Assembly: GCF_020171315.1 (NCBI RefSeq)
Contig: NZ_JAIUZP010000001.1
Span: 186,001 to 250,000 of the forward strand
Direction: 5' to 3'
Source: Pseudooceanicola nanhaiensis
Lineage (GTDB): Bacteria; Pseudomonadota; Alphaproteobacteria; Rhodobacterales; Rhodobacteraceae
DNA: 64,000 nucleotides
In this document: piece after piece, positions 1 through 64,000 of the stretch
Layout of the letters: the number at the start of each line of letters is the position of its first letter
Numbering within the stretch: the stretch's first letter is position 1
Made by a program: the position numbers and the translations under genes
The notes under the pieces: generated by a model
Told to the model about the DNA's origin: nothing
What the model saw: only the letters and a program-made list of their open reading frames with translations
Database searches by the model: none

Positions 1-792
1 CGGCTGGGAGAGTTCCGCGAAGCCGCGGGCGATGCGCCGGGTGCCATCGCCGCCTGGCAGGAGGCGCTGCGGTGCGATCCCTCCGACCGGCTGGGCGCGG
101 GGCTCAAGCGCGACCTGATCCGCCGGGTGCCGCTGAGCGAGGCCATGCCCTCGGCCTTCGTCGAGGCGCTCTTCGATCAATATGCCACCAAGTTCGAGAC
201 CGCGCTGGTCGATCAGCTCGACTATTGCGCGCCGGACCTGCTGCGCCGCGGGCTGGAGGGGCAGGGGCGTTTTGCCCGGATGCTCGACCTCGGCTGCGGC
301 ACCGGGCTGGCGGGCGTTGCCCTGCGCGATCTCTGCGACTGGATGGCGGGCTACGACATCTCCGCCGGGATGCTGGCGGAGGCGCGGGCCAAGGGGATCT
401 ACGACCTGCTGGAGAAACGCGACCTCTCCGCGCTGGAGCCGGTGGAGCCCGCCTATGACCTGATCGTGGCGGCGGATGTCTTCATCTACCTTGGCGCGCT
501 GGAACAGATCGTCTCGTGGTGCGTCGGTGCTTTGCGGCCCGGTGGCACGCTCGCCTTCACCGTGGAACGGGGCGAGGCCCCGGTGGCGCTGCGCGACAGC
601 CGCCGCTTCGCCCATTCCGCCGACTACGTGGCGCAGCTGCTGCAGGATGCGGGCTTTGCCGATGTGACGCTGGTCGCGGCGCCCCTGCGCCGGGATCGCG
701 GGGCGGAGGTCGAAGGCCTCGTGGTGACGGCGCGCCGCGCGGTGCGCCCGGTCAGCCGTCTGGGCGATGGTGAGGGGATGGCGCTGGCCTGA
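1..792 (+). CDS. TPR-containing class I SAM-dependent methyltransferase (5' end cut off)
   Basis: Predicted S-adenosylmethionine-dependent methyltransferase, truncated by the left window edge; the frame is open from base 1. The first ~30 visible residues resemble the end of a TPR repeat (GDAPGAIAAWQEAL and the following helix). A Rossmann methyltransferase domain follows, with motif I LDLGCGTGLAG at about residues 95-105 of the fragment, an acidic residue in GYDIS (~119) that would bind the SAM ribose, and AADVFIYLG after strand 4. TPR-methyltransferase fusions are common in alphaproteobacteria, but the substrate cannot be read from the sequence. The gene converges on lldD, with a hairpin between them. 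Confidence 0.85.
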   Translation, partial: RLGEFREAAGDAPGAIAAWQEALRCDPSDRLGAGLKRDLIRRVPLSEAMPSAFVEALFDQYATKFETALVDQLDYCAPDLLRRGLEGQGRFARMLDLGCGTGLAGVALRDLCDWMAGYDISAGMLAEARAKGIYDLLEKRDLSALEPVEPAYDLIVAADVFIYLGALEQIVSWCVGALRPGGTLAFTVERGEAPVALRDSRRFAHSADYVAQLLQDAGFADVTLVAAPLRRDRGAEVEGLVVTARRAVRPVSRLGDGEGMALA

Positions 793-823
793 CGACCAGC
801 TGCGCGCCCCCCCCCGCGGGGGA

Positions 824-848
824 TCACCGGGCCCGCAAGGCCCGGTGA
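824..848. terminator. Hairpin between convergent methyltransferase and lldD
   Basis: Perfect 10-bp stem TCACCGGGCC / GGCCCGGTGA around a 5-nt loop, lying between two convergent stop codons. Neither strand has a clear T tract after the stem, so it may be a weak or Rho-assisted bidirectional terminator. Confidence 0.5.
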
Positions 849-867
849 GACAGGTCTCAAGACGGGC

Positions 868-2031
868 TCAGGCCCAGCTGCCCGAGAAATCCGCCGGGAT
901 CTGCAGGACGGAGCGGTCGAGCTCGTCGATCCGCCGCTTGCCGCAGAGCGCCATGGAGATGTCCATCTCCCGCGCGATCACTTCCAGCGCGCGGGTCACC
1001 CCGGCCTGGCCCATGGCACCCAGCCCATAGACGAAGGCGCGGCCGATGTAGGTGCCCTTGGCGCCCATGGCCACGGCCTTCATCACGTCCTGACCCGAGC
1101 GGATGCCGCTGTCGAGGTGCACCTCCACCTGGTCGCCCACGGCCTGCAGGATCGGATCCAGCGCCCGGATCGAGGAAATCGCCCCGTCCAGCTGGCGCCC
1201 GCCGTGGTTCGAGACGATGATCGCATCCGCGCCGACCTTGGCCGCCATCACCGCGTCCTCGGCATCGAGGATGCCCTTCAGGATGACCTTGCCGCCCCAG
1301 TATTCCTTGAGCTTGGCCACCTTCTCCCAGTTGAGCGCCGGATCGAACTGCTCCGCCGTCCAGGACGACAGGGAGGAGAGGTTGCTGACGCCCTTGGCGT
1401 GGCCCACGATGTTCCCGAAGGTCCGCCGCGGCGTCTGCAGCATGCCCATGCCCCAGGCCCATTTGGTCGAGAGGTCGAGGATGTTCTTGGGCGTCATCTT
1501 GGGCGGGGCGGTCAGACCGTTCTTCAGGTCCTTGTGGCGCTGACCGAGGATCTGCAGGTCCAGCGTGATCACGAGCGCCGAGCAGTTCGCCGCCTTCGCC
1601 CGGTCGATAAGGCGATAGACGTAATCCATGTCCTTCATGGTGTAGAGCTGCATCCAGAAGGGCTTGCTGGTGTGGGCCGCCACATCCTCGATCGAACAGA
1701 TGGACATGGTGGAGAGGGTGAAGGGCACGCCGAAGGCCTCTGCCGCCCGCGCCGCCTTGATCTCGCCATCGGGCGACTGCATCCCGGTCAGGCCCACCGG
1801 GGCCAAGGCCACCGGCATGGCGACCTTCTGGCCGATCATCTCGCTTTCGAGGCTGCGGCCGGTCATGTCCACCGCAACCCGCTGGCGCAGGTGGATCTTC
1901 TGGAAGTCGGTGGTGTTCTCGCGGAAGGTCTGCTCGGTCCAGCTGCCGCTCTCGGCGTAGTCGTAGAACATCTTCGGCGTGCGGCGGCGGTGCAGTCGCT
2001 TGAGATCGTCGATACAGGTGATGACGGGCAT
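868..2031 (-). CDS. lldD: FMN-dependent L-lactate dehydrogenase
   Basis: FMN-dependent alpha-hydroxy-acid dehydrogenase, most likely L-lactate dehydrogenase (L-lactate to pyruvate, electrons passed to the respiratory chain at the inner membrane). The 387 residues match the family length. Visible active-site features are FYDYAESGS at 22-30 (substrate tyrosines), K252 in VILKGI, and the catalytic histidine and substrate arginine H276/R279 in SNHGGRQLDG; GYIGR-like GTYIGRAF follows as the FMN phosphate loop. ATG start. It is transcribed alone, downstream of trpA on the same strand but 199 bp away and probably separated by a terminator. A glycolate- or mandelate-type relative cannot be fully excluded, but the overall sequence looks like LldD. 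Confidence 0.9.
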   Translation of the reverse strand: MPVITCIDDLKRLHRRRTPKMFYDYAESGSWTEQTFRENTTDFQKIHLRQRVAVDMTGRSLESEMIGQKVAMPVALAPVGLTGMQSPDGEIKAARAAEAFGVPFTLSTMSICSIEDVAAHTSKPFWMQLYTMKDMDYVYRLIDRAKAANCSALVITLDLQILGQRHKDLKNGLTAPPKMTPKNILDLSTKWAWGMGMLQTPRRTFGNIVGHAKGVSNLSSLSSWTAEQFDPALNWEKVAKLKEYWGGKVILKGILDAEDAVMAAKVGADAIIVSNHGGRQLDGAISSIRALDPILQAVGDQVEVHLDSGIRSGQDVMKAVAMGAKGTYIGRAFVYGLGAMGQAGVTRALEVIAREMDISMALCGKRRIDELDRSVLQIPADFSGSWA

Positions 2032-2132
2032 GGCGGAACCTTTCCCTTTGCGCGGGTCATGCCTGTCTTAGATCCCGCGGCGCAGCCGGGCAAGGGAGCG
2101 CAGGCCCGCCCCGCTCCGCCGCGCCGGAACGT

Positions 2133-2153
2133 CAAAGGGGGCCGCAGCCCCCT
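2133..2153 (-). terminator. Probable trpA terminator
   Basis: On the minus strand a 7-bp stem AGGGGGC / GCCCCCT with a 4-nt loop is followed by TTTGAC, 80 nt after the trpA stop. It overlaps the edge of a dispersed intergenic repeat (2152-2177), so the hairpin may be part of that repeat. Confidence 0.45.
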
Positions 2154-2177
2154 CATCCACTGTTCTCAAATATCCCC
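2152..2177. repeat. Dispersed intergenic repeat, copy 1 (CTCATCCACTGTTC / AAATATCC)
   Basis: The motif CTCATCCACTGTTC followed by TCAAATATCC is nearly identical to a second copy at 39496-39521; a shorter, related copy lies at 36694-36717. All three are intergenic and flanked by G/C-rich hairpins. Confidence 0.6.
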
Positions 2178-2230
2178 GCCGGAGGCCCCGATCTGCCGCG
2201 CAGCGGCGACCATCAGCCCGGCACAGCGGG

Positions 2231-3022
2231 TCAGGCGCGGTGTGCGCCTTCCGCCAGACCGCGCACGAAGGCCTCGATCTCGGCGATCGGCTTGCCCTTG
2301 GCCACTTCGCCCACGATGGCGGAGCCCACGACGCAGCCGTCGGCGACCGAGGCGATCTGCTCGGCGGTTTCCGGGGTGCGGATGCCAAAGCCCACGATGA
2401 CCGGCAGGTCGGTCTTGGCCTTGATGCGGGCCACTTCCGGCGCCACGTCCACGGCCTGTGCCGCCGCTGCGCCGGTGATCCCGGTGATCGATACGTAATA
2501 GACGAAGCCCGAGGTGTTCTGCAGCACCTTCGGCAGGCGCTTGTCATCGGTGGTCGGCGTGGCGAGGCGGATGAAGTTCAGCCCGGCCGCCTGCGCGGGA
2601 ATGCAGAGCTCGCTGTCCTCTTCCGGGGGCAGGTCCACGACGATCAGCCCGTCGATCCCGGCTTCGTTGGCATCCGCAAGGAACTTGTCGACGCCGTGAC
2701 TGTAGATCGGGTTGTAGTAGCCCATCATCACGATCGGCGTCTCGTTGTTGGTCTTGCGGAAGGCGCGGACCATGTCGAGCACCTTGTTCAGCGTCATGCC
2801 GCTTTCCAGCGCGCGCTGACCGGCCAGCTGGATCGTGGGACCGTCGGCCATGGGATCGGTAAAGGGCATGCCCAGTTCGATCACGTCGACACCGGCGCGC
2901 GGCAGGCAGGCCAGCACCTCTGCCGAGGTCGCCTCGTCCGGGTCACCGGCCATCATGTAGGCGACGAAGGCCTTTTTGCCTTCCGAACGGAGACGGGCGA
3001 AGGTGTCGTCGATACGAGTCAT
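2231..3022 (-). CDS. trpA: Tryptophan synthase alpha chain
   Basis: Cleaves indole-3-glycerol phosphate to indole and glyceraldehyde-3-phosphate; indole is channelled to TrpB in the alpha2-beta2 complex. The 263-residue length is typical. Catalytic residues fall exactly where expected: E49 in IELGMPF and D60 in DPMADGP. The phosphate-binding region near the C-terminus (GFGIRTPE) is intact. ATG start. It is not next to trpB: six unrelated genes and about 4.7 kb lie between, while trpF and trpB are neighbours at 7.7-10 kb on the same strand. Confidence 0.96.
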
Positions 3023-3188
3023 GGGCGGTCCTTTCCGATACGCCGGACGGGTTTGCAGAATGGCGGCGGGAAAATCAATGGGCAGGGCGGTTCAACCGCG
3101 CCCCGCCGTCCGGTTTCTGGCGGGAAACCGGCGCAGCGGCAGGCCCGGCGGGGCCGCCGGGGCGCTGCACCTGCGCTGCAAGGGGGCC

Positions 3189-3626
3189 TCAGTCCTCGGC
3201 GGGGGCCTCTGCGGGCACGTCGTCCGTCATCAGCATCCAATGGGTGCCGAACCGGTCCTTCACCATGCCGAAGGCGGGGGAGAAGAAGGTGGGCCCGAAG
3301 GCCTCGATCACCACGCCGCGTTCCTTCAGCGCCTCGAACAGCTCCTCGGCGCGCGCGGCGGTCTTCAGGGTCAGCGTGATGGTCACCGATTGCTGCGGCA
3401 GCCCCTCGACCCCGGGCGGGAAATCGGAGGCCATGAGGACCTCGCCATCGGGGAAATCGAGCTGCGCGTGCATGATCTTCCGGGCGTCCTCGCCCTCGGC
3501 GCCAAGGCCAGAACCTTCCGGCGCGTCGCCATAGCGCATAAGGGTCAGATTGCCCCCGAGGATCTCGTGGTAGCGGGTCATTGCGTCTTCGCAATTTCCC
3601 ATGAAGTGAACATAGGCGGTCAGCAT
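3189..3626 (-). CDS. VOC family protein (PhnB/glyoxalase-like)
   Basis: Small (145 aa) vicinal-oxygen-chelate fold protein of the PhnB-like group, beginning with the characteristic [20 protein letters not shown] and ending in [12 protein letters not shown]. The two beta-alpha-beta-beta-beta units are recognisable. Members are diverse (dioxygenases, glyoxalase-like, resistance proteins) and many PhnB-like proteins have no established reaction, so none is assigned. The frame runs far upstream, but the ATG at 3626 gives the family N-terminus. Divergent from ychF. Confidence 0.85.
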
Positions 3627-3749
3627 CTTCGGGCCCTCCCTTGGCGCTCGCGCCATAGGTGTCGCATTCCGGCCCCGGAACCGCAACGGCTGCTTGCCCC
3701 ACTGGGGCTTTGCGCATAGAAGCACCGCGATTGCTGGAAAGGATGCACC

Positions 3750-4847
3750 ATGGGTTTCAAGATGGGGATCGTGGGTCTGCCGAACGTCGGCAAGTCGACC
3801 CTCTTCAATGCGCTGACGAAGACCGCCGCGGCCCAGGCCGCCAACTTCCCCTTCTGCACGATCGAGCCGAACGTAGGCGAGGTCGCCGTGCCCGATGCGC
3901 GGCTCGACACGCTGGCCGAGATTGCAGGCTCCAAGCAGATCATCCCCACGCGGATGACCTTCGTGGACATCGCGGGCCTCGTGAAGGGCGCCTCCAAGGG
4001 CGAGGGCCTCGGCAACCAATTCCTCGCGAACATCCGCGAGACCGATGCCATCGCCCACGTGCTGCGCTGCTTCGAGGACGGTGACGTGACCCACGTCGAC
4101 GGCCGTGTCGATCCCGTGGCCGATGCCGAAACGATCGAGACCGAGTTGATGCTGGCCGACCTCGAGTCGATCGAGAAGCGCCGCGCCAACCTCGTGCGCA
4201 AGCTCAAGGGCAACGACAAGGAAGCCCAGCAGCAAGACCGCCTGCTGGCCGCGGCCCAGGCCGCCATCGAAGAGGGCAAGCCCGCCCGCGTGGTCGAGGT
4301 GGACGCCGAGGACGCCAAGGCGTGGAAGATGCTGCAACTGCTGAGCACCAAGCCGGTGCTCTACGTCTGCAACGTCGCCGAGGACGAAGCCGCCGAGGGC
4401 AACGCCCATTCCGCCGCCGTGGCCGAGATGGCCGCCGCGCAGGGCAACGCCCATGTCATCATCTCCGCCCGGATCGAGGAGGAGATCTCCCAGCTCGACG
4501 CCGAGGAAGCCGAGATGTTCCTGGGCGAGATGGGTCTGGAAGAGCCCGGCCTCGACCGCCTGATCCGCGCGGGTTACGAGCTGCTGCACCTCGAGACCTA
4601 CTTCACCGTAGGCCCCAAGGAAGCGCGCGCCTGGACCATCCGTCAGGGCACCTCTGCCCCGCAGGCGGCAGGCGTGATCCACGGCGACTTCGAGAAGGGC
4701 TTCATCCGGGCCGAGACCATCGCCTACGCCGATTTCGTGGCGAACAAGGGCGAGGCCGGGGCCAAGGAAGCGGGCAAGATGCGCGCGGAAGGCAAGAGCT
4801 ACATCGTCAAGGACGGCGACGTGCTGCACTTCCTCTTCAACACCTGA
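3750..4847 (+). CDS. ychF: Redox-regulated ATPase YchF (Obg-like)
   Basis: Universally conserved P-loop NTPase of the Obg family that binds ribosomes and prefers ATP over GTP; linked to translation and oxidative-stress control. The 365 residues match the family. Walker A is GLPNVGKST (8-16), switch II region [12 protein letters not shown] follows, a helical coiled-coil insert occupies roughly 130-200, and a C-terminal TGS domain includes [15 protein letters not shown] through [10 protein letters not shown]. It lies near pth, its frequent neighbour in proteobacteria, and is followed by a strong terminator. Confidence 0.97.
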
Positions 4848-4883
4848 TCGGCCGGCCCTTCGGGGCAGACGCCAGAAAACACG

Positions 4884-4913
4884 GAACCCCGCCTTCGCAG
4901 CGGGGTTCTTTCG
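4884..4913 (+). terminator. ychF terminator (probably bidirectional)
   Basis: Stem GAACCCCGC / GCGGGGTTC (4884-4892 with 4900-4908) with a 7-nt loop and a T-rich tail TTTCGTTT on the plus strand; GTTTT follows the stem on the minus strand too, so it may also serve the convergent gene at 4928. Confidence 0.85.
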
Positions 4914-4927
4914 TTTCTGGGGGAGGG

Positions 4928-5248
4928 TCAGACCTCTTCCAGTACCGTCTCGAAGCCTTCGAAGCTGGGCGGGCCCATCAGGGCGTCGCGGGTGCTGCTC
5001 TGCCCGGCGTTCCTGTGGGCGTCGCGGAACTGCTCGGACTTGGTCCAGGCCTCGAAATCCGCGCGGCTGTCCCAGATCACATGGGAGGAATAGAGCCGGT
5101 AGCCCTCGCCCTCGGGACCGCGCAGCAGGCGGAACTCGCGGAAGCCCTTCAGCTCCTTCAGCCGGCTCTCGCGGCTTTTCCAGACGGTTTCGAAGGCGGC
5201 CTCGTGGCCGGGTTTTACCTTGAAGCGGTTCATGGCGATGAAGGTCAT
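4928..5248 (-). CDS. Antibiotic biosynthesis monooxygenase (ABM) domain protein
   Basis: A 106-residue dimeric alpha-beta barrel protein of the ABM superfamily, which includes heme-degrading HmoA/IsdG-type enzymes and quinol monooxygenases. The start FIAMNRFKVKPGHEAAFETVW and the middle strand GYRLYSSHVIWDSRADFEAW are typical. The family pattern suggests a heme- or aromatic-binding monooxygenase, but no catalytic residue decides between them. ATG at 5248; an internal ATG at 5233 is also possible. Confidence 0.8.
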   Translation of the reverse strand: MTFIAMNRFKVKPGHEAAFETVWKSRESRLKELKGFREFRLLRGPEGEGYRLYSSHVIWDSRADFEAWTKSEQFRDAHRNAGQSSTRDALMGPPSFEGFETVLEEV

Positions 5249-5361
5249 CTTGCGCCCTTTGCTCTCGTGTGACGGTCAAGGCTGGCGGGGGGGCTGGCGA
5301 CAGCGCGGAGTAGACGCCCCCGCCGCGGCAAGGTCAAGCGAGGGGCGGCGCCCTGCGGCCA

Positions 5362-5766
5362 TCAGTCCCCGGCGCTGCCGCCGGTCCGGCGGAGGGGCAG
5401 CCCGTGTTGCTCCAGCACATGCAGCGGCACCACCTCCAGCGCGCGGCGGTGGGTGGAGGCAAGGCTGACCTGCGGCGCACAGCCCTCATCATGGGCCTGC
5501 AGGAACCGCGCGGCACAGAGGCACCAGCGGTCCCCGGGTTTCAGCCCCTCGAAGCCGAACTCCGGCCGCGGGGTGGAGAGGTCGTTGCCGACGTACTTGG
5601 AATAGGCGAGGAACTCGGCCGTCATCACGGCGCAGACGGTGTGGCTGCCGGTGTCTTCGGCGCAGGTGTTGCAGGCCCCGTCGCGGAAATAGCCGGTGAG
5701 CGGGTCGAAGGAACAGCTTTCCAGCGGCCCCCCGAGGACGTTGACCGGAAGGTCCTGTCGGATCAT
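5362..5766 (-). CDS. DUF2237 family protein
   Basis: A 134-residue protein of the DUF2237 family, function unknown. Recognised by NVLGGPLESCSFDPLTGYFR and the cysteine-rich core ACNTCAEDTGSHTVCAVMT, followed by GDRWCLCAARFLQAH. The conserved cysteines (C19, C32, C35, C45, C82, C84) suggest metal binding or redox chemistry, but this is inference. ATG at 5766. It sits upstream of the ABM gene on the same strand with a 113-bp gap, so co-transcription is uncertain. Confidence 0.85.
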   Translation of the reverse strand: MIRQDLPVNVLGGPLESCSFDPLTGYFRDGACNTCAEDTGSHTVCAVMTAEFLAYSKYVGNDLSTPRPEFGFEGLKPGDRWCLCAARFLQAHDEGCAPQVSLASTHRRALEVVPLHVLEQHGLPLRRTGGSAGD

Positions 5767-5837
5767 GACACCTCTCCTGCGCGCTCTTCGGCCTGCCGAG
5801 GGTAGCACGGATGCGGCGCTGCGGCGAGGGCCGTGGC

Positions 5838-6587
5838 TTACTTGAACTTGTCCGCGAGCCGCTGGAGCGGGCTGCGGGTGTCTTCCTCAGGCGCGGGGCT
5901 GGCCTGCGGCGCAGGGGCTTGCGGCGCCGGGGTCTTGGCGGAGTCCGGGGCCTTGGCGGTTTCGGCGGGGGCAGCCTTGCCCTTTGCCGCCGGGGGCTTG
6001 CCACCACCCGAGGAGCGCGGCGGGGCCACCCGCAGTGCCACAGCGTTCAGGAACTTGCCGCCGTCGCCCTTGGCCAGCGAGGCCGCGCCGTCCGAGATGC
6101 CGCGCAGCACGTCATCCAGCCAGCCCTGTTCCTGCTTGGCGAAATCCGACAGCACGTAGCCCGCGACACGGTCCTTGTGGCCGGGGTGCCCGATGCCAAG
6201 GCGCACGCGGGGATACTCCGCCCCGATATGCTGGTGGATCGAGCGCAACCCATTGTGACCCGCATGCCCGCCGCCCTGTTTCACCCGCACCTTGCCGGGG
6301 GCAAGGTCGAGCTCGTCATGGAAGACGGTCACATCGGCAGGGGTGAGCTTGTAGAACCGCATCGCCTCGCCCACGGACTGGCCCGAGAGGTTCATGAAGG
6401 TCGTGGGCTTGAGCAGCAGCACCTTCTCGCCGTCGAGCGTGCCCTCGCAGATCTCGCCCTGAAACCGGGCCCGCCACGGGCTGAACCCGTGGTCCGAGGC
6501 GATCCGGTCCAGCGCCATGAAACCGATGTTGTGGCGGTTGCCCGCATATTTCGCGCCCGGATTGCCGAGCCCCACGAAGAGCTGCAT
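5838..6587 (-). CDS. pth: Peptidyl-tRNA hydrolase with a long C-terminal extension
   Basis: Releases tRNA from peptidyl-tRNA that drops off ribosomes; cytosolic and normally essential. Key residues are N9 in VGLGNPG, Y14, H19 in NRHNIG, N66 in FMNLSG, D91 in FHDELD and N112 in GHNGL, matching the catalytic and substrate-binding set of the family. The catalytic domain ends near residue 190. The remaining ~55 residues are a low-complexity Ala/Pro/Lys linker ending in a short amphipathic segment [11 protein letters not shown], making the protein (249 aa) longer than the usual ~190. ATG at 6587. No rplY precedes it here; the upstream neighbour is divergent. Confidence 0.95.
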
Positions 6588-6839
6588 CTGGCCCCCGTCT
6601 GAATGGAATGTCAGGGAGGGATGTAGACTGCCGCGGGCGTGGTGGCAAATGGCTCTGATCTGGGAGCCCGTGGTCGGGGCCTGTCACGTCGGCCTGCCGC
6701 GGGGAGTATCGCGCCCCGCGCGGCGGTGAGTCCCAATTGCCCCACCCCGGTGCAAATCGCGCGGCGATGCCTTTCCATCGCGGCGGGTGGCCCCCATTCT
6801 GGGGGGAACGACCCACTGCACGGCCACAGGATACCCCCC

Positions 6840-7571
6840 ATGATTGTCGCGGATTCGATCGGCTTTGCCGCCACGCACACCATTTGCGGCATCCTCTCCG
6901 AGCTGCCCGGCTTCGAGGTCTCCCACGGCTCGCAGAATTTCGAGACCAAGGCCCCGATCGGGCCCGGGAGCCAGTCCCCGGCGGCGTTCGCCCGCAGCAT
7001 GGCCGAGGCGGCACGGGCGGGGCGACACCCAGTGGCGGTGCACACGAACTTCCCGCCGCAGGCGATGCAGGCAGCATGTCTGGCAGAGGGGATCACCTAC
7101 CGGCTGCTCGTGCGCGCGCCGCAGGCCCAGATCGAAAGCTGCTATGCCTGGATCGCGAAGAAGGCGCTGGATGGCGACGCGGCGGGGTTCCTTGGGGCGC
7201 TGAAGGTCGGCCTTGCGCCGCTGCAGGGGGCGCAGATCGCGGCCAGCCTGCCCAATGTCCTTTATGCCTTCGCGCTGCAGCATGTCTGCGGCTTCAACCT
7301 GATGGGGCTGCAGACCGGGGCCGAGGTGCTGCGGATGGAGGATCTGCTGAGCGAGGAGGCTGCCTTCCGCGCGGCCTTCGAGGTGCCCGCCGACTGCGCG
7401 ATCCCGCATTTCGAGGGCGAGGAGAAGCGCTTGGCCTCGCATCGCAGCAAGAGCCAGCTCGAGGCGCTTGGCGCACCGGAGCGGGAGGTGATCCTCGCGC
7501 GGCTGAAGGTGACCGCGGGCGGGATCGCCCTGCCGGTGAGCGATCTGGCGCAGCGCCTCGGCTATAGCTGA
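6840..7571 (+). CDS. Degenerate sulfotransferase-like protein
   Basis: A 243-residue protein not firmly recognised. The N-terminus DSIGFAATHTICGILSEL aligns in spirit with the PAPS-binding loop region of sulfotransferases, and YRLLVRAPQAQIESCYAW at about 83-100 resembles their 3'-phosphate-binding segment (R-x-P...S-x-Y). The canonical loop residues (R-S-G-T-T) are absent, so the fold may be kept without normal PAPS binding. The ATG at 6840 was chosen because it begins the first hydrophobic strand; its Shine-Dalgarno (CACAGGA) is weak. Divergent from pth and convergent with trpB. The sulfotransferase relationship is inference. Confidence 0.6.
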   Translation: MIVADSIGFAATHTICGILSELPGFEVSHGSQNFETKAPIGPGSQSPAAFARSMAEAARAGRHPVAVHTNFPPQAMQAACLAEGITYRLLVRAPQAQIESCYAWIAKKALDGDAAGFLGALKVGLAPLQGAQIAASLPNVLYAFALQHVCGFNLMGLQTGAEVLRMEDLLSEEAAFRAAFEVPADCAIPHFEGEEKRLASHRSKSQLEALGAPEREVILARLKVTAGGIALPVSDLAQRLGYS

Positions 7572-7677
7572 GGCGGGGCCCGGCGCGGGGGCTGACGCCG
7601 GGGGGCTGAGCGAGGGCCGGACCTGCAATCTGACATCTATCGTGCCGCGTGGCGCTATCACCGCGCCCTGCAACGCA

Positions 7678-7705
7678 AAACGCCCGGTCCAAGGACCGGG
7701 CGTTT
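7678..7705. terminator. Terminator between gene at 6840 and trpB
   Basis: Perfect 13-bp stem AAACGCCCGGTCC / GGACCGGGCGTTT with a 2-nt loop. The minus-strand tail is TTTTGCG, which fits termination of trpB; the plus strand also carries TTT at the stem end. Confidence 0.85.
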
Positions 7706-7739
7706 GCCATGTCGCCTGTGCGAAGTTCAGATTCGGGGA

Positions 7740-8993
7740 TCAGTCGGCCTGACGGCCTTCCGTGTCGCCCATGTCGAAGCCGAGGTACTTGGCCACGGTG
7801 AAGATGTCCTTGTCGCCTCGGCCACACATGTTCATGACGATGATGTGGTCCTTGGGCAGGTCGGGCGCGATCTTGGTCACATGGGCCAGTGCGTGGCAGG
7901 GCTCCAGCGCGGGGATGATGCCCTCGGTCTCGCAGCTCAGCTGGAAGGCGGCGAGCGCCTCCTTGTCGGTGACCGAGACGTATTCTGCCCGGCCGATGTC
8001 ATGCAGCCATGCGTGCTCCGGCCCGATGCCCGGGTAGTCGAGGCCCGCGGAGATCGAGAAACCTTCGAGGATCTGGCCGTCGTCGTCTTGCAGCAGGTAG
8101 GTCCGGTTGCCGTGCAGCACGCCGGGCCGCCCGCCGGTGAGCGAGGCGCAGTGTTCCATCTTCTCGTCCACGCCCTTGCCGCCGGCCTCGACGCCGATGA
8201 TGTTCACCGAGGGATCGTCGAGGAAGGGGTAGAAGAGGCCCATGGCGTTCGAACCGCCGCCGATGGCCGCGATGATCGTGTCGGGCAGGCGGCCCTCGCC
8301 TTCCTGCTCGGGCAGCTGCCAGCGGACTTCCTTGCCGATGATCGACTGGAAGTCACGGACCATCGCCGGGTAGGGGTGCGGGCCGGCCACGGTGCCGATG
8401 CAGTAGAAGGTGTCGCGCACGTTGGTCACCCAGTCGCGCAGCGCGTCGTTCATGGCGTCCTTCAGCGTGCCGCGACCGGAGGTGACGGGGATCACCTCGG
8501 CGCCCAGCAGGCGCATGCGGAAGACGTTGGGGGCCTGGCGCTGCACGTCATGCGCGCCCATGTAGACGACGCATTTCAGGCCGAACTTGGCGCAGACGGT
8601 GGCCGTGGCCACGCCGTGCTGACCGGCACCGGTTTCCGCGATGATCCGGGTCTTGCCCATGCGGCGGGCAAGGATGATCTGGCCCAGCACGTTGTTGATC
8701 TTATGCGCGCCGGTGTGGTTCAGCTCGTCGCGCTTGAAGTAGATCTTGGCACCGCCCAGACGTTCGGTCAGGCGCGAGGCGTAGTAGAGCGGGCTGGGCC
8801 GGCCGACGTAGTGTTTCCACAGGTCGTCCATCTCGGCCCAGAAGGTCGCGTCGGTCTTGGCCTTCTCGTACTCGGCCTCGAGGTCGAGGATCAGCGGCAT
8901 CAGCGTCTCGGAGACGAAACGTCCGCCGAAGAGGCCGAACCGGCCGTTCTCGTCCGGGCCGGTCATGAAGGAATTGGGTTGATCGTTCGCCAT
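7740..8993 (-). CDS. trpB: Tryptophan synthase beta chain
   Basis: PLP enzyme that condenses indole and L-serine to L-tryptophan. The start ATG at 8993 gives 417 residues beginning MANDQPNSF, preceded by a strong purine tract GAGAGGGGGT. PLP lysine is K98 in HTGAHKINN; the phosphate cup GGGSNAMG and the substrate motif ETGAGQHG are present. The frame is open upstream, but that part is made by palindromic repeats and is not protein. trpF lies 293 bp upstream on the same strand with a repeat cluster between, so the two may be co-transcribed through the repeats or separated by them. Confidence 0.96.
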
Positions 8994-9090
8994 CGCGCAC
9001 CCCCTCTCGTGGTCTCGGGACTGCATAAGTGGCGGGCGGGGCAATTTCCAGCGGATTCGCCGGAAAGCGCGGGACGGCGGAGGGGACTGG

Positions 9091-9280
9091 CCGGAAAATT
9101 CGAATTTTCCGGTCCGTTTTCTTCGAAGAAAACGGGCAGGGAGGCGGGGCCGGTGCTGACCCCGGGGCGCGGGGTGCGGAGGCCCGGGCGGCACCCGCGC
9201 GGCCCGGAGGGGGAGAGCCACCCTCACGCCGGGCGAGGAAGACTTTTCGAAAAGTCTTCCCAAATTCTTCGAAGAATTTT
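9091..9280. repeat. Cluster of four palindromes centred on TTCGAA, copy A
   Basis: Four palindromes between trpF and trpB: 9091-9112 (half-site CCGGAAAATTC), 9114-9135 (half-site CCGTTTTCTTC), 9237-9260 (half-site GGAAGACTTTTC) and 9262-9279 (half-site AAATTCTTC). The first two are adjacent, then ~100 bp of G/C-rich DNA, then the last two back to back. The same arrangement occurs at 39618-39749, and the second palindrome is identical between the copies. Confidence 0.85.
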
Positions 9281-9286
9281 GGCCGC

Positions 9287-9955
9287 TCAGACGAGGCGGG
9301 GCGGCGCCGTCTCTTCGGCGCGCGCGGCGCGGGCGAAGGCGGCGATCTTCGCGGCATCCTTCACGCCGGGAGCACTTTCCACGCCGGAGGAGACATCGAC
9401 CTGCCGCGCGCCGGTCAGGCGCACGGCCTCGGCCACGTTCTCGGACGTCAGGCCGCCGGCCAGCATCCAGGGCTTGGTCCAGTACTTGCGCCCCTGCAGC
9501 AGACGCCAGTCGAAGGCCAGCCCGTTGCCGCCGGGCAGGGTGGCGTCCTTGGGCGGCTTGGCGTCGATCAGCAGCTGGTCGGCCACCTGTGCGTAAAGGT
9601 CGATGGCGGGCAGGTCTGCGGCATCGCGGATGCCCACGGCCTTCATCACCGGCAAGCCGGTGCGGGCGCGCACCTCTGCCACGCGTTCAGGGGATTCGCT
9701 GCCATGGAGCTGGATCATGTCGAGCGGCACCGCCCCGGTGATCGCGTCGAGCAGGGCATCGTCGGGGTTCACCACCAGGGCGACCTTCGCCAGCCCCGGC
9801 GGCGTGTCGATGGCCAGCATCCGCGCGGTCTCGATCGAGATGTTGCGGGGCGATTTCGGGAAGAAGACGAAACCGCCATAGACGGCGCCGGCCGCGGCGG
9901 TGGCAGCGACGTCCTCGGGGCGGCTGAGGCCGCAGATCTTCACGCGAATGTCCAT
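9287..9955 (-). CDS. trpF: Phosphoribosylanthranilate isomerase
   Basis: Isomerises N-(5'-phosphoribosyl)anthranilate to the carboxyphenylamino-deoxyribulose phosphate in tryptophan synthesis. A single-domain (beta/alpha)8 barrel of 222 residues from the ATG at 9955, which gives the family start [15 protein letters not shown] with the catalytic cysteine C8. The catalytic aspartate lies in LLIDAKPP and the C-terminal phosphate site in [13 protein letters not shown]. The C-terminus stops only a few bases before the palindrome cluster. Upstream lies the lapA terminator, so trpF probably has its own promoter in 9956-10065. Confidence 0.95.
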
Positions 9956-10065
9956 GGGAGAGGTGTAGGGCGGTGCGGCCCGAAAGGGAAGGCGCCGGTG
10001 GCGGGGCGGGCCTAAGTATTTGGGGAAAGATGAAAGGGGGCGGGAGGCGGTCATGTCGCCGACAT

Positions 10066-10089
10066 GAAAAAGGGGGCCGTGGGCCCCCT
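10066..10089 (-). terminator. lapA terminator
   Basis: Minus-strand stem AGGGGGCC / GGCCCCCT with a 3-nt loop followed by TTTTT, 24 nt past the lapA stop: a classical intrinsic terminator. A 7-bp inverted repeat TCATGTC / GACATGA (10051-10067) lies immediately beyond it. Confidence 0.88.
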
Positions 10090-10112
10090 CTGGTCGTCGC
10101 TCTGCCGCTGGC

Positions 10113-10457
10113 TCAGTTGTCGAGCAGGGCCAGCACCTCGTCCTTGCCCTGGTGCTTCTCGCCCTTGAGGCGTTTCACCTCGCGTTCGAGCTTGCCCACT
10201 TCCTTCTGCTTGCGGTTCACCTCGACCCGGTGCTTGTGCTCGCGCAGCCACTCCCAGATGAAGCCGATCAGCAGGCCCGCGAGGATGCCGGCGAAGATGA
10301 TCAGGAAGAGCGGCAGGTCGATCGTCGGGTTCTGACCCGCGATCCGGGCCAGCCCTTCGGGCAGCAGTTGCAGCGTCACGATCTGGCGGTTGGCCAGGGC
10401 AACGGACACCAGGACCACCGCGAGGATGGCGAGGAAGGCGTAGCGGATATAACGCAT
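10113..10457 (-). CDS. LapA-domain (DUF1049) inner-membrane protein
   Basis: A 114-residue protein of the LapA/DUF1049 family: two membrane segments (about residues 5-24 and 48-69) followed by a charged cytoplasmic coiled coil (about 72-105, rich in K, E and R). In E. coli LapA acts with LapB in lipopolysaccharide assembly control; in alphaproteobacteria the homologue lies downstream of ihfB, as here, and its role is less clear. It starts 10 bp after the ihfB stop, so the two are co-transcribed. Confidence 0.88.
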
Positions 10458-10467
10458 GGCGGTGTGT

Positions 10468-10749
10468 TTACTCTCCGTTCAGGCGGTCACGCAGCAGCTT
10501 GCCGGTCTTGAAGAAGGGCACATGCTTCTCCTCCACTTCGACCGCCTCGCCGGTGCGCGGGTTGCGACCGGTGCGCGCGTCGCGTTTCTTGACCGAGAAG
10601 GCCCCGAAGCCGCGCAGCTCGACACGGTCGCCCCGGGTCAGCGCATCGGTGATCTCTTCGAATATAGTGTTCACGATCTTCTCGACATCCCGCTGATAGA
10701 GATGCGGGTTCTCGTCAGCAAGTTTCTGGATAAGTTCGGAACGTATCAT
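10468..10749 (-). CDS. ihfB: Integration host factor subunit beta
   Basis: DNA-bending nucleoid protein that pairs with IhfA. The 93-residue length from the ATG at 10749 is typical. The HU/IHF signature is clear: [20 protein letters not shown] carries the beta arm whose proline (NPRTGE) intercalates DNA. Upstream on the minus strand is a TATAGT hexamer (10801-10806) that could be a -10 element, without a convincing -35. The gene follows rpsA but is separated from it by a strong terminator. Confidence 0.96.
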
Positions 10750-10800
10750 CCTGGTACTCTCCCCCGGCCGCCTTTGAAAAATGCACAACCTTGTCAGGGG

Positions 10801-10806
10801 ACTATA
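10801..10806 (-). promoter_or_regulatory. Possible ihfB -10 element
   Basis: Minus-strand TATAGT, 52 nt upstream of the ihfB start in a locally A/T-rich patch. The region 17 bp further upstream (ATTTCGG) is a poor -35, so support is weak. Confidence 0.3.
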
Positions 10807-11004
10807 GGTAGTTTGGTTACATTCCGAAATAGAAAGGCTTGGGGCAGAGCGGAAAATGACTGTCGGTTTTGCGGTCAAACAGGCGTTTCGCGGCGGAACT
10901 TGGGACCATGACGCGAAGGGACAGCCCTGTCCGCGATCCCGGAGCGTTGGAACACCCGAAAGCGCGCTCCCCGATTCGAGGCCTCCGCTCGCGGGGAGGA
11001 CATG

Positions 11005-11037
11005 CGAAAACGGCCCCGCCGGGGGCGGGGCCGTTCG
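11005..11037 (-). terminator. rpsA terminator
   Basis: Minus-strand stem AACGGCCCCGCC / GGCGGGGCCGTT (12 bp, 3-nt loop) followed by TTTTCGC, about 45 nt after the rpsA stop codon. Confidence 0.9.
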
Positions 11038-11078
11038 CGATGTCTCAGGCGGACCGGAGACCGGTCCGGGGCGGTGGA

Positions 11079-12758
11079 TTACTCGTCGCCCTTGAGGGCT
11101 GCGCCCAGGATGTCGCCGAGCGATGCACCCGAGTCCGAGGAGCCGTACTGTTCCACGGCTTCTTTCTCTTCGGCGATCTCGCGGGCCTTGATCGACAGGC
11201 CGAGGCGACGGGTCTTGCTGTCCACGTTGGTGACGCGCACGTCGACCTTGTCACCGACCGAGAAACGCTCGGGGCGCTGGTCGGCACGGTCACGCGACAG
11301 GTCGGAGCGGCGGATGAAGGACTTCATGCCTTCGTATTCCACTTCGATGCCACCGTCTTCGATCGCGGTCACTTCGACGGTCACGATCGAGCCGCGCTTC
11401 ACGCCGCCAACCGCTTCCGCGAACTTGTCGCCGCCGACGTTCTTGATGGAGAGCGAGATGCGCTCCTTCTCGATGTCGACTTCGGAGACCACGGCCTGAA
11501 CCATGTCGCCCTTGCGGTAGTTCTGGATCGCGTCTTCACCGCGCTGATCCCAGGAGAGATCGGAGAGGTGAACCATGCCGTCGATCTCGCCGGGCAGGCC
11601 AACGAACAGACCGAATTCGGTGATGTTCTTGACTTCGCCTTCCACGACGGTGCCTTCGGGGTGGGTTTCCGCGAAGACTTCCCACGGGTTGCGCATGGTC
11701 TGCTTGAGACCGAGCGACACGCGGCGCTTGGCCTGGTCGATTTCCAGAACCATGACGTCGACTTCCTGCGAGGTCGAGACGATCTTGCCGGGGTGCACGT
11801 TCTTCTTGGTCCAGGACATTTCGGACACGTGAACGAGGCCCTCGACACCCGGCTCCAGCTCCACGAATGCACCGTAGTCGGTGATGTTCGTGACGCGGCC
11901 CTTGTGGACCGAAGCCAGCGGGTACTTGGCGGCAACCAGATCCCACGGGTCTTCCTGCAGCTGCTTCATGCCGAGGGAGATACGGTGGGTGTCCTTGTTG
12001 ATCTTGATGACCTGGACCTTGACGGTCTCGCCGATCGCCAGGATCTCGGACGGGTGGTTCACGCGACGCCATGCCATGTCGGTGACGTGCAGCAGGCCGT
12101 CCACACCGCCCAGGTCGACGAAGGCGCCGTACTCGGTGATGTTCTTGACCACGCCGTCAACGGCCTGACCTTCTTGCAGGTTCGAGATGACCTCGGCGCG
12201 CTGTTCGGCACGCGACTCTTCGAGGATCGCGCGACGCGAGACAACGATGTTGCCACGGCGACGGTCCATCTTGAGGATCTGGAACGGCTGCTTGAGACCC
12301 ATGAGCGGGCCGGCGTCGCGCACGGGGCGGACATCGACCTGCGAACCGGGGAGGAAGGCAACGGCGCCGCCGAGGTCGACGGTGAAGCCACCCTTGACGC
12401 GACCGAAGATCGCACCTTCGACGCGGGCGTCGTCGGCATAGGCCTTCTCGAGGCGGTCCCAGGCTTCTTCGCGGCGGGCCATCTCACGCGAGATGACGGC
12501 TTCGCCACGGGCGTTCTCTGCAGCGCGCAGGAACACTTCGACTTCGTCACCGACAGCAATGTCGGGCGCTTCGCCGGGGTTCGCGAATTCTTTCAGATCA
12601 ACGCGGCCTTCCATCTTGTAGCCGACGTCGATGATGGCTTGGCCCGCTTCGATCGCGAGAACCTTGCCTTTGACAACCGAGCCCTCTTGGGGGGTGTCGA
12701 TTTCGAGGCTTTCATTAAGGAGGGCCTCGAATTCCTCCATGGACGTGTTCTGAGCCAT
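11079..12758 (-). CDS. rpsA: 30S ribosomal protein S1
   Basis: Binds mRNA leaders and docks them on the 30S subunit. From the ATG at 12758 the protein is 559 residues ([14 protein letters not shown]...), the usual alphaproteobacterial length; an in-frame ATG nine codons earlier lacks support. Six S1 OB-fold repeats are visible, with diagnostic motifs such as [40 protein letters not shown] and [20 protein letters not shown] purine tract AAAAAGGAAAAC lies upstream. The cmk gene that often precedes rpsA is not here; the neighbour is a divergent DUF2189 gene. S1 often represses its own translation, but no specific leader structure could be confirmed. Confidence 0.97.
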
Positions 12759-13140
12759 GTGGTCTCTGTTTTCCTTTTTCATCATTTTCTGGCCGGGCGG
12801 TTGTCTCCGCCGGTCTTGCGGTTTGTTTGGTCAGGGGGATGCGCAAACGAAAGAGGGCCGGTGTAGTTCCGACCCTGCTCGATCTTCCGTCTGCGGTTGG
12901 CTCCGCCTTGTCGACGGGGGCGATGTAATCCCTGAGGGGCAATGTGGCAAGGCTTTTCTGGCCCGGCGGGGGCCCTGGGCCGACGCAGGGGAAGGCTTTT
13001 GCCGGAGGGCAGGGGAGGACGGTCTCCCCGCGGGCCCGCGCCCTGGCCGCCCGCTTCCCGCGACGTTCACCAACCAGCCCCTTGATCCTTCCGGCAAAAC
13101 CCGGTCTCTTTCCGCTAGGGAAGAGCCGGGGAGGGCCTCC
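12759..13140. other. Divergent intergenic region rpsA / DUF2189 (382 bp)
   Basis: Holds the rpsA leader and promoter on the minus strand and the DUF2189 promoter on the plus strand. A minus-strand pair TTGCCA ... TTACAT around 12925-12955 is a tolerable sigma-70-like match about 170-200 nt upstream of rpsA, which would leave a long leader. No coding frame with a plausible start and Shine-Dalgarno was seen. Confidence 0.4.
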
Positions 13141-13947
13141 ATGCAAGACACACCCAAGCTGGGCCTGCCGGGGATGCAGGCCGTGACCCTGCCCATGCTG
13201 GGCGAGGCCCTACGCCGCGCCTGGTCCGACATGCGCCGCGCGCCGCTCTATGGGCTGTTCTTCGCCTCGGCCTACGTACTGATCGGCTGGCTGCTGGCCG
13301 CGGTCACATGGGGCACGGGGCAGAGCTACTGGCTGATCTTCGCCGCGGTCTCCTTCCCGCTGATCGGGCCCTTCGCCGCGGTGGGCCTCTACGAGGTGTC
13401 GCGCCGTCTGGAGCGCGGCCGCCCTCTGGTGCTGAGCGAGATCCTGACCGTCGTCCTGCATCAGAGCCGTCGTCAGTTGCCCTCGATCTGCGCGATCGTG
13501 ATCTTTCTCTTCCTGTTCTGGTTCTTCCTCGCCCACATGATCTTTGCCCTCTTCCTCGGGCTCTCGACCATGACCAACGTCTCGTCCTCCTACGAGGTCT
13601 TCCTGACGGTGAACGGCATGACGATGCTGCTGGTGGGCTCGATCATCGGCGCGGGCTTTGCCCTGCTGCTCTACATGATCACCGTGATCTCGCTGCCGCT
13701 GCTGCTGGACCGCGAGGTGGATTTCGTCACCGCGATGATCGTGTCCTTCACCACGGTGACGCTGAACCCGGTGCCGATGCTGGTCTGGGCGGTCTTCATC
13801 GCCGTGACCACCTTCGTGGCGCTTCTGCCCGGCTTCCTCGGCCTTTTCGTCACGCTGCCCCTGCTGGGACATGCGACGTGGCACCTCTACGATCAGATCC
13901 AGACCGGCGAGGTGTCCTTCAGCCCCCACGCGCCTGCGGAGGGCTGA
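13141..13947 (+). CDS. DUF2189 integral membrane protein
   Basis: A 268-residue polytopic inner-membrane protein of the DUF2189 family, function unknown. A short soluble N-terminus with the family pattern (GEALRRAWSDMRRAPLYGL) is followed by about six hydrophobic segments (roughly residues 38-58, 66-88, 118-142, 158-185, 195-225, 226-248), with the C-terminal WHLYDQIQ motif common in the family. ATG at 13141 directly follows the purine-rich GGGGAGGGCCTCC. It converges on the dioxygenase-like gene with only 7 bp between stops. Confidence 0.85.
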   Translation: MQDTPKLGLPGMQAVTLPMLGEALRRAWSDMRRAPLYGLFFASAYVLIGWLLAAVTWGTGQSYWLIFAAVSFPLIGPFAAVGLYEVSRRLERGRPLVLSEILTVVLHQSRRQLPSICAIVIFLFLFWFFLAHMIFALFLGLSTMTNVSSSYEVFLTVNGMTMLLVGSIIGAGFALLLYMITVISLPLLLDREVDFVTAMIVSFTTVTLNPVPMLVWAVFIAVTTFVALLPGFLGLFVTLPLLGHATWHLYDQIQTGEVSFSPHAPAEG

Positions 13948-13954
13948 AGCCGCT

Positions 13955-14842
13955 TCACTTGCTGTCGGGCGGGGGCATCATGCCGCCGCCGGGGCCGCCC
14001 GCTCCGCCCGGGGGCGGGGCCATCTGGGCGCTGCGGTCGGCGGTGAAATCGACCGGGATCGTCACACTGCCCGTCAGCCCCTCGCTTAAGTCTCCGCTCA
14101 CCGCCAGCGTCTGCTGCGCGATCTCGTCGTCGGAATTGTCGCCGAAGACATTGTCCGAGGGGATCGTGATCCGCCCGAGGTTCCGCGTCCCGTTGGAATA
14201 GCGCGCATCGGCATCGTAGACGGCGGCGGCCTCTGCCTCGGGCAGGGCGATCTGGGCGGTCAGGAGGGAGGCCTCGCCGCTGACGGCGGCCTCGGGGCTT
14301 TCGAAGACCTCGAAGTGGATATGCGGCCAGCGGCCATCGTAGCAGCCGGGGAAGATGGTGGTGAACCGCACCTTGCCCTCGGCATCCGCCACGCCGACAC
14401 CGCGCAGGTAGTTCGCGTCAGTGGTGTCGTAGAGCGAGTAGAGCCCCGTGGTGTCGCAGTGCCAGATATAGATGGCATAGCCTTCCAGCGGGGTGCAGCC
14501 CTCGGCATCCTGCAACGTCAGTTCGAGGTCGAGCTTCAGCCCGTCTGCCACCGGGGTCATCTCGCCGAAGGAGGGGCGCAGATCCTCGCGGATCACGCCA
14601 GCCTGTGTCAGGGCGTTGACGGTCTGGCCGTCCTTCACGTTGGAGCCATCGGCAGGGTAAGGGCCCGCGGTCTCCCACGGCAGGGCGACGCATTGCGCGG
14701 CCAGTGCGGGCAGCCCCGAGGCCGAGGCCAGACCGATGCCGCCCATGAGGGAGAGCAGCCTGCGGCGCCCGATCATCCGCGGCAGGTCATGGGCAAATCC
14801 GAGGTCGTGGTCGTGGGTGTGGGTGTCGGAATGGTCGGTCAT
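13955..14842 (-). CDS. Tat-exported intradiol ring-cleavage dioxygenase-like protein
   Basis: Member of the extracellular branch of the intradiol (protocatechuate 3,4-dioxygenase-like) family. The 295-residue protein opens with a His-rich stretch (HTHDHD), then a twin-arginine signal MIGRRRLLSLMGG and hydrophobic h-region ending ALA. Candidate Fe(III) ligands are in order: a tyrosine in GLYSLYD, a tyrosine in GCYDGRWPH and two histidines in PHIHFEVF. The C-terminus is Gly/Pro/Met-rich (PPPGGAGGPGGGMMPPP). Export and short family architecture suggest action on external aromatic or catechol compounds, but the substrate is unknown. It is not near other catabolic genes. Confidence 0.85.
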   Translation of the reverse strand: MTDHSDTHTHDHDLGFAHDLPRMIGRRRLLSLMGGIGLASASGLPALAAQCVALPWETAGPYPADGSNVKDGQTVNALTQAGVIREDLRPSFGEMTPVADGLKLDLELTLQDAEGCTPLEGYAIYIWHCDTTGLYSLYDTTDANYLRGVGVADAEGKVRFTTIFPGCYDGRWPHIHFEVFESPEAAVSGEASLLTAQIALPEAEAAAVYDADARYSNGTRNLGRITIPSDNVFGDNSDDEIAQQTLAVSGDLSEGLTGSVTIPVDFTADRSAQMAPPPGGAGGPGGGMMPPPDSK

Positions 14843-14960
14843 TCCCGTCTCCTTGCGATCAGCTTGGGTTTGAAGGTCTAACGCGCGAGCCCCCCGTATC
14901 TGTCGCAGGTGACGTTACGGAAATCATGGCCGGGCCGAAACGGCCTGCCGCCGAACGTGA

Positions 14961-14986
14961 AAACGGGGCCGCTTGGGCCCCGCTTT
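14961..14986 (-). terminator. tamB terminator
   Basis: Minus-strand stem CGGGGCC / GGCCCCG followed by GTTTTC, about 35 nt past the tamB stop. The plus strand shows CTTTCG after the stem, so it is weakly bidirectional. Confidence 0.75.
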
Positions 14987-15019
14987 CGTGATCTTGGTGC
15001 GTGAGGCTGATCCGGCGCC

Positions 15020-18000
15020 TCAGTAGTCGCGCTGGAAGTAGAGCCCGAGGCTGGTGTTGCCCTCGGACGAGACCGAGCCCTTGGCCGTCAGGTCGTTCGT
15101 CACATCGAGGTTGATGGAGAACTTCGTCTCGCCCGTGCTGATCACCTCGACGTCGGTATAGACGTTGTCGTTGATGTACTTGCCCGCCCGGACGGAGGTT
15201 TCGCCCTCGCTGTTCTGGGACACGTCCAGATCGTCCACGCCCAGACTCTTGCGGATCTGGCCCGCGATGCCGCCGCTGCCGTCACCGGTCAGCTGGGTCA
15301 CGGCCGCGGCCATCTGCGCCGCCTGGAAGGCCGAGAGCGAGGCAATGTCGCGCTCGAAGAAGAGCTGCGCCAGCACCTCGTCCTGCGGCAGGTCGGGATC
15401 GGATTCAAAGACGACCTCGGGCGCCGAGACGGGGCCTTCGATCACAACGCGGATGGTGTAATCGTTGGTCTCGTTCTGGGCCACGAAGCGCACCAGCGGG
15501 TCCAGCGTGCCCGCCAGTTGCAGCTGGCCTTCGGTCAGGTCCAGACGCTTGGCGAGGATCGAGAGCCGCCCGCGTTCGAGGTTGAACGTCCCCACGGGCC
15601 GGATGTCCGCCGTGGTGCCGCCGACCCGCAGCTTGCCCGACAGTTCGGCATCGAGGCCGCGGCCCCGGATAAAGATCGGCTCATCCGCGACGACCTGCAC
15701 GTTGAGGCCAAGGGCTGCGCCACCGCCGCCACCGCCTGCGGTGGTGCTGCCGCCGTCCTCGTCGATCAGGCCCGCCCGCTTGCGCGTGGTGCGGCTGCTC
15801 GAGGGTTCCGCCACATGGGTGACATCGGGGATCGCCTCGACCCCGCCAAGCCCACCGGCCGGCACGCGGATCTCGGTGTCGCGCAGGCCGACGCGGCCGG
15901 CGATGGTGCCACCGTTCAGCAGGCCGCCCTTGATCGTCAGGTCGCTGTTCACCGATGTCTTCACGATGCCCAGCTGTTCCACCACCACATTGCGCGAGGC
16001 GATGGTCAGCCCGGCGTTGAAGGGCGCGGCAAGGCCGACGGGGCCGCTGATCGTCACCTCTCCGCCGCCCACGGAGGCCGAAAGGTCGACATTGGCCTGC
16101 CCGCCACTGAGCCCGATCCGCCCGCCGAGGTCCTCGACCACGATGGAGGCGGAGGGCACCACGACGCGCGAGCCGTTGATGGTGACACTGCCCGAGAGGG
16201 CCGACAGGCCGGGCTGGCCGCTCATGGTCAGGTCGAAGGCCGCGTTCCCGGTGACCGACTGCGGCGCGATGAACCCGTTGGCGAGCGCCAGCGGCGCGGT
16301 GCCGTTGATCGTCAGCCCGACAGAGCCGTCGGGCTTGCCCACGACGCCTGCGACGGTGGCCCCGGCGCTGCCCGGGCCCTGCGTCTTGAGGTTCAGCTGG
16401 TAGCCTTCGGCGACCTGCGTCACGTCGCCTGCCACGGTGACGCCGCCCGACAGTTCCGGCGTGATGCGGCCGACGTTGTCGATGCTGGCCTGAAGCGTCA
16501 GCGCGGTGTCGGTGGCTCCGGCCTGACCGCTGATCTCGGCGTCGATGGCGGTGCCGTCGAAGGTGGCCGTGTCGATCTGAAGCAGGCCGTCGGCGAAGCG
16601 CGCGCGCAGGGTGATGTCGCTCTGCCCCGTCAGCAGCGGATCGACCGAGCCGTTGCCGATGCCGATGTTGGTGCCGTTGCCGTCGAGGCTGATGTCATAG
16701 CCGCCGTCACGTTCCGCGACCGAGCCGGTCAGCTCCAGCGGGCCCGCGGTGCCACCGGTAAAGATCGCCGTATTGGCCAGCCGGGCCGTCAGGTCGATCT
16801 CCCGGGCGCCCGACGTCAGGTCGCCGCCTGCCTCCACCCGCAGCTGCGGGTTGGTGATCAGCGCCTTGTTCAGCGTCAGGACAGAGCCCACGACCACGTC
16901 GATATCCAGATCGGTGCGCCCGCGCAGCACGCCGTCGACGGTGTCGATCCCCGTGCCGATGTTGGTGCCGCCGCCATTGGCGGTGATGCGCCAGTTCGCG
17001 CCTGCCTGACGCGCGGTGGCGGTCAGTTCCAGCGGCCCGGCGGTGCCGCCGGTCAGCAGGGCGGAATTGTTCATGCGCAGCCGGGTGGTCAGGGCGCGCG
17101 CGCCCTCGGTCAGTTCGCCCACGGCGGTGAGGTTCAGCTGCGGCGTGGTGACATGCAGGTCTTCGAGCAGGATCTGCTCGCCCGCGGTCAGTTGCCAGCC
17201 CAGATCGGCCCGCCCCGCCAGCAGCAGGTCGGCCTGTTCGATGCCGGTGCGCAGGTCCGTGCCGCCGCCCGAACCCTCGACCGTCCAGACGCCATCGGTC
17301 TGGGTTGCGGACCCCTCAAGCGCGAGCGGACCGCCCTCGGCCCCGGTGAAGACGCCGGAGTTTTCCAGCCGCGCGGCATAGACGAAGCGCCCGTCGGTGT
17401 TGCCGGTCTTGCCCGATGCGGTCAGCGAGATCTCGTCGTTGCTGATCTCGAAGGTTTCGAGGGAGATGCCCTCGGCGGTGCGGTTCGCCGCAAGGCGCAG
17501 CGTTGCGGGCGGGGCCAGCAGCGGGTCGACCTGTTCGATGCCAAGGGCAATGCCCTCGGTCGTGCCTGCGGCGCCGAGCGAGAAGGTGCCCGCCATGACG
17601 TCGGATTTGAAATCGGCCTGCAGCGCGGCCTGCCCCTGAAGCGCCAGCCCGGTGAGCGGCGCGAAGGCGGACAGGTCGCGCGCATCCAGCCGCGCGTTGG
17701 CCTCCACCGTGGTGCCGGTGGCGGTATCGTCGTCCGATGCCGCCGCTTCGCCCGGGGTCACCGTGGCGTTCAGCAGCGCGCCGTAGGAGGCGCCGTCGAT
17801 GCGGAACTCGGTCAGGCGCAGCGGTGCGCCCTGCGCCCAGTCGATGCGGCCCCCGCCGGTGATCTCGGTGCCGAGCGCGCCGGTCACATCCGGGTCATCG
17901 GCCTGAAGGCCCTGCGCCGCCAACGTCATGTCCGCGCCCACGGTCAGCGTGCCCTCGGTGGCGATGGTGCCGTTCAGGCCAAGGTCCAGCGCCTCGGCGG

Positions 18001-19168
18001 CATAGCCGGGCATGGCAAAGCCCGCGACCTGCGTCGAGAGGCTGAAGGCCTCGCCCGCGTTCGCGTCGAAGGTGGCGGCCAGCGTGGCCCGGTCGAGCGA
18101 GACATCGGTGCCGGGCAGGGTGACGCGCTCGCCGCCGGTGTCCGCGATGTCGCCCGAGAGATCGAAGCTCTGCGGCTTGCCGTCTGCGCCGATGGCGGCC
18201 TCGCCGTTCAGGCGCACGCTGGCACTGGTCAGGTCCAGCTCGCGCAGCGTCAGGGCGCCGTCACCTGCGCGGGTGCCGTTGACCGTCAGCCCGACATCGG
18301 GGCCGAAGAAGTCGCGGTACTCCGGCAGGAAGAGCGCGGTGATGTCCCCGCCGATATCCGCCCCGAAGGCGAGGCCGTCCGCCCCGTCGCCGTTGAGCGT
18401 CACGGCGCCCTGCAGGCGCGGTTCGCCATCGGTCAGCAGGTTGATGTCGGCGCGGTAATCGTCGAGCGGGCCGCTGCCCGCGACGGTCAGCTTGACCGAA
18501 GGCCGCCCCGGCAGGCCCATCAGCCCCGAGATCAGCCCCTCCGCCGGTTCGTCCACAGAGAGGTTCAGCGTGATGTCCTTGCTGTCCGGCGCATAGGCCG
18601 CCGCCAGTTCGATGTGGCCCGGGCTGTCCTGCCGGTCGATGTTCAGAGACACATCCGCGCCGCCGTCCGCTAGGCTGGCCGCCCCGGTGAGCGAGAGCGT
18701 CGCCGCTTCGCCCAGAATGCTTTCGCCCAGCACGACCTCGCGGGCGTTGATCTCGCCCACGTTGATGGCCACGGGCAGGTCCGGGATCGAGAAGGGCGTG
18801 GCCTCGGCGCTCGGCGCGCTCGGCTCGTCGCCCTGCGGCAGGCGTTCCAGCACGATCCGGTCGGCGGTCAGGGCGTTGACGTTCAGCCGCCCGCGCAGCA
18901 GGGCCGCGCGGCTCCAGTCCAGTTCGGCCCCTTCGAGCGTCAGCCAGATGCCCTGATCGTCGGCGATGGTCATCTTCTCCATCGTCGCGGTCGAGGAGAG
19001 CGCCCCGCGGAACCCGGTGATGTCCACGTCCCGGCCCGCGCTCGACAGCTTGTCCTGCAGCAGGCGGGTCAGGAAATTCTCGCCGTCGTCATCCTGCGAT
19101 TGCGCCGGGATCGGCAGAAAGGTCATCCCGGCAAGAAGGGCGATGGTCAGATAACGGAACGGTTTCAA
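15020..19168 (-). CDS. tamB: Translocation and assembly module protein TamB
   Basis: Inner-membrane-anchored periplasm-spanning protein that works with TamA in outer-membrane protein insertion and/or phospholipid transport. At 1382 residues it has the usual size: N-terminal signal/anchor (MKPFRYLTIALLAG), a long beta-rich body of repeated segments (three near-duplicates around the G-T-AGPLELT-x-x motif at roughly 600-850), and a C-terminal DUF490 domain ending ...GLYFQRDY. The start codon is TTG at 19168, overlapping the tamA stop by 4 nt (TTGA), so translation is probably coupled; the next ATG lies inside the signal sequence. A good terminator follows. Confidence 0.94.
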   Translation of the reverse strand: MKPFRYLTIALLAGMTFLPIPAQSQDDDGENFLTRLLQDKLSSAGRDVDITGFRGALSSTATMEKMTIADDQGIWLTLEGAELDWSRAALLRGRLNVNALTADRIVLERLPQGDEPSAPSAEATPFSIPDLPVAINVGEINAREVVLGESILGEAATLSLTGAASLADGGADVSLNIDRQDSPGHIELAAAYAPDSKDITLNLSVDEPAEGLISGLMGLPGRPSVKLTVAGSGPLDDYRADINLLTDGEPRLQGAVTLNGDGADGLAFGADIGGDITALFLPEYRDFFGPDVGLTVNGTRAGDGALTLRELDLTSASVRLNGEAAIGADGKPQSFDLSGDIADTGGERVTLPGTDVSLDRATLAATFDANAGEAFSLSTQVAGFAMPGYAAEALDLGLNGTIATEGTLTVGADMTLAAQGLQADDPDVTGALGTEITGGGRIDWAQGAPLRLTEFRIDGASYGALLNATVTPGEAAASDDDTATGTTVEANARLDARDLSAFAPLTGLALQGQAALQADFKSDVMAGTFSLGAAGTTEGIALGIEQVDPLLAPPATLRLAANRTAEGISLETFEISNDEISLTASGKTGNTDGRFVYAARLENSGVFTGAEGGPLALEGSATQTDGVWTVEGSGGGTDLRTGIEQADLLLAGRADLGWQLTAGEQILLEDLHVTTPQLNLTAVGELTEGARALTTRLRMNNSALLTGGTAGPLELTATARQAGANWRITANGGGTNIGTGIDTVDGVLRGRTDLDIDVVVGSVLTLNKALITNPQLRVEAGGDLTSGAREIDLTARLANTAIFTGGTAGPLELTGSVAERDGGYDISLDGNGTNIGIGNGSVDPLLTGQSDITLRARFADGLLQIDTATFDGTAIDAEISGQAGATDTALTLQASIDNVGRITPELSGGVTVAGDVTQVAEGYQLNLKTQGPGSAGATVAGVVGKPDGSVGLTINGTAPLALANGFIAPQSVTGNAAFDLTMSGQPGLSALSGSVTINGSRVVVPSASIVVEDLGGRIGLSGGQANVDLSASVGGGEVTISGPVGLAAPFNAGLTIASRNVVVEQLGIVKTSVNSDLTIKGGLLNGGTIAGRVGLRDTEIRVPAGGLGGVEAIPDVTHVAEPSSSRTTRKRAGLIDEDGGSTTAGGGGGGAALGLNVQVVADEPIFIRGRGLDAELSGKLRVGGTTADIRPVGTFNLERGRLSILAKRLDLTEGQLQLAGTLDPLVRFVAQNETNDYTIRVVIEGPVSAPEVVFESDPDLPQDEVLAQLFFERDIASLSAFQAAQMAAAVTQLTGDGSGGIAGQIRKSLGVDDLDVSQNSEGETSVRAGKYINDNVYTDVEVISTGETKFSINLDVTNDLTAKGSVSSEGNTSLGLYFQRDY

Positions 19169-20964
19169 AACGCCTGTCCAATCCCGACATAAAGTTGAAC
19201 ATTATCAATCTTTTCACCCAGAGGTACGGCCACGTCTAGGCGCACCGGACCGATCGGGGTGAAGTAGCGGGCACCGACACCGGCCCCGGCGTGCCAGTCG
19301 CCGTTCTCGAAGGTGGAGGAGCCGGCGATATAGCCCGCGTCCACGAAGCCCACGACGCCGATCGACTTGCCGACATTGGCGCGCAGTTCGGTCGACACCC
19401 CGAAGAAGGAGCGCCCGCCGACCGTGTCGCCGTTCACCTCGACCCCGAGGGACTGGTAGCCCTGGCCGCGCACCGTGTCGCCGCCGCCGGAGTAGAACAG
19501 GTAGTCCGAGGGCACATCCTCGATGTCCGGCCCGAGGACGCTGCCCAGTTGCAGCCGTCCGGCCAGCACGAATTTCTCGCCCAGGGCGCGGTAGCCGCGC
19601 AGGTCACCCTCGAAGCGGACGCCCGACTTGGAGCCGTTCACCCCGACGAAGGGGGTCAGCTCTGCCTCGGCATAGGCGCCCTTGGTGGGGTTCAACTCGT
19701 TGTCGCGGTTGTTCCAGGTGATGCCGGCGGTGCCGATGATGTGGTAGAACTCGCGCGAGCCGAAGGCGTCGTCGGTCTGGGAATAGCGCACGCCGAAGCC
19801 CAGCTTTCCGGTCAGGTGCTCGTTGATGTAACGCTCGACGCCCACGGCGGCCTCGATGAGGTCGGAGGTATAGCTCGGCTCGTCCTCGTGCTCGACGTTC
19901 ACGCCGTAGTAGAGCGTGTTGTCCGCGTGCAGGAAGGCCGGGCGGGTCAGCAGGGCGGAGAGCGTGTAGTCCATTCCGCCGCCGTTCAGCCCGCCGATGC
20001 CGGCGACCTCGCCGTCGATGCGCAGCCGCTCGGCGCCGCCAAAGAGGTTGCGGTGAATCCAGTAGGTGGTGACCGTCAGCCCGTCATCGGTGTCAAGCTC
20101 GATACCCGCGCCGATCCGGCGGCGGCGGGCGTCCTCCACGTCGATGGTGATTTCCTGCGTCTGGTTCGGGCCCACGCCCTCGTCCTCCTGCACGACGGCA
20201 GAGCGGAAGGCCCCGGCGCGTTGCAGGCGGCGCTCGGCAGTCTGCACCGCCTCGGGGGAGAAGGTCTCCCCCTCCGGCACGCCCGCGATGGCGACGATGC
20301 GCTCTGCCCGCACGCGGCTCTTGGCGCTGTTTTCCGAAAGGTGCACGTCGCCGAAGGTCAGTTTCGGCCCCGGGGTGATGCCGAAGCGGGCGTTCACCTT
20401 CTCGGTTCGGTGGTCGGCGGTGATCGACTGGCTGCTGGCCTCGGCCTTGGGGTAGCCCCGGTCGCGCCATGCGGTCACGCCATCCGACACCGCGGTGCGC
20501 ATGATCGGGGTCTGGGCAAGCTTGCCGGGCGCGAAATCCTCGGGCGGGGAGACGCCGTCGGGCAGCGGGGCGACGACCGCCTCGCCGAAGCGGAAGCGCG
20601 GGCCGGGATCGACGCTGATCTGGATCGTGTCGACGGAATTGGGTTCGTCCAGCACGGACATGTCCGCCGCTTCGCGCCCGTTGACCCGGATCGAGACCTT
20701 CGGCCCGTAGTAGGCGTGGGAGTAGAGCGAGGCGACCAGCCGCTGGTAATCCGCCTGCGCCGCCGCAAGCAGTTCCTGCGGATCGGTGACCTCCTCCTGC
20801 TCGACGGCCTTCACCGCGAGAGAGGCGGAGCGCAGATCATCCTTGAGCCAATCGGCCGCGTCCGGGGCGTCGAGCGTGACCTCGGTCGCCCATGCGGGCA
20901 GCGCTGTCAGCACCAGTGTCAGGGCAGCGAGGCGGCCTCGGGCCGGGCGATGGCGTTTGGGCAT
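19165..20964 (-). CDS. tamA: Outer-membrane assembly protein TamA (Omp85 family)
   Basis: Omp85-family outer-membrane barrel, partner of TamB. The ATG at 20964 gives 599 residues with a classical signal peptide (n-region KRHRPARGR, h-region LAALTLVLTALPAWA); an ATG ten codons earlier (20994) is an alternative. POTRA-like modules cover about residues 20-290 and the 16-strand barrel the rest, with Omp85 features such as the DVEDARRRRIGAG entry strand, VRGQGYQSLG (the VRGF-type lid motif, here VRGQGY) and a C-terminal strand ending in F. Co-transcribed with tamB. Confidence 0.93.
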   Translation of the reverse strand: MPKRHRPARGRLAALTLVLTALPAWATEVTLDAPDAADWLKDDLRSASLAVKAVEQEEVTDPQELLAAAQADYQRLVASLYSHAYYGPKVSIRVNGREAADMSVLDEPNSVDTIQISVDPGPRFRFGEAVVAPLPDGVSPPEDFAPGKLAQTPIMRTAVSDGVTAWRDRGYPKAEASSQSITADHRTEKVNARFGITPGPKLTFGDVHLSENSAKSRVRAERIVAIAGVPEGETFSPEAVQTAERRLQRAGAFRSAVVQEDEGVGPNQTQEITIDVEDARRRRIGAGIELDTDDGLTVTTYWIHRNLFGGAERLRIDGEVAGIGGLNGGGMDYTLSALLTRPAFLHADNTLYYGVNVEHEDEPSYTSDLIEAAVGVERYINEHLTGKLGFGVRYSQTDDAFGSREFYHIIGTAGITWNNRDNELNPTKGAYAEAELTPFVGVNGSKSGVRFEGDLRGYRALGEKFVLAGRLQLGSVLGPDIEDVPSDYLFYSGGGDTVRGQGYQSLGVEVNGDTVGGRSFFGVSTELRANVGKSIGVVGFVDAGYIAGSSTFENGDWHAGAGVGARYFTPIGPVRLDVAVPLGEKIDNVQLYVGIGQAF

Positions 20965-21196
20965 GGGTCCGGTCGTTTCCACAATGTCAGGCATCGAGGA
21001 AACCCTAACCTGCCCTTTGGGCAAGGACCAGCCGAAGCTCCCGTAGGCAGCCAGATTTCGGGCGGAATTCCGCGCTTGCGCGGATCGCGCGAGCGCCCGG
21101 ATGACCAATAGTCCGAGCCGTCTTCCGCGCCATGTGTGGCACCCGGAACCACGGGCCGATTACAGCCCGCCTGAGGGAGGATCGCGCCCACTCAGC

Positions 21197-21220
21197 GCCC
21201 GCGCCAAACCGTGCGCGGGC
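21197..21220 (-). terminator. Hairpin downstream of the transglutaminase gene
   Basis: Stem GCCCGCGC / GCGCGGGC, about 10-30 nt after the stop of the gene at 21231. No T tract follows, so it is only a candidate operon end. Confidence 0.4.
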
Positions 21221-21230
21221 GAGGGGCCTG

Positions 21231-22121
21231 TCAGGCCGCGGTCTTCACCGGGATCACGTCGACCGAATGGCTGCTCTCCTGCCCGCCGGCCGTGCGCAGA
21301 ACGCCCTTCACCGGGGCCACGTCGGCATAGTCGCGGCCATAGGCCACGGTGATGTGGTCGCGCCCCACGATCAGGTCGTTGGTCGGGTCGAACTCGATCC
21401 AGCCGCCCTCGTGGCCCGTCCAGGCGCGGACCCAGGCGTGCATGGCATCGGCCCCGGCCAGGCGCTCCTGCCCCGGGGGCGGCAGCGTGCGCAGGCAGCC
21501 CGAGACATAGCCCGCCGGAATGCCAAGGCTGCGCAGGCAGGCAATCATCACGTGGGTGAAATCCTGACAGACGCCGCGGCGTTGCGCGAAGGCGGTGGCG
21601 GGGGGCGTGTCCACGTCCGTTGCCTCGGCGTCGAAGGTCATGTCGCCATGCAGCGCCTTGCCGAGCGCGAGGACCACCTCCAGCGCCGTGGCGCCGGGCT
21701 TCACATGGTCGCGGGCATAGGCCGCCATCGCGGCATTGGGCGCGACCCGCGGCGAGGGGGCGAGGAAATGGTGCGGCGAGCGCGGCCCGATGTCGTTCAG
21801 CCCCGCCAGTTCGCGGGCGAGGTCCGGCAGGCCGGGCGACAGGTCCATGGGCGCGGCGGCCGTCACCAGCCGCTCGACCCGGGCGCGCAGGTGGATACGG
21901 ATCTCCTGCAGCGGGCTGTGCCAGCTGACCTCGGTCACCGGGTTGCCGAAGAAATCCAGCCGGTCGCGGCGTTCGTCCGGGGCCGGGTCGCAGGTGATGA
22001 CGCCCTGTTGCAGGGTCTGCCGCCCGACCAGCGTCAGGGGCAGCAGGTGCAGCAGGTTGCGCGCCCCGTCGGAGGGCGCGTCGTATTCATATTCAATGCC
22101 AAGTTCGAGATCGTAGAGCAT
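21231..22121 (-). CDS. Transglutaminase-like cysteine peptidase (third gene of the minus-strand operon)
   Basis: Bacterial transglutaminase-fold protein, 296 residues from the ATG at 22121. An N-terminal beta-rich domain (LGIEYEYDAP..., HLLPLT) precedes the papain-like core. The Cys-His-Asp triad is visible: C in RRGVCQDFTHVM, H in AMHAWVRAW and D in IEFDPTND. Such proteins are thought to be peptidases rather than cross-linkers. It begins 11 nt after the fused ATP-grasp/alpha-E gene, so the two form an operon with the DUF2126 gene at 24569. The paralogue at 30741 shares the layout and the VCQD signature. Confidence 0.92.
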   Translation of the reverse strand: MLYDLELGIEYEYDAPSDGARNLLHLLPLTLVGRQTLQQGVITCDPAPDERRDRLDFFGNPVTEVSWHSPLQEIRIHLRARVERLVTAAAPMDLSPGLPDLARELAGLNDIGPRSPHHFLAPSPRVAPNAAMAAYARDHVKPGATALEVVLALGKALHGDMTFDAEATDVDTPPATAFAQRRGVCQDFTHVMIACLRSLGIPAGYVSGCLRTLPPPGQERLAGADAMHAWVRAWTGHEGGWIEFDPTNDLIVGRDHITVAYGRDYADVAPVKGVLRTAGGQESSHSVDVIPVKTAA

Positions 22122-22132
22122 GGCCGTCCCCC

Positions 22133-24565
22133 CTAGCCAAGATAGAGCGAGGCCAGCAGCCCCGCCAGCGACAGCAGCCGCCCGCGCAGAGCTATCAACC
22201 GCTCGCTGTCCCAGTCGACGGCGTCGGTGGTGCGCAGTTCGGTGTCGATCTCCAGCAGGGCGCGGGCCAGCGGCGACAGCCGCGCGGTGCCCTGCACCTG
22301 CGGCAGCGCCTCCTCCAGCCGGCGCATGGCTGCGATCTGGAACAGGACGGAGCGCGGGTTGTCCGGGTCCAGCAGGATCAGGTCCAGCACCGTTTCGCGC
22401 CGCGGATCGTTCCGGTAGCGGCGTCGGTGCGTCATCATGCTGTCGCCCAGTTCGGTCATCAGCTCGGCGCTGCCCTGCGGCGCATCCTCGTCGCAGAGCT
22501 GCGCCAGCAGCATCGTCGTGTGTTCCGACCGTTCCAGCGCCCGGCCGAAGCTGAGGAAGCGCCAGCCGGTGAAGCGATACATGTTCTCGTGCACGAGGCC
22601 AGAGAAGCCCGTGACCCGGCGCAGCAGCTGGCCAAGATCCCGCGAGGCCCCATCCCCGACCCGCGATTTGCCCGAGATCAGGTTGGCGAGGTAGGAGAGC
22701 TCCCGCAGCTCGGTCCAGGCATCGACCGAGAAGCGGTCGCGGACCTGCCCGGCGCAGTAGCGGGCGGAATCGAGTTGCCCGGTCAGCTGCTGCGGCACCC
22801 GTTCGGCGGGGTCGAGGCTCATCAGCTCCAGCAGGCCGTTCAGGGCCTCCAGCCGCGCCGCCTCGGGATCGCCGGTCTCGTCCAGGCGCAGGTGCCAGGC
22901 GCGCAGCATGCGGATCGTGCCCTCGGCCCGCTCCACGTAGCGGCCCAGCCAGAAGAGGTTGTCCGCCGCCCGCGAGGGCAGGATCGAGGCCCGCCCGCGC
23001 AGGGCGGGGCCGCCCGTCTCGATCATCGTGTCCTGCGGCACCTCCTTGTCGGAGACGATCCACACATCGGCGACCGAGCCGCCGCGCTGCATCGCAAGGG
23101 CCGAGGCGTCGTCGCTGCGCCCGATCCGCGCGTAGCCGCCGGGCATGATCTGCCAGCCTGCCGGGGTCCGGGCCGCGAAGACGCGCACCGTCATGGGGCG
23201 CGGTTCCAGCTTGCCGTCATGCCAGACCGGCGTGGTGGAGAGCGTCACCGCCTCCTGTCCCACCAGCGCCTCGCCCATGGCCTCGATCTGCGTGGCAAGG
23301 TCGGTGCCGGGGGGCAGCATCGGGTCGGGCTCGAAGGGCAGCGAGGTGGAGAGGGCGCGGCCCATCATCATCCGGTCGATGTTGGCCTCGACGTGGGCGC
23401 GTTCGTTGGGCTGGCCGCACCACCATGTCGCGATGTTGGGCAGCGCCAGCGGCGCGCCCAGCAGGGCATGGCTGATCCGGGGCAGGAAGGCCATCAGCGC
23501 GCGGCTTTCCAGCACCCCGGCGCCAAGGGCGTTGACCATCGAGAGCGTGCCCTGCCGCAGCGCCGAGACGAGGCCGGGCGTGCCGATGCGCGAACTCTCG
23601 TCAAGCTCCAGCGGATCGGCGAAGTTGGCGTCGAGCCGGCGCCAAAGTACCGAGACAGGCTTGAGCCCGGACACGGTGCGCACCATCACCTGCCCGTCAC
23701 GGACGGTCAGATCCTCGCCCTCCAGCAGCATCATGCCGAGATAACGGGCGATGAACGTGTGTTCGAAATAGGTGTCGTTGCCGGGGCCGGGGGTCAGGAT
23801 CGCGGGGCGCGCCATGTCGCCGGTGAGCCCTGCGGGGGTGATCTGGCCCAGTCCTTCCATCGCATCGCGGAAGGCGCGGAAGAAGGTGGCGACCCGGTGG
23901 ATGTTCGATTTCTGGAACTGTTCGGGGAACATCCGCGTGCTGGCGACGCGGTTTTCCAGCGCGAAGCCTGCACCCGACGGCGCCTGCGCCCGGTCGCCGA
24001 GGACGAACCACGACCCGTCGGGCGAGCGCCCGATCTCGAAGGCGAGGAAATGCAGGTAGCGGCCCGAGACCGGCGGCACACCCACCACGGGGCGCAGCCA
24101 TTCCGGGTTCTGGGCGATCAGCTCGGGTGGGAGGTAGCCCCCGGAAATCAGCGATTGCGACCCGTAGAGATCGGCGACGATCTTTTCCAACAGCTCGGCG
24201 CGCTGGATCAGCCCGGCGCTGATGCCGGCCCATTCGTCCTCGTGCAGCAGGACGGGGACGTGGGACAGCGGCCAGGCGCGTTCGCCCATGTCCTTGTCGG
24301 AATACTGGCGATAGAACACGCCCGCGTCGCGCAGGTACTGGTCGCCCCGGGCAAACCGGGCCTCCAGCGCCTCTTCGTCGAGGGAGCCGACCTGCCGCAG
24401 CAGCCAGCGCCATGCCGGGCGCATGTTGCCCTCGGCATCCAGCAGTTCGTCGGCCACGCCGGGGCGTGTCTTGTAGCGTGCCAGAAGCGCCTTTTCAGGC
24501 GCTTCCGAGGGTTTGGCCGGTTTGCCGTCTCCGGCGGGCTGGCCTTGGGATTGGCCCTGCGACAT
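22133..24565 (-). CDS. Fused circularly permuted ATP-grasp and alpha-E domain protein
   Basis: An 810-residue fusion of a circularly permuted ATP-grasp (DUF404/DUF407, about 60-490) and an alpha-helical alpha-E (DUF403) domain (about 495-810; starts LPSRAADNLFWLGRYVERAEG, repeats FGRALERSEHTTML). The same two domains are separate proteins at 28357 and 29790. ATP-grasp members form amide bonds with ATP, and the pair is predicted to make or attach peptides. The ATP-grasp half keeps the APSGAGFALENR region and VLTPGPGNDTYFEHTFIA, but where the split paralogue has EVHGSGGYGM this one has a diverged stretch (NIDRMMMGRAL), so ATP-binding may be impaired. ATG at 24565 starts 3 nt after the upstream stop. 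Confidence 0.9.
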   Translation of the reverse strand: MSQGQSQGQPAGDGKPAKPSEAPEKALLARYKTRPGVADELLDAEGNMRPAWRWLLRQVGSLDEEALEARFARGDQYLRDAGVFYRQYSDKDMGERAWPLSHVPVLLHEDEWAGISAGLIQRAELLEKIVADLYGSQSLISGGYLPPELIAQNPEWLRPVVGVPPVSGRYLHFLAFEIGRSPDGSWFVLGDRAQAPSGAGFALENRVASTRMFPEQFQKSNIHRVATFFRAFRDAMEGLGQITPAGLTGDMARPAILTPGPGNDTYFEHTFIARYLGMMLLEGEDLTVRDGQVMVRTVSGLKPVSVLWRRLDANFADPLELDESSRIGTPGLVSALRQGTLSMVNALGAGVLESRALMAFLPRISHALLGAPLALPNIATWWCGQPNERAHVEANIDRMMMGRALSTSLPFEPDPMLPPGTDLATQIEAMGEALVGQEAVTLSTTPVWHDGKLEPRPMTVRVFAARTPAGWQIMPGGYARIGRSDDASALAMQRGGSVADVWIVSDKEVPQDTMIETGGPALRGRASILPSRAADNLFWLGRYVERAEGTIRMLRAWHLRLDETGDPEAARLEALNGLLELMSLDPAERVPQQLTGQLDSARYCAGQVRDRFSVDAWTELRELSYLANLISGKSRVGDGASRDLGQLLRRVTGFSGLVHENMYRFTGWRFLSFGRALERSEHTTMLLAQLCDEDAPQGSAELMTELGDSMMTHRRRYRNDPRRETVLDLILLDPDNPRSVLFQIAAMRRLEEALPQVQGTARLSPLARALLEIDTELRTTDAVDWDSERLIALRGRLLSLAGLLASLYLG

Positions 24566-24568
24566 GGG

Positions 24569-27500
24569 TCAGACTCCGGGGGACCGCCGCAGGTCCAGCG
24601 TGTGCGGGAACTCGGGGTGCGTGCTTTCCGACGGTGGCTGGTACGAACCGGGCGTATGCCCCTTGGCCTCGAACCGGGCAAGGCGGCGGGCCTCGGCCTC
24701 GTTACCGTTCACCGGGAAGGTGTCGTAGTTGCGTCCGCCGGGATGTGCAACGTGATAGGTGCAGCCACCGATCGCCCGGCCGGTCCATGTGTCATAGATG
24801 TCGAAATGCAGCGGTGCGTTCACCGGCAGCACCGGGTGCAGCGCCTCGGGCGGTTGCCATGCCTTGTAGCGCACGCCGCCCACGAAGGTGCCCGAGGTCT
24901 CGGTCCCTGCCAGCGGCACCATGCGACCGTTGCAGGTGACGGCATAGCGCCCGGGGTTCTTGGTGGACAGCTGCACCTGCAGCCGCTCGACCGAGCTGTC
25001 GGTATAGCGCACCGTGCCGCCGATGGCGCCGGTTTCGCCCAGCACGTGCCACGGCTCCAGAGCCTGCCGCAGTTCCAGCGTGCAGCCCTCGTAGGTGACC
25101 TCGCCGCAGAACGGGAAGCGGAACTCCTTCTGGGCGATGAACCATTCCTCCTCGACCGGGTAGCCGTGATCCTCGAGGTCGCGCAGCACGTCGCGGAAAT
25201 CCTCCCAGACGAAATGCGGCAGCATGAACCGGTCGTGCAGCACCGTGCCCCAGCGGACCGGTTTGCCCTTGATGGGGGAATGCCACATCCGGGCGATGAT
25301 CGCGCGGATCAGCACCTGCTGGGCGAGGCTCATCTTGGCATCGGGCGGCATCTCGAAGCCGCGGAACTCCACGAGGCCCAGACGACCCGTGGGCCCGTCG
25401 GGGGAATAGAGCTTGTCGATGCAGATCTCGGCCCGGTGGGTGTTGCCGGTGACATCGGTCATCATGTTGCGCAGCAGCCGGTCCACCAGCCACGGCATCG
25501 GCTTGGGGTAATCCTCGCCGGGATCGGGGATCTGCGACAGGGCGATCTCCAACTCGTAGAGCGTGTCGAGCCGGGCCTCGTCGATCCGGGGCGCCTGCGA
25601 GGTCGGGCCGATGAAGAGGCCGGAGAAGAGGTAGGACAGCGAGGGATGCCGCTGCCAGTAGAGGATCAGCGAGCGCAGCAGGTCGGGGCGGCGCAGGAAG
25701 GGGCTGTCGTTGGGCGTGGCCCCGCCCACGACGACGTGGTTGCCGCCGCCGGTGCCGGTGTGGCGCCCGTCGATCATGAACTTGTCGGCGCCAAGGCGGG
25801 TCTGCCGGGCCTCCTCGTAGATCGCCATGGTGGTGTCCACGCAGTCCTGCCAGGTGTCGGCGGGGTGGATGTTCACCTCGATCACGCCGGGATCGGGGGC
25901 GACGCGGATCACGTTGATCCGGCTGTCATGGGGCGGCGCATAGCCTTCGATATGCACCTTGAGCTCCAGCTTGCCCGCGGCTGCTTCGACGGCGGCCAGC
26001 AGGTCGAGGTAATCCTCGACGTCCTCGGTCGGGGGCAGGAAGACCGACAGCTTGCCATTGCGCGGCTCGACCGAGATCGCGGTGCGCACGGCGCCGCCCA
26101 GTTCGGCGGTCTGTTCCACGATGGTCTGCCCCACCGGCGTGGCGGTGAACGAGGCCGTGGCCTGATGCGCCCGCGCGGCATCCGCATCCTCGGGCAGGTC
26201 GTAATCGGGCAGCGGCGGTTTCACCTCGGTCGGGTCCGAGGGGTAGATATAGGGATAGGCCGAGGGCTTGACGTAGGACAGCGATCCCAGCGGCAGGCGA
26301 TAGCCCACGGGGCTGTCACCGGGCACGAGGAAGATGCGCCCACGGCGCAGCGACCAGCGTTCGGTCTGCCACTTGCGCCCCGACGCGCGGCCCTGCCAGG
26401 CCTGCACCGGCAGCACATAGCCCGACGGTGTGGTCAGGCCCCGTTCGAACACCTTGGCCATGCGGTGGCGTTCCTCGGGGTCCTTCAGCTTGTTGTTCTC
26501 GGGCGTGACGTTGTCGGGCAGCTGCGCCTCTTTCAGCAGCCATTCGCCTGGATCCTCCCAGGCGGGTTCCACGAACTCGGGGCCGAGTTCCAGCTGGTTG
26601 GCGACCTCTTGCAGAAGCGCCTGCGCGTTCTCGGGCGTGGCGTGGTCGTAGGTCTCGTCCTCGCGCGCGATCAGGTCGGCGTTGCGCCAGATCGGCTTGC
26701 CGTCCTTGCGCCAGAAGAGGCTGAAGGTCCAGCGCGGCAGGGTCTCGCCCGGATACCACTTGCCCTGACCGTAATGCAGGAAGCCGCCCGGGGCGAACTT
26801 CAGCCGCAGCTTGCGGATCAGCTCATCCGCAAGGCCGCGTTTCATCGGGCCCACGGCGGCGGTGTTCCACTCGGCGCTCTCAAAGTCGTCGATCGAGACG
26901 AAGGTCGGCTCGCCCCCCATCGTCAGGCGGACATCGCCTTCGGCCAGCTTCTCGTCCACCTTCTTGCCGAGCGCGTTCAGACGCTCCCACGAGGCATCGG
27001 AGAAGGGCTTGGTGATCCGCGGATGTTCGGACACCCGGTCGACCTTCATGTCGAACTGGAAATCCACCTCGGCATAGGAGGCCATGCCCGCGATCGGCGC
27101 GGCAGAGCGGTAGTGCGGCGTGGCGGCCAGCGGGATGTGGCTCTCGCCGGTCAGCAGGCCCGAGGTCGGATCAAGGCCGATCCAGCCCGCGCCGGGGATA
27201 TAGACCTCGACCCATGCGTGCAGGTCGGTGAAGTCGTGATCCGTGCCCGAGGGCCCGTCGAGCGATTTCAGATCGGGCTTCAGCTGGATCAGGTAGCCCG
27301 AGACGAAGCGCGCGGCGAAGCCGAGGTTGCGCAGCACCTGCACCAGCAGCCACGAGCTGTCGCGGCAGGAGCCCGACACCCGTTGCAGCGTTTCGTCCGG
27401 GGTCTGCACCCCGGGTTCCATCCGGATCGTGTAATCGACGTGGTTCGAGACGTAGGCGTTGAGCCCGACGAGGAAGTCGATGGTCCGGTCCTGATCGCGC

Positions 27501-27904
27501 GGGATGCCCTCCATGAACTTCGCCAAGAGCGGCGTCATCGGTTCGGGCGTGGAATAGATCGACAGGTCGTTGCCCAGCTCAAGCGGGGCGGGGAAGGGCC
27601 ATGTCTCGGCGCTTTCCTCCACGAAGAAGTCGAAGGGGTTGTAGACCGACATGTCGGCCACGAGGTCGACCTCGATCTTGAATTCGCGCACCGGCTCCGG
27701 GAAGACGAAGCGCGCCATCCAGTTGCCGTAAGGGTCCTGCTGATGGTTCACGAAATGCCCGCCGGGGCTGACCTTCAGCGAATGGCTGATGACCCGGGTC
27801 CGGGAATGCGGCGCCGGGCGCAGACGGATGATCTGCGGGCCGAGCGTCACCGGACGGTCGTACTTGTAATGGGTCAGGTGGTAGATCGCGGCGTTGATCG
27901 ACAT
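24569..27904 (-). CDS. Transglutaminase / DUF2126 two-domain protein
   Basis: A 1111-residue protein. The first ~290 residues are a transglutaminase-like domain with its own N-terminal beta domain and an intact triad (C in [10 protein letters not shown] in LHAWVEVY, D in GLDPTSG). The remaining ~800 residues are DUF2126 (from about [14 protein letters not shown]), proposed from comparative genomics to be a glutamine-synthetase-fold amide ligase; conserved stretches include [17 protein letters not shown] and [14 protein letters not shown]. The frame is open upstream to 28153, but the ATG at 27904 ([18 protein letters not shown]) gives the family start. First gene of the minus-strand operon, divergent from 28357. 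Confidence 0.92.
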
Positions 27905-28356
27905 GGAGCGTGTCACCCTGAGTTGCTGCGCAGTGCGTTCCATCACATCCGGGAGCGGCCCTGTCAGGCAAGGACGGATGTACGCATCCCAAAGGGATAG
28001 GGGATGTCGGGGCGAAAAAACAGGCTCTTGCGCGGAGAGGGCGACGACAGGCCGGGGCAGGCCGCGACCTCTACGGTGGAAGGGCGCGCCAGCGGCGCGG
28101 AACCGCTTGATTCGGGCCGGTTCCCCGCCAAGGGTGACGCAGGGTTTGCGCAAATTCCCGGCAGCTGCCTATGATGGAGGCGGAAATTCCCGCTGCGCCG
28201 CGTGGTCAGAATCGCGCATCCCGCGGAAAGCTGGAACTGTCGGGCCTGCGGCGTTGCGCCCTGATGTCCCGACGGGTCCTGCACTGGACCAGCCTGTATG
28301 CAGGCGGTATGGATCAGGACCGCGCAACGCTCGGATGAAGGGAGAACGAGGGTGGC
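27905..28356. promoter_or_regulatory. Divergent control region between the two ATP-grasp/transglutaminase operons (452 bp)
   Basis: No gene with acceptable start is visible. Features: a direct repeat AAATTCCCG at about 28151-28159 and 28184-28192 (33 bp apart), and a 5-bp inverted repeat GGTCC / GGACC at about 28276-28290. A shared regulator of both operons could bind here, but no known operator was recognised. Confidence 0.35.
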
Positions 28357-29784
28357 ATGACGGACAGTAAGTTCTTTGACGAAATGATGAATCCAGGCGG
28401 GGATGCCCGTCCGCCCTATTCCAATTACGCAGACTGGTTTTCCGGCGAGGACCCCAAGAGCCTTCTGAAGAAGTCGGCCGAGGCGGAAGCCTTCTTCCGC
28501 CGCATCGGGATCACCTTCAACGTCTACGGCCAGTCCGAGGCGGATGAACGGCTGATCCCCTTCGACATCGTGCCGCGGATCATCTCGGCCAGCGAATGGC
28601 GCCAGTTGGAGCGCGGGATCGAGCAGCGGGTGCGCGCGATCAACGCCTTCCTCGCGGACATCTATCACCGGCAGGAAATCCTGAAGGCCGGGCGTATCCC
28701 GCCCGAGATCATCAGCGGAAACGAAGCCTACCTGCCGCAGATGGTGGGCGTCACGCCGCCGGGCGGCGTCTATACCCATATCGTCGGCACCGACCTCGTG
28801 CGCACCGGCGAGAATGAATTCTACGTTCTGGAAGACAACGCGCGTACGCCCTCCGGCGTCTCTTACATGCTGGAGAACCGCGAGACGATGCTGTCGATGT
28901 TCCCGGAGCTCTTCACCCAGATGAAGGTGCGGCCGGTTTCGTCCTATCCGGCCGAACTGCGCCGCTCGCTGAGCGAGAGCGCGCCGCCGAACTTCTCGGG
29001 CAGCAAGCCGACGCTGGCGGTGCTGACGCCGGGCATCCACAACTCGGCCTATTTCGAGCACAGCTTCCTCGCCGACCAGATGGGCGCGGAACTGGTGGAG
29101 GCCAGCGATCTGCGCATCGTGGATGGCCGGGTCAACATGCGCACGATCCGGGGCTACAAGCCGATCGACGTGATCTATCGCCGCGTCGACGATGCCTACC
29201 TCGATCCGCTGACCTTCAACCCGGAAAGCATGCTGGGCGTGCCGGGCATCATGGATGTCTATCGCGCGGGCAACATCACCATTGCCAATGCGCCGGGCAC
29301 CGGCATCGCGGACGACAAGGCGCTCTACAGCTACATGCCGGATATCGTCGAGTTCTACACCGGCGAGAAGGCGATCCTGCAGAACGTGCCGACGTGGCGC
29401 TGCTCGGAGCCCGACAGCCTGGCCTACGTGCTCGATCACCTTGCCGAACTGGTGGTGAAGGAAGTGCACGGCTCGGGCGGCTACGGCATGCTCGTCGGGC
29501 CCGCCGCCTCCAAGAAGGAGCTGGCAGAGTTCGAGGCCAAGCTGCGCGCCAAGCCCAAGAACTACATCGCCCAGCCGACGCTGGCGCTCTCGACCGTGCC
29601 GATCATGACCAAGGCGGGGCTTGCGCCGCGCCACGTCGACCTGCGGCCCTTCGTCCTCGTCTCGCCCAAGAAGATCCACATCACGGCGGGCGGGCTGACG
29701 CGGGTGGCGCTGAAGGAAGGCTCGCTCGTTGTGAACTCGTCGCAGGGCGGCGGGACCAAAGACACCTGGGTTCTGGGGGACTGA
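28357..29784 (+). CDS. Circularly permuted type 2 ATP-grasp protein
   Basis: A 475-residue stand-alone ATP-grasp (DUF404/DUF407) with an apparently complete active site: VLEDNARTPSGVSYMLENR, YRRVDDAYLDP, the glycine-rich nucleotide loop VVKEVHGSGGYGMLVG, HVDLRPFVL and the C-terminal GGLTRVALKEGSLVVNSSQG. ATP-grasp enzymes join a carboxylate to an amine through an acyl phosphate; here the substrates are unknown and are predicted to be peptides or amino acids. First gene of the plus-strand operon ATP-grasp, alpha-E, transglutaminase, Anbu; the next start is 5 bp after its stop. Confidence 0.92.
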   Translation: MTDSKFFDEMMNPGGDARPPYSNYADWFSGEDPKSLLKKSAEAEAFFRRIGITFNVYGQSEADERLIPFDIVPRIISASEWRQLERGIEQRVRAINAFLADIYHRQEILKAGRIPPEIISGNEAYLPQMVGVTPPGGVYTHIVGTDLVRTGENEFYVLEDNARTPSGVSYMLENRETMLSMFPELFTQMKVRPVSSYPAELRRSLSESAPPNFSGSKPTLAVLTPGIHNSAYFEHSFLADQMGAELVEASDLRIVDGRVNMRTIRGYKPIDVIYRRVDDAYLDPLTFNPESMLGVPGIMDVYRAGNITIANAPGTGIADDKALYSYMPDIVEFYTGEKAILQNVPTWRCSEPDSLAYVLDHLAELVVKEVHGSGGYGMLVGPAASKKELAEFEAKLRAKPKNYIAQPTLALSTVPIMTKAGLAPRHVDLRPFVLVSPKKIHITAGGLTRVALKEGSLVVNSSQGGGTKDTWVLGD

Positions 29785-29789
29785 TCGGA

Positions 29790-30737
29790 ATGGCAATGCT
29801 GGGAAGAACCGCCGGGGGCCTGTTCTGGATGTTCCGCTACCTCGAGCGGAGCGAGAACACCGCCCGCCTGCTGGAAACCGGGTTCCGGATCGCGCTGACC
29901 TCGTCCAACGAGGCCGAGACGGAATGGGAGAGCATCGTGACCACCGCCGGTGTGCGCGAGCTCTACCTCGAGAAATACGACACCTTCGAGCAGGGGCATG
30001 TGATCAACTTCCTCCTGCGGGACAAGGACAACCCCTCCTCGGTCATGAACTCGATCGAGATGGCGCGCCAGAACGCGCGGATGGTGCGCACCGCGCTCTC
30101 CGCCGAGGTCTGGGAAGCCACGAACGAGACCTGGATGACAATGAAGACCGCGCTGGCCCGTCCGGTCTCGGTGAAGAACCTCGCCGAGGTTCTGACCTCG
30201 GTGCGGCAGCATTCGGCGGTGGTGCGCGGCGCCCTGCACGGCACCATGCTGCGCAACGAGATCTTCGATTTCGCCCGGATCGGCACGTTCCTTGAACGGG
30301 CCGACAACACCGCGCGCATTCTGGATGTGAAGTATTACATCCTGCTGCCCTCCTCGGCCTTCGTCGGCTCCTCAATGGACAACAACCAGTGGGAGACGAT
30401 CCTGCGGTCGGTGTCGGCACTGCGGTCCTTCCGCTGGCTGAACGAGGAGGAGACCTCCGCCATGGGGATCGCCAAGTTCCTGATCCTCGACAAGCGGATG
30501 CCGCGCTCGCTGGCGTTCTGCGCCTCCAAGCTGGCGGGTAACCTTGCCTACCTCCAGCGCGATCACGACGGGCCGCTGCCCTGCGTCGAGATGGCCGCAC
30601 AGGTGAACGCCGAACTGGCCGCGCTGACCGTGGATCAGATCTTCGACGATGGGTTGCACGAATTCCTCGAAGGCAGCATCGTAAGGATCGCTGAGATCGC
30701 ATCGCAGATTCAGCAGGATTTTCGGTTTTACGGGTGA
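29790..30737 (+). CDS. Alpha-E domain (DUF403) protein
   Basis: A 315-residue all-helical protein of the alpha-E family, whose genes nearly always accompany permuted ATP-grasp genes. The first helix carries GLFWMFRYLERSENTARLLE and the family motif recurs as IGTFLERADNTARILD near residue 165. It probably acts as a partner of the ATP-grasp enzyme; no catalytic residues are known. ATG at 29790 (GGA precedes). Tightly packed with its neighbours (5 bp upstream, 3 bp downstream), so expression is surely coupled. Confidence 0.92.
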   Translation: MAMLGRTAGGLFWMFRYLERSENTARLLETGFRIALTSSNEAETEWESIVTTAGVRELYLEKYDTFEQGHVINFLLRDKDNPSSVMNSIEMARQNARMVRTALSAEVWEATNETWMTMKTALARPVSVKNLAEVLTSVRQHSAVVRGALHGTMLRNEIFDFARIGTFLERADNTARILDVKYYILLPSSAFVGSSMDNNQWETILRSVSALRSFRWLNEEETSAMGIAKFLILDKRMPRSLAFCASKLAGNLAYLQRDHDGPLPCVEMAAQVNAELAALTVDQIFDDGLHEFLEGSIVRIAEIASQIQQDFRFYG

Positions 30738-30740
30738 CCC

Positions 30741-31544
30741 ATGCGGTTGAAGATCACGCATACGACCAGCTACTCCTATGACCAGCCGTTGCATTACGCG
30801 CTGCTCCAACTGCGGCTGACGCCGCGCGACGGGCACGGGCAACGGGTCTACAGCTGGTCGTCCCACGTCAGCGGGGCCACGCCGCAGGTGTCCTTCACCG
30901 ACCATTTCCGCAATCATGTGGACCTCGTCCTGATGGACAAGGAGGCCCAGAAGGTCGAGATCACCTGCACCGGCGAAGTGGAAACCGAGGATCGCAACGG
31001 CGTGCTGGGACAGGACAAGGGCCACGCGCCGCTGTGGCTCTTCCAGCAGAAGACCCCTGTCACGACCCCGGGCACGGCGGTCCGCAAGCTGGTGAAGGGG
31101 CTGGAAGGCGACGTCGCCAGCGACGCGCTGGGCGCGATGCACAAGCTCTCGGGCCTGATCGGCGAGGCGGTTGCCTACGAGAAGGGCGTGACCACGGCCA
31201 CCACCACCGCCGAAGAGGCGCTGGCGGGGGGCAAGGGCGTCTGTCAGGACCATGCGCACATCATGATCGCATCGGCCCGGCACCTGGGCCTGCCCGCGCG
31301 CTACGTTTCGGGCTACCTGATGATGCAGGGCACGGATCAGCAGGAGGCCGCACACGGCTGGGCCGAGGTGCACGTGGGCCCGCTGGGCTGGGTCGGCTTC
31401 GACGTCTCCAACGAGATCTGCCCCGATGAACGCTATGTCCGCGTCGCCGTGGGCCGCGACTATGGCGAGGCCGCCCCTGTGCACGGGCTGCGGCACGGCT
31501 CTGCGAAGGAAGAGCTTTACGTTTCGTTGCAAGTACAGCAATAG
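30741..31544 (+). CDS. Transglutaminase-like cysteine peptidase of the Anbu operon
   Basis: A 267-residue transglutaminase-fold protein with N-terminal beta domain (ITHTTSYSYDQPLHYALLQL) and the Cys-His-Asp triad: C in GKGVCQDHAHIM, H in AHGWAEVH and D in WVGFDVSNE. It is the third gene of the operon and directly precedes Anbu, an order seen widely for this module. Likely a peptidase or amide hydrolase acting on the product of the ATP-grasp/alpha-E pair (inference from context). Confidence 0.92.
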   Translation: MRLKITHTTSYSYDQPLHYALLQLRLTPRDGHGQRVYSWSSHVSGATPQVSFTDHFRNHVDLVLMDKEAQKVEITCTGEVETEDRNGVLGQDKGHAPLWLFQQKTPVTTPGTAVRKLVKGLEGDVASDALGAMHKLSGLIGEAVAYEKGVTTATTTAEEALAGGKGVCQDHAHIMIASARHLGLPARYVSGYLMMQGTDQQEAAHGWAEVHVGPLGWVGFDVSNEICPDERYVRVAVGRDYGEAAPVHGLRHGSAKEELYVSLQVQQ

Positions 31545-31574
31545 GATCCGGTTCTCTTCCTCGGAGTCGCCCCT

Positions 31575-32315
31575 ATGACCTACTGCGTGGGTATCCAGCT
31601 TGACCGTGGCATGGTCTTCATGTCCGACACCCGGACCAATTCGGGCGTCGATAACATTTCGACCTTCCGCAAGATGCACACCTTCGAGGTGCCGGGCGAA
31701 CGCTCCATCACCATGATGACGGCGGGCAACCTTGCCACCACGCAGGCCGTGGTCAGCCTGCTGCAGGAGCGCACCAAGACGGTCGAGAACCGCGAGCCCG
31801 AGATCCTGCGCCTCGAGTCGATGTTCCAGGTTGCGCAGCTTGTCGGCTCCACCCTGAAGGAAGTGATCGCGACCCACGCGGACGTGGGCCAGAAGGCCGA
31901 TGCGACCTTCAACGCGACGATCATCCTCGGCGGTCAGATCAAGGGCGGCGCGCCGCGGCTCTTCCTGATCTACCCGGAGGGCAACTTCATCGAGGCCGGT
32001 GCCGACACGCCCTTCTTCCAGATCGGCGAGACGAAGTATGGCCGCCCGATCCTGATCCGGGCCTATGATCCCGCGATGACCTTCGAAGAGGCGATGAAGC
32101 TGCTGCTCGTCTCCTTCGACAGCACCATCAAGGCGAACCTCTCTGTCGCGCTGCCGCTGGATTACCACATCTACCCGGTCGACAGCTGTGCCACGGGCAC
32201 CCTCGGCCGCATCAAGGTGGATGACAGCTACTTCGAGACGATCTCGAACGGCTGGGGCGTCGCCCTGCGCGATGCCTTCGGCGCGCTGCCGGACTTCGAA
32301 CTGCCCGATAGCTGA
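31575..32315 (+). CDS. Anbu, bacterial proteasome-type (ancestral beta subunit) protease
   Basis: A 246-residue Ntn-hydrolase-fold protein related to the proteasome beta subunit and HslV. Removal of the initiator Met exposes Thr1 (TYCVGIQLDRGMVFMSD); numbered from it, D17 and K32 occupy the catalytic D17/K33-like positions of the proteasome. The rest of the fold is visible in ATFNATIILGGQ and SVALPLDYHIYPVDS. Such proteins are reported to form self-compartmentalised rings; no ATPase partner is encoded beside it. Last gene of the operon, 30 bp after the transglutaminase. Its stop lies in a 14-bp tandem repeat. Confidence 0.93.
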   Translation: MTYCVGIQLDRGMVFMSDTRTNSGVDNISTFRKMHTFEVPGERSITMMTAGNLATTQAVVSLLQERTKTVENREPEILRLESMFQVAQLVGSTLKEVIATHADVGQKADATFNATIILGGQIKGGAPRLFLIYPEGNFIEAGADTPFFQIGETKYGRPILIRAYDPAMTFEEAMKLLLVSFDSTIKANLSVALPLDYHIYPVDSCATGTLGRIKVDDSYFETISNGWGVALRDAFGALPDFELPDS

Positions 32316-32389
32316 GGCCGAAGAGCTAAGGCCCGAGAGCTGAGGCTGAAGAGCTGAAGCCCCGGGGCTAAGGCTCTGGGGCTAGAGCC
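32310..32389. repeat. 14-bp tandem repeat array spanning two convergent stop codons
   Basis: About 5.7 copies of a 14-bp unit, consensus close to AGCTGAGGCCGAAG: 32310-32323, 32324-32337, 32338-32351, 32352-32365, 32366-32379 and a partial unit to 32389. The first unit contains the anbu stop and the last holds the stop of the convergent GNAT gene. Copies drift toward a G/C-richer variant (GGCTAAGGCTCTGG). Confidence 0.85.
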
Positions 32390-32852
32390 GCTTTTCCATC
32401 CTAAAATTCTCCAGCGTCACGCCGCGCCGCTCGACCTGCTGCGCGGTGATGACCTGCCAGCCCTGCCGCAGCAGGAAGGGCCGGGCCAGGTGACTGGCCT
32501 CGCTGGTCAGGTGGCCGAGGCCCCGGCGGCGGGCCTCCTCCTCCAGCGCGGCATAGAGCCGGACCGCCACGCCCCGCCCCATCCACTCGGGCGCGACGAA
32601 GGCAAGGTCGAGATACCCGGCGCCATCCATCGTGATGAAGCCGGCAAGGCTGCCGCCCTCCCGGGCGGTGACGCCGAATTGCGCCGTGAACTTCTCCCGC
32701 CATGCCGCCGGATCGGGCGGGGCAGGGGCCCAGGCGGCACGCTGCTGCGCCGTGTAATGCGCCTGCGTCCCCTCCCGCACCGCACGAAAGAAGAGGGCCG
32801 CTGCCTCGGCAGCATCGTCGGGCGTCAGCGGAGAGAGGTGCAGCGATTCCAT
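32382..32852 (-). CDS. GNAT family N-acetyltransferase
   Basis: A 156-residue acetyltransferase. The acetyl-CoA-binding motif A is VAPEWMGRGVAVRLYAALEE (Q/R-x-x-G-x-G/A type), preceded by strands GYLDLAFV and followed by the helix RRRGLGHLTSEASHLARPF. Substrate unknown. The ATG at 32852 starts the domain (MESLHLSPLTPDDA); a longer frame upstream is unlikely. It converges on anbu through the tandem repeat array. Confidence 0.82.
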   Translation of the reverse strand: MESLHLSPLTPDDAAEAAALFFRAVREGTQAHYTAQQRAAWAPAPPDPAAWREKFTAQFGVTAREGGSLAGFITMDGAGYLDLAFVAPEWMGRGVAVRLYAALEEEARRRGLGHLTSEASHLARPFLLRQGWQVITAQQVERRGVTLENFRMEKRL

Positions 32853-33275
32853 GAAAACTCCATGAATTCCTAGGGTTGAGCTCCGCGTCCCGGAGGGGGC
32901 GGCTGGCCGACGCTGTGCCGAAATGGCCCTGATGTCATGCTGAAACGGCACCGTGCCATGCGTTTGGCGCACAAGAGTTGGGCGCTATACACCGTATCTG
33001 CCACGATCCTGTGCAGCGCCCCGTGAACCATGCCTCCGACATGCCGGTATACAGGTCTTTTTTCTCCATTGGTGGGGAAAGACCTCTTAGCTGGGGCCGC
33101 GGACATTGCGCCGCATGAAGGGTGTGCGGTGACGAACCTGCTTGGCTGGTCGGTCGCCACCGCACGAATGCAACAGAATGTCGCCTTAGCGATATGGGGG
33201 GAAATCGGGGCGTTTCAACGACCGCGATACCGTTCCTGCGCGACCCCGGCGGCATTTCGAAGGGGTTATTGAAAC
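32853..33275. promoter_or_regulatory. urtA: Upstream region of the urea transporter operon (423 bp)
   Basis: Between the divergent GNAT gene and urtA. At 33053-33085 an inverted repeat AGGTCTTT / AAAGACCT encloses a secondary CTCC / GGGG pairing, forming a bulged hairpin. A TGG-N11-GC pattern at 33141-33155 is a possible sigma-54 -24/-12 element (nitrogen control would suit urea uptake), but its flanks fit the consensus only moderately. No real gene was seen. Confidence 0.3.
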
Positions 33276-34556
33276 ATGTCGAAATTTCTCAAGACGATGC
33301 TCGGGGCCGCTGCCGGCTCCCTCCTGCTGAGCACCGCCGCTTTCGCACAGGACACCATCAAGGTCGGCGTCCTGCATTCGCTCTCGGGCACCATGGCGAT
33401 CTCGGAAACCACCCTGAAGGACACCATGCTGATGCTCATCGACGAGCAGAACGCAAAGGGCGGCGTGCTGGGCAAGCAGCTCGAAGCCGTCGTGGTGGAC
33501 CCGGCCTCCGATTGGCCGCTCTTCGCCGAAAAGGCACGCGAGCTGATGACCGTCTCCAACGTGGACGTGATGTTCGGCTGCTGGACCTCGGTGTCGCGGA
33601 AATCCGTGCTGCCGGTGATCGAGGAACTGAACGGCCTGCTGTTCTACCCGGTCCAGTACGAGGGTGAAGAATCCTCCAAGAACGTCTTCTACACCGGCGC
33701 CGCTCCGAACCAGCAGGCGATCCCGGCCACCGATTACTTCCTCGACGAACTCGGCGTCGAGAAGTTCGCGCTGCTCGGCACCGACTACGTCTATCCGCGC
33801 ACCACGAACAACATCCTCGAGTCCTACCTCGAGTCGAAGGGCATCGCGAAGGAAGACATCTTCGTGAACTACACCCCCTTCGGTCACTCCGACTGGTCCA
33901 AGATCGTGTCGGACGTCGTGGCGCTTGGCGCGGACGGCAAGAAGGTCGGCGTGATCTCCACCATCAACGGTGACGCGAACATCGGCTTCTACAAGGAACT
34001 CGCGGCGCAGGGCATCTCCGCAGACGACATCCCCGTCGTGGCCTTCTCGGTCGGTGAAGAAGAACTCTCCGGCCTCGATACCTCGAACCTCGTGGGTCAC
34101 CTCGCGGCATGGAACTACTTCCAGTCCGCCGACACCCCCGAGAACGCCGCTTTCGTCGAGCAGTGGAAAGCCTACGCCGGCGCAGACCGCGTGACCAACG
34201 ACCCGATGGAAGCCCACTACATCGGCTTCAACATGTGGGTGCAGGCGGTCGAAGCATCGGGCACCACCGATGTTGACACGGTCATCGACGCGATGGTCGG
34301 CCAGACCTTCCCGAACCTGACCGGCGGCACCGCCGAGATGCTCCCGAACCACCACCTCACCAAGCCGGTGCTGATCGGCGAGATCCTCGAGGATGGCCAG
34401 TTCGACATCATCTCCGAAACCGATCCCGTCCCCGGCGACGCCTGGACCGACTTCCTGCCGGAATCGGCCAAGCTGAAGTCCGACTGGCCGGGCCTCGGCT
34501 GCGGTATGTACAACACCGAGACCGAAAGCTGCGTCCAGCTCCAGTCCAACTACTGA
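33276..34556 (+). CDS. urtA: Urea ABC transporter substrate-binding protein
   Basis: Periplasmic urea/short-chain-amide binding protein. The 426 residues start with a Sec signal (SKFLKTMLGAAAGSLLLSTAAFAQ) and enter the type I branched-chain amino-acid-binding fold at DTIKVGVLHSLSGTMAISE. Features typical of UrtA include CWTSVSRKSVLPVIEE and YEGEESSKNVFYTGAAPNQQ. First of a complete urtABCDE set; urease genes are outside the window. A strong hairpin follows the gene, probably letting UrtA accumulate above the membrane components. Confidence 0.96.
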   Translation: MSKFLKTMLGAAAGSLLLSTAAFAQDTIKVGVLHSLSGTMAISETTLKDTMLMLIDEQNAKGGVLGKQLEAVVVDPASDWPLFAEKARELMTVSNVDVMFGCWTSVSRKSVLPVIEELNGLLFYPVQYEGEESSKNVFYTGAAPNQQAIPATDYFLDELGVEKFALLGTDYVYPRTTNNILESYLESKGIAKEDIFVNYTPFGHSDWSKIVSDVVALGADGKKVGVISTINGDANIGFYKELAAQGISADDIPVVAFSVGEEELSGLDTSNLVGHLAAWNYFQSADTPENAAFVEQWKAYAGADRVTNDPMEAHYIGFNMWVQAVEASGTTDVDTVIDAMVGQTFPNLTGGTAEMLPNHHLTKPVLIGEILEDGQFDIISETDPVPGDAWTDFLPESAKLKSDWPGLGCGMYNTETESCVQLQSNY

Positions 34557-34580
34557 TCCGCGTTTCACGCTGATCACGCG

Positions 34581-34608
34581 GCCCGGGCGGTGCATCCGTC
34601 GCCCGGGC
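34581..34608 (+). terminator. Intercistronic hairpin between urtA and urtB
   Basis: Perfect 9-bp stem GCCCGGGCG / CGCCCGGGC with a 10-nt loop, 24 nt after the urtA stop and without a T tract. It is followed by a tetranucleotide run (ACTG repeated about four times, 34617-34632). Probably an mRNA-stabilising or attenuating element that favours urtA. Confidence 0.6.
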
Positions 34609-34681
34609 CCTGACTAACTGACTGACTGACTGCCGCTCCGCGTGCCGTTCCGCCCGGCGCGTCGCGCCCCGAAAGGATCAA

Positions 34682-36652
34682 GTGGGTCTGATGCCGCGTA
34701 GACTTCTTTCGGCACTGTTGTGCCTGATTTCCCTCCTCGCCACGCCGCTCGCCGCTCAGGAAGGCCCGCTGCAGGACCTGCTGCAGAGCCAGCGCGCGCT
34801 GATCGAGGATTCCTCCCGCCGCACCATTGGCCCGGCCATCGACGCGATCCGCGACAGCGGGCTCGACGGCGCCGCCCTCGTGCTGGAGAAATGGGAGGCC
34901 CGCGAGATGTGGCAGCGCGAAAGCGATGGCCTCTTCTTCTACGCAGAGGAAGTGAACCGCGACACGCTGCACCTTTACGCGTTCGACGGCCCCACCGATC
35001 TGGGCGAAGTCCCCGACGAGGGCTTCGACCAGCTCAAGCCGAACTCCGGCATCCGGGGGCTGATCGCCTCGGCGCTGGTGCAGTTCCAGCTTTCCGATCC
35101 CGATATTTCCCGCCGCCGCGCCGCGCTCGACGCGCTGGCCCGCGACGGCAACGCCGATCACCTGCCGGTGCTGCGCGCCGCGATCGAGAACGAGCCCGAC
35201 GCCGCCATCCGCGCCCAGAAGGAGCGCCTCGAACGGCTGCTGACCATCCGCTTCGGTGCCACGGACGCGGCCCGGATCGAGGCGATCGCCTATTTCCGCG
35301 GTGACCTCGCCGTCGACGTGCGCGCCGCGCTGAACCCGATCCTCGCCACCCGGCGCGAGGTGGTCGCGGGCGAGCCGCCCGCCGGCGCGAACATCGCAGC
35401 CGAGCTGACCCCGGGCAGCGAGACATTCCCGGCCGAGGAGGCCTATGGTCTGCTCGTCTCCGCGGGCCTCGCCCCCGCGCGCCTCACCGCCGACGCCCAG
35501 CGTCAGGCGCTGGCCGCCAATATCGTCGAGGGCCGCGTGGGCGGCGTGCCGGTGGCCGAGCTCTCCGATCCGGCCGCCCGGGACCGCGCCTATGACGCGC
35601 TGGAGGCCGCGGGCACCGTCCCCGCCGCCGCCACCCAATCCGAGGTCGAGGCCGCGCTTGCGGCGCACAGCTTCTTCGACCGCTATGTCGAGCCCTCCGC
35701 CGCCGTTACAGATGCGGCCGAAGAGGCGCTGAACTCCATCGAGCTGAAGCTGGCGGTGAACCAGTTCATCGACCTCGCGCTCGACGCGCTCTCGCTCGCC
35801 TCGATCTACTTCCTGGCCGCCATCGGCCTTGCCATCACCTTCGGCGTCATGGGCGTGATCAACATGGCCCACGGCGAGTTCATCATGATGGGCGCCTATA
35901 CCGGCTACGTGCTGCAACAGCTGATCCCGAACTACACCGTCTCGATCCTCGTCGCGATCCCGGTCGCCTTCGCGGTGACCTTCGCCGCCGGCGTGGCGAT
36001 GGAGCGTCTCGTGATCCGCTGGCTCTACTCGCGCCCGCTGGAAACCCTGCTCGCCACCTTCGGCATCTCCATCGCGCTGCAGCAGCTGGCCAAGAACATC
36101 TTCGGCACCCAGGCCCGCCCGCTGACCTCGCCGGGCTGGCTCGACGGGCAACTTGTGATCAACGACATCATCGGGATCTCGTGGATCCGGGTGGCGATCT
36201 TCGTCCTCGCCCTCGTGTTCCTCGCCATCTACCTCTTCATCATGCAGCGCACCCGCCTCGGGCTCGAAACCCGCGCGGTGACCCAGAACCCCCGCATGGC
36301 GGCCTCCATGGGCATCAACCCCGACCGGGTGAACATGCTGACCTTCGGCCTCGGCTCCGGCATCGCGGGCATCGCGGGCGTGGCCATCGGGCTCTTCGCC
36401 CAGGTCACCTCCGAGCTTGGCCAGGGCTACATCGTCCAAAGCTTCATGACCGTGGTCGTGGGCGGCGTCGGCAATGTCTGGGGCACGCTGGCGGGCGCCA
36501 CGATGATCGGCTTCCTGCAGAAGGGGATCGAATGGCTGAACCCGTCGAACACGCTGGCGGCCCAGACCTACATGATCATCTTCATCATCATCTTCATCCA
36601 GTTCCGCCCCCGCGGCATCATCGCCCTCAAGGGCCGCGCGGCAGGAGATTGA
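34682..36652 (+). CDS. urtB: Urea ABC transporter permease UrtB with a large N-terminal domain
   Basis: Inner-membrane permease of the LivH type, 656 residues. A signal-like N-terminus (PRRLLSALLCLISLLATPLAAQ) is followed by ~300 residues of soluble helical-repeat (HEAT-like) sequence, including DPDISRRRAALDALARDGNA. The membrane part begins near residue 355; the family motif GVMGVINMAHGEFIMMG and GLGSGIAGIAGVAIGLFAQ are present. The GTG start at 34682 is preferred over the ATG at 34691 because AAAGGA lies at the proper distance from GTG. Co-transcribed with urtC, separated by 172 bp containing a repeat. Confidence 0.94.
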   Translation: MGLMPRRLLSALLCLISLLATPLAAQEGPLQDLLQSQRALIEDSSRRTIGPAIDAIRDSGLDGAALVLEKWEAREMWQRESDGLFFYAEEVNRDTLHLYAFDGPTDLGEVPDEGFDQLKPNSGIRGLIASALVQFQLSDPDISRRRAALDALARDGNADHLPVLRAAIENEPDAAIRAQKERLERLLTIRFGATDAARIEAIAYFRGDLAVDVRAALNPILATRREVVAGEPPAGANIAAELTPGSETFPAEEAYGLLVSAGLAPARLTADAQRQALAANIVEGRVGGVPVAELSDPAARDRAYDALEAAGTVPAAATQSEVEAALAAHSFFDRYVEPSAAVTDAAEEALNSIELKLAVNQFIDLALDALSLASIYFLAAIGLAITFGVMGVINMAHGEFIMMGAYTGYVLQQLIPNYTVSILVAIPVAFAVTFAAGVAMERLVIRWLYSRPLETLLATFGISIALQQLAKNIFGTQARPLTSPGWLDGQLVINDIIGISWIRVAIFVLALVFLAIYLFIMQRTRLGLETRAVTQNPRMAASMGINPDRVNMLTFGLGSGIAGIAGVAIGLFAQVTSELGQGYIVQSFMTVVVGGVGNVWGTLAGATMIGFLQKGIEWLNPSNTLAAQTYMIIFIIIFIQFRPRGIIALKGRAAGD

Positions 36653-36693
36653 GCATGACCAACGTCTCGTCGCCCACAGGGTCCCTCCGGTTT

Positions 36694-36761
36694 CCGTTTC
36701 TCAAATATCCCGGGGGGCGACGCGCCCCGCGCGTCGGGGGGCTGGCCCCCCATCCCCGCCC
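36694..36761. repeat. Dispersed intergenic repeat inside the urt operon, copy 2
   Basis: Between urtB and urtC: CGTTTCTCAAATATCCCGG followed by a G/C-rich segment with a hairpin GGGGGGC / GCCCCCC (about 36743-36758). The core TCAAATATCC and the G/C-rich tail match the copies at 2152 and 39496. Confidence 0.6.
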
Positions 36762-36824
36762 GCCGCAGGCGCAAGACCCGAGGGCGTCGATGATGCCCCA
36801 GACCCACGCCCCGAGGACCCGGCC

Positions 36825-38054
36825 ATGAAAAACAGCTTCATCGCCCGCAACCCGTCGATCCTGATCTTCCTTGCCTGCCTTGCGGTCTTCACGCTGGTGA
36901 TCACCCTGATGTCCCATGCCTATGGCACGGGCGGGATCTCCACCTCCTTCGTCAAGACGCTGGGCCGCACGCTCTGCCTCTGCCTCGTGGCCATCGCGAT
37001 GGATCTCGTCTGGGGCTACTGCGGCATCCTCAGCCTCGGCCATTTCGCCTTCTTCGGGCTCGGCGGTTACATGGTGGGCATGTGGCTGATGTACGCCCGG
37101 ACTGAGATCATCGTGATCGAGAGCCTCGCCAATTCCCCGATCCCGCCCACGGCGCAGGAGGTGCAGGACGCCATCGGCACGCAGATCTTCGGCGTCGTTG
37201 GCTCCTCCGAGTTCCCGCTTATCTGGTCCTTCGCCCATTCGCTCACGCTGCAACTCCTGCTGGTCGTGCTGATCCCGGGCGTCCTCGCCCTCGTCTTCGG
37301 CTGGCTCGCCTTCCGCTCGCGGGTGACGGGCGTCTACCTCTCGATCCTGACCCAGGCCATGACGCTCGCGCTCTCGCTCTACCTCTTCCAGAACGAAAGC
37401 GGGCTGCGCGGCAACAACGGCCTCTCGGGTCTGCAGAACCTCCCCGGGGTCACCGCCGGGCAGGATGCGATCTCGGTCTGGTTCCTCTGGGCCTCCGCGC
37501 TCGCCCTCGGGCTCGGCTACCTGCTCGCCGCCTGGGTGGTCTCGGGCAAGTTCGGCTCCGTGGTGCGCGGCATCCGTGACGACGAGGCGCGGGTGCGCTT
37601 CCTCGGCTACTCGGTGGAAACCTACAAGCTCTTCATCTTCACCCTGACCGCCATCATCGCGGCCGTGGCGGGCGCGCTCTACTACCCGCAGGCCGGTATC
37701 ATCAACCCGGGCGAGATCGCCCCGATCGCCTCGATCTACCTCGCGGTCTGGGTGGCAATCGGTGGCCGGGGGCGCCTCTACGGCGCCGTCATCGGGGCCG
37801 CCGTCGTCTCCCTCGTCTCCACCTGGTTCACCGGCGGCATGGTGCCTGCGCTGAACCTCGGCTTCTACCGGATCGACTGGGTCGACTGGTGGCTCGTGCT
37901 CCTCGGCCTCTCCTTCGTGCTTGTGACGCTCTTCGCGCCCAAGGGCATCGGCGGCCTCTTCGACCTCGTCGGGGCCCGCATGGCGCCGAACCGCCACGGC
38001 GCCGACTACGGCCCCGGCAAGGGTTCCCTGCGCGAGAAGGAGGGACAGGAATGA
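36825..38054 (+). CDS. urtC: Urea ABC transporter permease UrtC
   Basis: Second permease (LivM type), 409 residues with about ten membrane segments. The signature DLVWGYCGILSLGHFAFFGLGGY near residues 58-80 and RVTGVYLSILTQAMTLAL are characteristic of UrtC. Pairs with UrtB to form the urea channel. The stop overlaps the urtD start by 4 nt (ATGA). The cytoplasmic tail is short and ends SLREKEGQE. Confidence 0.95.
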   Translation: MKNSFIARNPSILIFLACLAVFTLVITLMSHAYGTGGISTSFVKTLGRTLCLCLVAIAMDLVWGYCGILSLGHFAFFGLGGYMVGMWLMYARTEIIVIESLANSPIPPTAQEVQDAIGTQIFGVVGSSEFPLIWSFAHSLTLQLLLVVLIPGVLALVFGWLAFRSRVTGVYLSILTQAMTLALSLYLFQNESGLRGNNGLSGLQNLPGVTAGQDAISVWFLWASALALGLGYLLAAWVVSGKFGSVVRGIRDDEARVRFLGYSVETYKLFIFTLTAIIAAVAGALYYPQAGIINPGEIAPIASIYLAVWVAIGGRGRLYGAVIGAAVVSLVSTWFTGGMVPALNLGFYRIDWVDWWLVLLGLSFVLVTLFAPKGIGGLFDLVGARMAPNRHGADYGPGKGSLREKEGQE

Positions 38055-38791
38055 GCACGCTTCTCGAGGTCTCCGGCGTCTCCGTCACCTTCGACGGCTT
38101 CCGCGCCATCAACAACCTCTCCTTCCAGATCGGCGAGGCGGAGCTGCGCGCCATCATCGGTCCGAACGGGGCGGGCAAGACCACCTTCATGGACATCGTC
38201 ACCGGCAAGACGCGCCCTGACGAGGGCCGGGTGATCTGGGGCGAGAAATCCGTGAACCTGCTCAAGATGAACGAGGCCAAGATTGCCCAGGCGGGCATCG
38301 GGCGGAAGTTCCAGCGCCCCACGGTCTTCGAGGACCAGAGCGTCTACGACAACCTCCTGATGGCGGTGAAGAACGCCCGTGGCCCGCTGCCGGTGCTCTT
38401 CTACAAGCCCACCTTCAAGGACCGCGGCAAGGTCGAGGAACTGGCCTCCGAGATCGGCCTCGCGGACGAGCTTTCGCGCAAGTCGGGAGAGCTCTCCCAC
38501 GGCCAGAAGCAATGGCTCGAGATCGGCATGCTGCTGGCGCAGGAACCGCGCCTGCTGCTGGTCGATGAACCCGCCGCCGGCATGACGCTGGCCGAACGCG
38601 AACATACCACCGACCTGCTGGTCGAGGCCGCCAAGACCCGCGCGGTCGTGGTGGTGGAACATGACATGGAATTCGTCCGCCGGCTGAACTGCAAGGTGAC
38701 GGTCCTGCACGAGGGCTCGGTCCTGGCCGAGGGTTCGCTGGATCACGTCACTGCGAACCAGCAGGTGATCGATGTCTACCTGGGGCGCTGA
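38051..38791 (+). CDS. urtD: Urea ABC transporter ATP-binding protein UrtD
   Basis: ATPase of 246 residues (LivG type). Walker A GPNGAGKTT, signature LSHGQKQWLEIG and Walker B LLLVDEPAAGM are intact; the C-terminus VLAEGSLDHVTANQQVIDVYLGR is typical of LivG/UrtD. ATG at 38051 overlaps the urtC stop; the gene is followed after 3 bp by urtE. Confidence 0.96.
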   Translation: MSTLLEVSGVSVTFDGFRAINNLSFQIGEAELRAIIGPNGAGKTTFMDIVTGKTRPDEGRVIWGEKSVNLLKMNEAKIAQAGIGRKFQRPTVFEDQSVYDNLLMAVKNARGPLPVLFYKPTFKDRGKVEELASEIGLADELSRKSGELSHGQKQWLEIGMLLAQEPRLLLVDEPAAGMTLAEREHTTDLLVEAAKTRAVVVVEHDMEFVRRLNCKVTVLHEGSVLAEGSLDHVTANQQVIDVYLGR

Positions 38792-38794
38792 GAC

Positions 38795-39490
38795 ATGCTG
38801 ACAACCAAGGACCTCACCCTGCACTACGGCCAGAGCCAGATCCTCCACGGCATCGACGTCGAGGCCCGCACCGGCGAAGTGACCTGCATCATGGGCACCA
38901 ACGGCGTCGGCAAGACCTCCCTGCTCAAGGCGATCTCGGGCACCCATCCGCTCTCGGGCGGCACCGTCACCCTCGACGGGCAGAGCGTCGGCGGCCTGCC
39001 GGCCCACCGCCTGGCCCACGCGGGCATCGGTTACGTGCCGCAGGGCCGGATGATCTTCCCGCTGCTCACGGTGAAGGAGAACATGGAGACGGCCTATGCC
39101 TGCCTCCCGCGCGCCGAACACCGGATCCCGGACGAGATCTACGAGCTCTTCCCGATCCTCAAGGAATTCCTCCACCGCCGCGGCGGCGACCTTTCGGGCG
39201 GCCAGCAGCAGCAGCTTGCCATCGCGCGCGCCATGCTGACCAAGCCCAAGCTCCTGCTTCTCGACGAGCCGACCGAGGGCATCCAGCCCAACATCATCCA
39301 GCAGATCGGCCGCGTCATTGAATACCTGCGCGACCAGGGCAACATGGCGATCATCCTCGTCGAGCAATACTTCGAGTTCGCCTATGCCCTCGCGGACCGG
39401 TTCTACGTGATGAAGCGCGGCGCCGTGACCTCGTCGGGCACCAAGGGCGAGATCGCCAAGGACACCCTGATGGCCGAAGTCTCCGTCTGA
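38795..39490 (+). CDS. urtE: Urea ABC transporter ATP-binding protein UrtE
   Basis: Second ATPase (LivF type), 231 residues. Walker A GTNGVGKTS, signature LSGGQQQQLAIARA and Walker B LLLLDEPTEGIQPN are intact. The UrtE hallmark EYLRDQGNMAIILVEQYFEFA follows. Completes the transporter; the operon ends here, followed at once by a repeat block rather than a classical terminator. Confidence 0.96.
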   Translation: MLTTKDLTLHYGQSQILHGIDVEARTGEVTCIMGTNGVGKTSLLKAISGTHPLSGGTVTLDGQSVGGLPAHRLAHAGIGYVPQGRMIFPLLTVKENMETAYACLPRAEHRIPDEIYELFPILKEFLHRRGGDLSGGQQQQLAIARAMLTKPKLLLLDEPTEGIQPNIIQQIGRVIEYLRDQGNMAIILVEQYFEFAYALADRFYVMKRGAVTSSGTKGEIAKDTLMAEVSV

Positions 39491-39495
39491 CCGCC

Positions 39496-39563
39496 CTCAT
39501 CCACTGTTCCCAAATATCCTCGGGGGGAGGGCGCGCAAGCGCCCGGGGGGCAGACAGCCCCCC
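39496..39563. repeat. Dispersed intergenic repeat, copy 3, with attached hairpins
   Basis: Six bases after the urtE stop: CTCATCCACTGTTC then CCAAATATCC, a near-copy of the element at 2152. It continues into two G/C hairpins, GGGCGC / GCGCCC (about 39528-39543) and GGGGGGC / GCCCCCC (39545-39563), which may double as the operon's terminator. Confidence 0.65.
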
Positions 39564-39617
39564 AGCCCCCTCCCATCCGCACCCGCGCCCCGGGGCCACG
39601 ACCCTTCGCCCCACTGC

Positions 39618-39749
39618 CCGGAATTTTCAAAAATTCCGGACCGTTTTCTTCGAAGAAAACGGCTGCCCCCTGAGAGGGTGCGCATAGGGCCCGCCCCGCG
39701 CACGCAAGAATTTTCGAAAATTCTTGCCAAAATTCTTCGAAGAATTTTG
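39618..39749. repeat. Cluster of four palindromes centred on TTCGAA, copy B
   Basis: Palindromes at 39618-39639 (half-site CCGGAATTTT, centre CA), 39641-39662 (half-site CCGTTTTCTTC, identical to the second palindrome of copy A), 39705-39726 (half-site CAAGAATTTTC) and 39728-39749 (half-site CAAAATTCTTC). Order and adjacency match copy A, with a shorter spacer (~42 bp). It sits between the convergent urtE and dtd genes. Confidence 0.85.
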
Positions 39750-39766
39750 CCCGCCCCGCCTCGGGG

Positions 39767-40204
39767 TCAGATCTCCATCCAGATCGTCGTGGGCCCGTCG
39801 TTGACCAGCTCCACCGCCATCTCGGCACCAAACTCGCCAGTTTCCACCTTCGGGCCCAGCCGGGCCAGCTCTGCGGCGAAGGCCTCGTAGAGCTTGCGCC
39901 CTTCCTCGGGGCGCGCGGCGGTGGAGAAGCCGGGGCGGTTGCCGCTGCGGGTGTCGGCGGCCAGCGTGAACTGGCTCACCACCAGCGCCTCGCCCCCGAT
40001 ATCCAACAACGAGCGGTTCATCTTGCCCGCCTCGTCGCGGAAGATCCGCATCTTGGCGATCTTGGCCGCCAGCTGGGCGGGCTTCGTGTCGTCGTCGCCC
40101 TGCATGGCGCAGACGAGGATCATCATCCCCTCGCCGCACTGGCCGATGATGGTGCCGTCCACACGGACGGAAGCGCGGGAGACCCGCTGGATGAGCGCGC
40201 GCAT
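39767..40204 (-). CDS. dtd: D-aminoacyl-tRNA deacylase
   Basis: Proofreading enzyme that removes D-amino acids (and glycine) from mischarged tRNA. The 145 residues match the family, with the signatures [14 protein letters not shown] at the N-terminus, the catalytic SQFTLAADT motif and the Gly-cisPro motif NDGPTT near the C-terminus. ATG at 40204. Likely co-transcribed with the zinc-ribbon gene 9 bp upstream (minus strand), which is probably functionally unrelated. Confidence 0.95.
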
Positions 40205-40213
40205 GGGCTCTCC

Positions 40214-41347
40214 TTACTGGTTCATTGCGTAGAAATAGCCGAAGACCCCGGCCACGATCAGCCCCGCCACCACGGCCAGCGCGATCTTCCAGCCCGACCA
40301 GGGCCGTTCGCCCTGCACCCGGCCGGTGCGCCCGTTCACCACGAAGCGATAGGTCTTGCCCCGGTACTTGTAGGCCGCCAGCCAGACCGGCAGCAGGATA
40401 TGCTTGAAGGTCACATCCGAGACGGCGGTGTCGACCGAGGTGATCTGCTGCGCGTCGCCGCCGATGTCGAACTTCACGTCGCGCTCGATCACCCGGTCCA
40501 TCCGCACGCGGGCCTCCTCGTAGCCCTCCAGCAGTTCGACCTGGTAGCCCTCGGCCCGGAAGCCTGCGAGGAAATCGGGGCGGTAAGGCTCCAGCGCGGC
40601 AAGGTCCCAGGGCTCCAGCGCGTCGGTATAGCGTTTCGGCAGCGCGCGCGAGGCCAGCACCAGCACGTCGTCGAAGAACCGCGCCACCCGGCCCGAGACC
40701 GGGCGCCAGCGGATCTTCTGCTGGCGCACCTGCTTGGGCTTGCCGTCCTGCATCACCGTGGCGGTGACATAGTAGATCGTGCCCCGCATCCCGGAGTACC
40801 GGCTCTCGGTCTGGGCGTCGAAGGTCCAGTAGGGGACGTAGATGCCCTGCATCCGCCGCCCCTTGCGGGCATAGTCCTGCAACCCGTTGGGCGCGAACCA
40901 GAGCCGGCCCAGCCAGTCGGTCATCTCCTTGCGGGCACTGGCCTCGTCAAGCGCGAAGGGCAGCACGCCGCGCGGCTTGATCACACGGGTGGTGCCGGTG
41001 TCCACCACCACGGGCGTGGCGCAGAAGGGGCAGTCCTTGGAATGGGTGTCGCCGTCGAATTCCAGCCGGGCGCCGCAGTTCGGACAGGAGGTGGTGCGGA
41101 CCTCCTGCGTCTCGGCCTGCGGCAGGCGGGCCTCCAGCGCGGCGCGGAAATCCAGCTCGCGGATCGCCTGCGGATGGGTCGCGTGGGGCGCGGGCGCGCC
41201 CTCGATCGCCTCCGTGTGCCCGCAAAAGTCACAGACCAGGCGGCCCGCGGCGGGATCGAAGCGGTAATCGGCGCCGCATTGCGGACAGGGGAAGCGGTGC
41301 TCCTCCTCCGGGGTCGGAGGCGGCGGCGTGCCGTCGTAATCGCTCAT
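40214..41347 (-). CDS. Double zinc-ribbon, C-terminally anchored membrane protein
   Basis: A 377-residue protein of unknown function with two zinc ribbons, C21-C24/C39-C42 (CPQC ... CDFC) and C88-C91/C106-C109 (CPNC ... CPFC), a large middle domain (YVPYWTFDAQTESRYSGMRG, FKHILLPVWLAAYKYRGKTY) and one C-terminal membrane helix (about 353-373). Proteins of this type are found with SPFH/YdjI-like proteins, as here: its start is 4 bp after the SPFH stop. A role in membrane-associated protein complexes is inference from context. Confidence 0.8.
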   Translation of the reverse strand: MSDYDGTPPPPTPEEEHRFPCPQCGADYRFDPAAGRLVCDFCGHTEAIEGAPAPHATHPQAIRELDFRAALEARLPQAETQEVRTTSCPNCGARLEFDGDTHSKDCPFCATPVVVDTGTTRVIKPRGVLPFALDEASARKEMTDWLGRLWFAPNGLQDYARKGRRMQGIYVPYWTFDAQTESRYSGMRGTIYYVTATVMQDGKPKQVRQQKIRWRPVSGRVARFFDDVLVLASRALPKRYTDALEPWDLAALEPYRPDFLAGFRAEGYQVELLEGYEEARVRMDRVIERDVKFDIGGDAQQITSVDTAVSDVTFKHILLPVWLAAYKYRGKTYRFVVNGRTGRVQGERPWSGWKIALAVVAGLIVAGVFGYFYAMNQ

Positions 41348-41351
41348 GCCG

Positions 41352-42470
41352 TCAGATCCCGGGCGGCGGGGGCGGGGGCAGGATGGTGAAGAGCTGCGCC
41401 AGTTCGGTCACATCCCCGGCCTTGAGCCAGCCGTCCTGCCCGGCGGTCCAGACGTAGGTCTCCCGCGTCAGGGCGCCATCGGCGGCCATCCGGCCAAGCG
41501 TCGCGCGCGAGAAGGGGCCCTTTGTCTGCCCGTTCTCGGCAAGGTGCCAGACCTTCTCGACCGGGGGCGGGGGCGGCGCGGCCACAGGGGCGGCAGCGGC
41601 GGGGCGGGGGCCCCAGGGCCCGGCGGCGCCCGCCATCTGGCTGCCCATGGCCATGCCCATGCCTGCGCCCATTCCGGCCGCCATGCCGGAATTCGGCGTG
41701 GTGGCGGCGGCGGTCATGGCTTCTGCGGCGGAGAATTGCGTGTACTTGCCCAGATCGCCCGCCAGCCCGACCGAGGTGCGCTTGTCCAGCACCGCCTCGA
41801 CCGCCTCGGGGAGCGAGATGTTCTCGATGTAGAGCTCGGGGATCTCCAGCCCGTAGTCGGTCAGCGTGGGCGCGATCTCCTTCGCCACCAGCTTGCCGAG
41901 GTCGGCGGTATTGGCGGCCATGTCCAGCACCGGGATACCCGAGGACGCGATGGCGCGGGAGAATTCCTGCACGATGATGTTGCGGATCTGGTAGCTGATC
42001 TCGTCCATCGTGAATTCGCCGTCGGTGCCCACGATCTCGCCGAGGAAGCGGGCGGGATCGGAGACCCGGATCGTATAGGTGCCATAGGCGCGCAGGCGCA
42101 CCGGGCCGAACTCCGGATCACGCGCGATGATCGGGTTCTTGGTGCCCCACTTCAGGTCGGAGAACCGCGTCGTGTTGACGAAGTAGACCTCGGACTTGAA
42201 GGGCGACTGGAAGCCGTGATCCCAGTGCTGCAGCGAGGTCAGGATCGGCATGTTGTTGGTCTCGAGCATGTAGAGACCGGGGGTGAAGACATCGGCCAGC
42301 TGCCCCTCGTGCACGAAGACGGCGGCCTGCCCCTCGCGCACGGTCAGCTTGGCGCCGTACTTGATCTCGTGGCCTTCGCGCTCGAAGCGCCAGACCATCG
42401 TGTCGCGGGTGTCGTCCGTCCAGTGGATGACGTCGATGAACTGTCCGCTGAGAAAATCGAAGATGCCCAT
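41352..42470 (-). CDS. SPFH-domain protein with C-terminal GYF_2 domain (YdjI-like)
   Basis: A 372-residue protein: an SPFH (stomatin/flotillin-like) domain up to about residue 235 (FLSGQFIDVIHWTDDTRDTMVW start), a low-complexity Gly/Met/Ala/Pro linker (about 255-310, MGAGMGMAMGSQMAG) and a C-terminal GYF_2-like module (KVWHLAENGQTKGPFSRATL to DGWLKA). Bacillus YdjI has a related SPFH core and works with phage-shock-type membrane proteins. The ATG at 42470 starts the recognisable domain; a longer frame exists upstream. Second gene from the end of a minus-strand envelope cluster. Confidence 0.85.
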   Translation of the reverse strand: MGIFDFLSGQFIDVIHWTDDTRDTMVWRFEREGHEIKYGAKLTVREGQAAVFVHEGQLADVFTPGLYMLETNNMPILTSLQHWDHGFQSPFKSEVYFVNTTRFSDLKWGTKNPIIARDPEFGPVRLRAYGTYTIRVSDPARFLGEIVGTDGEFTMDEISYQIRNIIVQEFSRAIASSGIPVLDMAANTADLGKLVAKEIAPTLTDYGLEIPELYIENISLPEAVEAVLDKRTSVGLAGDLGKYTQFSAAEAMTAAATTPNSGMAAGMGAGMGMAMGSQMAGAAGPWGPRPAAAAPVAAPPPPPVEKVWHLAENGQTKGPFSRATLGRMAADGALTRETYVWTAGQDGWLKAGDVTELAQLFTILPPPPPPGI

Positions 42471-42604
42471 GGTGCTGTCCTGCTGGTCGTTCCTGTCAGA
42501 GCCGGCCCTCACGGTGCCGGCGTGCCGCCCCGTGGCGGCAGGCTAGCGCCAAGTCCTGCCGAAGGTAAGACCGGCGCGCATGTGTCGTGCAGCGGGGCGG
42601 GAGC

Positions 42605-43567
42605 TCAACCCTCGCCCTCGCCGGTCAGTTCCTTGGCCATCTGCTGTACCATCGGGCGGGCCTCCTCGGCGGTTTCCCCGATCGAGAGGCGCGGATCGTA
42701 GAGCATCCGCAGCAGCAACTCGTCATGGCTGGTCAGCAGGGCGAATTCATCGTCGTCGTTGAAGATCGAGGGCCGGGCCGAGAGGCTGTCATTCGCCAGC
42801 CCCAGCCCCTGCGCCAGTTCCTCGTGGACGCAGGCGCGCCGCATCAGCGGCGGATGTTCCGTCCGAACGAGGGCGATCGCCCGGCGGTAATCGTATTCGC
42901 TGTTGTCGCCCGAGAAGGCCAGCACGAGGCAATGGATCTCGCGGGGCAGGTCCCGGAAGATGTCGAGCGAGCTTTGCGAGATGTTCGGCACCAGCTGCTT
43001 GATCCGGCTGATCGCCTGCGGGCGGTCGTCCTCGCTCATGAAGAGCACGTGGAAGTTGCCGCCCCGGCTGACCATGCTGATCGGATGCGATGTCAGCGCG
43101 GCGAGGCGGTTCACGTAGGTGGCGACCTCCGCCGTGTCGGAGGCGCGTTCCTCGTCCGAGACGGAGGCGCCGAATTCCACCCGCATCCGCACCGGGCCGG
43201 ACCAGCGGCGCAGCCCGCCGGGGGCGGCGCCTTCGCCACTGCGCAGACCGCCGCCCCGGGCGTATTCGTCATAGAAGACGATCCGCTCGAAGTTCCGCGC
43301 CACTTCCCGCGCGCCATAGGGCGTGTCGGGGCCGCCGCCATCCTGCCGCATCAGCCCCTGCGCCAGCAGGTCTGCCTGTAGCTGCGAATAATAGGTGCGC
43401 AGCGCCCGGCTGGCGGCCGAAGGCGCGGCCGGTTTGGCGGGCTTGGCCAGCCCGGCAGGGCGCGCCTGCGGCGGGGTGCTGGGCGTTTTGGGCGGCGTGG
43501 ACAGGCAGCCCGCGGTGAGTGCCACCGCGGTCAGCCCGGCCATCAGCAGAGGGAGGCGAAAGCGCAT
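42605..43567 (-). CDS. DUF2927 lipoprotein
   Basis: A 320-residue predicted lipoprotein: signal ending LTAG|C with the lipid cysteine at C21, then a Pro/Ala-rich tether (about 22-53) and a DUF2927 domain. HEELAQGLGLANDS at 248-261 resembles a metalloprotease zinc motif (H-E-x-x-Q) and NDDDEFALLTSHDELLLRMLYD is the family tail. Function not established. It follows telA by 6 bp in the same operon. Confidence 0.87.
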   Translation of the reverse strand: MRFRLPLLMAGLTAVALTAGCLSTPPKTPSTPPQARPAGLAKPAKPAAPSAASRALRTYYSQLQADLLAQGLMRQDGGGPDTPYGAREVARNFERIVFYDEYARGGGLRSGEGAAPGGLRRWSGPVRMRVEFGASVSDEERASDTAEVATYVNRLAALTSHPISMVSRGGNFHVLFMSEDDRPQAISRIKQLVPNISQSSLDIFRDLPREIHCLVLAFSGDNSEYDYRRAIALVRTEHPPLMRRACVHEELAQGLGLANDSLSARPSIFNDDDEFALLTSHDELLLRMLYDPRLSIGETAEEARPMVQQMAKELTGEGEG

Positions 43568-43573
43568 CCGCGA

Positions 43574-44767
43574 TCAGGCCTGCGGCACCGAGGTGGAGGC
43601 CGTGTCGCCCAGCCCGTCGGCGCGGGCCTTGGCCGCGGCGAGCGTATCGCGCAGCTCGGCCTCCATCTTCTTGAGGTCTTCCTCTGCGGCGGCGCGCTTG
43701 GCCTTGCCCTCGTCGGCGATCTGCAGGCTTTCCTGGATCGTGCCGATCAGGTCGGCATTGGCCTGTTTCACGGCCTCGATGTCGAAGACGCCGCGCTCCA
43801 TCTCGGTGCGGATGACCTTGTTGCTGTCGCGCAGGTTCTTGGCGTTCGCGGTCAGCAGTTCGTTGGTCAGGTCGTTGGCCTCGCGCACGGCCGAGGCCGC
43901 CTCGGCGCTGCGTTGGATCGTGACCGCCTGCGCCAGCTGGGTTTCCCACAGCGGCACGGTGTTCACGAGGGTCGAGTTGATCTTGGTGACGAGGCTCTTG
44001 TCGTTTTCCTGCACCAGCCGGATCGAGGGCAGCGACTGCATCGTCACCTGCCGCGTCAGCTTGAGGTCATGCACCCGGCGCTCGAGGTCATCGCGGGCGG
44101 CGCGCAGGTCGCGCAGCTCCTGCGCCTTCATCACCTGCTCGCCCTCGGGCGCGGCCTGTACCTCGGCCTCCTTGGCGGGGATGTCGGTGCTGTCGAGCTC
44201 CGCGATCTTGGCCTCGCCGGCGGCGATGTAGAGCGCCAGTTCGTCGTAGAAGGCCAGCGTCTTCTCATAGAGCAGGTCGAGCGACTTGATGTCCTTGAGC
44301 AGCTTGTGCTCGTGGCCCAGCAGGTCCTCGGTCACCTTGTCGATCTGGTCCTGCACCTGTTCGAAACGGGCGGTGAACTGGGCGAAGGGCGCGGCGCGGC
44401 CCATGATCTTCTCCCAGAAGCTGCGCTCGCGGCGCACGTCCAGCTCGCTGACGGAAAAGCCGCGGATCGTGCTGACGATGTCGCGCAGGCTGTCGCCCGC
44501 CGGGCCCACATCCTTGTTGCGCACCTCGGCCAGCATCGACTGGCTGATCTCCTGCAGCTCCGCCTGCGCGGCCGAGCCGAAGCGCACGATGGAACCGGTG
44601 TCGCCCATGTCGAGCTCTGCCATGCGGGCACGGATCGCCTCGCTCTGGGGCGCATCGGCGGCCTCCAGCGGGGTGATCTCGCCGCCGGGTTCAGGCAGGA
44701 TGACCGCGGTCACCTCGTCGACTTCCTTCAGGCTGGCTTCGGCCTTCTGGCGGATGTTGTCGGTCAT
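43574..44767 (-). CDS. Toxic anion resistance protein, TelA/YaaN family
   Basis: A 397-residue cytoplasmic helical protein of the TelA family (tellurite-resistance-associated; YaaN in Bacillus). Long helices are seen throughout, with the conserved LLYEKTLAFYDELALYIAAG and TMQSLPSIRLVQENDKSLV. The family pairs with XpaC in many bacteria, as here: the xpaC-like gene lies 7 bp upstream. Exact biochemistry is unknown; the pair is thought to act at the membrane under envelope stress. ATG at 44767 (TDNIRQKAEASL); the longer frame upstream is rejected. Confidence 0.9.
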   Translation of the reverse strand: MTDNIRQKAEASLKEVDEVTAVILPEPGGEITPLEAADAPQSEAIRARMAELDMGDTGSIVRFGSAAQAELQEISQSMLAEVRNKDVGPAGDSLRDIVSTIRGFSVSELDVRRERSFWEKIMGRAAPFAQFTARFEQVQDQIDKVTEDLLGHEHKLLKDIKSLDLLYEKTLAFYDELALYIAAGEAKIAELDSTDIPAKEAEVQAAPEGEQVMKAQELRDLRAARDDLERRVHDLKLTRQVTMQSLPSIRLVQENDKSLVTKINSTLVNTVPLWETQLAQAVTIQRSAEAASAVREANDLTNELLTANAKNLRDSNKVIRTEMERGVFDIEAVKQANADLIGTIQESLQIADEGKAKRAAAEEDLKKMEAELRDTLAAAKARADGLGDTASTSVPQA

Positions 44768-44774
44768 GTCGCTG

Positions 44775-45671
44775 TCACTCCGAGGTGGGGGCCATCGCCA
44801 CGCCTTCGCGGGCAAGGCGTTCGCGCAATACGTCGATTTCGATATTCATGTCCGCACGGTCGTCGGACAAGAGCTTGCTGGTGCGGGCGGCGAAGTTCTG
44901 CTCCAGATCGTCGAGCAGGGCGATGAAGTCGGCACGGGCCGCGGGATCCGGGCGGCGCTGGTAGAGATCGGCGAACTTGATCGCCGCATCCTTGGCCCCC
45001 ATCAGGTAGACGCTGAGGTAGCGCCGCGCGGCGGTCAGGTCGCGGGGATCGTTCTCCACCGTGCGGAAGAGCGCGCGGGCGGTGGTCTGGAACTGCTCGA
45101 CCCTCGCGATGACGGTGCGGTCGCCTGCACGCTGGATCGCCTCGGACATGGCGACGAGGTGTTTCTCGGCCTGATCCACGGCCCGGGCGACGCGGTCGGT
45201 CTGGTGCAGGTCGACGCCGTCCATGCCCTTGTTGCGCATCGGATCGGGCCCGAAGGCCATGAGATGCAGCGCTGCCCCCACCACGGCATAGATCACCGGC
45301 GCGGCAAAGCCGCCGGTGCTGGCCCAGCCGGCGATGGCAAGGCCCGCGCCCGTCAGCAGGGAGCCCGCGATCTTGCGGGGAAAGGCAGGACGGCGGGCCA
45401 CCTTGCGGGCCTCGTAGGCCTCTTCGGCCTTCAGCCCTTCGCGGGTGAGCCATGCGGAGAGCAGCAGCAGGCCGAGCGCCACGAGGTTCAGCGCCAGCCC
45501 GGCAGGGCCGGAGGTGAAGGCGCGCAGCGCCAGCGGCAGCGGCGCGAGGAAGAGCAGGTTGACCCGGCCACCGGCCCGGGTGCGGCGCGCCCCGTGATAG
45601 GCACCCGCGGGCGGCGTCATGTCATCCTTGGATGTGTCAGGGGAATAGGTGCCGCCGTAGCGCCGGGCCAT
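44775..45671 (-). CDS. XpaC-like (5-bromo-4-chloroindolyl phosphate hydrolysis family) membrane protein
   Basis: A 298-residue protein with up to four membrane segments in the first half (about 37-54, 57-75, 104-120, 122-140) and a C-terminal helical domain containing RYLSVYLMGAKDAAIKFADLY, typical of XpaC. Its name comes from a phenotype in Bacillus; the real function is unclear. The ATG at 45671 is preferred over the GTG one codon earlier because GGGAGG lies at good distance. Its start overlaps by one base the stop of a 27-residue membrane peptide, so translation may be coupled. Confidence 0.85.
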   Translation of the reverse strand: MARRYGGTYSPDTSKDDMTPPAGAYHGARRTRAGGRVNLLFLAPLPLALRAFTSGPAGLALNLVALGLLLLSAWLTREGLKAEEAYEARKVARRPAFPRKIAGSLLTGAGLAIAGWASTGGFAAPVIYAVVGAALHLMAFGPDPMRNKGMDGVDLHQTDRVARAVDQAEKHLVAMSEAIQRAGDRTVIARVEQFQTTARALFRTVENDPRDLTAARRYLSVYLMGAKDAAIKFADLYQRRPDPAARADFIALLDDLEQNFAARTSKLLSDDRADMNIEIDVLRERLAREGVAMAPTSE

Positions 45672-45754
45672 CACACGCCTCCCGCAATGGAGACGAAGAG
45701 GATGAGGACGATCAGCAGGACGAATGCCAGCTTTTGTAACCCGGTTCCGGACAA
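45671..45754 (-). CDS. 27-residue single-pass membrane peptide coupled to the xpaC-like gene
   Basis: A short frame starting TTG, MSGTGLQKLAFVLL..., then a run of about 15 consecutive hydrophobic residues (LAFVLLIVLILFVSI) and ending AGGV. It is preceded by a strong Shine-Dalgarno (GGAGG, 5-nt spacer), and its TGA stop overlaps the downstream ATG as TGATG, a classical coupling arrangement. Both features are unlikely for a chance frame. A regulatory leader peptide or partner of the XpaC/TelA complex are possibilities; no function is known. Confidence 0.55.
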   Translation of the reverse strand: MSGTGLQKLAFVLLIVLILFVSIAGGV

Positions 45755-45814
45755 GGTGTCCTCCGAACAGCGAAATAACTCTGTCCGAAACCTAAGTCAT
45801 GGGGCGGCTCAGTA

Positions 45815-46405
45815 CTAGTGGCTCTGCCGCTTTTGTTCCGCTGCGTCGGGCAGTTGCGGCTCCAGCCGCCGGGTTTCGGCCTGCGCGGCAGCGACCGGGC
45901 GGGCGGGCACGATGCGCGGCGGCGTCCGCAGGGCGGTCTCGCGGGCACAGGCGGCGCAGAAGGTGTCGAGCCGGTGGGCGAAATCCTCGCGCGCTTCCAG
46001 CGTGTTGGCGGCGCGCTGCCGGGCGGCGAAACGCTGCGTGCCTGCCACGGCGTCATCGAGTTGCCGGGCCAGCACGTTGAGCTGGGTCGCATCGTTGCGG
46101 ATGGTGGAGAAGAGCGCCTCGACCTCTGAGCGGACGCGCTGCATCCGCTGGTTCAGGCCGGCATCGCGCATCGGCGTCAGCTGGCGCTGCATCTCGTCGA
46201 GCTTGTTGGCCGTCATCGCGGCCAGCTTGCGTTGGCGCAGGGCGTCGGGCACCGCCTCGTCGGCAGACAGCGTCCGGCTGCGGTGCCAGCTCAGTTTCCC
46301 GATCTCGCTTCCGGCGTCAGCATGGGCCTGTCGGCGCAGCTTGTGAACTGCGTACAGACCGGTCGTGCACAGCATGGCGATGGCCAGATGGCTGAGGGAA
46401 AACAT
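45815..46405 (-). CDS. Membrane-anchored coiled-coil protein, unknown function
   Basis: A 196-residue protein with an N-terminal membrane helix (FSLSHLAIAMLCTTGLYAV), then a mostly helical, charged region (RQRKLAAMTANKLDEMQRQL, RQLDDAVAGTQRFAARQRAA) and a Pro/Ala-rich C-terminus. Two cysteines (CAAC) lie near residue 150. No family was recognised. It precedes the 27-residue peptide gene on the same strand with a 60-bp gap, so it may be the first gene of the envelope cluster. Confidence 0.75.
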   Translation of the reverse strand: MFSLSHLAIAMLCTTGLYAVHKLRRQAHADAGSEIGKLSWHRSRTLSADEAVPDALRQRKLAAMTANKLDEMQRQLTPMRDAGLNQRMQRVRSEVEALFSTIRNDATQLNVLARQLDDAVAGTQRFAARQRAANTLEAREDFAHRLDTFCAACARETALRTPPRIVPARPVAAAQAETRRLEPQLPDAAEQKRQSH

Positions 46406-46576
46406 TCTTCTCTACCCTTAAATTTTTTCTCTTATGCGATCAAAATCCCCGGGGATTGAGACATGAATGAGGCGTGCCGGGTGTAACTTTGGGGCCAATT
46501 CGGGCGCGATACTGCGCGGCGCCATCGGGGCGCGTATGGCGCGATCCGGTGCTCAACCTATTGGCGTTCATCGCGA

Positions 46577-46604
46577 AAACGCGCAGGCATCGCGGTGCCT
46601 GCGC
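46577..46604 (-). terminator. Terminator of the GNAT gene at 46625
   Basis: Minus-strand stem GCGCAGGCA / TGCCTGCGC (9 bp, 6-nt loop) followed by GTTTTCGC, about 20 nt after the stop codon. Confidence 0.8.
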
Positions 46605-46624
46605 GGGCTGCGGGGCGCGGCCCC

Positions 46625-47107
46625 TCAGGCCAGCCGCTTTTCCATGAACACCGAAACGCCGTTGTCGGGGTAGTCCCCGAAGGCCCCGCGCCGCACGAAT
46701 CCATGCCGTTCGTAGAGACGGCAGGCCGCATCCAGCGCCTCGCCGGTTTCGAGCCGGAGAATCGTCAGACCGTTGGCCTTGGCCTCCGCCTCGACCCGGG
46801 CCACCAGCGTGGCGCCGATGCCCATGCCGCGGGCCTCGGGGGCGACGAAGAAGCTCTTTACCTCGCCATAGCCCTCCTTGATCTGGAGGGCGGCCACGCC
46901 GAGCGGTGCGCCCTCCGGTCCGGCGGCAAAGAACCGGATATCGGGCGCGCGCAACGCCTCGTGGGGCAGGAAGTGGTTTTCCTCGGGGTTGAACAGCGCC
47001 CGCATCAGCGCGTGGCTCGCATCCAGCAGCGCGGCGCAGCCCGGTTCTGTCGGATCGGCGGCGCGGACATGGGGGGCGGGGGGCGTGGTGCCAGTGGCAG
47101 TCGTCAT
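46625..47107 (-). CDS. GNAT family N-acetyltransferase
   Basis: A 160-residue GNAT from the ATG at 47107. The acetyl-CoA pocket VAPEARGMGIGATLVARVEAEA is a textbook motif A (Q/R-G-x-G-I/A), preceded by EVKSFFVA and followed by the LRLETGEALDAACRLYERHGF strand-helix. The layout resembles small-molecule acetyltransferases of the PA4866/YjdJ type, but the substrate is not determined. Divergent from smc across a 204-bp spacer. Confidence 0.85.
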   Translation of the reverse strand: MTTATGTTPPAPHVRAADPTEPGCAALLDASHALMRALFNPEENHFLPHEALRAPDIRFFAAGPEGAPLGVAALQIKEGYGEVKSFFVAPEARGMGIGATLVARVEAEAKANGLTILRLETGEALDAACRLYERHGFVRRGAFGDYPDNGVSVFMEKRLA

Positions 47108-47311
47108 GGGAAACCTCGAAACCTGTGGCTCCTTTCTGACGTGAAGCGGCCCGGGGCTCAAGCGGGGGGACGCAGGGTTCTTCCTCTGGGTGGCCGCAAT
47201 ATCTTGTGGAAAACTCCGCTCATCCTGCCAGATGCAGGGTTGAGGCGTTGACACGGCCCGCGCGGATGCCTCACCTTTTGGGGATGTAACGGAATCAGCG
47301 GGATTCTCTCA

Positions 47312-50300
47312 TTGCGCTTCACGCGGCTCAGACTCCAAGGCTTCAAAAGCTTCGTCGACCCGACGGACCTGATCATCCATCAGGGCCTGACCGGCGTCGT
47401 CGGGCCCAATGGCTGTGGCAAGTCGAACCTGCTGGAGGCGCTGCGCTGGGTCATGGGCGAGAACCGCCCGACCGCCATGCGCGGCGGCGGCATGGAAGAC
47501 GTGATCTTTGCCGGGGCCGCCACGCGGCCCGCCCGCAACTTCGCCGAAGTCACCCTGCACATCGACAACGCCGACCGTCTGGCGCCCGCGGGCTTCAATG
47601 ACGAAGACCAGATCGAGATCGTGCGCCGGATCACCCGCGACGTGGGCTCTGCCTACAAGTCGAACGCGCGGGATGTGCGGGCGCGCGACGTGCAGATGCT
47701 CTTTGCGGATGCCTCCACCGGCTCGCATTCGCCGGCGCTGGTGCGGCAGGGGCAGATTTCCGAGCTGATCAACTCCAAGCCCAAGGCCCGGCGCCGCATC
47801 CTCGAAGAGGCGGCCGGGATCTCGGGCCTCTACGCCCGGCGCCACGAGGCGGAGCTGAAGCTGAAGGGCGCGGAGCAGAACCTGACCCGCGTCGATGACG
47901 TGATCGACCAGCTGGCAGGCCAGCTGGCCCAGCTGGAACGGCAGGCCCGTCAGGCACAGCGCTATCGCGCCATCGGGGCCGAGCTGCGCCAGTCCGAGGG
48001 CATGCTGCTCTGGCGGCGCTGGCGCGAGGCCGACGAGGCCCGGGCCAAGGCGCGTGACCAGCTGCGTGAACTGACCGTGGCCGCGAGTCAGGCGGAGGCC
48101 GCGGCGCGCAAGGCCGGCGAGGCCCGCGCCAAGATCGAGGAAAGCCTGCCGCCCCTGCGCGAGGAGGAGGCGATCGCCTCGGCCATCCTGCAGCGGCTTC
48201 AGGTCGAACGGGATTCCCTGAAGGACGAGGAAGGCCGCGCCCTTCAGGCCATCGAGACCCTGCGCAACCGGATCGATCAGCTGATCCGCGACATGGAGCG
48301 CGAGGCCGGGCTGAACCGCGACGCGGGCGACACGATCGCGCGGCTGGAGTGGGAACAGCGCGAGCTGATCAAGGCAAGCGAAGGCCACGCCGAGAAGCTG
48401 GAAGAGGCCGCCGAGGCCGCGCAGGAGGCAGGCGATGTCCTGACCGAGCGCGAGGCGGACCTGTCGCAGCTGACCGAGGACGTGGCCCGTCTGGCCGCCC
48501 GGCACCAGTCGGCGCAGCGCCTCCTGGAAGACAGCCGCCGCACGCTGGCCCGCGCCGAGGGCGAGGCTGCGAAGGCCCGCGAGGCGGTTCTGGCCAGCCG
48601 CGAGGCCGTGGAAGAGGCCGCCGAGGCCTACGAGGCCGCGGTGGAGGAAAGCGAGATTTCGCAGGCCACCGCCGAACGGGCCGAGGAAACCCTGCTGGCC
48701 GCCGAAGAGGCCCGCGCCATGACCCAGTCGCGCGAGGCGGATGCCCGCGCCGCGCGCTCCTCCGCCGAAGGCGAGGTGAATGCCCTGCGGGCCGAGGTGA
48801 CGGCGCTGGCCAAGCTGGTCCAGCGCGACACCGCCGAGGGCGGGCAGATCCTCGACAGCGTGCGGGTCAAGCCGGGCTACGAGAAAGCGCTTGGCGCGGC
48901 ACTGGCCGATGACCTGCGCGCGCCGGAAGTGGCCGGTGACGGGCCGTCCGGCTGGGTCACGCTCGACGCCTATCCGCAGGCGCAACCGCTGCCTGAGGGT
49001 GTGGCGGGGCTTGCGTCCTATGTCAGGGTGCCGGGCGTGCTGGCGCGCCGCATCGGCCAGATCGGCCTTGTCGACGCCGCCGAGGGCCCACGCCTTCAGG
49101 CGCTGCTGAAACCCGGCCAGCGGCTTGTGACGATCGAGGGCGACCTCTGGCGGTGGGATGGCTACCGCGCCTGGGCCGAGGATGCGCCCTCTGCCGCCGC
49201 GCTGCGGCTGCAACAGCTCAACCGGCTGGAAGAGCTGAAGCAGGAATTGGAGCGCGCCTCCGCCGAGGCCGACAGGGCGCGGGCCGCCCACGAGGCGCTG
49301 ACCAAGCGGCTCTCCGACCTGACTGCCGCCGATCAGGCCGCCCGTCAGGCGCGCCGCGATGCCGACCGTCTGGTCGCCGAAGCCGCCCGCCGGGTGTCCA
49401 AGGCCGAAGCCGAACGCTCCATGGCGGAAAGCCGGCTGGAGAACCTCGGCCTCGCCGTGAAGCGGCACGAGGATGATGCGCTCGCCGCCCGCGCGCAGGT
49501 CGCCGAGGCCGAGCGGGGGCTGGAGGAACTGGGCGATCTGGACGCCGCGCGCCACGCCGCCGAGAACATCAAGATGACGGTCGAGGCCGCGCGGATGGCG
49601 ATGATGGCGCGCCGCGCCGCCCATGACGAGTTGCGCCGCGAAGGCGATGCCCGGCTGCGCCGCACGCAGGAAGTGACCAAGGAACTTTCCGGCTGGCGGC
49701 TGCGGCTCGACAGCGCGGGCAAGCGGATCGCGGAACTGGAAGAGCGCAAGCTGGAGAGCCAGGAAGAGCTTTCAGAGGCGTCGGCCCAGCCGGAAGAGAT
49801 CGCCGCCCGCCGCGAGGAGCTGAGCGCCTCGATCGAGGAGGCGGAGGAACGCCGCGCGGCCGCTGCCGATGCGCTGGCCGGGGCCGAGGCAGAGGCCCGC
49901 GAGGCCGTGGCCGCCGAGCGCGACGCCGAGCGCACCGCCTCGGAATCGCGCGAGGGCCGTGCCCGCGCCGAGGCCCGCGCCGATGCCGCGCAGGAGAACG
50001 TCGAACACGCCGCCGAGCGGATCGCCGAGGCGCAGGAGATGACGCCGAAGCAGCTGCTCGAAGGCCTCGACGTGGACCCGGACAACATGCCGCCCTCGGA
50101 CGATATCGAGAACGACGTGAACCGGTTGAAGCGTCAGCGAGACGCCCTCGGTGCCGTGAACCTGCGCGCCGAGGAGGACGCCAAGGAAGTGGCGACCGAG
50201 CACATGCAGCTGGTGACCGAGAAGGAAGACCTCGAAAGCGCCATCCGCGAGCTGCGCAACGGGATCGCCAGCCTCAACCGCGAGGGGCGCGAGCGCCTGT

Positions 50301-50767
50301 TGACGGCCTTCGAGCAGGTGAACTCGAACTTCTCGCTGCTCTTCCGCCACCTCTTTGGCGGGGGCGAGGCGAACCTCGTGCTGGTGGAAAGCGACGACCC
50401 GCTGGAAGCGGGCCTCGAGATCATGTGCCAGCCGCCGGGCAAGAAGCTCTCGGTCCTCTCGCTGCTGTCGGGGGGCGAACAGACGCTGACCGCTCTGGCG
50501 CTGATCTTTGCCGTCTTCCTCGCCAACCCCGCGCCGATCTGCGTGCTGGATGAGGTCGACGCGCCGCTCGACGATGCCAACGTGACCCGCTTCTGCGACA
50601 TGCTCGACGAGATGTGCCGCCGGACCGACACGCGGTTCCTGATCATCACCCACCACGCCGTGACCATGGCGCGGATGGATCGCCTGTTCGGTGTCACGAT
50701 GCAGGAACAGGGCGTGAGCCAGCTGGTCTCTGTCGACCTGAAGAAGGCCGAGTCGCTGGTCGCCTGA
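47312..50767 (+). CDS. smc: Chromosome segregation protein SMC
   Basis: Chromosome-organising ATPase, 1151 residues, acting with ScpA/ScpB (encoded elsewhere). Head parts: Walker [10 protein letters not shown] at about 29-37, signature [13 protein letters not shown] near 1053, Walker [16 protein letters not shown] near 1078. The long coiled-coil arms (Ala/Glu/Arg heptads) surround a hinge about residues 510-590 ([29 protein letters not shown]). The start codon is TTG at 47312; no in-frame ATG gives the family N-terminus [14 protein letters not shown]. Followed by hisC 115 bp downstream. Confidence 0.95.
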
Positions 50768-50882
50768 CCGGCGCGCATGCGGATCGCGGGGGCGCGTTCT
50801 GCACGCGGGCAGGGGCTCCCCTCTGGCGTATTCGCGCGCTCCGTGGCAGGACGGGCGCGATACAGCCCGAAAGGATCCCGCC

Positions 50883-51941
50883 ATGAGCCGGTTCTGGAGC
50901 CCCCTCGTGTCCACCCTCGTGCCCTACACGCCCGGCGAACAGCCGCGCGATCGGGTGTTCATCAAGCTGAACACCAACGAGAACCCCCATGGGCCCTCGC
51001 CCAAGGCGGTGGAGGCGATCCATCAGGCCACGGGCGACGGGCTGCGGCTCTATCCCGATCCGCTGTCGGGCAACCTGCGCGCCTCGCTGGCCGCCGGCAT
51101 GGGGCTGTCCCCGGATCAGGTCTTCGTCGGCAATGGCTCCGACGAGGTTCTGGCGCACGCCTTCAACGCCTTCTTCACCGGCAAGGCGCCGGTGGCCTTC
51201 GCGGATATCACCTATTCCTTCTACCGCACCTATTGCGAACTCTACGGCATCGAGAGCCGTCTGGTGCCGCTGACGGAAGGTTTCGGCATCGACGTGGCCG
51301 ACTACGTGGGGGAGCAGGGCGGCGTGGTTCTGGCGAACCCCAATGCGCCCACGGGTATCGCCCTGTCGCTCGACGCGGTGGAGCGGGTCCTGAAACAGAA
51401 CCCCGATTGCGTGGTTCTGGTGGACGAGGCCTATGTCGATTTCGGCGCGGAAAGCGCCGTCTCGCTGATCGATCGCTACGAGAACCTGCTGGTGGTTCAG
51501 ACCTTCTCCAAGTCGCGGTCTCTGGCCGGGATGCGCGTGGGCTTCGCCATGGGACAGCGCCCGCTGATCGAGGGGCTCGAGCGGGTGAAGGACAGCTTCA
51601 ACTCCTATCCGCTCGACCGGCTGGCGCAGGTCGGCGCGCAGGCGGCGTGGGAGGATGTCGCCTGGTTCGACGCCACCCGCTATGCCGTCATGGCCGAGCG
51701 GGAGCGTCTGACGGTGCGCCTGCGCGGGCTGGGGTTCAAGGTGCTGCCCTCAGCCACGAACTTCGTCTTCGTCTCGCACCCGGATCACGTGGCGGTCGAG
51801 CTTCAGGCGGCGCTGCGCGAGGCGGGTATCCTCGTGCGCCACTTCGGCGCCGAGCGGATCCGCGACTGGCTGCGCATCTCCATCGGCACTGCAGAGGAAT
51901 GCGACGCGCTGGTCGCGGCACTGGACGAGACCCTCGCCTGA
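50883..51941 (+). CDS. hisC: Histidinol-phosphate aminotransferase
   Basis: PLP enzyme of histidine synthesis, 352 residues (fold type I). The PLP lysine is K210 in [28 protein letters not shown] and [12 protein letters not shown] are typical HisC signatures, as is VGNGSDEVL. Several HisC-like paralogues act on other amino acids (for example CobC in cobalamin synthesis, relevant because cobD lies 1.5 kb downstream), but the sequence is a good HisC match. ATG at 50883, with AAAGGAT upstream. Confidence 0.92.
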
Positions 51942-52019
51942 CCGGCTAACGCCTGATTAACCATGCCCGCCTACCGTCCTTGCGTCGCGACATATCGCGG
52001 CGGAAGGAGGTGAGGGACT

Positions 52020-52109
52020 TTGAGCGATGACGCGTATCGTCGGTGGATGGTGCTGATCGCGGTCGTGACCTTGGTGCTGGCCATCATCCGGCTCTGGATC
52101 GGCCGCTAG
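52020..52109 (+). CDS. 29-residue single-pass membrane peptide
   Basis: Short frame starting TTG (MSDDAYRRWMVLIAVVT...) with one hydrophobic helix of about 17 residues (MVLIAVVTLVLAIIRLW) and ending IGR. A near-perfect Shine-Dalgarno AAGGAGGTGA lies 9 nt upstream. Acidic/basic N-terminus then hydrophobic core and positive C-terminal end fit a small inner-membrane protein with N-in or N-out orientation. No family recognised; similar tiny peptides occur downstream of hisC in related species only if conserved, which could be tested. Confidence 0.5.
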   Translation: MSDDAYRRWMVLIAVVTLVLAIIRLWIGR

Positions 52110-52118
52110 GCTGAAACA

Positions 52119-52152
52119 GAAAGGCCCTGCGGAGCGGCAACTCCGCAGGGCC
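52119..52152 (-). terminator. Terminator of the lytic transglycosylase gene
   Basis: Perfect 12-bp stem GGCCCTGCGGAG / CTCCGCAGGGCC with a 6-nt loop; the minus-strand tail TTTCTGTTTC suits the gene at 52254. On the plus strand it could also stop the small peptide transcript. Confidence 0.8.
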
Positions 52153-52253
52153 AGATTGTGAAGTGAGGTGATGAGCCCCGTATCGTCGTTGGCTGAGAGT
52201 ATTCCCGAATCCCTAACGCCAAGTAAACGACGGCGCCGTCACCGCTCCCTGTC

Positions 52254-53429
52254 TTACATCCGTTGCAGCAGCGCGGGCGTCGGCCAGGCGTCGGCGGGCA
52301 TGCCAAGCTGTTTCTGCACCGCCTGCACCGCCTCGCGGGTCTTCTCGCCCAGGATGCCGTCCACGCCTCCCACGTCATAGCCGCGGTTCACCAGCTTCTG
52401 CTGAAGCTGCTTCATCTGCGCCCCGCTGAGGCCCGCGTCAGGCGTGCCCGCGTTGAAGACCGGCGCGCCCTCCAGCCGGGTGCCGAAATAGGCCGCCGTC
52501 AGCACGTAGACGAAGCTTTTGTTCCACTCGAACAGCACGTTGTAGTTCGGGTAGACGAGGAAGGCGGGGCCGTGGCGGCCCTGCGGCAGCAGGATCGAGG
52601 CGGGCAGGTTCGGTGCCAGCATCGCGCCCGACCGCGGTTTGACCCCCATGGAAGCCCATTGTGAGGCGCGCAGTTGGGTCTGGAGCCCGGTCTGCGTCCA
52701 GTCGAGGTTTTGCGGGACGGTCACCTCCTGCAGCCAGGGCTCATTCGGGCGCCAGCCAAGGGAGTGGAGCATCTTGGCCCCCGACATCAGCGCGTCCGGG
52801 GCGCTTTCCTTCAGGCGCACGTGGCCGTCGCCATCGCCGTCGACGCCATTCTCGAGGATGTCCAGCGGCAGCATCTGCACTTGCCCGATCTCGCCCGCCC
52901 AGGCCCCGGTCGTCCCCGTGGGGGAGAAGTCGCCCTTCTCATAGAGCTTCAGCGCCGCGAAGACCTGCGGGCGGAACAACTCGGGGCGGCGGCAGTCATG
53001 GGCGAGGGTGATCAGCGCATTGCGCGTGTTGAAGTCGCCCTGGAAGCCGCCGAAATCGGTCTCGAAGGCCCAGAAGGCGCTGAGGATGCCGCGGGGCACG
53101 CCGTAGGTCTGCTCGATCCTCTGGAACGTGCTGGCGTATTGCTTGCCCTTGGCGGTCCCGTTCTGGATCCGGTTGGCCGAGATCAGGCGGCGCGAGAAGG
53201 TGGTGAAGTCGAGCTGGAAGACGCCCTGCGCCCGGTCCGCCTTCAGCACCGACGGGCTCTGCTGGGCGTTGGCGAAGAAGCGGTCGACGGTGGCGCGGTC
53301 GTGGCCGCGGCTGACGGCTTCGGACTTCAGCCCGTTCACGAAGCTGGAGAAGCTTCCGCCACATTGCTGCGCAAACGCGGGCGCGCTGCTGAGGGCAAGA
53401 GCCGTGAGGGCGGCGGGAAGAAAGCGCAT
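52254..53429 (-). CDS. Lytic murein transglycosylase (MltB-like) with C-terminal peptidoglycan-binding domain
   Basis: Cleaves peptidoglycan glycan strands with 1,6-anhydro product formation, in the periplasm. A signal peptide (RFLPAALTALALSSAPAFA) precedes the catalytic domain with the likely catalytic E123 in FWAFETDFG, GAWAGEIGQVQMLPLDILENGVDGDGDG, and a C-terminal PG_binding_1-type domain (about 330-390; LVNRGYDVGGVDGILGEKTREAVQAVQ). The ATG at 53429 has GAGG at the proper distance; 53444 is an alternative five codons earlier. Not the anchored lipoprotein form, since no lipobox is visible. Confidence 0.92.
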   Translation of the reverse strand: MRFLPAALTALALSSAPAFAQQCGGSFSSFVNGLKSEAVSRGHDRATVDRFFANAQQSPSVLKADRAQGVFQLDFTTFSRRLISANRIQNGTAKGKQYASTFQRIEQTYGVPRGILSAFWAFETDFGGFQGDFNTRNALITLAHDCRRPELFRPQVFAALKLYEKGDFSPTGTTGAWAGEIGQVQMLPLDILENGVDGDGDGHVRLKESAPDALMSGAKMLHSLGWRPNEPWLQEVTVPQNLDWTQTGLQTQLRASQWASMGVKPRSGAMLAPNLPASILLPQGRHGPAFLVYPNYNVLFEWNKSFVYVLTAAYFGTRLEGAPVFNAGTPDAGLSGAQMKQLQQKLVNRGYDVGGVDGILGEKTREAVQAVQKQLGMPADAWPTPALLQRM

Positions 53430-53515
53430 GAAAGACCTCGTCATCAAATCTGGTCCTGAAAGGTTAGCGATCTGGGGACGCGGGGCAATGGCGGATCGGA
53501 GGTGACGGCGTGCGG

Positions 53516-54424
53516 TCAGATCAGCGCCAGCAGCAGGCAGGCTGCCAGCAGGACGGCCCAGACCCGCCAGAGCAGGCGCACCGCGCCTTCGATGGCCTGT
53601 GGCCCGGGCTGGCGGTTTCCGGCCGGGTGGACCCAGGGAAAGTCCCGCATCTTGCCGCCATAGGCGCGGGGGCCCGAGAGCGCGGTGTCCAGCGCCCGCG
53701 CCATGGCCGCCTCGGGCCAGCCGGCGTTGGGGGAGCGATGCTGCCGTGCCTCGGCCACGATGGCGGGCCAATGGCGCAGGCCCCCGGTCAGGGCGGCGAG
53801 GATCAGGGCGGTCAGCCGGGCGGGGATAAGGTTCAGCAGATCATCAGTGCGGGCCGCGGCCCAGCCGAAGCGTTCGTGCTGTTCGGTCCGGTAGCCGATC
53901 ATGCTGTCGGCGGTGTTCACGGCCTTGTAGATCAGGATGCCCGGCAGCCCCCCGACGAGGAACCAGAAGGCGGGCGCCACGACGCCGTCGGACAGGTTCT
54001 CGGCCGCGCTTTCGATGGCGGCGCGGCTGATGGCGGGGCCATCCATCGCAGCGGTGTCGCGTCCGACGATCCGCGCCACGGCAAGCCGCCCGTCCGCAGG
54101 GCCCAGACGCAGCGCATCGGCCACCGCCTGCACATGATCGGCCAGCGAGCGCTGTGCCAGCAACACCGCGGCGCAGAGGACCTCGGCCCAGGAGCCGAGG
54201 CAGGCAAGCACGCTGCCGATCAGCCCGGCACCAAGGACGAGCGCGAGCAGAAGCGCCACGCCGCGGGCCCGGCGGGCCGCGCCGCGGTTGAAGTACCGGT
54301 CGGCCCGGGCGATGGCGCGCCCGATCAGCACCGCCGGATGAGGCAGGCGCGACCAGAGCCAGTCCGGCTCGCCGAAGAGCGCGTCGAGCAGGAGGGCAGG
54401 GATCAGCAGCAGAGCATGGGGCAT
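53516..54424 (-). CDS. cobD: Adenosylcobinamide-phosphate synthase
   Basis: Cobalamin synthesis enzyme (CobD of aerobic bacteria, CbiB elsewhere) that attaches the aminopropanol arm; an inner-membrane protein of 302 residues. Signatures: [20 protein letters not shown] at the N-terminus, [19 protein letters not shown] and [16 protein letters not shown]. Membrane helices are visible at about 55-75, 80-95 and the C-terminus. ATG at 54424. It stands alone here; its usual partner cobC is not in the window, although the nearby hisC-like gene raises that thought. Confidence 0.93.
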
Positions 54425-54674
54425 CGGCACCTCGTGGGACGGATCGAGGCGGTTCAAGCGGATTTGCGCCGGTTCGGCAAGCTTCGTTGCCGCCGCACCA
54501 ACGCGGTTAATGTTTTGTTAAGCATCCTGACCGAAAACTTGACGCAGCCAGCCAGAATGCGGCGTGCCATAAGAAACGACCGGGAACGGGAAGACAAAAG
54601 ACGGGGGCGGGACATTGGAATGCCGGAGGCGGTCTGCGGGCCGTCCGGTCGTCCGTCAGAATGAGGACAAGAGC

Positions 54675-55037
54675 ATGAGCAGGGTGCTGATCGTGGAAAG
54701 CGAGCCGGGCCTCGGAGAGGTGTGGCAACGCTACTTGGAAGCGGAGCATGTGACGGTGTCGCTGGCCCATGGCCAGTCCGAGGCCGTGACGCAGTTGCTC
54801 CTGAACGAATTCGACGTGATCGTGCTGGATCTCTTCCTCGCGGAAGGGTCGGCGCTTGCCGTCTCGGACTTTGCCTCCTACCGGCAGCCCGGGGCGCAGG
54901 TGATCGTCGTCAGCGGGGAGCCGGTCTTTGCCGACGGCTCGATCTTCCGCCATTGCGGCAATGCCCGCGCCATGCTGCGCAGCGACGCCCCGGTGGAGGA
55001 CCTCGCCGCCATGGTCGAACATTTCGCCATGCATTAA
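54675..55037 (+). CDS. Receiver-only response-regulator-like protein
   Basis: A 120-residue single receiver domain without output domain, from the ATG at 54675 (MSRVLIVESEPGL). The phospho-acceptor is D52 in DVIVLDLFL. The acidic pair at the N-terminus is reduced (ESE) and the conserved Lys near position 104 is missing: the usual K-P turn is replaced by MLRSDAPVED. It may thus be a pseudo-receiver that does not switch in the normal way. No histidine kinase is adjacent. Divergent from cobD. Confidence 0.8.
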   Translation: MSRVLIVESEPGLGEVWQRYLEAEHVTVSLAHGQSEAVTQLLLNEFDVIVLDLFLAEGSALAVSDFASYRQPGAQVIVVSGEPVFADGSIFRHCGNARAMLRSDAPVEDLAAMVEHFAMH

Positions 55038-55080
55038 ACGGGCGCAGACCGGGGCACTGACCGGCCCGGTCGCGCGGGGC

Positions 55081-56067
55081 TCAGCCCCCGATGGCGGCGC
55101 GCCCGTGCGGTGCGTCGTAGTCCAGCACCGGGTTGATCGGAATGATCCGGTAGGGGTTAATCGTGTCGTGGCTGTAGTGGTAGTGGCGCACGAAGTGATC
55201 CACCTTCACCGTCTCCGCCACGCCGGGCCACTGGTAGAGCTCGCGCAGGTAGCCCCAGAGGTTCGGGTAATCAACGATCCGCCGCCGGTTGCACTTGAAG
55301 TGCAGGTGATAGACGGGATCGAAGCGGATCAGCGTGGGGAAAAGCCGCCAGTCGGCCTCGGTCACGCGATCCCCGGTGAGATAGCGCTTGCGGCCCAGCA
55401 GGTCCTCCAGCCAGTCGAGACTGTCGAAGAGCGGGCCGACGGCCTCGTCGTAGGCCTCCTGCGTCGTGGCGAAACCCGCCTTGTAGACGCCGTTGTTCAC
55501 CGTGTCGTAAATCCGGTCATTGAGCGCCTCGATCTCTCCGTGCAGGTCCTGGGGCCAGAAATCCTGACCGTCTCCGGTGATCCCGTCGAAGGCCGTGTTG
55601 AACATGCGGATGATCTCGGCGCTTTCGTTCGAGACGATGGTCTCGCGCTGCTTGTCCCAGAGCACCGGCACCGTCACCCGGCCCGAGGTCTTGGGATCGG
55701 CCTTGAGGTAGATGTCGCGCAGGTAGGGCAGGCCGAAGAGGTCATCGCCCGTGGTGCCGGGGAAATCCGTGCGGAAGGTCCAGCCTTCGCCCAGCATCTC
55801 GGGGTGGACGACCGAGACGCTGATGTGATCCTCAAGGCCCTTCAGCGCACGGAAGATCAGGGTGCGGTGGGCCCATGGGCAGGCATAGGAGACATAGAGG
55901 TGATAGCGCCCGCTCTCGGCCTTGAAGCCTGACTCGCCGGAGGGACCGGCGCTGCCATCCGGGGTGACCCAGTTGCGCCACTGCGTCGTGGTGCGCACGA
56001 ACTTGCCGCCCGTCTTGGCGGTGTCGTACCACTTGTCCTGCCAGATGCCGTCGACCAGAAGTCCCAT
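55081..56067 (-). CDS. yqjG: Glutathionyl-hydroquinone reductase (YqjG/ECM4 type)
   Basis: Xi-class glutathione transferase that reduces S-glutathionyl-hydroquinones. The ATG at 56067 gives 328 residues, the family length, beginning MGLLVDGIWQ. The catalytic cysteine is C63 in YACPWAHRTL, and WNRDRPGVYKAG-like VYKAGFATTQEAYDE and the HRAL-type C-terminal helix are present. A much longer frame upstream reads through G/C-rich intergenic DNA and is rejected. Confidence 0.93.
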   Translation of the reverse strand: MGLLVDGIWQDKWYDTAKTGGKFVRTTTQWRNWVTPDGSAGPSGESGFKAESGRYHLYVSYACPWAHRTLIFRALKGLEDHISVSVVHPEMLGEGWTFRTDFPGTTGDDLFGLPYLRDIYLKADPKTSGRVTVPVLWDKQRETIVSNESAEIIRMFNTAFDGITGDGQDFWPQDLHGEIEALNDRIYDTVNNGVYKAGFATTQEAYDEAVGPLFDSLDWLEDLLGRKRYLTGDRVTEADWRLFPTLIRFDPVYHLHFKCNRRRIVDYPNLWGYLRELYQWPGVAETVKVDHFVRHYHYSHDTINPYRIIPINPVLDYDAPHGRAAIGG

Positions 56068-56310
56068 GTCACGCTCCTTTGCTTGCAGGGCTGACGTAGC
56101 GGCGCCCCGGACGCCGGCAAACCCCGATGCGGGCGCAACCTGCGTGCAGGGATGCACAAGCGGCGGGCAGGGAAGGGGGGCGGGGCCCGGAAATGGGGGC
56201 GGGGCCGGAAAGTCGGGGTCGAAAGTCCGGGCCGGTGGTGGCGCCGCCGCACCCGAGCCGCTAGAGAGGAGGGGCGCCGGCCCCTTTGCCGGTGCAGGAG
56301 GACAGACGAC

Positions 56311-56565
56311 ATGCAGACCACCCTCACATCCCTTTTGCGCGGCAGCGCCATGATCGCCCCCGCCCCGCTGATCGCAGGCCCGGCCGCGGCGCACACTGGT
56401 CACCTTGCCGAAGCGGCGGGCCATGACCACTGGCTCGGGGCTGCCGCGCTGGGCGCGGCCATCGCCATCGGCCTGTGGCAGGCGCTCAAGCATCGCGACA
56501 AGAAGCGGGAGGCGGCAGAGGAGGCCGCCGAGGACGCGGGCGAGGAAGAATTGCAGGAAGCCTGA
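56311..56565 (+). CDS. Small exported/membrane protein, DUF6732-like
   Basis: An 84-residue protein with a Sec-type signal (TTLTSLLRGSAMIAPAPLIAGPAAA), His-rich segment HTGHLAEAAGHDHW, a single membrane helix (LGAAALGAAIAIGLWQAL) and a charged Glu/Ala-rich tail. This layout matches a small Rhodobacteraceae family that I believe is DUF6732, function unknown. A strong Shine-Dalgarno GCAGGAGGAC precedes the ATG at 56311. Confidence 0.7.
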   Translation: MQTTLTSLLRGSAMIAPAPLIAGPAAAHTGHLAEAAGHDHWLGAAALGAAIAIGLWQALKHRDKKREAAEEAAEDAGEEELQEA

Positions 56566-56743
56566 TCTCCTGCCGGTTGTACGGTGTCAGGGTCTGGGCC
56601 CTGCGCTGATGCAGCCAGACCACAAGCCGCGCCGCAGCGAGAAACGACTCGGTGGAATTCTTGTGTGCTCCGGCTATCTTAGACGGGTTCACGGCAATTT
56701 AAGGATGCGTGAGGCATCCTCCGTGAGTGCCAGGAGGATGGCC

Positions 56744-57100
56744 ATGGAAACCTATCTGCCGAAAGAGATCCGTGAAGGACTGGAGGCGGCCCGCCGCAAG
56801 GATGAGCGCCGCAAGAGCCGCCTGCGTGTGCACGTGGGCGAAGAGACGTTCCCGGTGCTGCGCCTGTGGCATGACGGGTTCGCCCTCGCGATCGAGGATG
56901 CGCCGCACCTGCGCGGGCTGGTCGATCTCTACGATGGCGGTCGCCACCTCTCGCAATGCCTGATCGTCGCCTCGGGAGAGGAAAACGGCGAGATGGTCTA
57001 TGAATTCAAGCGTGCGACCGCCGCCGCCGATGCCCCGCCGCTGGACTTTGCCCGCGACGAGGATGCGCCGGTGGCCCTGATCGGCCGCAGCATGGCCTGA
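56744..57100 (+). CDS. Conserved small Rhodobacterales-type protein (possibly PilZ-like)
   Basis: A 118-residue basic-N-terminus protein (LPKEIREGLEAARRKDERRKSRLRVHVGEE). RKSRLRVH...LWHDGFALAIEDAPHLRGLVDL recalls the R-x3-R and following beta-strand pattern of PilZ domains, but the canonical D/N-x-S-x-x-G is not clear, so cyclic-di-GMP binding is only a guess. The ATG at 56744 was chosen over the ATG two codons earlier (and one at 56705) since AGGAGG is 6 nt upstream. No family assigned. Confidence 0.65.
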   Translation: METYLPKEIREGLEAARRKDERRKSRLRVHVGEETFPVLRLWHDGFALAIEDAPHLRGLVDLYDGGRHLSQCLIVASGEENGEMVYEFKRATAAADAPPLDFARDEDAPVALIGRSMA

Positions 57101-57219
57101 CGGCACTCCACGACCGACTGCCCGGGTAGCCCCGTAGTCGGGGTGTTTCGGGCGGACGGCAAGGGGCCGGACCAATTTGTCGCAGGCCCCGCCGCGCCCC
57201 GTTGGCGCTCACATCCTGT

Positions 57220-57255
57220 AAAGCCCCGCAGCCCGCCTGCGGGGCTTTGTCTTTT
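57220..57255 (+). terminator. Terminator downstream of the 118-residue protein gene
   Basis: Stem AAAGCCCCGCA / TGCGGGGCTTT (11 bp, 7-nt loop) followed by GTCTTTT: a strong intrinsic terminator. Confidence 0.88.
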
Positions 57256-57467
57256 CTGCGCGGAATTTACTTTGAAAAACGGGGGCTTTCGGGTGGAATT
57301 TACAAAAATTTGGCTGGTCCGAAAATTGATTGACAGAAAAAACGCAGCAATACCGAAGGTTATAGGATCGTTTTCACCTTGTGTTAATGTGGGGTCAGGA
57401 GAATCCGCCGGGGCACCTCGGCGGGGAGGGGCGGGCCATCGGCCCGGAAGGAACGAGGAGGAGTCTC
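57256..57467 (+). promoter_or_regulatory. A/T-rich promoter region of the adk-symporter operon
   Basis: Unusually A/T-rich for this genome. GGAATTTAC occurs twice (57262-57270 and 57295-57303, 33 bp or about three helical turns apart), followed by AAAATT tracts and a TTGACA at 57330-57335. TATAGG at 57361 is 25 bp from it, too far for a standard pair, so the real -10 is unclear. The repeat could be an operator of a regulator of the solute-uptake module. Confidence 0.45.
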
Positions 57468-58151
57468 ATGGAGGCAGAAACCATGACGCGGCCCGCCGTG
57501 CTCATCCTGCTGGGCCCGCCGGGCGCCGGCAAGGGCACGCAGGCGCGGATGCTGGAGGAGCGTTTCGGCCTCGTCCAGCTCAGCACCGGCGATCTGCTGC
57601 GTGCCGCAGTGGCCGCGGGGACCGATGCCGGTCAGCGCGCCAAGGCGGTGATGGAAGCGGGCGGGCTGGTCAGCGACGAGATCGTGCTGGCGATCCTGAA
57701 GGACCGTCTGGCAGAGCCCGACGTGGCCAAGGGGGTCATCCTCGATGGCTTCCCGCGCACCGAAGGCCAGGCCGCAGCCCTGGATGACCTGCTGGAAAGC
57801 ACCGGTCAGAAGGTCAACGCCGCCGTCTCGCTGGAGGTAGACGACGCCGCGATGGTCGACCGCGTGGCCGGGCGCTATACCTGCGCCGCCTGCGGCGAGG
57901 GCTATCACGACAGCTTCAAGCAGCCCGCCGTCGCCGGCACCTGCGACAAGTGCGGCGGGACCGAGATGAAGCGCCGCGCCGACGACAACCGCGAGACGGT
58001 TGGCTCGCGGCTGGCGGCCTACCACGAACAGACCGCGCCGCTGATCGGCTACTATGACGCCCGCGGCGTGCTCAGCCGCGTGGACGCCATGGGCGAGATC
58101 GGCGCCATCGCGCAGTCGCTTCAGGACATCGTCGCCGCAGCCACGCGCTGA
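57468..58151 (+). CDS. adk: Adenylate kinase (zinc-type lid)
   Basis: Converts ATP plus AMP to two ADP. 227 residues from the ATG at 57468 (an ATG at 57483 is possible). P-loop GPPGAGKGT at 16-24, LILDGFPRTEGQ region, and a LID with four cysteines (YTCAACGEG ... GTCDKCGG) that bind zinc structurally. Placed upstream of a DUF4212/sodium:solute symporter pair, not with ribosomal genes, so this may be a second copy with a specialised role: AMP produced by acetyl-CoA synthetase would need recycling (inference). GAGGAGGAG precedes the start. Confidence 0.94.
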   Translation: MEAETMTRPAVLILLGPPGAGKGTQARMLEERFGLVQLSTGDLLRAAVAAGTDAGQRAKAVMEAGGLVSDEIVLAILKDRLAEPDVAKGVILDGFPRTEGQAAALDDLLESTGQKVNAAVSLEVDDAAMVDRVAGRYTCAACGEGYHDSFKQPAVAGTCDKCGGTEMKRRADDNRETVGSRLAAYHEQTAPLIGYYDARGVLSRVDAMGEIGAIAQSLQDIVAAATR

Positions 58152-58264
58152 GGCCCCGATAGATTTCACGACAGGACCGCAGGCCTTTCGGGGCCTGCGC
58201 AGGAGGAGGGTGCGCCGTTTGCGGCGTGCCTCGGGATATCACAGAGAGAGGGAGGGGGCCGCCA

Positions 58265-58525
58265 ATGGCCGATAACTCATCCAAGAACAGCTACTGGTCG
58301 GCGAACCTGCGGCTGATCATCATCAGCCTCATCATCTGGGCCATCGTGCCCTTCGGCTTCGGCATCCTGCTGCGCCCGGCCTTGATGGGCATTTCCGTGG
58401 GCGGGGCCGACTTCGGCTTCTGGGTCGCGCAACAGGGGTCGATCCTCGTCTTCCTGGCGCTGATCTTCTTCTACGCCTGGCGGATGAACAAGCTCGACCG
58501 TGAACACGGCGTCGACGAGGAGTGA
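58265..58525 (+). CDS. DUF4212 symporter small subunit
   Basis: An 86-residue protein with two membrane helices (about 17-38 and 52-74, IIISLIIWAIVPFGFGILLR and GSILVFLALIFFYAWRM). DUF4212 proteins almost always precede a sodium:solute symporter, as here (6-bp gap), and act as a small accessory subunit. ATG at 58265 with a GAGGGAGGGGG tract upstream. The end MNKLDREHGVDEE is charged and cytoplasmic. Confidence 0.92.
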   Translation: MADNSSKNSYWSANLRLIIISLIIWAIVPFGFGILLRPALMGISVGGADFGFWVAQQGSILVFLALIFFYAWRMNKLDREHGVDEE

Positions 58526-58531
58526 TCGACC

Positions 58532-60301
58532 ATGGACCAGTATACCCTTAACCTGCTGTTCGTGGGCGCCTCCTTCGCGCTCTACATCGGCATCGCGATC
58601 TGGGCCCGTGCGGGCTCGACCAGCGAATTCTATGCCGCCGGCCGGGGTGTCCACCCCGTCACCAACGGCATGGCCACCGCGGCGGACTGGATGTCCGCGG
58701 CCTCCTTCCTGTCCATGGCCGGCCTGATCGCCTTCGTGGGCTACGACAACTCGACCTTCCTGATGGGCTGGACCGGCGGCTACGTGCTGCTGGCGCTGAT
58801 GCTCGCGCCCTACCTGCGCAAGTTCGGCAAGTTCACCGTGCCCGAGTTCATCGGCGACCGCTTCTACAGCCCGACCGCGCGCCTTGTGGCCGTGATCTGC
58901 CTGATCGTCGCCTCGGTCACCTACGTGATCGGCCAGATGACCGGCGTGGGCGTGGCCTTCTCGCGCTTCCTCGAAGTGTCGAACACCGCGGGCCTGCTGA
59001 TCGGTGCCTGCGTCGTCTTCGCCTACGCCGTGTTCGGCGGCATGAAGGGCGTGACCTACACCCAGGTGGCGCAGTACTGCGTGCTGATCATGGCCTACAC
59101 GATCCCGGCCATCTTCATCTCGCTGCAGCTGACCGGCAACCCGATCCCGCCGCTCGGCCTGCTGGGTGAGCATCAGGACTCCGGTCAGGCGCTGCTGAAG
59201 ACGCTCGACCAGATCGTGACCGACCTCGGCTTCAACAGCTACACCGGCCACCACTCCAACACGCTGAACATGGTGCTCTTCACCCTGTCGCTGATGATCG
59301 GCACCGCGGGCCTGCCCCACGTCATCATCCGCTTCTTCACCGTGCCCAAGGTGGCCGACGCACGCTGGTCCGCCGGCTGGGCGCTGGTCTTCATCGCGCT
59401 GCTCTACCTGACGGCCCCGGCCGTGGGTGCCATGGCTCGCCTGAACATCATGACCACCGTCTACCCGAACGGCGTGGCCGAACAGCCCATCGCCTATGAC
59501 TCGCGTCCGGACTGGATGAAGAACTGGGAAGTCACCGGCCTGCTGAAGTTCGAGGACAAGAACGGCGACGGCCTGATCCAGTTCTACAACGACAAGAACG
59601 CCGATTTCACCGCCACGGCAGAAGCCAACGGCTGGACCGGTTCGGAACTGGTGGTCAACAACGACATCCTCGTGCTGGCCAACCCCGAGATCGCACAGCT
59701 GCCCGGCTGGGTCATCGCCCTGGTCGCCGCAGGCGGTCTGGCGGCGGCCCTCTCCACCGCGGCAGGCCTCCTGCTCGCCATCTCGTCCTCGGTCAGCCAC
59801 GACCTGATCAAGGGTCAGCTGAACCCGAACATCTCGGAAAAGGGTGAACTGATGTCGGCGCGGGTCGCCATGGCCGTGGCCATCGCGGTTGCGACCTACC
59901 TCGGCCTCAACCCCCCGGGCTTTGCCGCACAGACCGTGGCACTGGCCTTCGGGATCGCCGCGGCCTCGATCTTCCCGGTGCTGATGATGGGCATCTTCTC
60001 GACCCGGGTGAACAACAAGGGCGCCGTGGCAGGCATGCTGACCGGCCTGATCTTCACCGTGGTCTACATCTTCCTGCACAAGGGCTGGCTGTTCATCCCG
60101 GGCACCAACTCGTTCCCCGACACCGTCGATGGCTCGCTTCTGGGCATCACCTCGGTCTCGATCGGTTCGATCGGTGCGATCCTCAACTTCGCGGTTGCCT
60201 TCATCGTGTCCAACATGACCGAAGACACCCCGCAGGAGATCAAGGACCTCGTGGAAAGCGTGCGCATCCCCCGCGGGGCAGGTGCGGCCACGGATCACTG
60301 A
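58532..60301 (+). CDS. Sodium:solute symporter family protein (VC_2705 type, acetate-like)
   Basis: A 589-residue symporter of the SSS family (LeuT fold) with about 13 membrane segments. Its subfamily (VC_2705 type, next to DUF4212 and DUF294 genes) is often linked to acetate or short-chain acid uptake, as in ActP-like modules, but the solute is not proven. Conserved segments include SEFYAAGRGVHPVTNGMATAADWMSAASF near residue 30 and GLPHVIIRFFTVPKVADARWS near 260. The C-terminal hydrophilic tail ends SVRIPRGAGAATDH. Followed after 10 bp by a hairpin. Confidence 0.9.
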   Translation: MDQYTLNLLFVGASFALYIGIAIWARAGSTSEFYAAGRGVHPVTNGMATAADWMSAASFLSMAGLIAFVGYDNSTFLMGWTGGYVLLALMLAPYLRKFGKFTVPEFIGDRFYSPTARLVAVICLIVASVTYVIGQMTGVGVAFSRFLEVSNTAGLLIGACVVFAYAVFGGMKGVTYTQVAQYCVLIMAYTIPAIFISLQLTGNPIPPLGLLGEHQDSGQALLKTLDQIVTDLGFNSYTGHHSNTLNMVLFTLSLMIGTAGLPHVIIRFFTVPKVADARWSAGWALVFIALLYLTAPAVGAMARLNIMTTVYPNGVAEQPIAYDSRPDWMKNWEVTGLLKFEDKNGDGLIQFYNDKNADFTATAEANGWTGSELVVNNDILVLANPEIAQLPGWVIALVAAGGLAAALSTAAGLLLAISSSVSHDLIKGQLNPNISEKGELMSARVAMAVAIAVATYLGLNPPGFAAQTVALAFGIAAASIFPVLMMGIFSTRVNNKGAVAGMLTGLIFTVVYIFLHKGWLFIPGTNSFPDTVDGSLLGITSVSIGSIGAILNFAVAFIVSNMTEDTPQEIKDLVESVRIPRGAGAATDH

Positions 60302-60311
60302 TGATCCTCCC

Positions 60312-60347
60312 CGGTGCGCGGCCTGAATGAGGGCGGGCCGCGCATCG
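60312..60347 (+). terminator. Hairpin after the symporter gene
   Basis: 12-bp stem CGGTGCGCGGCC / GGCCGCGCATCG (one G-U pair) with a 12-nt loop, starting 11 nt after the symporter stop. No T tract, so probably an intercistronic attenuating or stabilising stem. Confidence 0.5.
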
Positions 60348-60479
60348 GACAGCCCGGTCCTTCCTCCTGTGGGGATCGGGCGCCGACGGGGGGACTTCGT
60401 CATCCCCCTTGTCAGGGACGGCGCGGGCAGTCTTCATGACCCCGCGCCGTTTCCGTCTCTGTAGCTTGGGGAGGGGCTC

Positions 60480-62300
60480 ATGCCCGAGGACACCCAGACA
60501 TTCCTTGCGGGGATACATCCCTACGACACGCTGCCCGCCGAGGAGCGCGCGCAGCTGTGCGGCATGTTCCGGCGGCTGGACGTTCCGGCAGGGAAGGTGA
60601 TCTTCCGCTTCGGCGAGCGGCTGGACGGTCTCTACGTCGTGCGCGCCGGTCACGTCCGGATCGAGGGCGAACAGGGCGAGGTCCTTTCGCATCTCATGGC
60701 CCGGAACTCTTTCGGCGAACGCGGGCTGATGCGCGACGGGTTCGCCGCCTCCACCGCCATTGCCGAGGAGGACTGCACGCTCTTCCTGCTGCCCGCGGGC
60801 CGGTTCGTCGCGCTGATCGAGGCGCACGAGGCCTTCCGCCGCTTCTTCTCGCGCGGGAAGGGGGATGCATCCGCGCCGCGCCGCCCCGCGCTGACCGACA
60901 TGCGCGTGGCCGAACTGATGGCCGCAGGGCCCACGACCTGCGATGCCGACACGCCGATCCGCGATGCCGCCGCCCTGATGCGCGAGCGCCGCGTCTCCTC
61001 TCTGCCGGTGCTGGAAAAGGGCGAGCTGGCCGGGATCGTCACGATCCGCGACATGTCCAACAAGGTCGTCGCCGGGGGCATTGATCCCTCCGGCCCCGTG
61101 GCCGGGATCATGACGCGCAACCCTCTGGTGCTTGCGCCCTCCGCCATCGGCTCGGACGTGCTGCACGCGATGATGGAGCACCGGATCGGCCACATTCCGG
61201 TGGTCGAGGCTGGCAAGCTCGTCGGCATCGTCACACAGACCAACCTCACCCGGGCGCAGGCCGAAAGCTCGGCCCACCTCGTGCGCGATCTGGCGCAGGC
61301 GCAGGATGTGGCCGGGCTGGCGGCCGTCACCGCCAAGATCCCCGCGCTGCTGCGGCAGCTGGTGGGCGCGGGCAACCGGCATGACGTGGTGACGCGGCTG
61401 ATCACCGACATCGCCGACACGGTCACCCGCCGGCTGCTGGCCATGGCCGAGGCAGAGCTGGGCCCGGCGCCCGTGCCCTACCTCTGGGCTGCCTGCGGAT
61501 CGCAGGGCAGGCAGGAGCAGACCGGCGTGTCGGATCAGGACAATTGCCTGATCCTCGACGATGCCGCGAGCGAGGCCGACATGGCCTATTTCACCCGGCT
61601 GGCGCGGATCGTCAGCGACGGGCTGAATGCCTGCGGCTACGTCTATTGCCCCGGCGACATGATGGCGACCAACCCCCGCTGGTGTCAGCCGCTGGCCACG
61701 TGGCGGCGCTACTTCGCGGGCTGGATCGCCAAGGCGGACCCGGAATCGCAGATGCTCTCCTCGGTCATGTTCGACCTGCGCGGGATCGGCGGGCAGGGCG
61801 CCCTGCTGACCCGCCTGCAGGAAGAGACGCTGGGTGCTGCTGCCCAGAACACGATCTTCGTGGCGCAGATGGTGGCCAATTCGCTCAAGCATACGCCGCC
61901 GCTGGGGCTGCTGAGGGGCTTTGCCACCTTCCGCTCGGGCGAGCACAAGGACACGATCGACCTCAAGCACAACGGCGTGGTGCCGGTGACGGACCTTGGC
62001 CGGGTCTATGCGTTGCAGGCGCGGCTGGCCGCGGTGAACACCCGGGCGCGGTTGCAGGGCGCCATGGCGGCGGGCATCGTCAGCCCGGGCGGCGGGCAGG
62101 ACCTGCTGGACGCCTACGACCTGATTGCCCAGACCCGGCTGGAACATCAGGCGCGACAGGTCGCCGCCGGGGAGGCGGTTGACAATTTCATGGCCCCGGC
62201 CCGAGTGTCGGACTTCGAACGCAGCCATCTGCGCGACGCCTTCGTGGTGGTGCGGCGGATGCAATCGGCGGCCGGGTCTGGCCGCGGGGTGCCGGGGTAA
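60480..62300 (+). CDS. cNMP-binding / CBS / DUF294 nucleotidyltransferase-like protein
   Basis: A 606-residue regulator-type protein: cyclic-nucleotide-binding domain (about 15-125, IFRFGERLDGLYVVRAG ... NSFGERGLM), two CBS domains (about 145-260, GIVTIRDMSN and GIVTQTN), and a DUF294 nucleotidyltransferase-like domain with GSQGRQE and SDQDN near residue 340 that matches the metal-binding G-S...D-x-D pattern. A DUF294_C tail follows. Such proteins sit beside SSS symporter genes and are thought to adjust transport by an unknown mechanism, perhaps nucleotidylylation. A GAGGGG tract precedes the ATG. Confidence 0.9.
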   Translation: MPEDTQTFLAGIHPYDTLPAEERAQLCGMFRRLDVPAGKVIFRFGERLDGLYVVRAGHVRIEGEQGEVLSHLMARNSFGERGLMRDGFAASTAIAEEDCTLFLLPAGRFVALIEAHEAFRRFFSRGKGDASAPRRPALTDMRVAELMAAGPTTCDADTPIRDAAALMRERRVSSLPVLEKGELAGIVTIRDMSNKVVAGGIDPSGPVAGIMTRNPLVLAPSAIGSDVLHAMMEHRIGHIPVVEAGKLVGIVTQTNLTRAQAESSAHLVRDLAQAQDVAGLAAVTAKIPALLRQLVGAGNRHDVVTRLITDIADTVTRRLLAMAEAELGPAPVPYLWAACGSQGRQEQTGVSDQDNCLILDDAASEADMAYFTRLARIVSDGLNACGYVYCPGDMMATNPRWCQPLATWRRYFAGWIAKADPESQMLSSVMFDLRGIGGQGALLTRLQEETLGAAAQNTIFVAQMVANSLKHTPPLGLLRGFATFRSGEHKDTIDLKHNGVVPVTDLGRVYALQARLAAVNTRARLQGAMAAGIVSPGGGQDLLDAYDLIAQTRLEHQARQVAAGEAVDNFMAPARVSDFERSHLRDAFVVVRRMQSAAGSGRGVPG

Positions 62301-62365
62301 TGGCCGGGGGAATAACCGGCGAATAACGCGGAAGACCCGGGTCACCGGGGGAGGAGAAGACAGGC

Positions 62366-62887
62366 ATGTTTCTGGAACTGATCGCCACATTCGTGGCCGG
62401 GCTTGCCGCGGCGGGTGTCGTGCTGCTGGTGAACCGGATCGCCGGCGGGCGGCTGCCCAAGTGGATGATGCCGGTGGTGGCGGGGCTGGTGATGATCGGC
62501 ATGACGGTGTCGAACGAATACACCTGGGCGCCGCGCACCAAGGCGACGCTGCCCGACACCGCCGAGATCGTGACCGAGGTGGAGACGCAGGTCTTCTACC
62601 GGCCCTGGACCTATGTCAGGCCCTATGTCAGCCGCTTTGCCGTGGTCGATCACGCGGCCACCCTGCGCAACCCCGAACAGCCCGCGCTGCGGATCACCGA
62701 CGTGGTCTTCTACCAGCGGTGGGGCGCGGTGCAGCGCCTGCGGGTGCTGGTGGATTGCGACGGCCACCGCCGTGCGGCGCTGGAGGACGGTGTGACCTTC
62801 GGCGCGGGCGGTGCCGTGGAGGGCGCCGGCTGGATCGACGCCGGGGCAGAGGATCCCGTCACACAGGCGGTTTGCGCGGAGGGCTGA
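62366..62887 (+). CDS. Small conserved membrane protein of the symporter module
   Basis: A 173-residue protein with two N-terminal membrane segments (FLELIATFVAGLAAAGVVLLV and MMPVVAGLVMIGMTV) and a soluble domain (EYTWAPRTKATLPDTAEIVT, PWTYVRPYVSRFAVV). Function unknown; it recurs between DUF294 and the exonuclease gene in this module. GGAGGAGAAG upstream of the ATG. Ends 1 bp before the next start. Confidence 0.75.
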   Translation: MFLELIATFVAGLAAAGVVLLVNRIAGGRLPKWMMPVVAGLVMIGMTVSNEYTWAPRTKATLPDTAEIVTEVETQVFYRPWTYVRPYVSRFAVVDHAATLRNPEQPALRITDVVFYQRWGAVQRLRVLVDCDGHRRAALEDGVTFGAGGAVEGAGWIDAGAEDPVTQAVCAEG

Positions 62888-62888
62888 G

Positions 62889-64000
62889 ATGACGCAGCGC
62901 TGGGTCGAGAGGATGTCACTGCGCCAGCGGGTGCTGCTCTTCTTCGCCGCGCTCGGCGTCGGTGGGCTGGCCCTGATCGCGCTTGGCCTGTGGTTCGGAT
63001 GGCGGCATGGGGGCGGGGCCTCGGGCTACGTGATCGCGGGGCTGGTGGCGGGGTTCGGCCTCGCCGGGCTGGTGGCCGGTGTCTGGCTGCTCTTCGACGA
63101 GAACGTCGCCAAGCCGATCGAGAGGCTGGCCGCGGACATGCGCACCCGCGCGGTGGCGGGGGTGCGCTCGGACCTCGACGCGGGGCCTGCGCGCTATCTC
63201 GGCGATCTGGGGCCCGCGGCATCGGCGCTGACGGCGCAGCTTGGCACGGCAGACCTGCAGGCGGCCGAGACGCTGGCCCGGCACACCTCGCGGCTGGAGA
63301 CCGAGAAGAACCAGCTTGCCGCCGTCCTCTCCGAGATCCAGCTGGCGGTGCTAATCGTGGCCCCGGACCACCGGATCACGCTCTACGACGGCCACGCCGC
63401 CGCCTCGCTGGACGCGATGGGGCCGCTCGCGCTTGGCCAGTCGGTCTTTGACTATTTCGACGAGGCGGCGCTGCGGGCCGCCGTGGCGGACCTCGACAGC
63501 CGGGGCTATCGCCGCGACCGGGTGGTGACCCTGCCGCTGGCGGGCAATGCCTCGGGCTGGCGGGTCACGCTGCATCCGCTGAAGGCGGGGGGATACGTGC
63601 TCTCCTTCCCGCCGGAGGACGGCATTCATGCGGAGCGCCCGATGGCCTTCGACTTCTCCGCCACGCTGGGGGAGGTTCCAGCCACGATCAGCGACACGCC
63701 GCTGCGGCAGCTGATCTACGTGGTGATGGACACCGAGACGACTGGGCTGATCCCGATGCGCGACGACATCGTTCAGATCGGCGCGATCCGCATCGTCAAC
63801 GGCCAGTGCGTGCCCGGCGAGGTGGTGGATACGCTCGTCGATCCCGCCCGGCCGATCCCACCGGGGGCGACGCGGGTGCACGGGATTTCCAACGCCATGG
63901 TGCATGGCGCGCCCACGATCCCCGAGGCGGTGGCCCGTCTACACCGCTTCTGCCGCGGCGCGGTGATCGTGGCCCACAACGCGCCCTTCGACATGGCCTT
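62889..64000 (+). CDS. Membrane-anchored DnaQ-like 3'-5' exonuclease (3' end cut off)
   Basis: Runs off the right edge; 370 residues visible. Two N-terminal membrane helices (about 15-36 and 47-70) are followed by a HAMP-like linker and coiled coil (LETEKNQLAAVLSEIQ), a PAS-like domain (about 150-255), then an exonuclease domain: ExoI motif YVVMDTETTGL at about 276-287 with the two catalytic acids, ExoII AHNAPFDMAF near the end. Resembles the epsilon-type exonuclease but with a sensor-like N-terminus, a combination found in this symporter module. ATG at 62889 directly after the upstream stop. Confidence 0.85.
   Translation, partial: MTQRWVERMSLRQRVLLFFAALGVGGLALIALGLWFGWRHGGGASGYVIAGLVAGFGLAGLVAGVWLLFDENVAKPIERLAADMRTRAVAGVRSDLDAGPARYLGDLGPAASALTAQLGTADLQAAETLARHTSRLETEKNQLAAVLSEIQLAVLIVAPDHRITLYDGHAAASLDAMGPLALGQSVFDYFDEAALRAAVADLDSRGYRRDRVVTLPLAGNASGWRVTLHPLKAGGYVLSFPPEDGIHAERPMAFDFSATLGEVPATISDTPLRQLIYVVMDTETTGLIPMRDDIVQIGAIRIVNGQCVPGEVVDTLVDPARPIPPGATRVHGISNAMVHGAPTIPEAVARLHRFCRGAVIVAHNAPFDMA

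Follow-up and report, generated by a model that had tools for sequence, protein, structure and literature searches.

The window, i.e., the whole stretch of 64,000 nucleotides analysed here (Pseudooceanicola nanhaiensis, contig NZ_JAIUZP010000001.1, positions 186,001 to 250,000), contains seven genes organised in two divergent operons (Table 1). The preliminary description of this DNA had proposed this layout, with a start region common to both operons, and the ORF and Pfam analyses confirm it: the seven genes have the coordinates, spacings and domains that were claimed, and the 452 bp from which both operons start are present. Genes are tightly packed, with gaps of 5, 3 and 30 bp along the plus operon, and of 3 bp (TG-DUF2126 to the ATP-grasp/alpha-E fusion) and 11 bp (fusion to transglutaminase) in the minus operon, which TamA and TamB flank on its far side. 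The urea transporter operon urtABCDE lies downstream of Anbu. Since a minus-strand gene encoding a GNAT acetyltransferase (32382-32972) sits between Anbu and urtA, these two do not belong to one transcript here. A relative of the GNAT gene is also present at the corresponding locus of one congener (G583, locus L170). The ORF list of the window is such that a precursor gene of less than 100 aa would escape it.

Table 1. Features of the two divergent operons and of their neighbourhood (positions in the window).
Feature	Position	Strand	Evidence
Minus-operon stand-alone transglutaminase-like protein	21231..22121	-	Transglut_core 4e-19; Bact_transglu_N 7e-15
ATP-grasp/alpha-E fusion, ATP-grasp circularly permuted, predicted pseudoenzyme	22133..24565	-	PF14403 1.5e-126; PF04168 9e-52
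TG-DUF2126 (putative amidoligase by Pfam name)	24569..27904	-	ATG at 27904; PF09899 1334.6 bits; Transglut_core 2e-17
452-bp divergent intergenic region	27905..28356	.	between both first genes
Stand-alone circularly permuted ATP-grasp, predicted active site intact	28357..29784	+	PF14403 (CP_ATPgrasp_2) 8e-167
Alpha-E protein, all-helical, two ER motifs	29790..30737	+	PF04168 1e-90
Plus-operon transglutaminase-like protein	30741..31544	+	Transglut_core 2e-19
Anbu, proteasome-like Ntn hydrolase	31575..32315	+	Pfam Proteasome 9e-12; PDB relatives
urtABCDE, urea ABC transporter operon	33276..39490	+	TIGR03407, 03409, 03408, 03411, 03410, each above cut-off

The plus set (ATP-grasp, alpha-E, transglutaminase and Anbu) is the published Anbu operon (Valas and Bourne 2008; Iyer et al. 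2009, as described in excerpts of PMC6376114 and PMC5666114), with which it shares the four genes, their order and the candidate residues Thr1, Asp17 and Lys32. Unlike the published operon, that of the window is accompanied by the divergent DUF2126 operon and by urtABCDE. The order of the four genes is identical in 78 of 80 Anbu loci of named genomes, the ATP-grasp gene of the other two being missing at a contig end. Furthermore, an ATP-grasp gene was found within 8 kb of at least 60 of the 82 strong Anbu places of the class sample (289 alphaproteobacterial genomes), among the matches listed. The closest solved relatives of the window's Anbu are Anbu entries, not HslV or 20S: five PDB sequences match it (E 4e-87 to 1e-63), named Anbu or Peptidase by their depositors (5loy, 5nyw, 5nyj, 5nyf and 5lox), and 5LOX is an Anbu according to an excerpt of PMC8665760. 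The residues given as catalytic candidates in the available part of PMC6376114, i.e., Thr1, Asp17 and Lys32(33), are invariant across 16 aligned rows (mature numbering, Lys32), and T2, D18 and K33 are kept in at least 97% of 94 rows. The same part reports that purified Anbu from Y. bercovieri cleaved none of the proteasome substrates tested and did not bind specifically to its operon partners, and that the ATP-grasp partner released phosphate from ATP. Eighteen genomes of the class sample (e.g., G041, G146 and G227) carry only a weak relative of Anbu (E 1e-29 to 1e-38). Among the matches listed, none of these 18 lies within 8 kb of an ATP-grasp gene, and they possibly belong to another proteasome-like family.

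The two ATP-grasps of the locus differ in their predicted active sites. The stand-alone protein is a full-length homologue of PDB 3n6x (E 2.6e-188) and keeps the residues expected for ATP-dependent carboxylate activation. Among 92 rows of this type, E159, N161, R163 and K368 are invariant or nearly so (at least 97%), as is the Gly-rich loop GSGGYG (at least 97%). By analogy to glutathionylspermidine synthetase, we take E159, N161, K368 and the Gly-rich loop to be metal and ATP ligands. In contrast, these conserved residues have been lost from the fused paralogue, in which Gly190 and Arg192 stand in place of the predicted metal ligands in the window. E159, N161 and K368 are present in none of 33 fused rows (a set in which the window's own gene appears twice). 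The position of E159 is occupied by Gly (26 rows), Ser (2), Ala (2), Thr (1), Gln (1) or a gap (1), that of N161 by Arg (31), Leu (1) or a gap (1), and that of K368 by Gly (25), Ser (7) or Ala (1). In the same way, six further fused records, spread over Alpha-, Beta- and Gammaproteobacteria and Acidobacteriota, all lack the Glu, replaced by Ala, Ser or Gly, and the Asn, replaced by Arg or His; the Lys survives in three of them (Enterobacter, Azospirillum and Granulicella). Because both predicted metal ligands are lost in 33/33 rows and in 6/6 further records, the fused ATP-grasp is probably a pseudoenzyme.

The transglutaminases keep a Cys-His-Asp triad, found in 87/87 plus-type rows (Cys168, His205 and Asp221), 5/5 minus-type rows and 44/44 rows of the domain fused to DUF2126. 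The dense set of amide-forming and amide-cleaving enzymes predicted by the preliminary description is thus backed by the catalytic residues kept in Anbu, in the stand-alone ATP-grasp and in the transglutaminases, but the idea that every ligase is active fails for the fused ATP-grasp. The ATP-grasp and Anbu sites, whose death in most homologues would have spoken against the system, have kept their residues in Anbu and in the stand-alone ATP-grasp.

The role of DUF2126 as an amide-forming enzyme is putative, being based on the Pfam name: the domain matches PF09899 far above the cut-off of 27 bits. A PDB profile search with TG-DUF2126 gave a match to its TG part only. Comparison of the DUF2126 core with Amidoligase_2 and GCS2 by hhalign gave probabilities of at most 0.6% and 0.2%, respectively, and the control comparison of Amidoligase_2 with GCS2 likewise failed (0.1%). 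A gene of the Amidoligase_2 family is carried by the same genome outside the window (G000:C1:148548-149309), roughly 65 kb away from the gene of the stand-alone ATP-grasp, and such a gene was found in 22 of 60 genomes searched. The fold of alpha-E gave no function, since the AlphaFold2 model (mean pLDDT 88.7) matched no PDB structure with an E under 0.001 (0.15 at best) and the best match of the profile search had an E of only 0.65. The protein carries two ER motifs, LERSENTAR and LERADNTAR, at about residues 14-30 and 164-180, which look like an internal duplication. The alpha-E half of the fusion protein likewise has both of its ER motifs, visible in the translation of the window.

The two operons are associated in their distribution. 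In the class sample, 44 genomes have DUF2126, 93 have Anbu and 33 have both, which corresponds to an odds ratio of 9.25 when shared ancestry is ignored. A stricter count, which drops the 18 genomes with weak matches only and retains 75 genomes with a strong Anbu, still finds both in 27 of the 44 DUF2126 genomes (odds ratio 6.5). The family sample (295 genomes) gives a very similar picture, with 90 genomes carrying DUF2126, 206 carrying Anbu and 84 carrying both (odds ratio 9.5, shared ancestry ignored). Most genomes with both operons keep them apart: only three of the 33 class genomes have them within 20 kb, all three in divergent orientation. In eight, a long distance on one contig separates them, and in 22 they occupy different contigs. 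Distances in the family sample were counted among the matches listed, i.e., 150 Anbu and 150 UrtA places, which leaves out 56 of the 206 Anbu genomes. Among these matches, Anbu and DUF2126 lie within 5 kb of each other in 8 of 54 genomes (7 of 53 without the window), against 0.13 expected under uniform placement and with shared ancestry ignored; seven of these linked loci are divergent and one is colinear. Comparison of neighbourhoods, which had been suggested to reveal whether the operons are related, therefore gives a mixed answer, their distributions being linked and their physical linkage recurrent, whereas 30 of 33 class genomes do not have them within 20 kb.

The genus of the window illustrates both sides. 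All 22 genomes carry the two operons, but the divergent pair is found in only six of them (the window, G583, G584, G587, G595 and G597); 15 are without it, and G581 cannot be assigned as its contig measures 3.2 kb. In five genomes without the pair (G579, G582, G588, G590 and G592), TamA is the next identified gene beside the ATP-grasp gene, a place that is occupied by the minus operon in the window. The flanks of the minus operon, between TamA and the ATP-grasp gene, were too diverged to reveal an insertion scar.

On the Anbu tree, a quick tree in which 34 of 92 inner branches are open, the adjacency of Anbu and DUF2126 changed at least five times; the table of groups, which leaves out the rows in no group, holds four changes, three of which are forced by well-supported branches. 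As the loci L115 to L134 were chosen mostly for linkage, this tree informs on events and not on frequency, and the compact loci mentioned below are a picked set. One locus (L123, genome G312) carries the seven genes all on one strand. In eight compact loci (L115-L119, L122, L132 and L133), DUF2126 is divergent from ATP-grasp, alpha-E and Anbu, and a separate transglutaminase is absent, whereas the three sister Anbu loci that DUF2126 does not adjoin (L125-L127) all have one. This suggests that TG-DUF2126, through its transglutaminase domain, can stand in for the separate gene, although the window has both. Taken with the co-occurrence, the divergent pair in separate lineages and the colinear set of L123 indicate that the two operons probably form one functional module.

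The minus operon is found with its genes in the same order (TG-DUF2126, ATP-grasp/alpha-E and transglutaminase) in records from Shinella, Azospirillum, Granulicella, Caballeronia, Enterobacter and Burkholderia. In the last three, unlike in the window, a stand-alone ATP-grasp and an alpha-E gene precede the TG-DUF2126 operon on the same strand, and Anbu is absent from the stretch read. The operon family and the domain combination are already known, and the divergent pair recurs. The name DUF2126 matched nothing in the literature searched and no two of six family names stood together in a paper there; the pairing of the operons may be in print. Three further points did not appear in this literature, available in part: that the fused ATP-grasp is probably dead, that the transglutaminase seems exchangeable and that urea transport genes repeatedly adjoin.

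The preliminary description made no mention of a nitrogen context, which comes from the adjoining urea transporter and from published induction under nitrogen limitation. Among the matches listed for the family sample, 5 of 87 genomes have UrtA no more than 15 kb from Anbu (0.62 expected, Poisson P 0.0005), or 4 of 86 without the window (P 0.004). For UrtA and DUF2126, the same distance limit gives 3 of 58 genomes (0.41 expected), or 2 of 57 without the window (P 0.06), again among the matches listed; these expectations also assume uniform placement and ignore shared ancestry. Genes urt are found in the flanks of 7 of the 80 named Anbu loci and, in the genus of the window, urtA is downstream of Anbu in 14 of 22 genomes and is not within the stretch read in seven, the stretch of the remaining one ending early. 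These two counts overlap by shared genomes (e.g., L005/L175, L009/L181, L011/L187 and L024/L182). On the Anbu tree, urt linkage changed at least five times (four in the table of groups, three of them forced). Its arrangements vary: the urt genes either share the strand, downstream or upstream, or are divergent from either the ATP-grasp gene or DUF2126. In L016, one of the seven named loci, urtE ends about 142 bp ahead of the ATP-grasp gene.

Other nitrogen genes are found beside relatives of these operons. In Acidithiobacillus caldus, a cluster of Anbu, DUF2126, ATP-grasp and alpha-E genes adjoins amt, P-II, glnA and ntrBC, and the orphan Anbu of Azospirillum argentinense adjoins genes of a dihydropyrimidinase, an amidase and an amidohydrolase. 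The Acidithiobacillus locus (L137), on a megaplasmid, comprises two Anbu genes and two perfect sigma-54-like sites, and its DUF2126 matches fall into two pieces separated by 1.4 kb. No recognisable nitrogen gene adjoins the operon in the plasmid loci of Limimaricola and Paracoccus. In marine metagenomes, DUF403, DUF404, DUF407 and Bact_transglu_N correlate with urea domains, according to an excerpt of PMC3597751.

Published expression data, which come from gamma- and betaproteobacteria, point to the same context. In excerpts of PMC7801951, PP_2686-2688 of P. putida are induced 11- to 37-fold by nitrogen limitation and assigned to NtrB/NtrC along with urtABCD, while the Anbu gene PP_2685 changes 1.12-fold in the wild type, 4.81-fold in a relA/spoT mutant and 1.45-fold in an rpoN mutant. 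The induction of PP_2686-2688 persists in the rpoN mutant (14- to 20-fold), which disfavours a strict dependence on sigma-54. Comparison of nitrate with ammonium gave log2 values of 4.44 for PP_2685 and 3.99 for PP_2688 (PMC8050072, in part), and PP2685, PP2686 and PP2687 were 6.6- to 11.1-fold up under nitrogen limitation compared with carbon limitation (PMC3325844, in part). In B. cenocepacia, the cluster I35_5080-83, which encodes two transglutaminase-like proteins, one of them large, is NtrC- and sigma-54-dependent, with log2 values of -9.4 and -6.0 in the ntrC mutant (PMC5491218, in part). We take the large protein to be TG-DUF2126, as suggested by the order of the genes in a different strain. 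The main text of a nitrate study of Paracoccus denitrificans, as available in PMC5424462, names urt and no transglutaminase or proteasome gene.

In the window itself, joint regulation of the two operons has no sequence support, since the 452 bp contain no sigma-70-consensus promoter-like or terminator-like site and the region has no Rfam match at gathering score. When these 452 bp were aligned by eye with those of five congeners, G583 alone matched the window, the other four not. Using consensus patterns, no NtrC- or sigma-54-like site was found in the 452 bp, and the regions upstream of 94 ATP-grasp genes showed no enrichment in NtrC patterns (23 and 24 against 20.8 and 20.2 expected) or in sigma-54 patterns (2 and 4 against 2.2 and 2.2 expected).

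The best explanation overall, to which we give a probability of about 0.5, is that the locus is a nitrogen-starvation module in two halves, by which a dedicated amide-linked substrate would be assembled and cleaved. A role under nitrogen limitation is the likely part of this reading; the chemical steps are tentative and could well be otherwise. Under nitrogen shortage, DUF2126 and the ATP-grasp, the latter partnered by alpha-E, would couple amino groups to carboxylates, the acceptor being a dedicated peptide or a small carrier. The transglutaminase-like enzymes would then shift or cut a side-chain amide, and Anbu would hydrolyse the product, so that amino acids or ammonia could be reused alongside urea import. 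The fused ATP-grasp/alpha-E protein would act as a non-catalytic partner of TG-DUF2126. Pup-proteasome recycling similarly relies on an amide ligase and a proteasome-like hydrolase and is used in nitrogen starvation by starved mycobacteria. The module of the window resembles it by this pair of activities and by its proposed use in nitrogen starvation but differs from it by the lack of an adjoining unfoldase among the proteins scanned.

Another possibility is that DUF2126 and ATP-grasp add a peptide tag to proteins, which Anbu degrades and whose amino acids are recycled, in the manner of the Pup-proteasome. The proteasome-like protease adjoining ligases, the invariance of its catalytic residues in 16 rows and the induction by nitrogen limitation (excerpts of PMC7801951 and PMC8050072) would all fit. 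We nevertheless consider tagging unlikely: a scan of 20 window proteins, which left five without any match, revealed no AAA+ unfoldase, and the Anbu of Y. bercovieri, Hyphomicrobium and P. aeruginosa had no peptidase activity on the substrates tried, as stated in an excerpt of PMC6376114. About equally doubtful is a pathway producing a bioactive or secreted peptide, in which Anbu would serve as a processing or self-protection hydrolase. A heterologous clone with ATP-grasp, alpha-E, transglutaminase and protease genes from an Ulva metagenomic library does appear among the antinematode sources in a review table (PMC7764037, in part), but there is no exporter among the seven genes, the distribution of Anbu, which covers 206 of the 295 genomes of the family, is unusually wide for a secondary metabolite and induction by nitrogen limitation rather suggests core metabolism.

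It is still less probable that the operons are two separate paralogous systems, adjoining by chance or through a common neighbourhood of nitrogen genes. The 30 class genomes in which they are not together and the 15 congeners without the pair (one more being undecidable) would be expected in this case, whereas the repeated linkage, the seven genes on a single strand in L123 and the compact loci without a separate transglutaminase argue for one system. A more specific and rather improbable scheme is a starvation-induced amide conjugation and release, in which TG-DUF2126, on a pseudo-ATP-grasp/alpha-E scaffold, would attach a nitrogen-rich carrier or tag and Anbu would be the dedicated release hydrolase. 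If true, it would explain the inactivity of Anbu on ordinary proteasome substrates and would represent a second, independent proteasome-related route of nitrogen recycling in bacteria.

Structures of Anbu have been solved while its function and substrate are not known, according to excerpts of PMC6376114 and PMC8665760. Tying Anbu to DUF2126 and to nitrogen limitation narrows the search for this function. That the fused ATP-grasp has lost its predicted metal ligands also indicates which enzyme of each operon deserves testing first.

Copies of DUF2126 were not found in the viral contigs scanned. Two records filed under phages (MT835738.1 and CAKLQH020000004.1) carry a full-length circularly permuted ATP-grasp and may be bacterial contamination.
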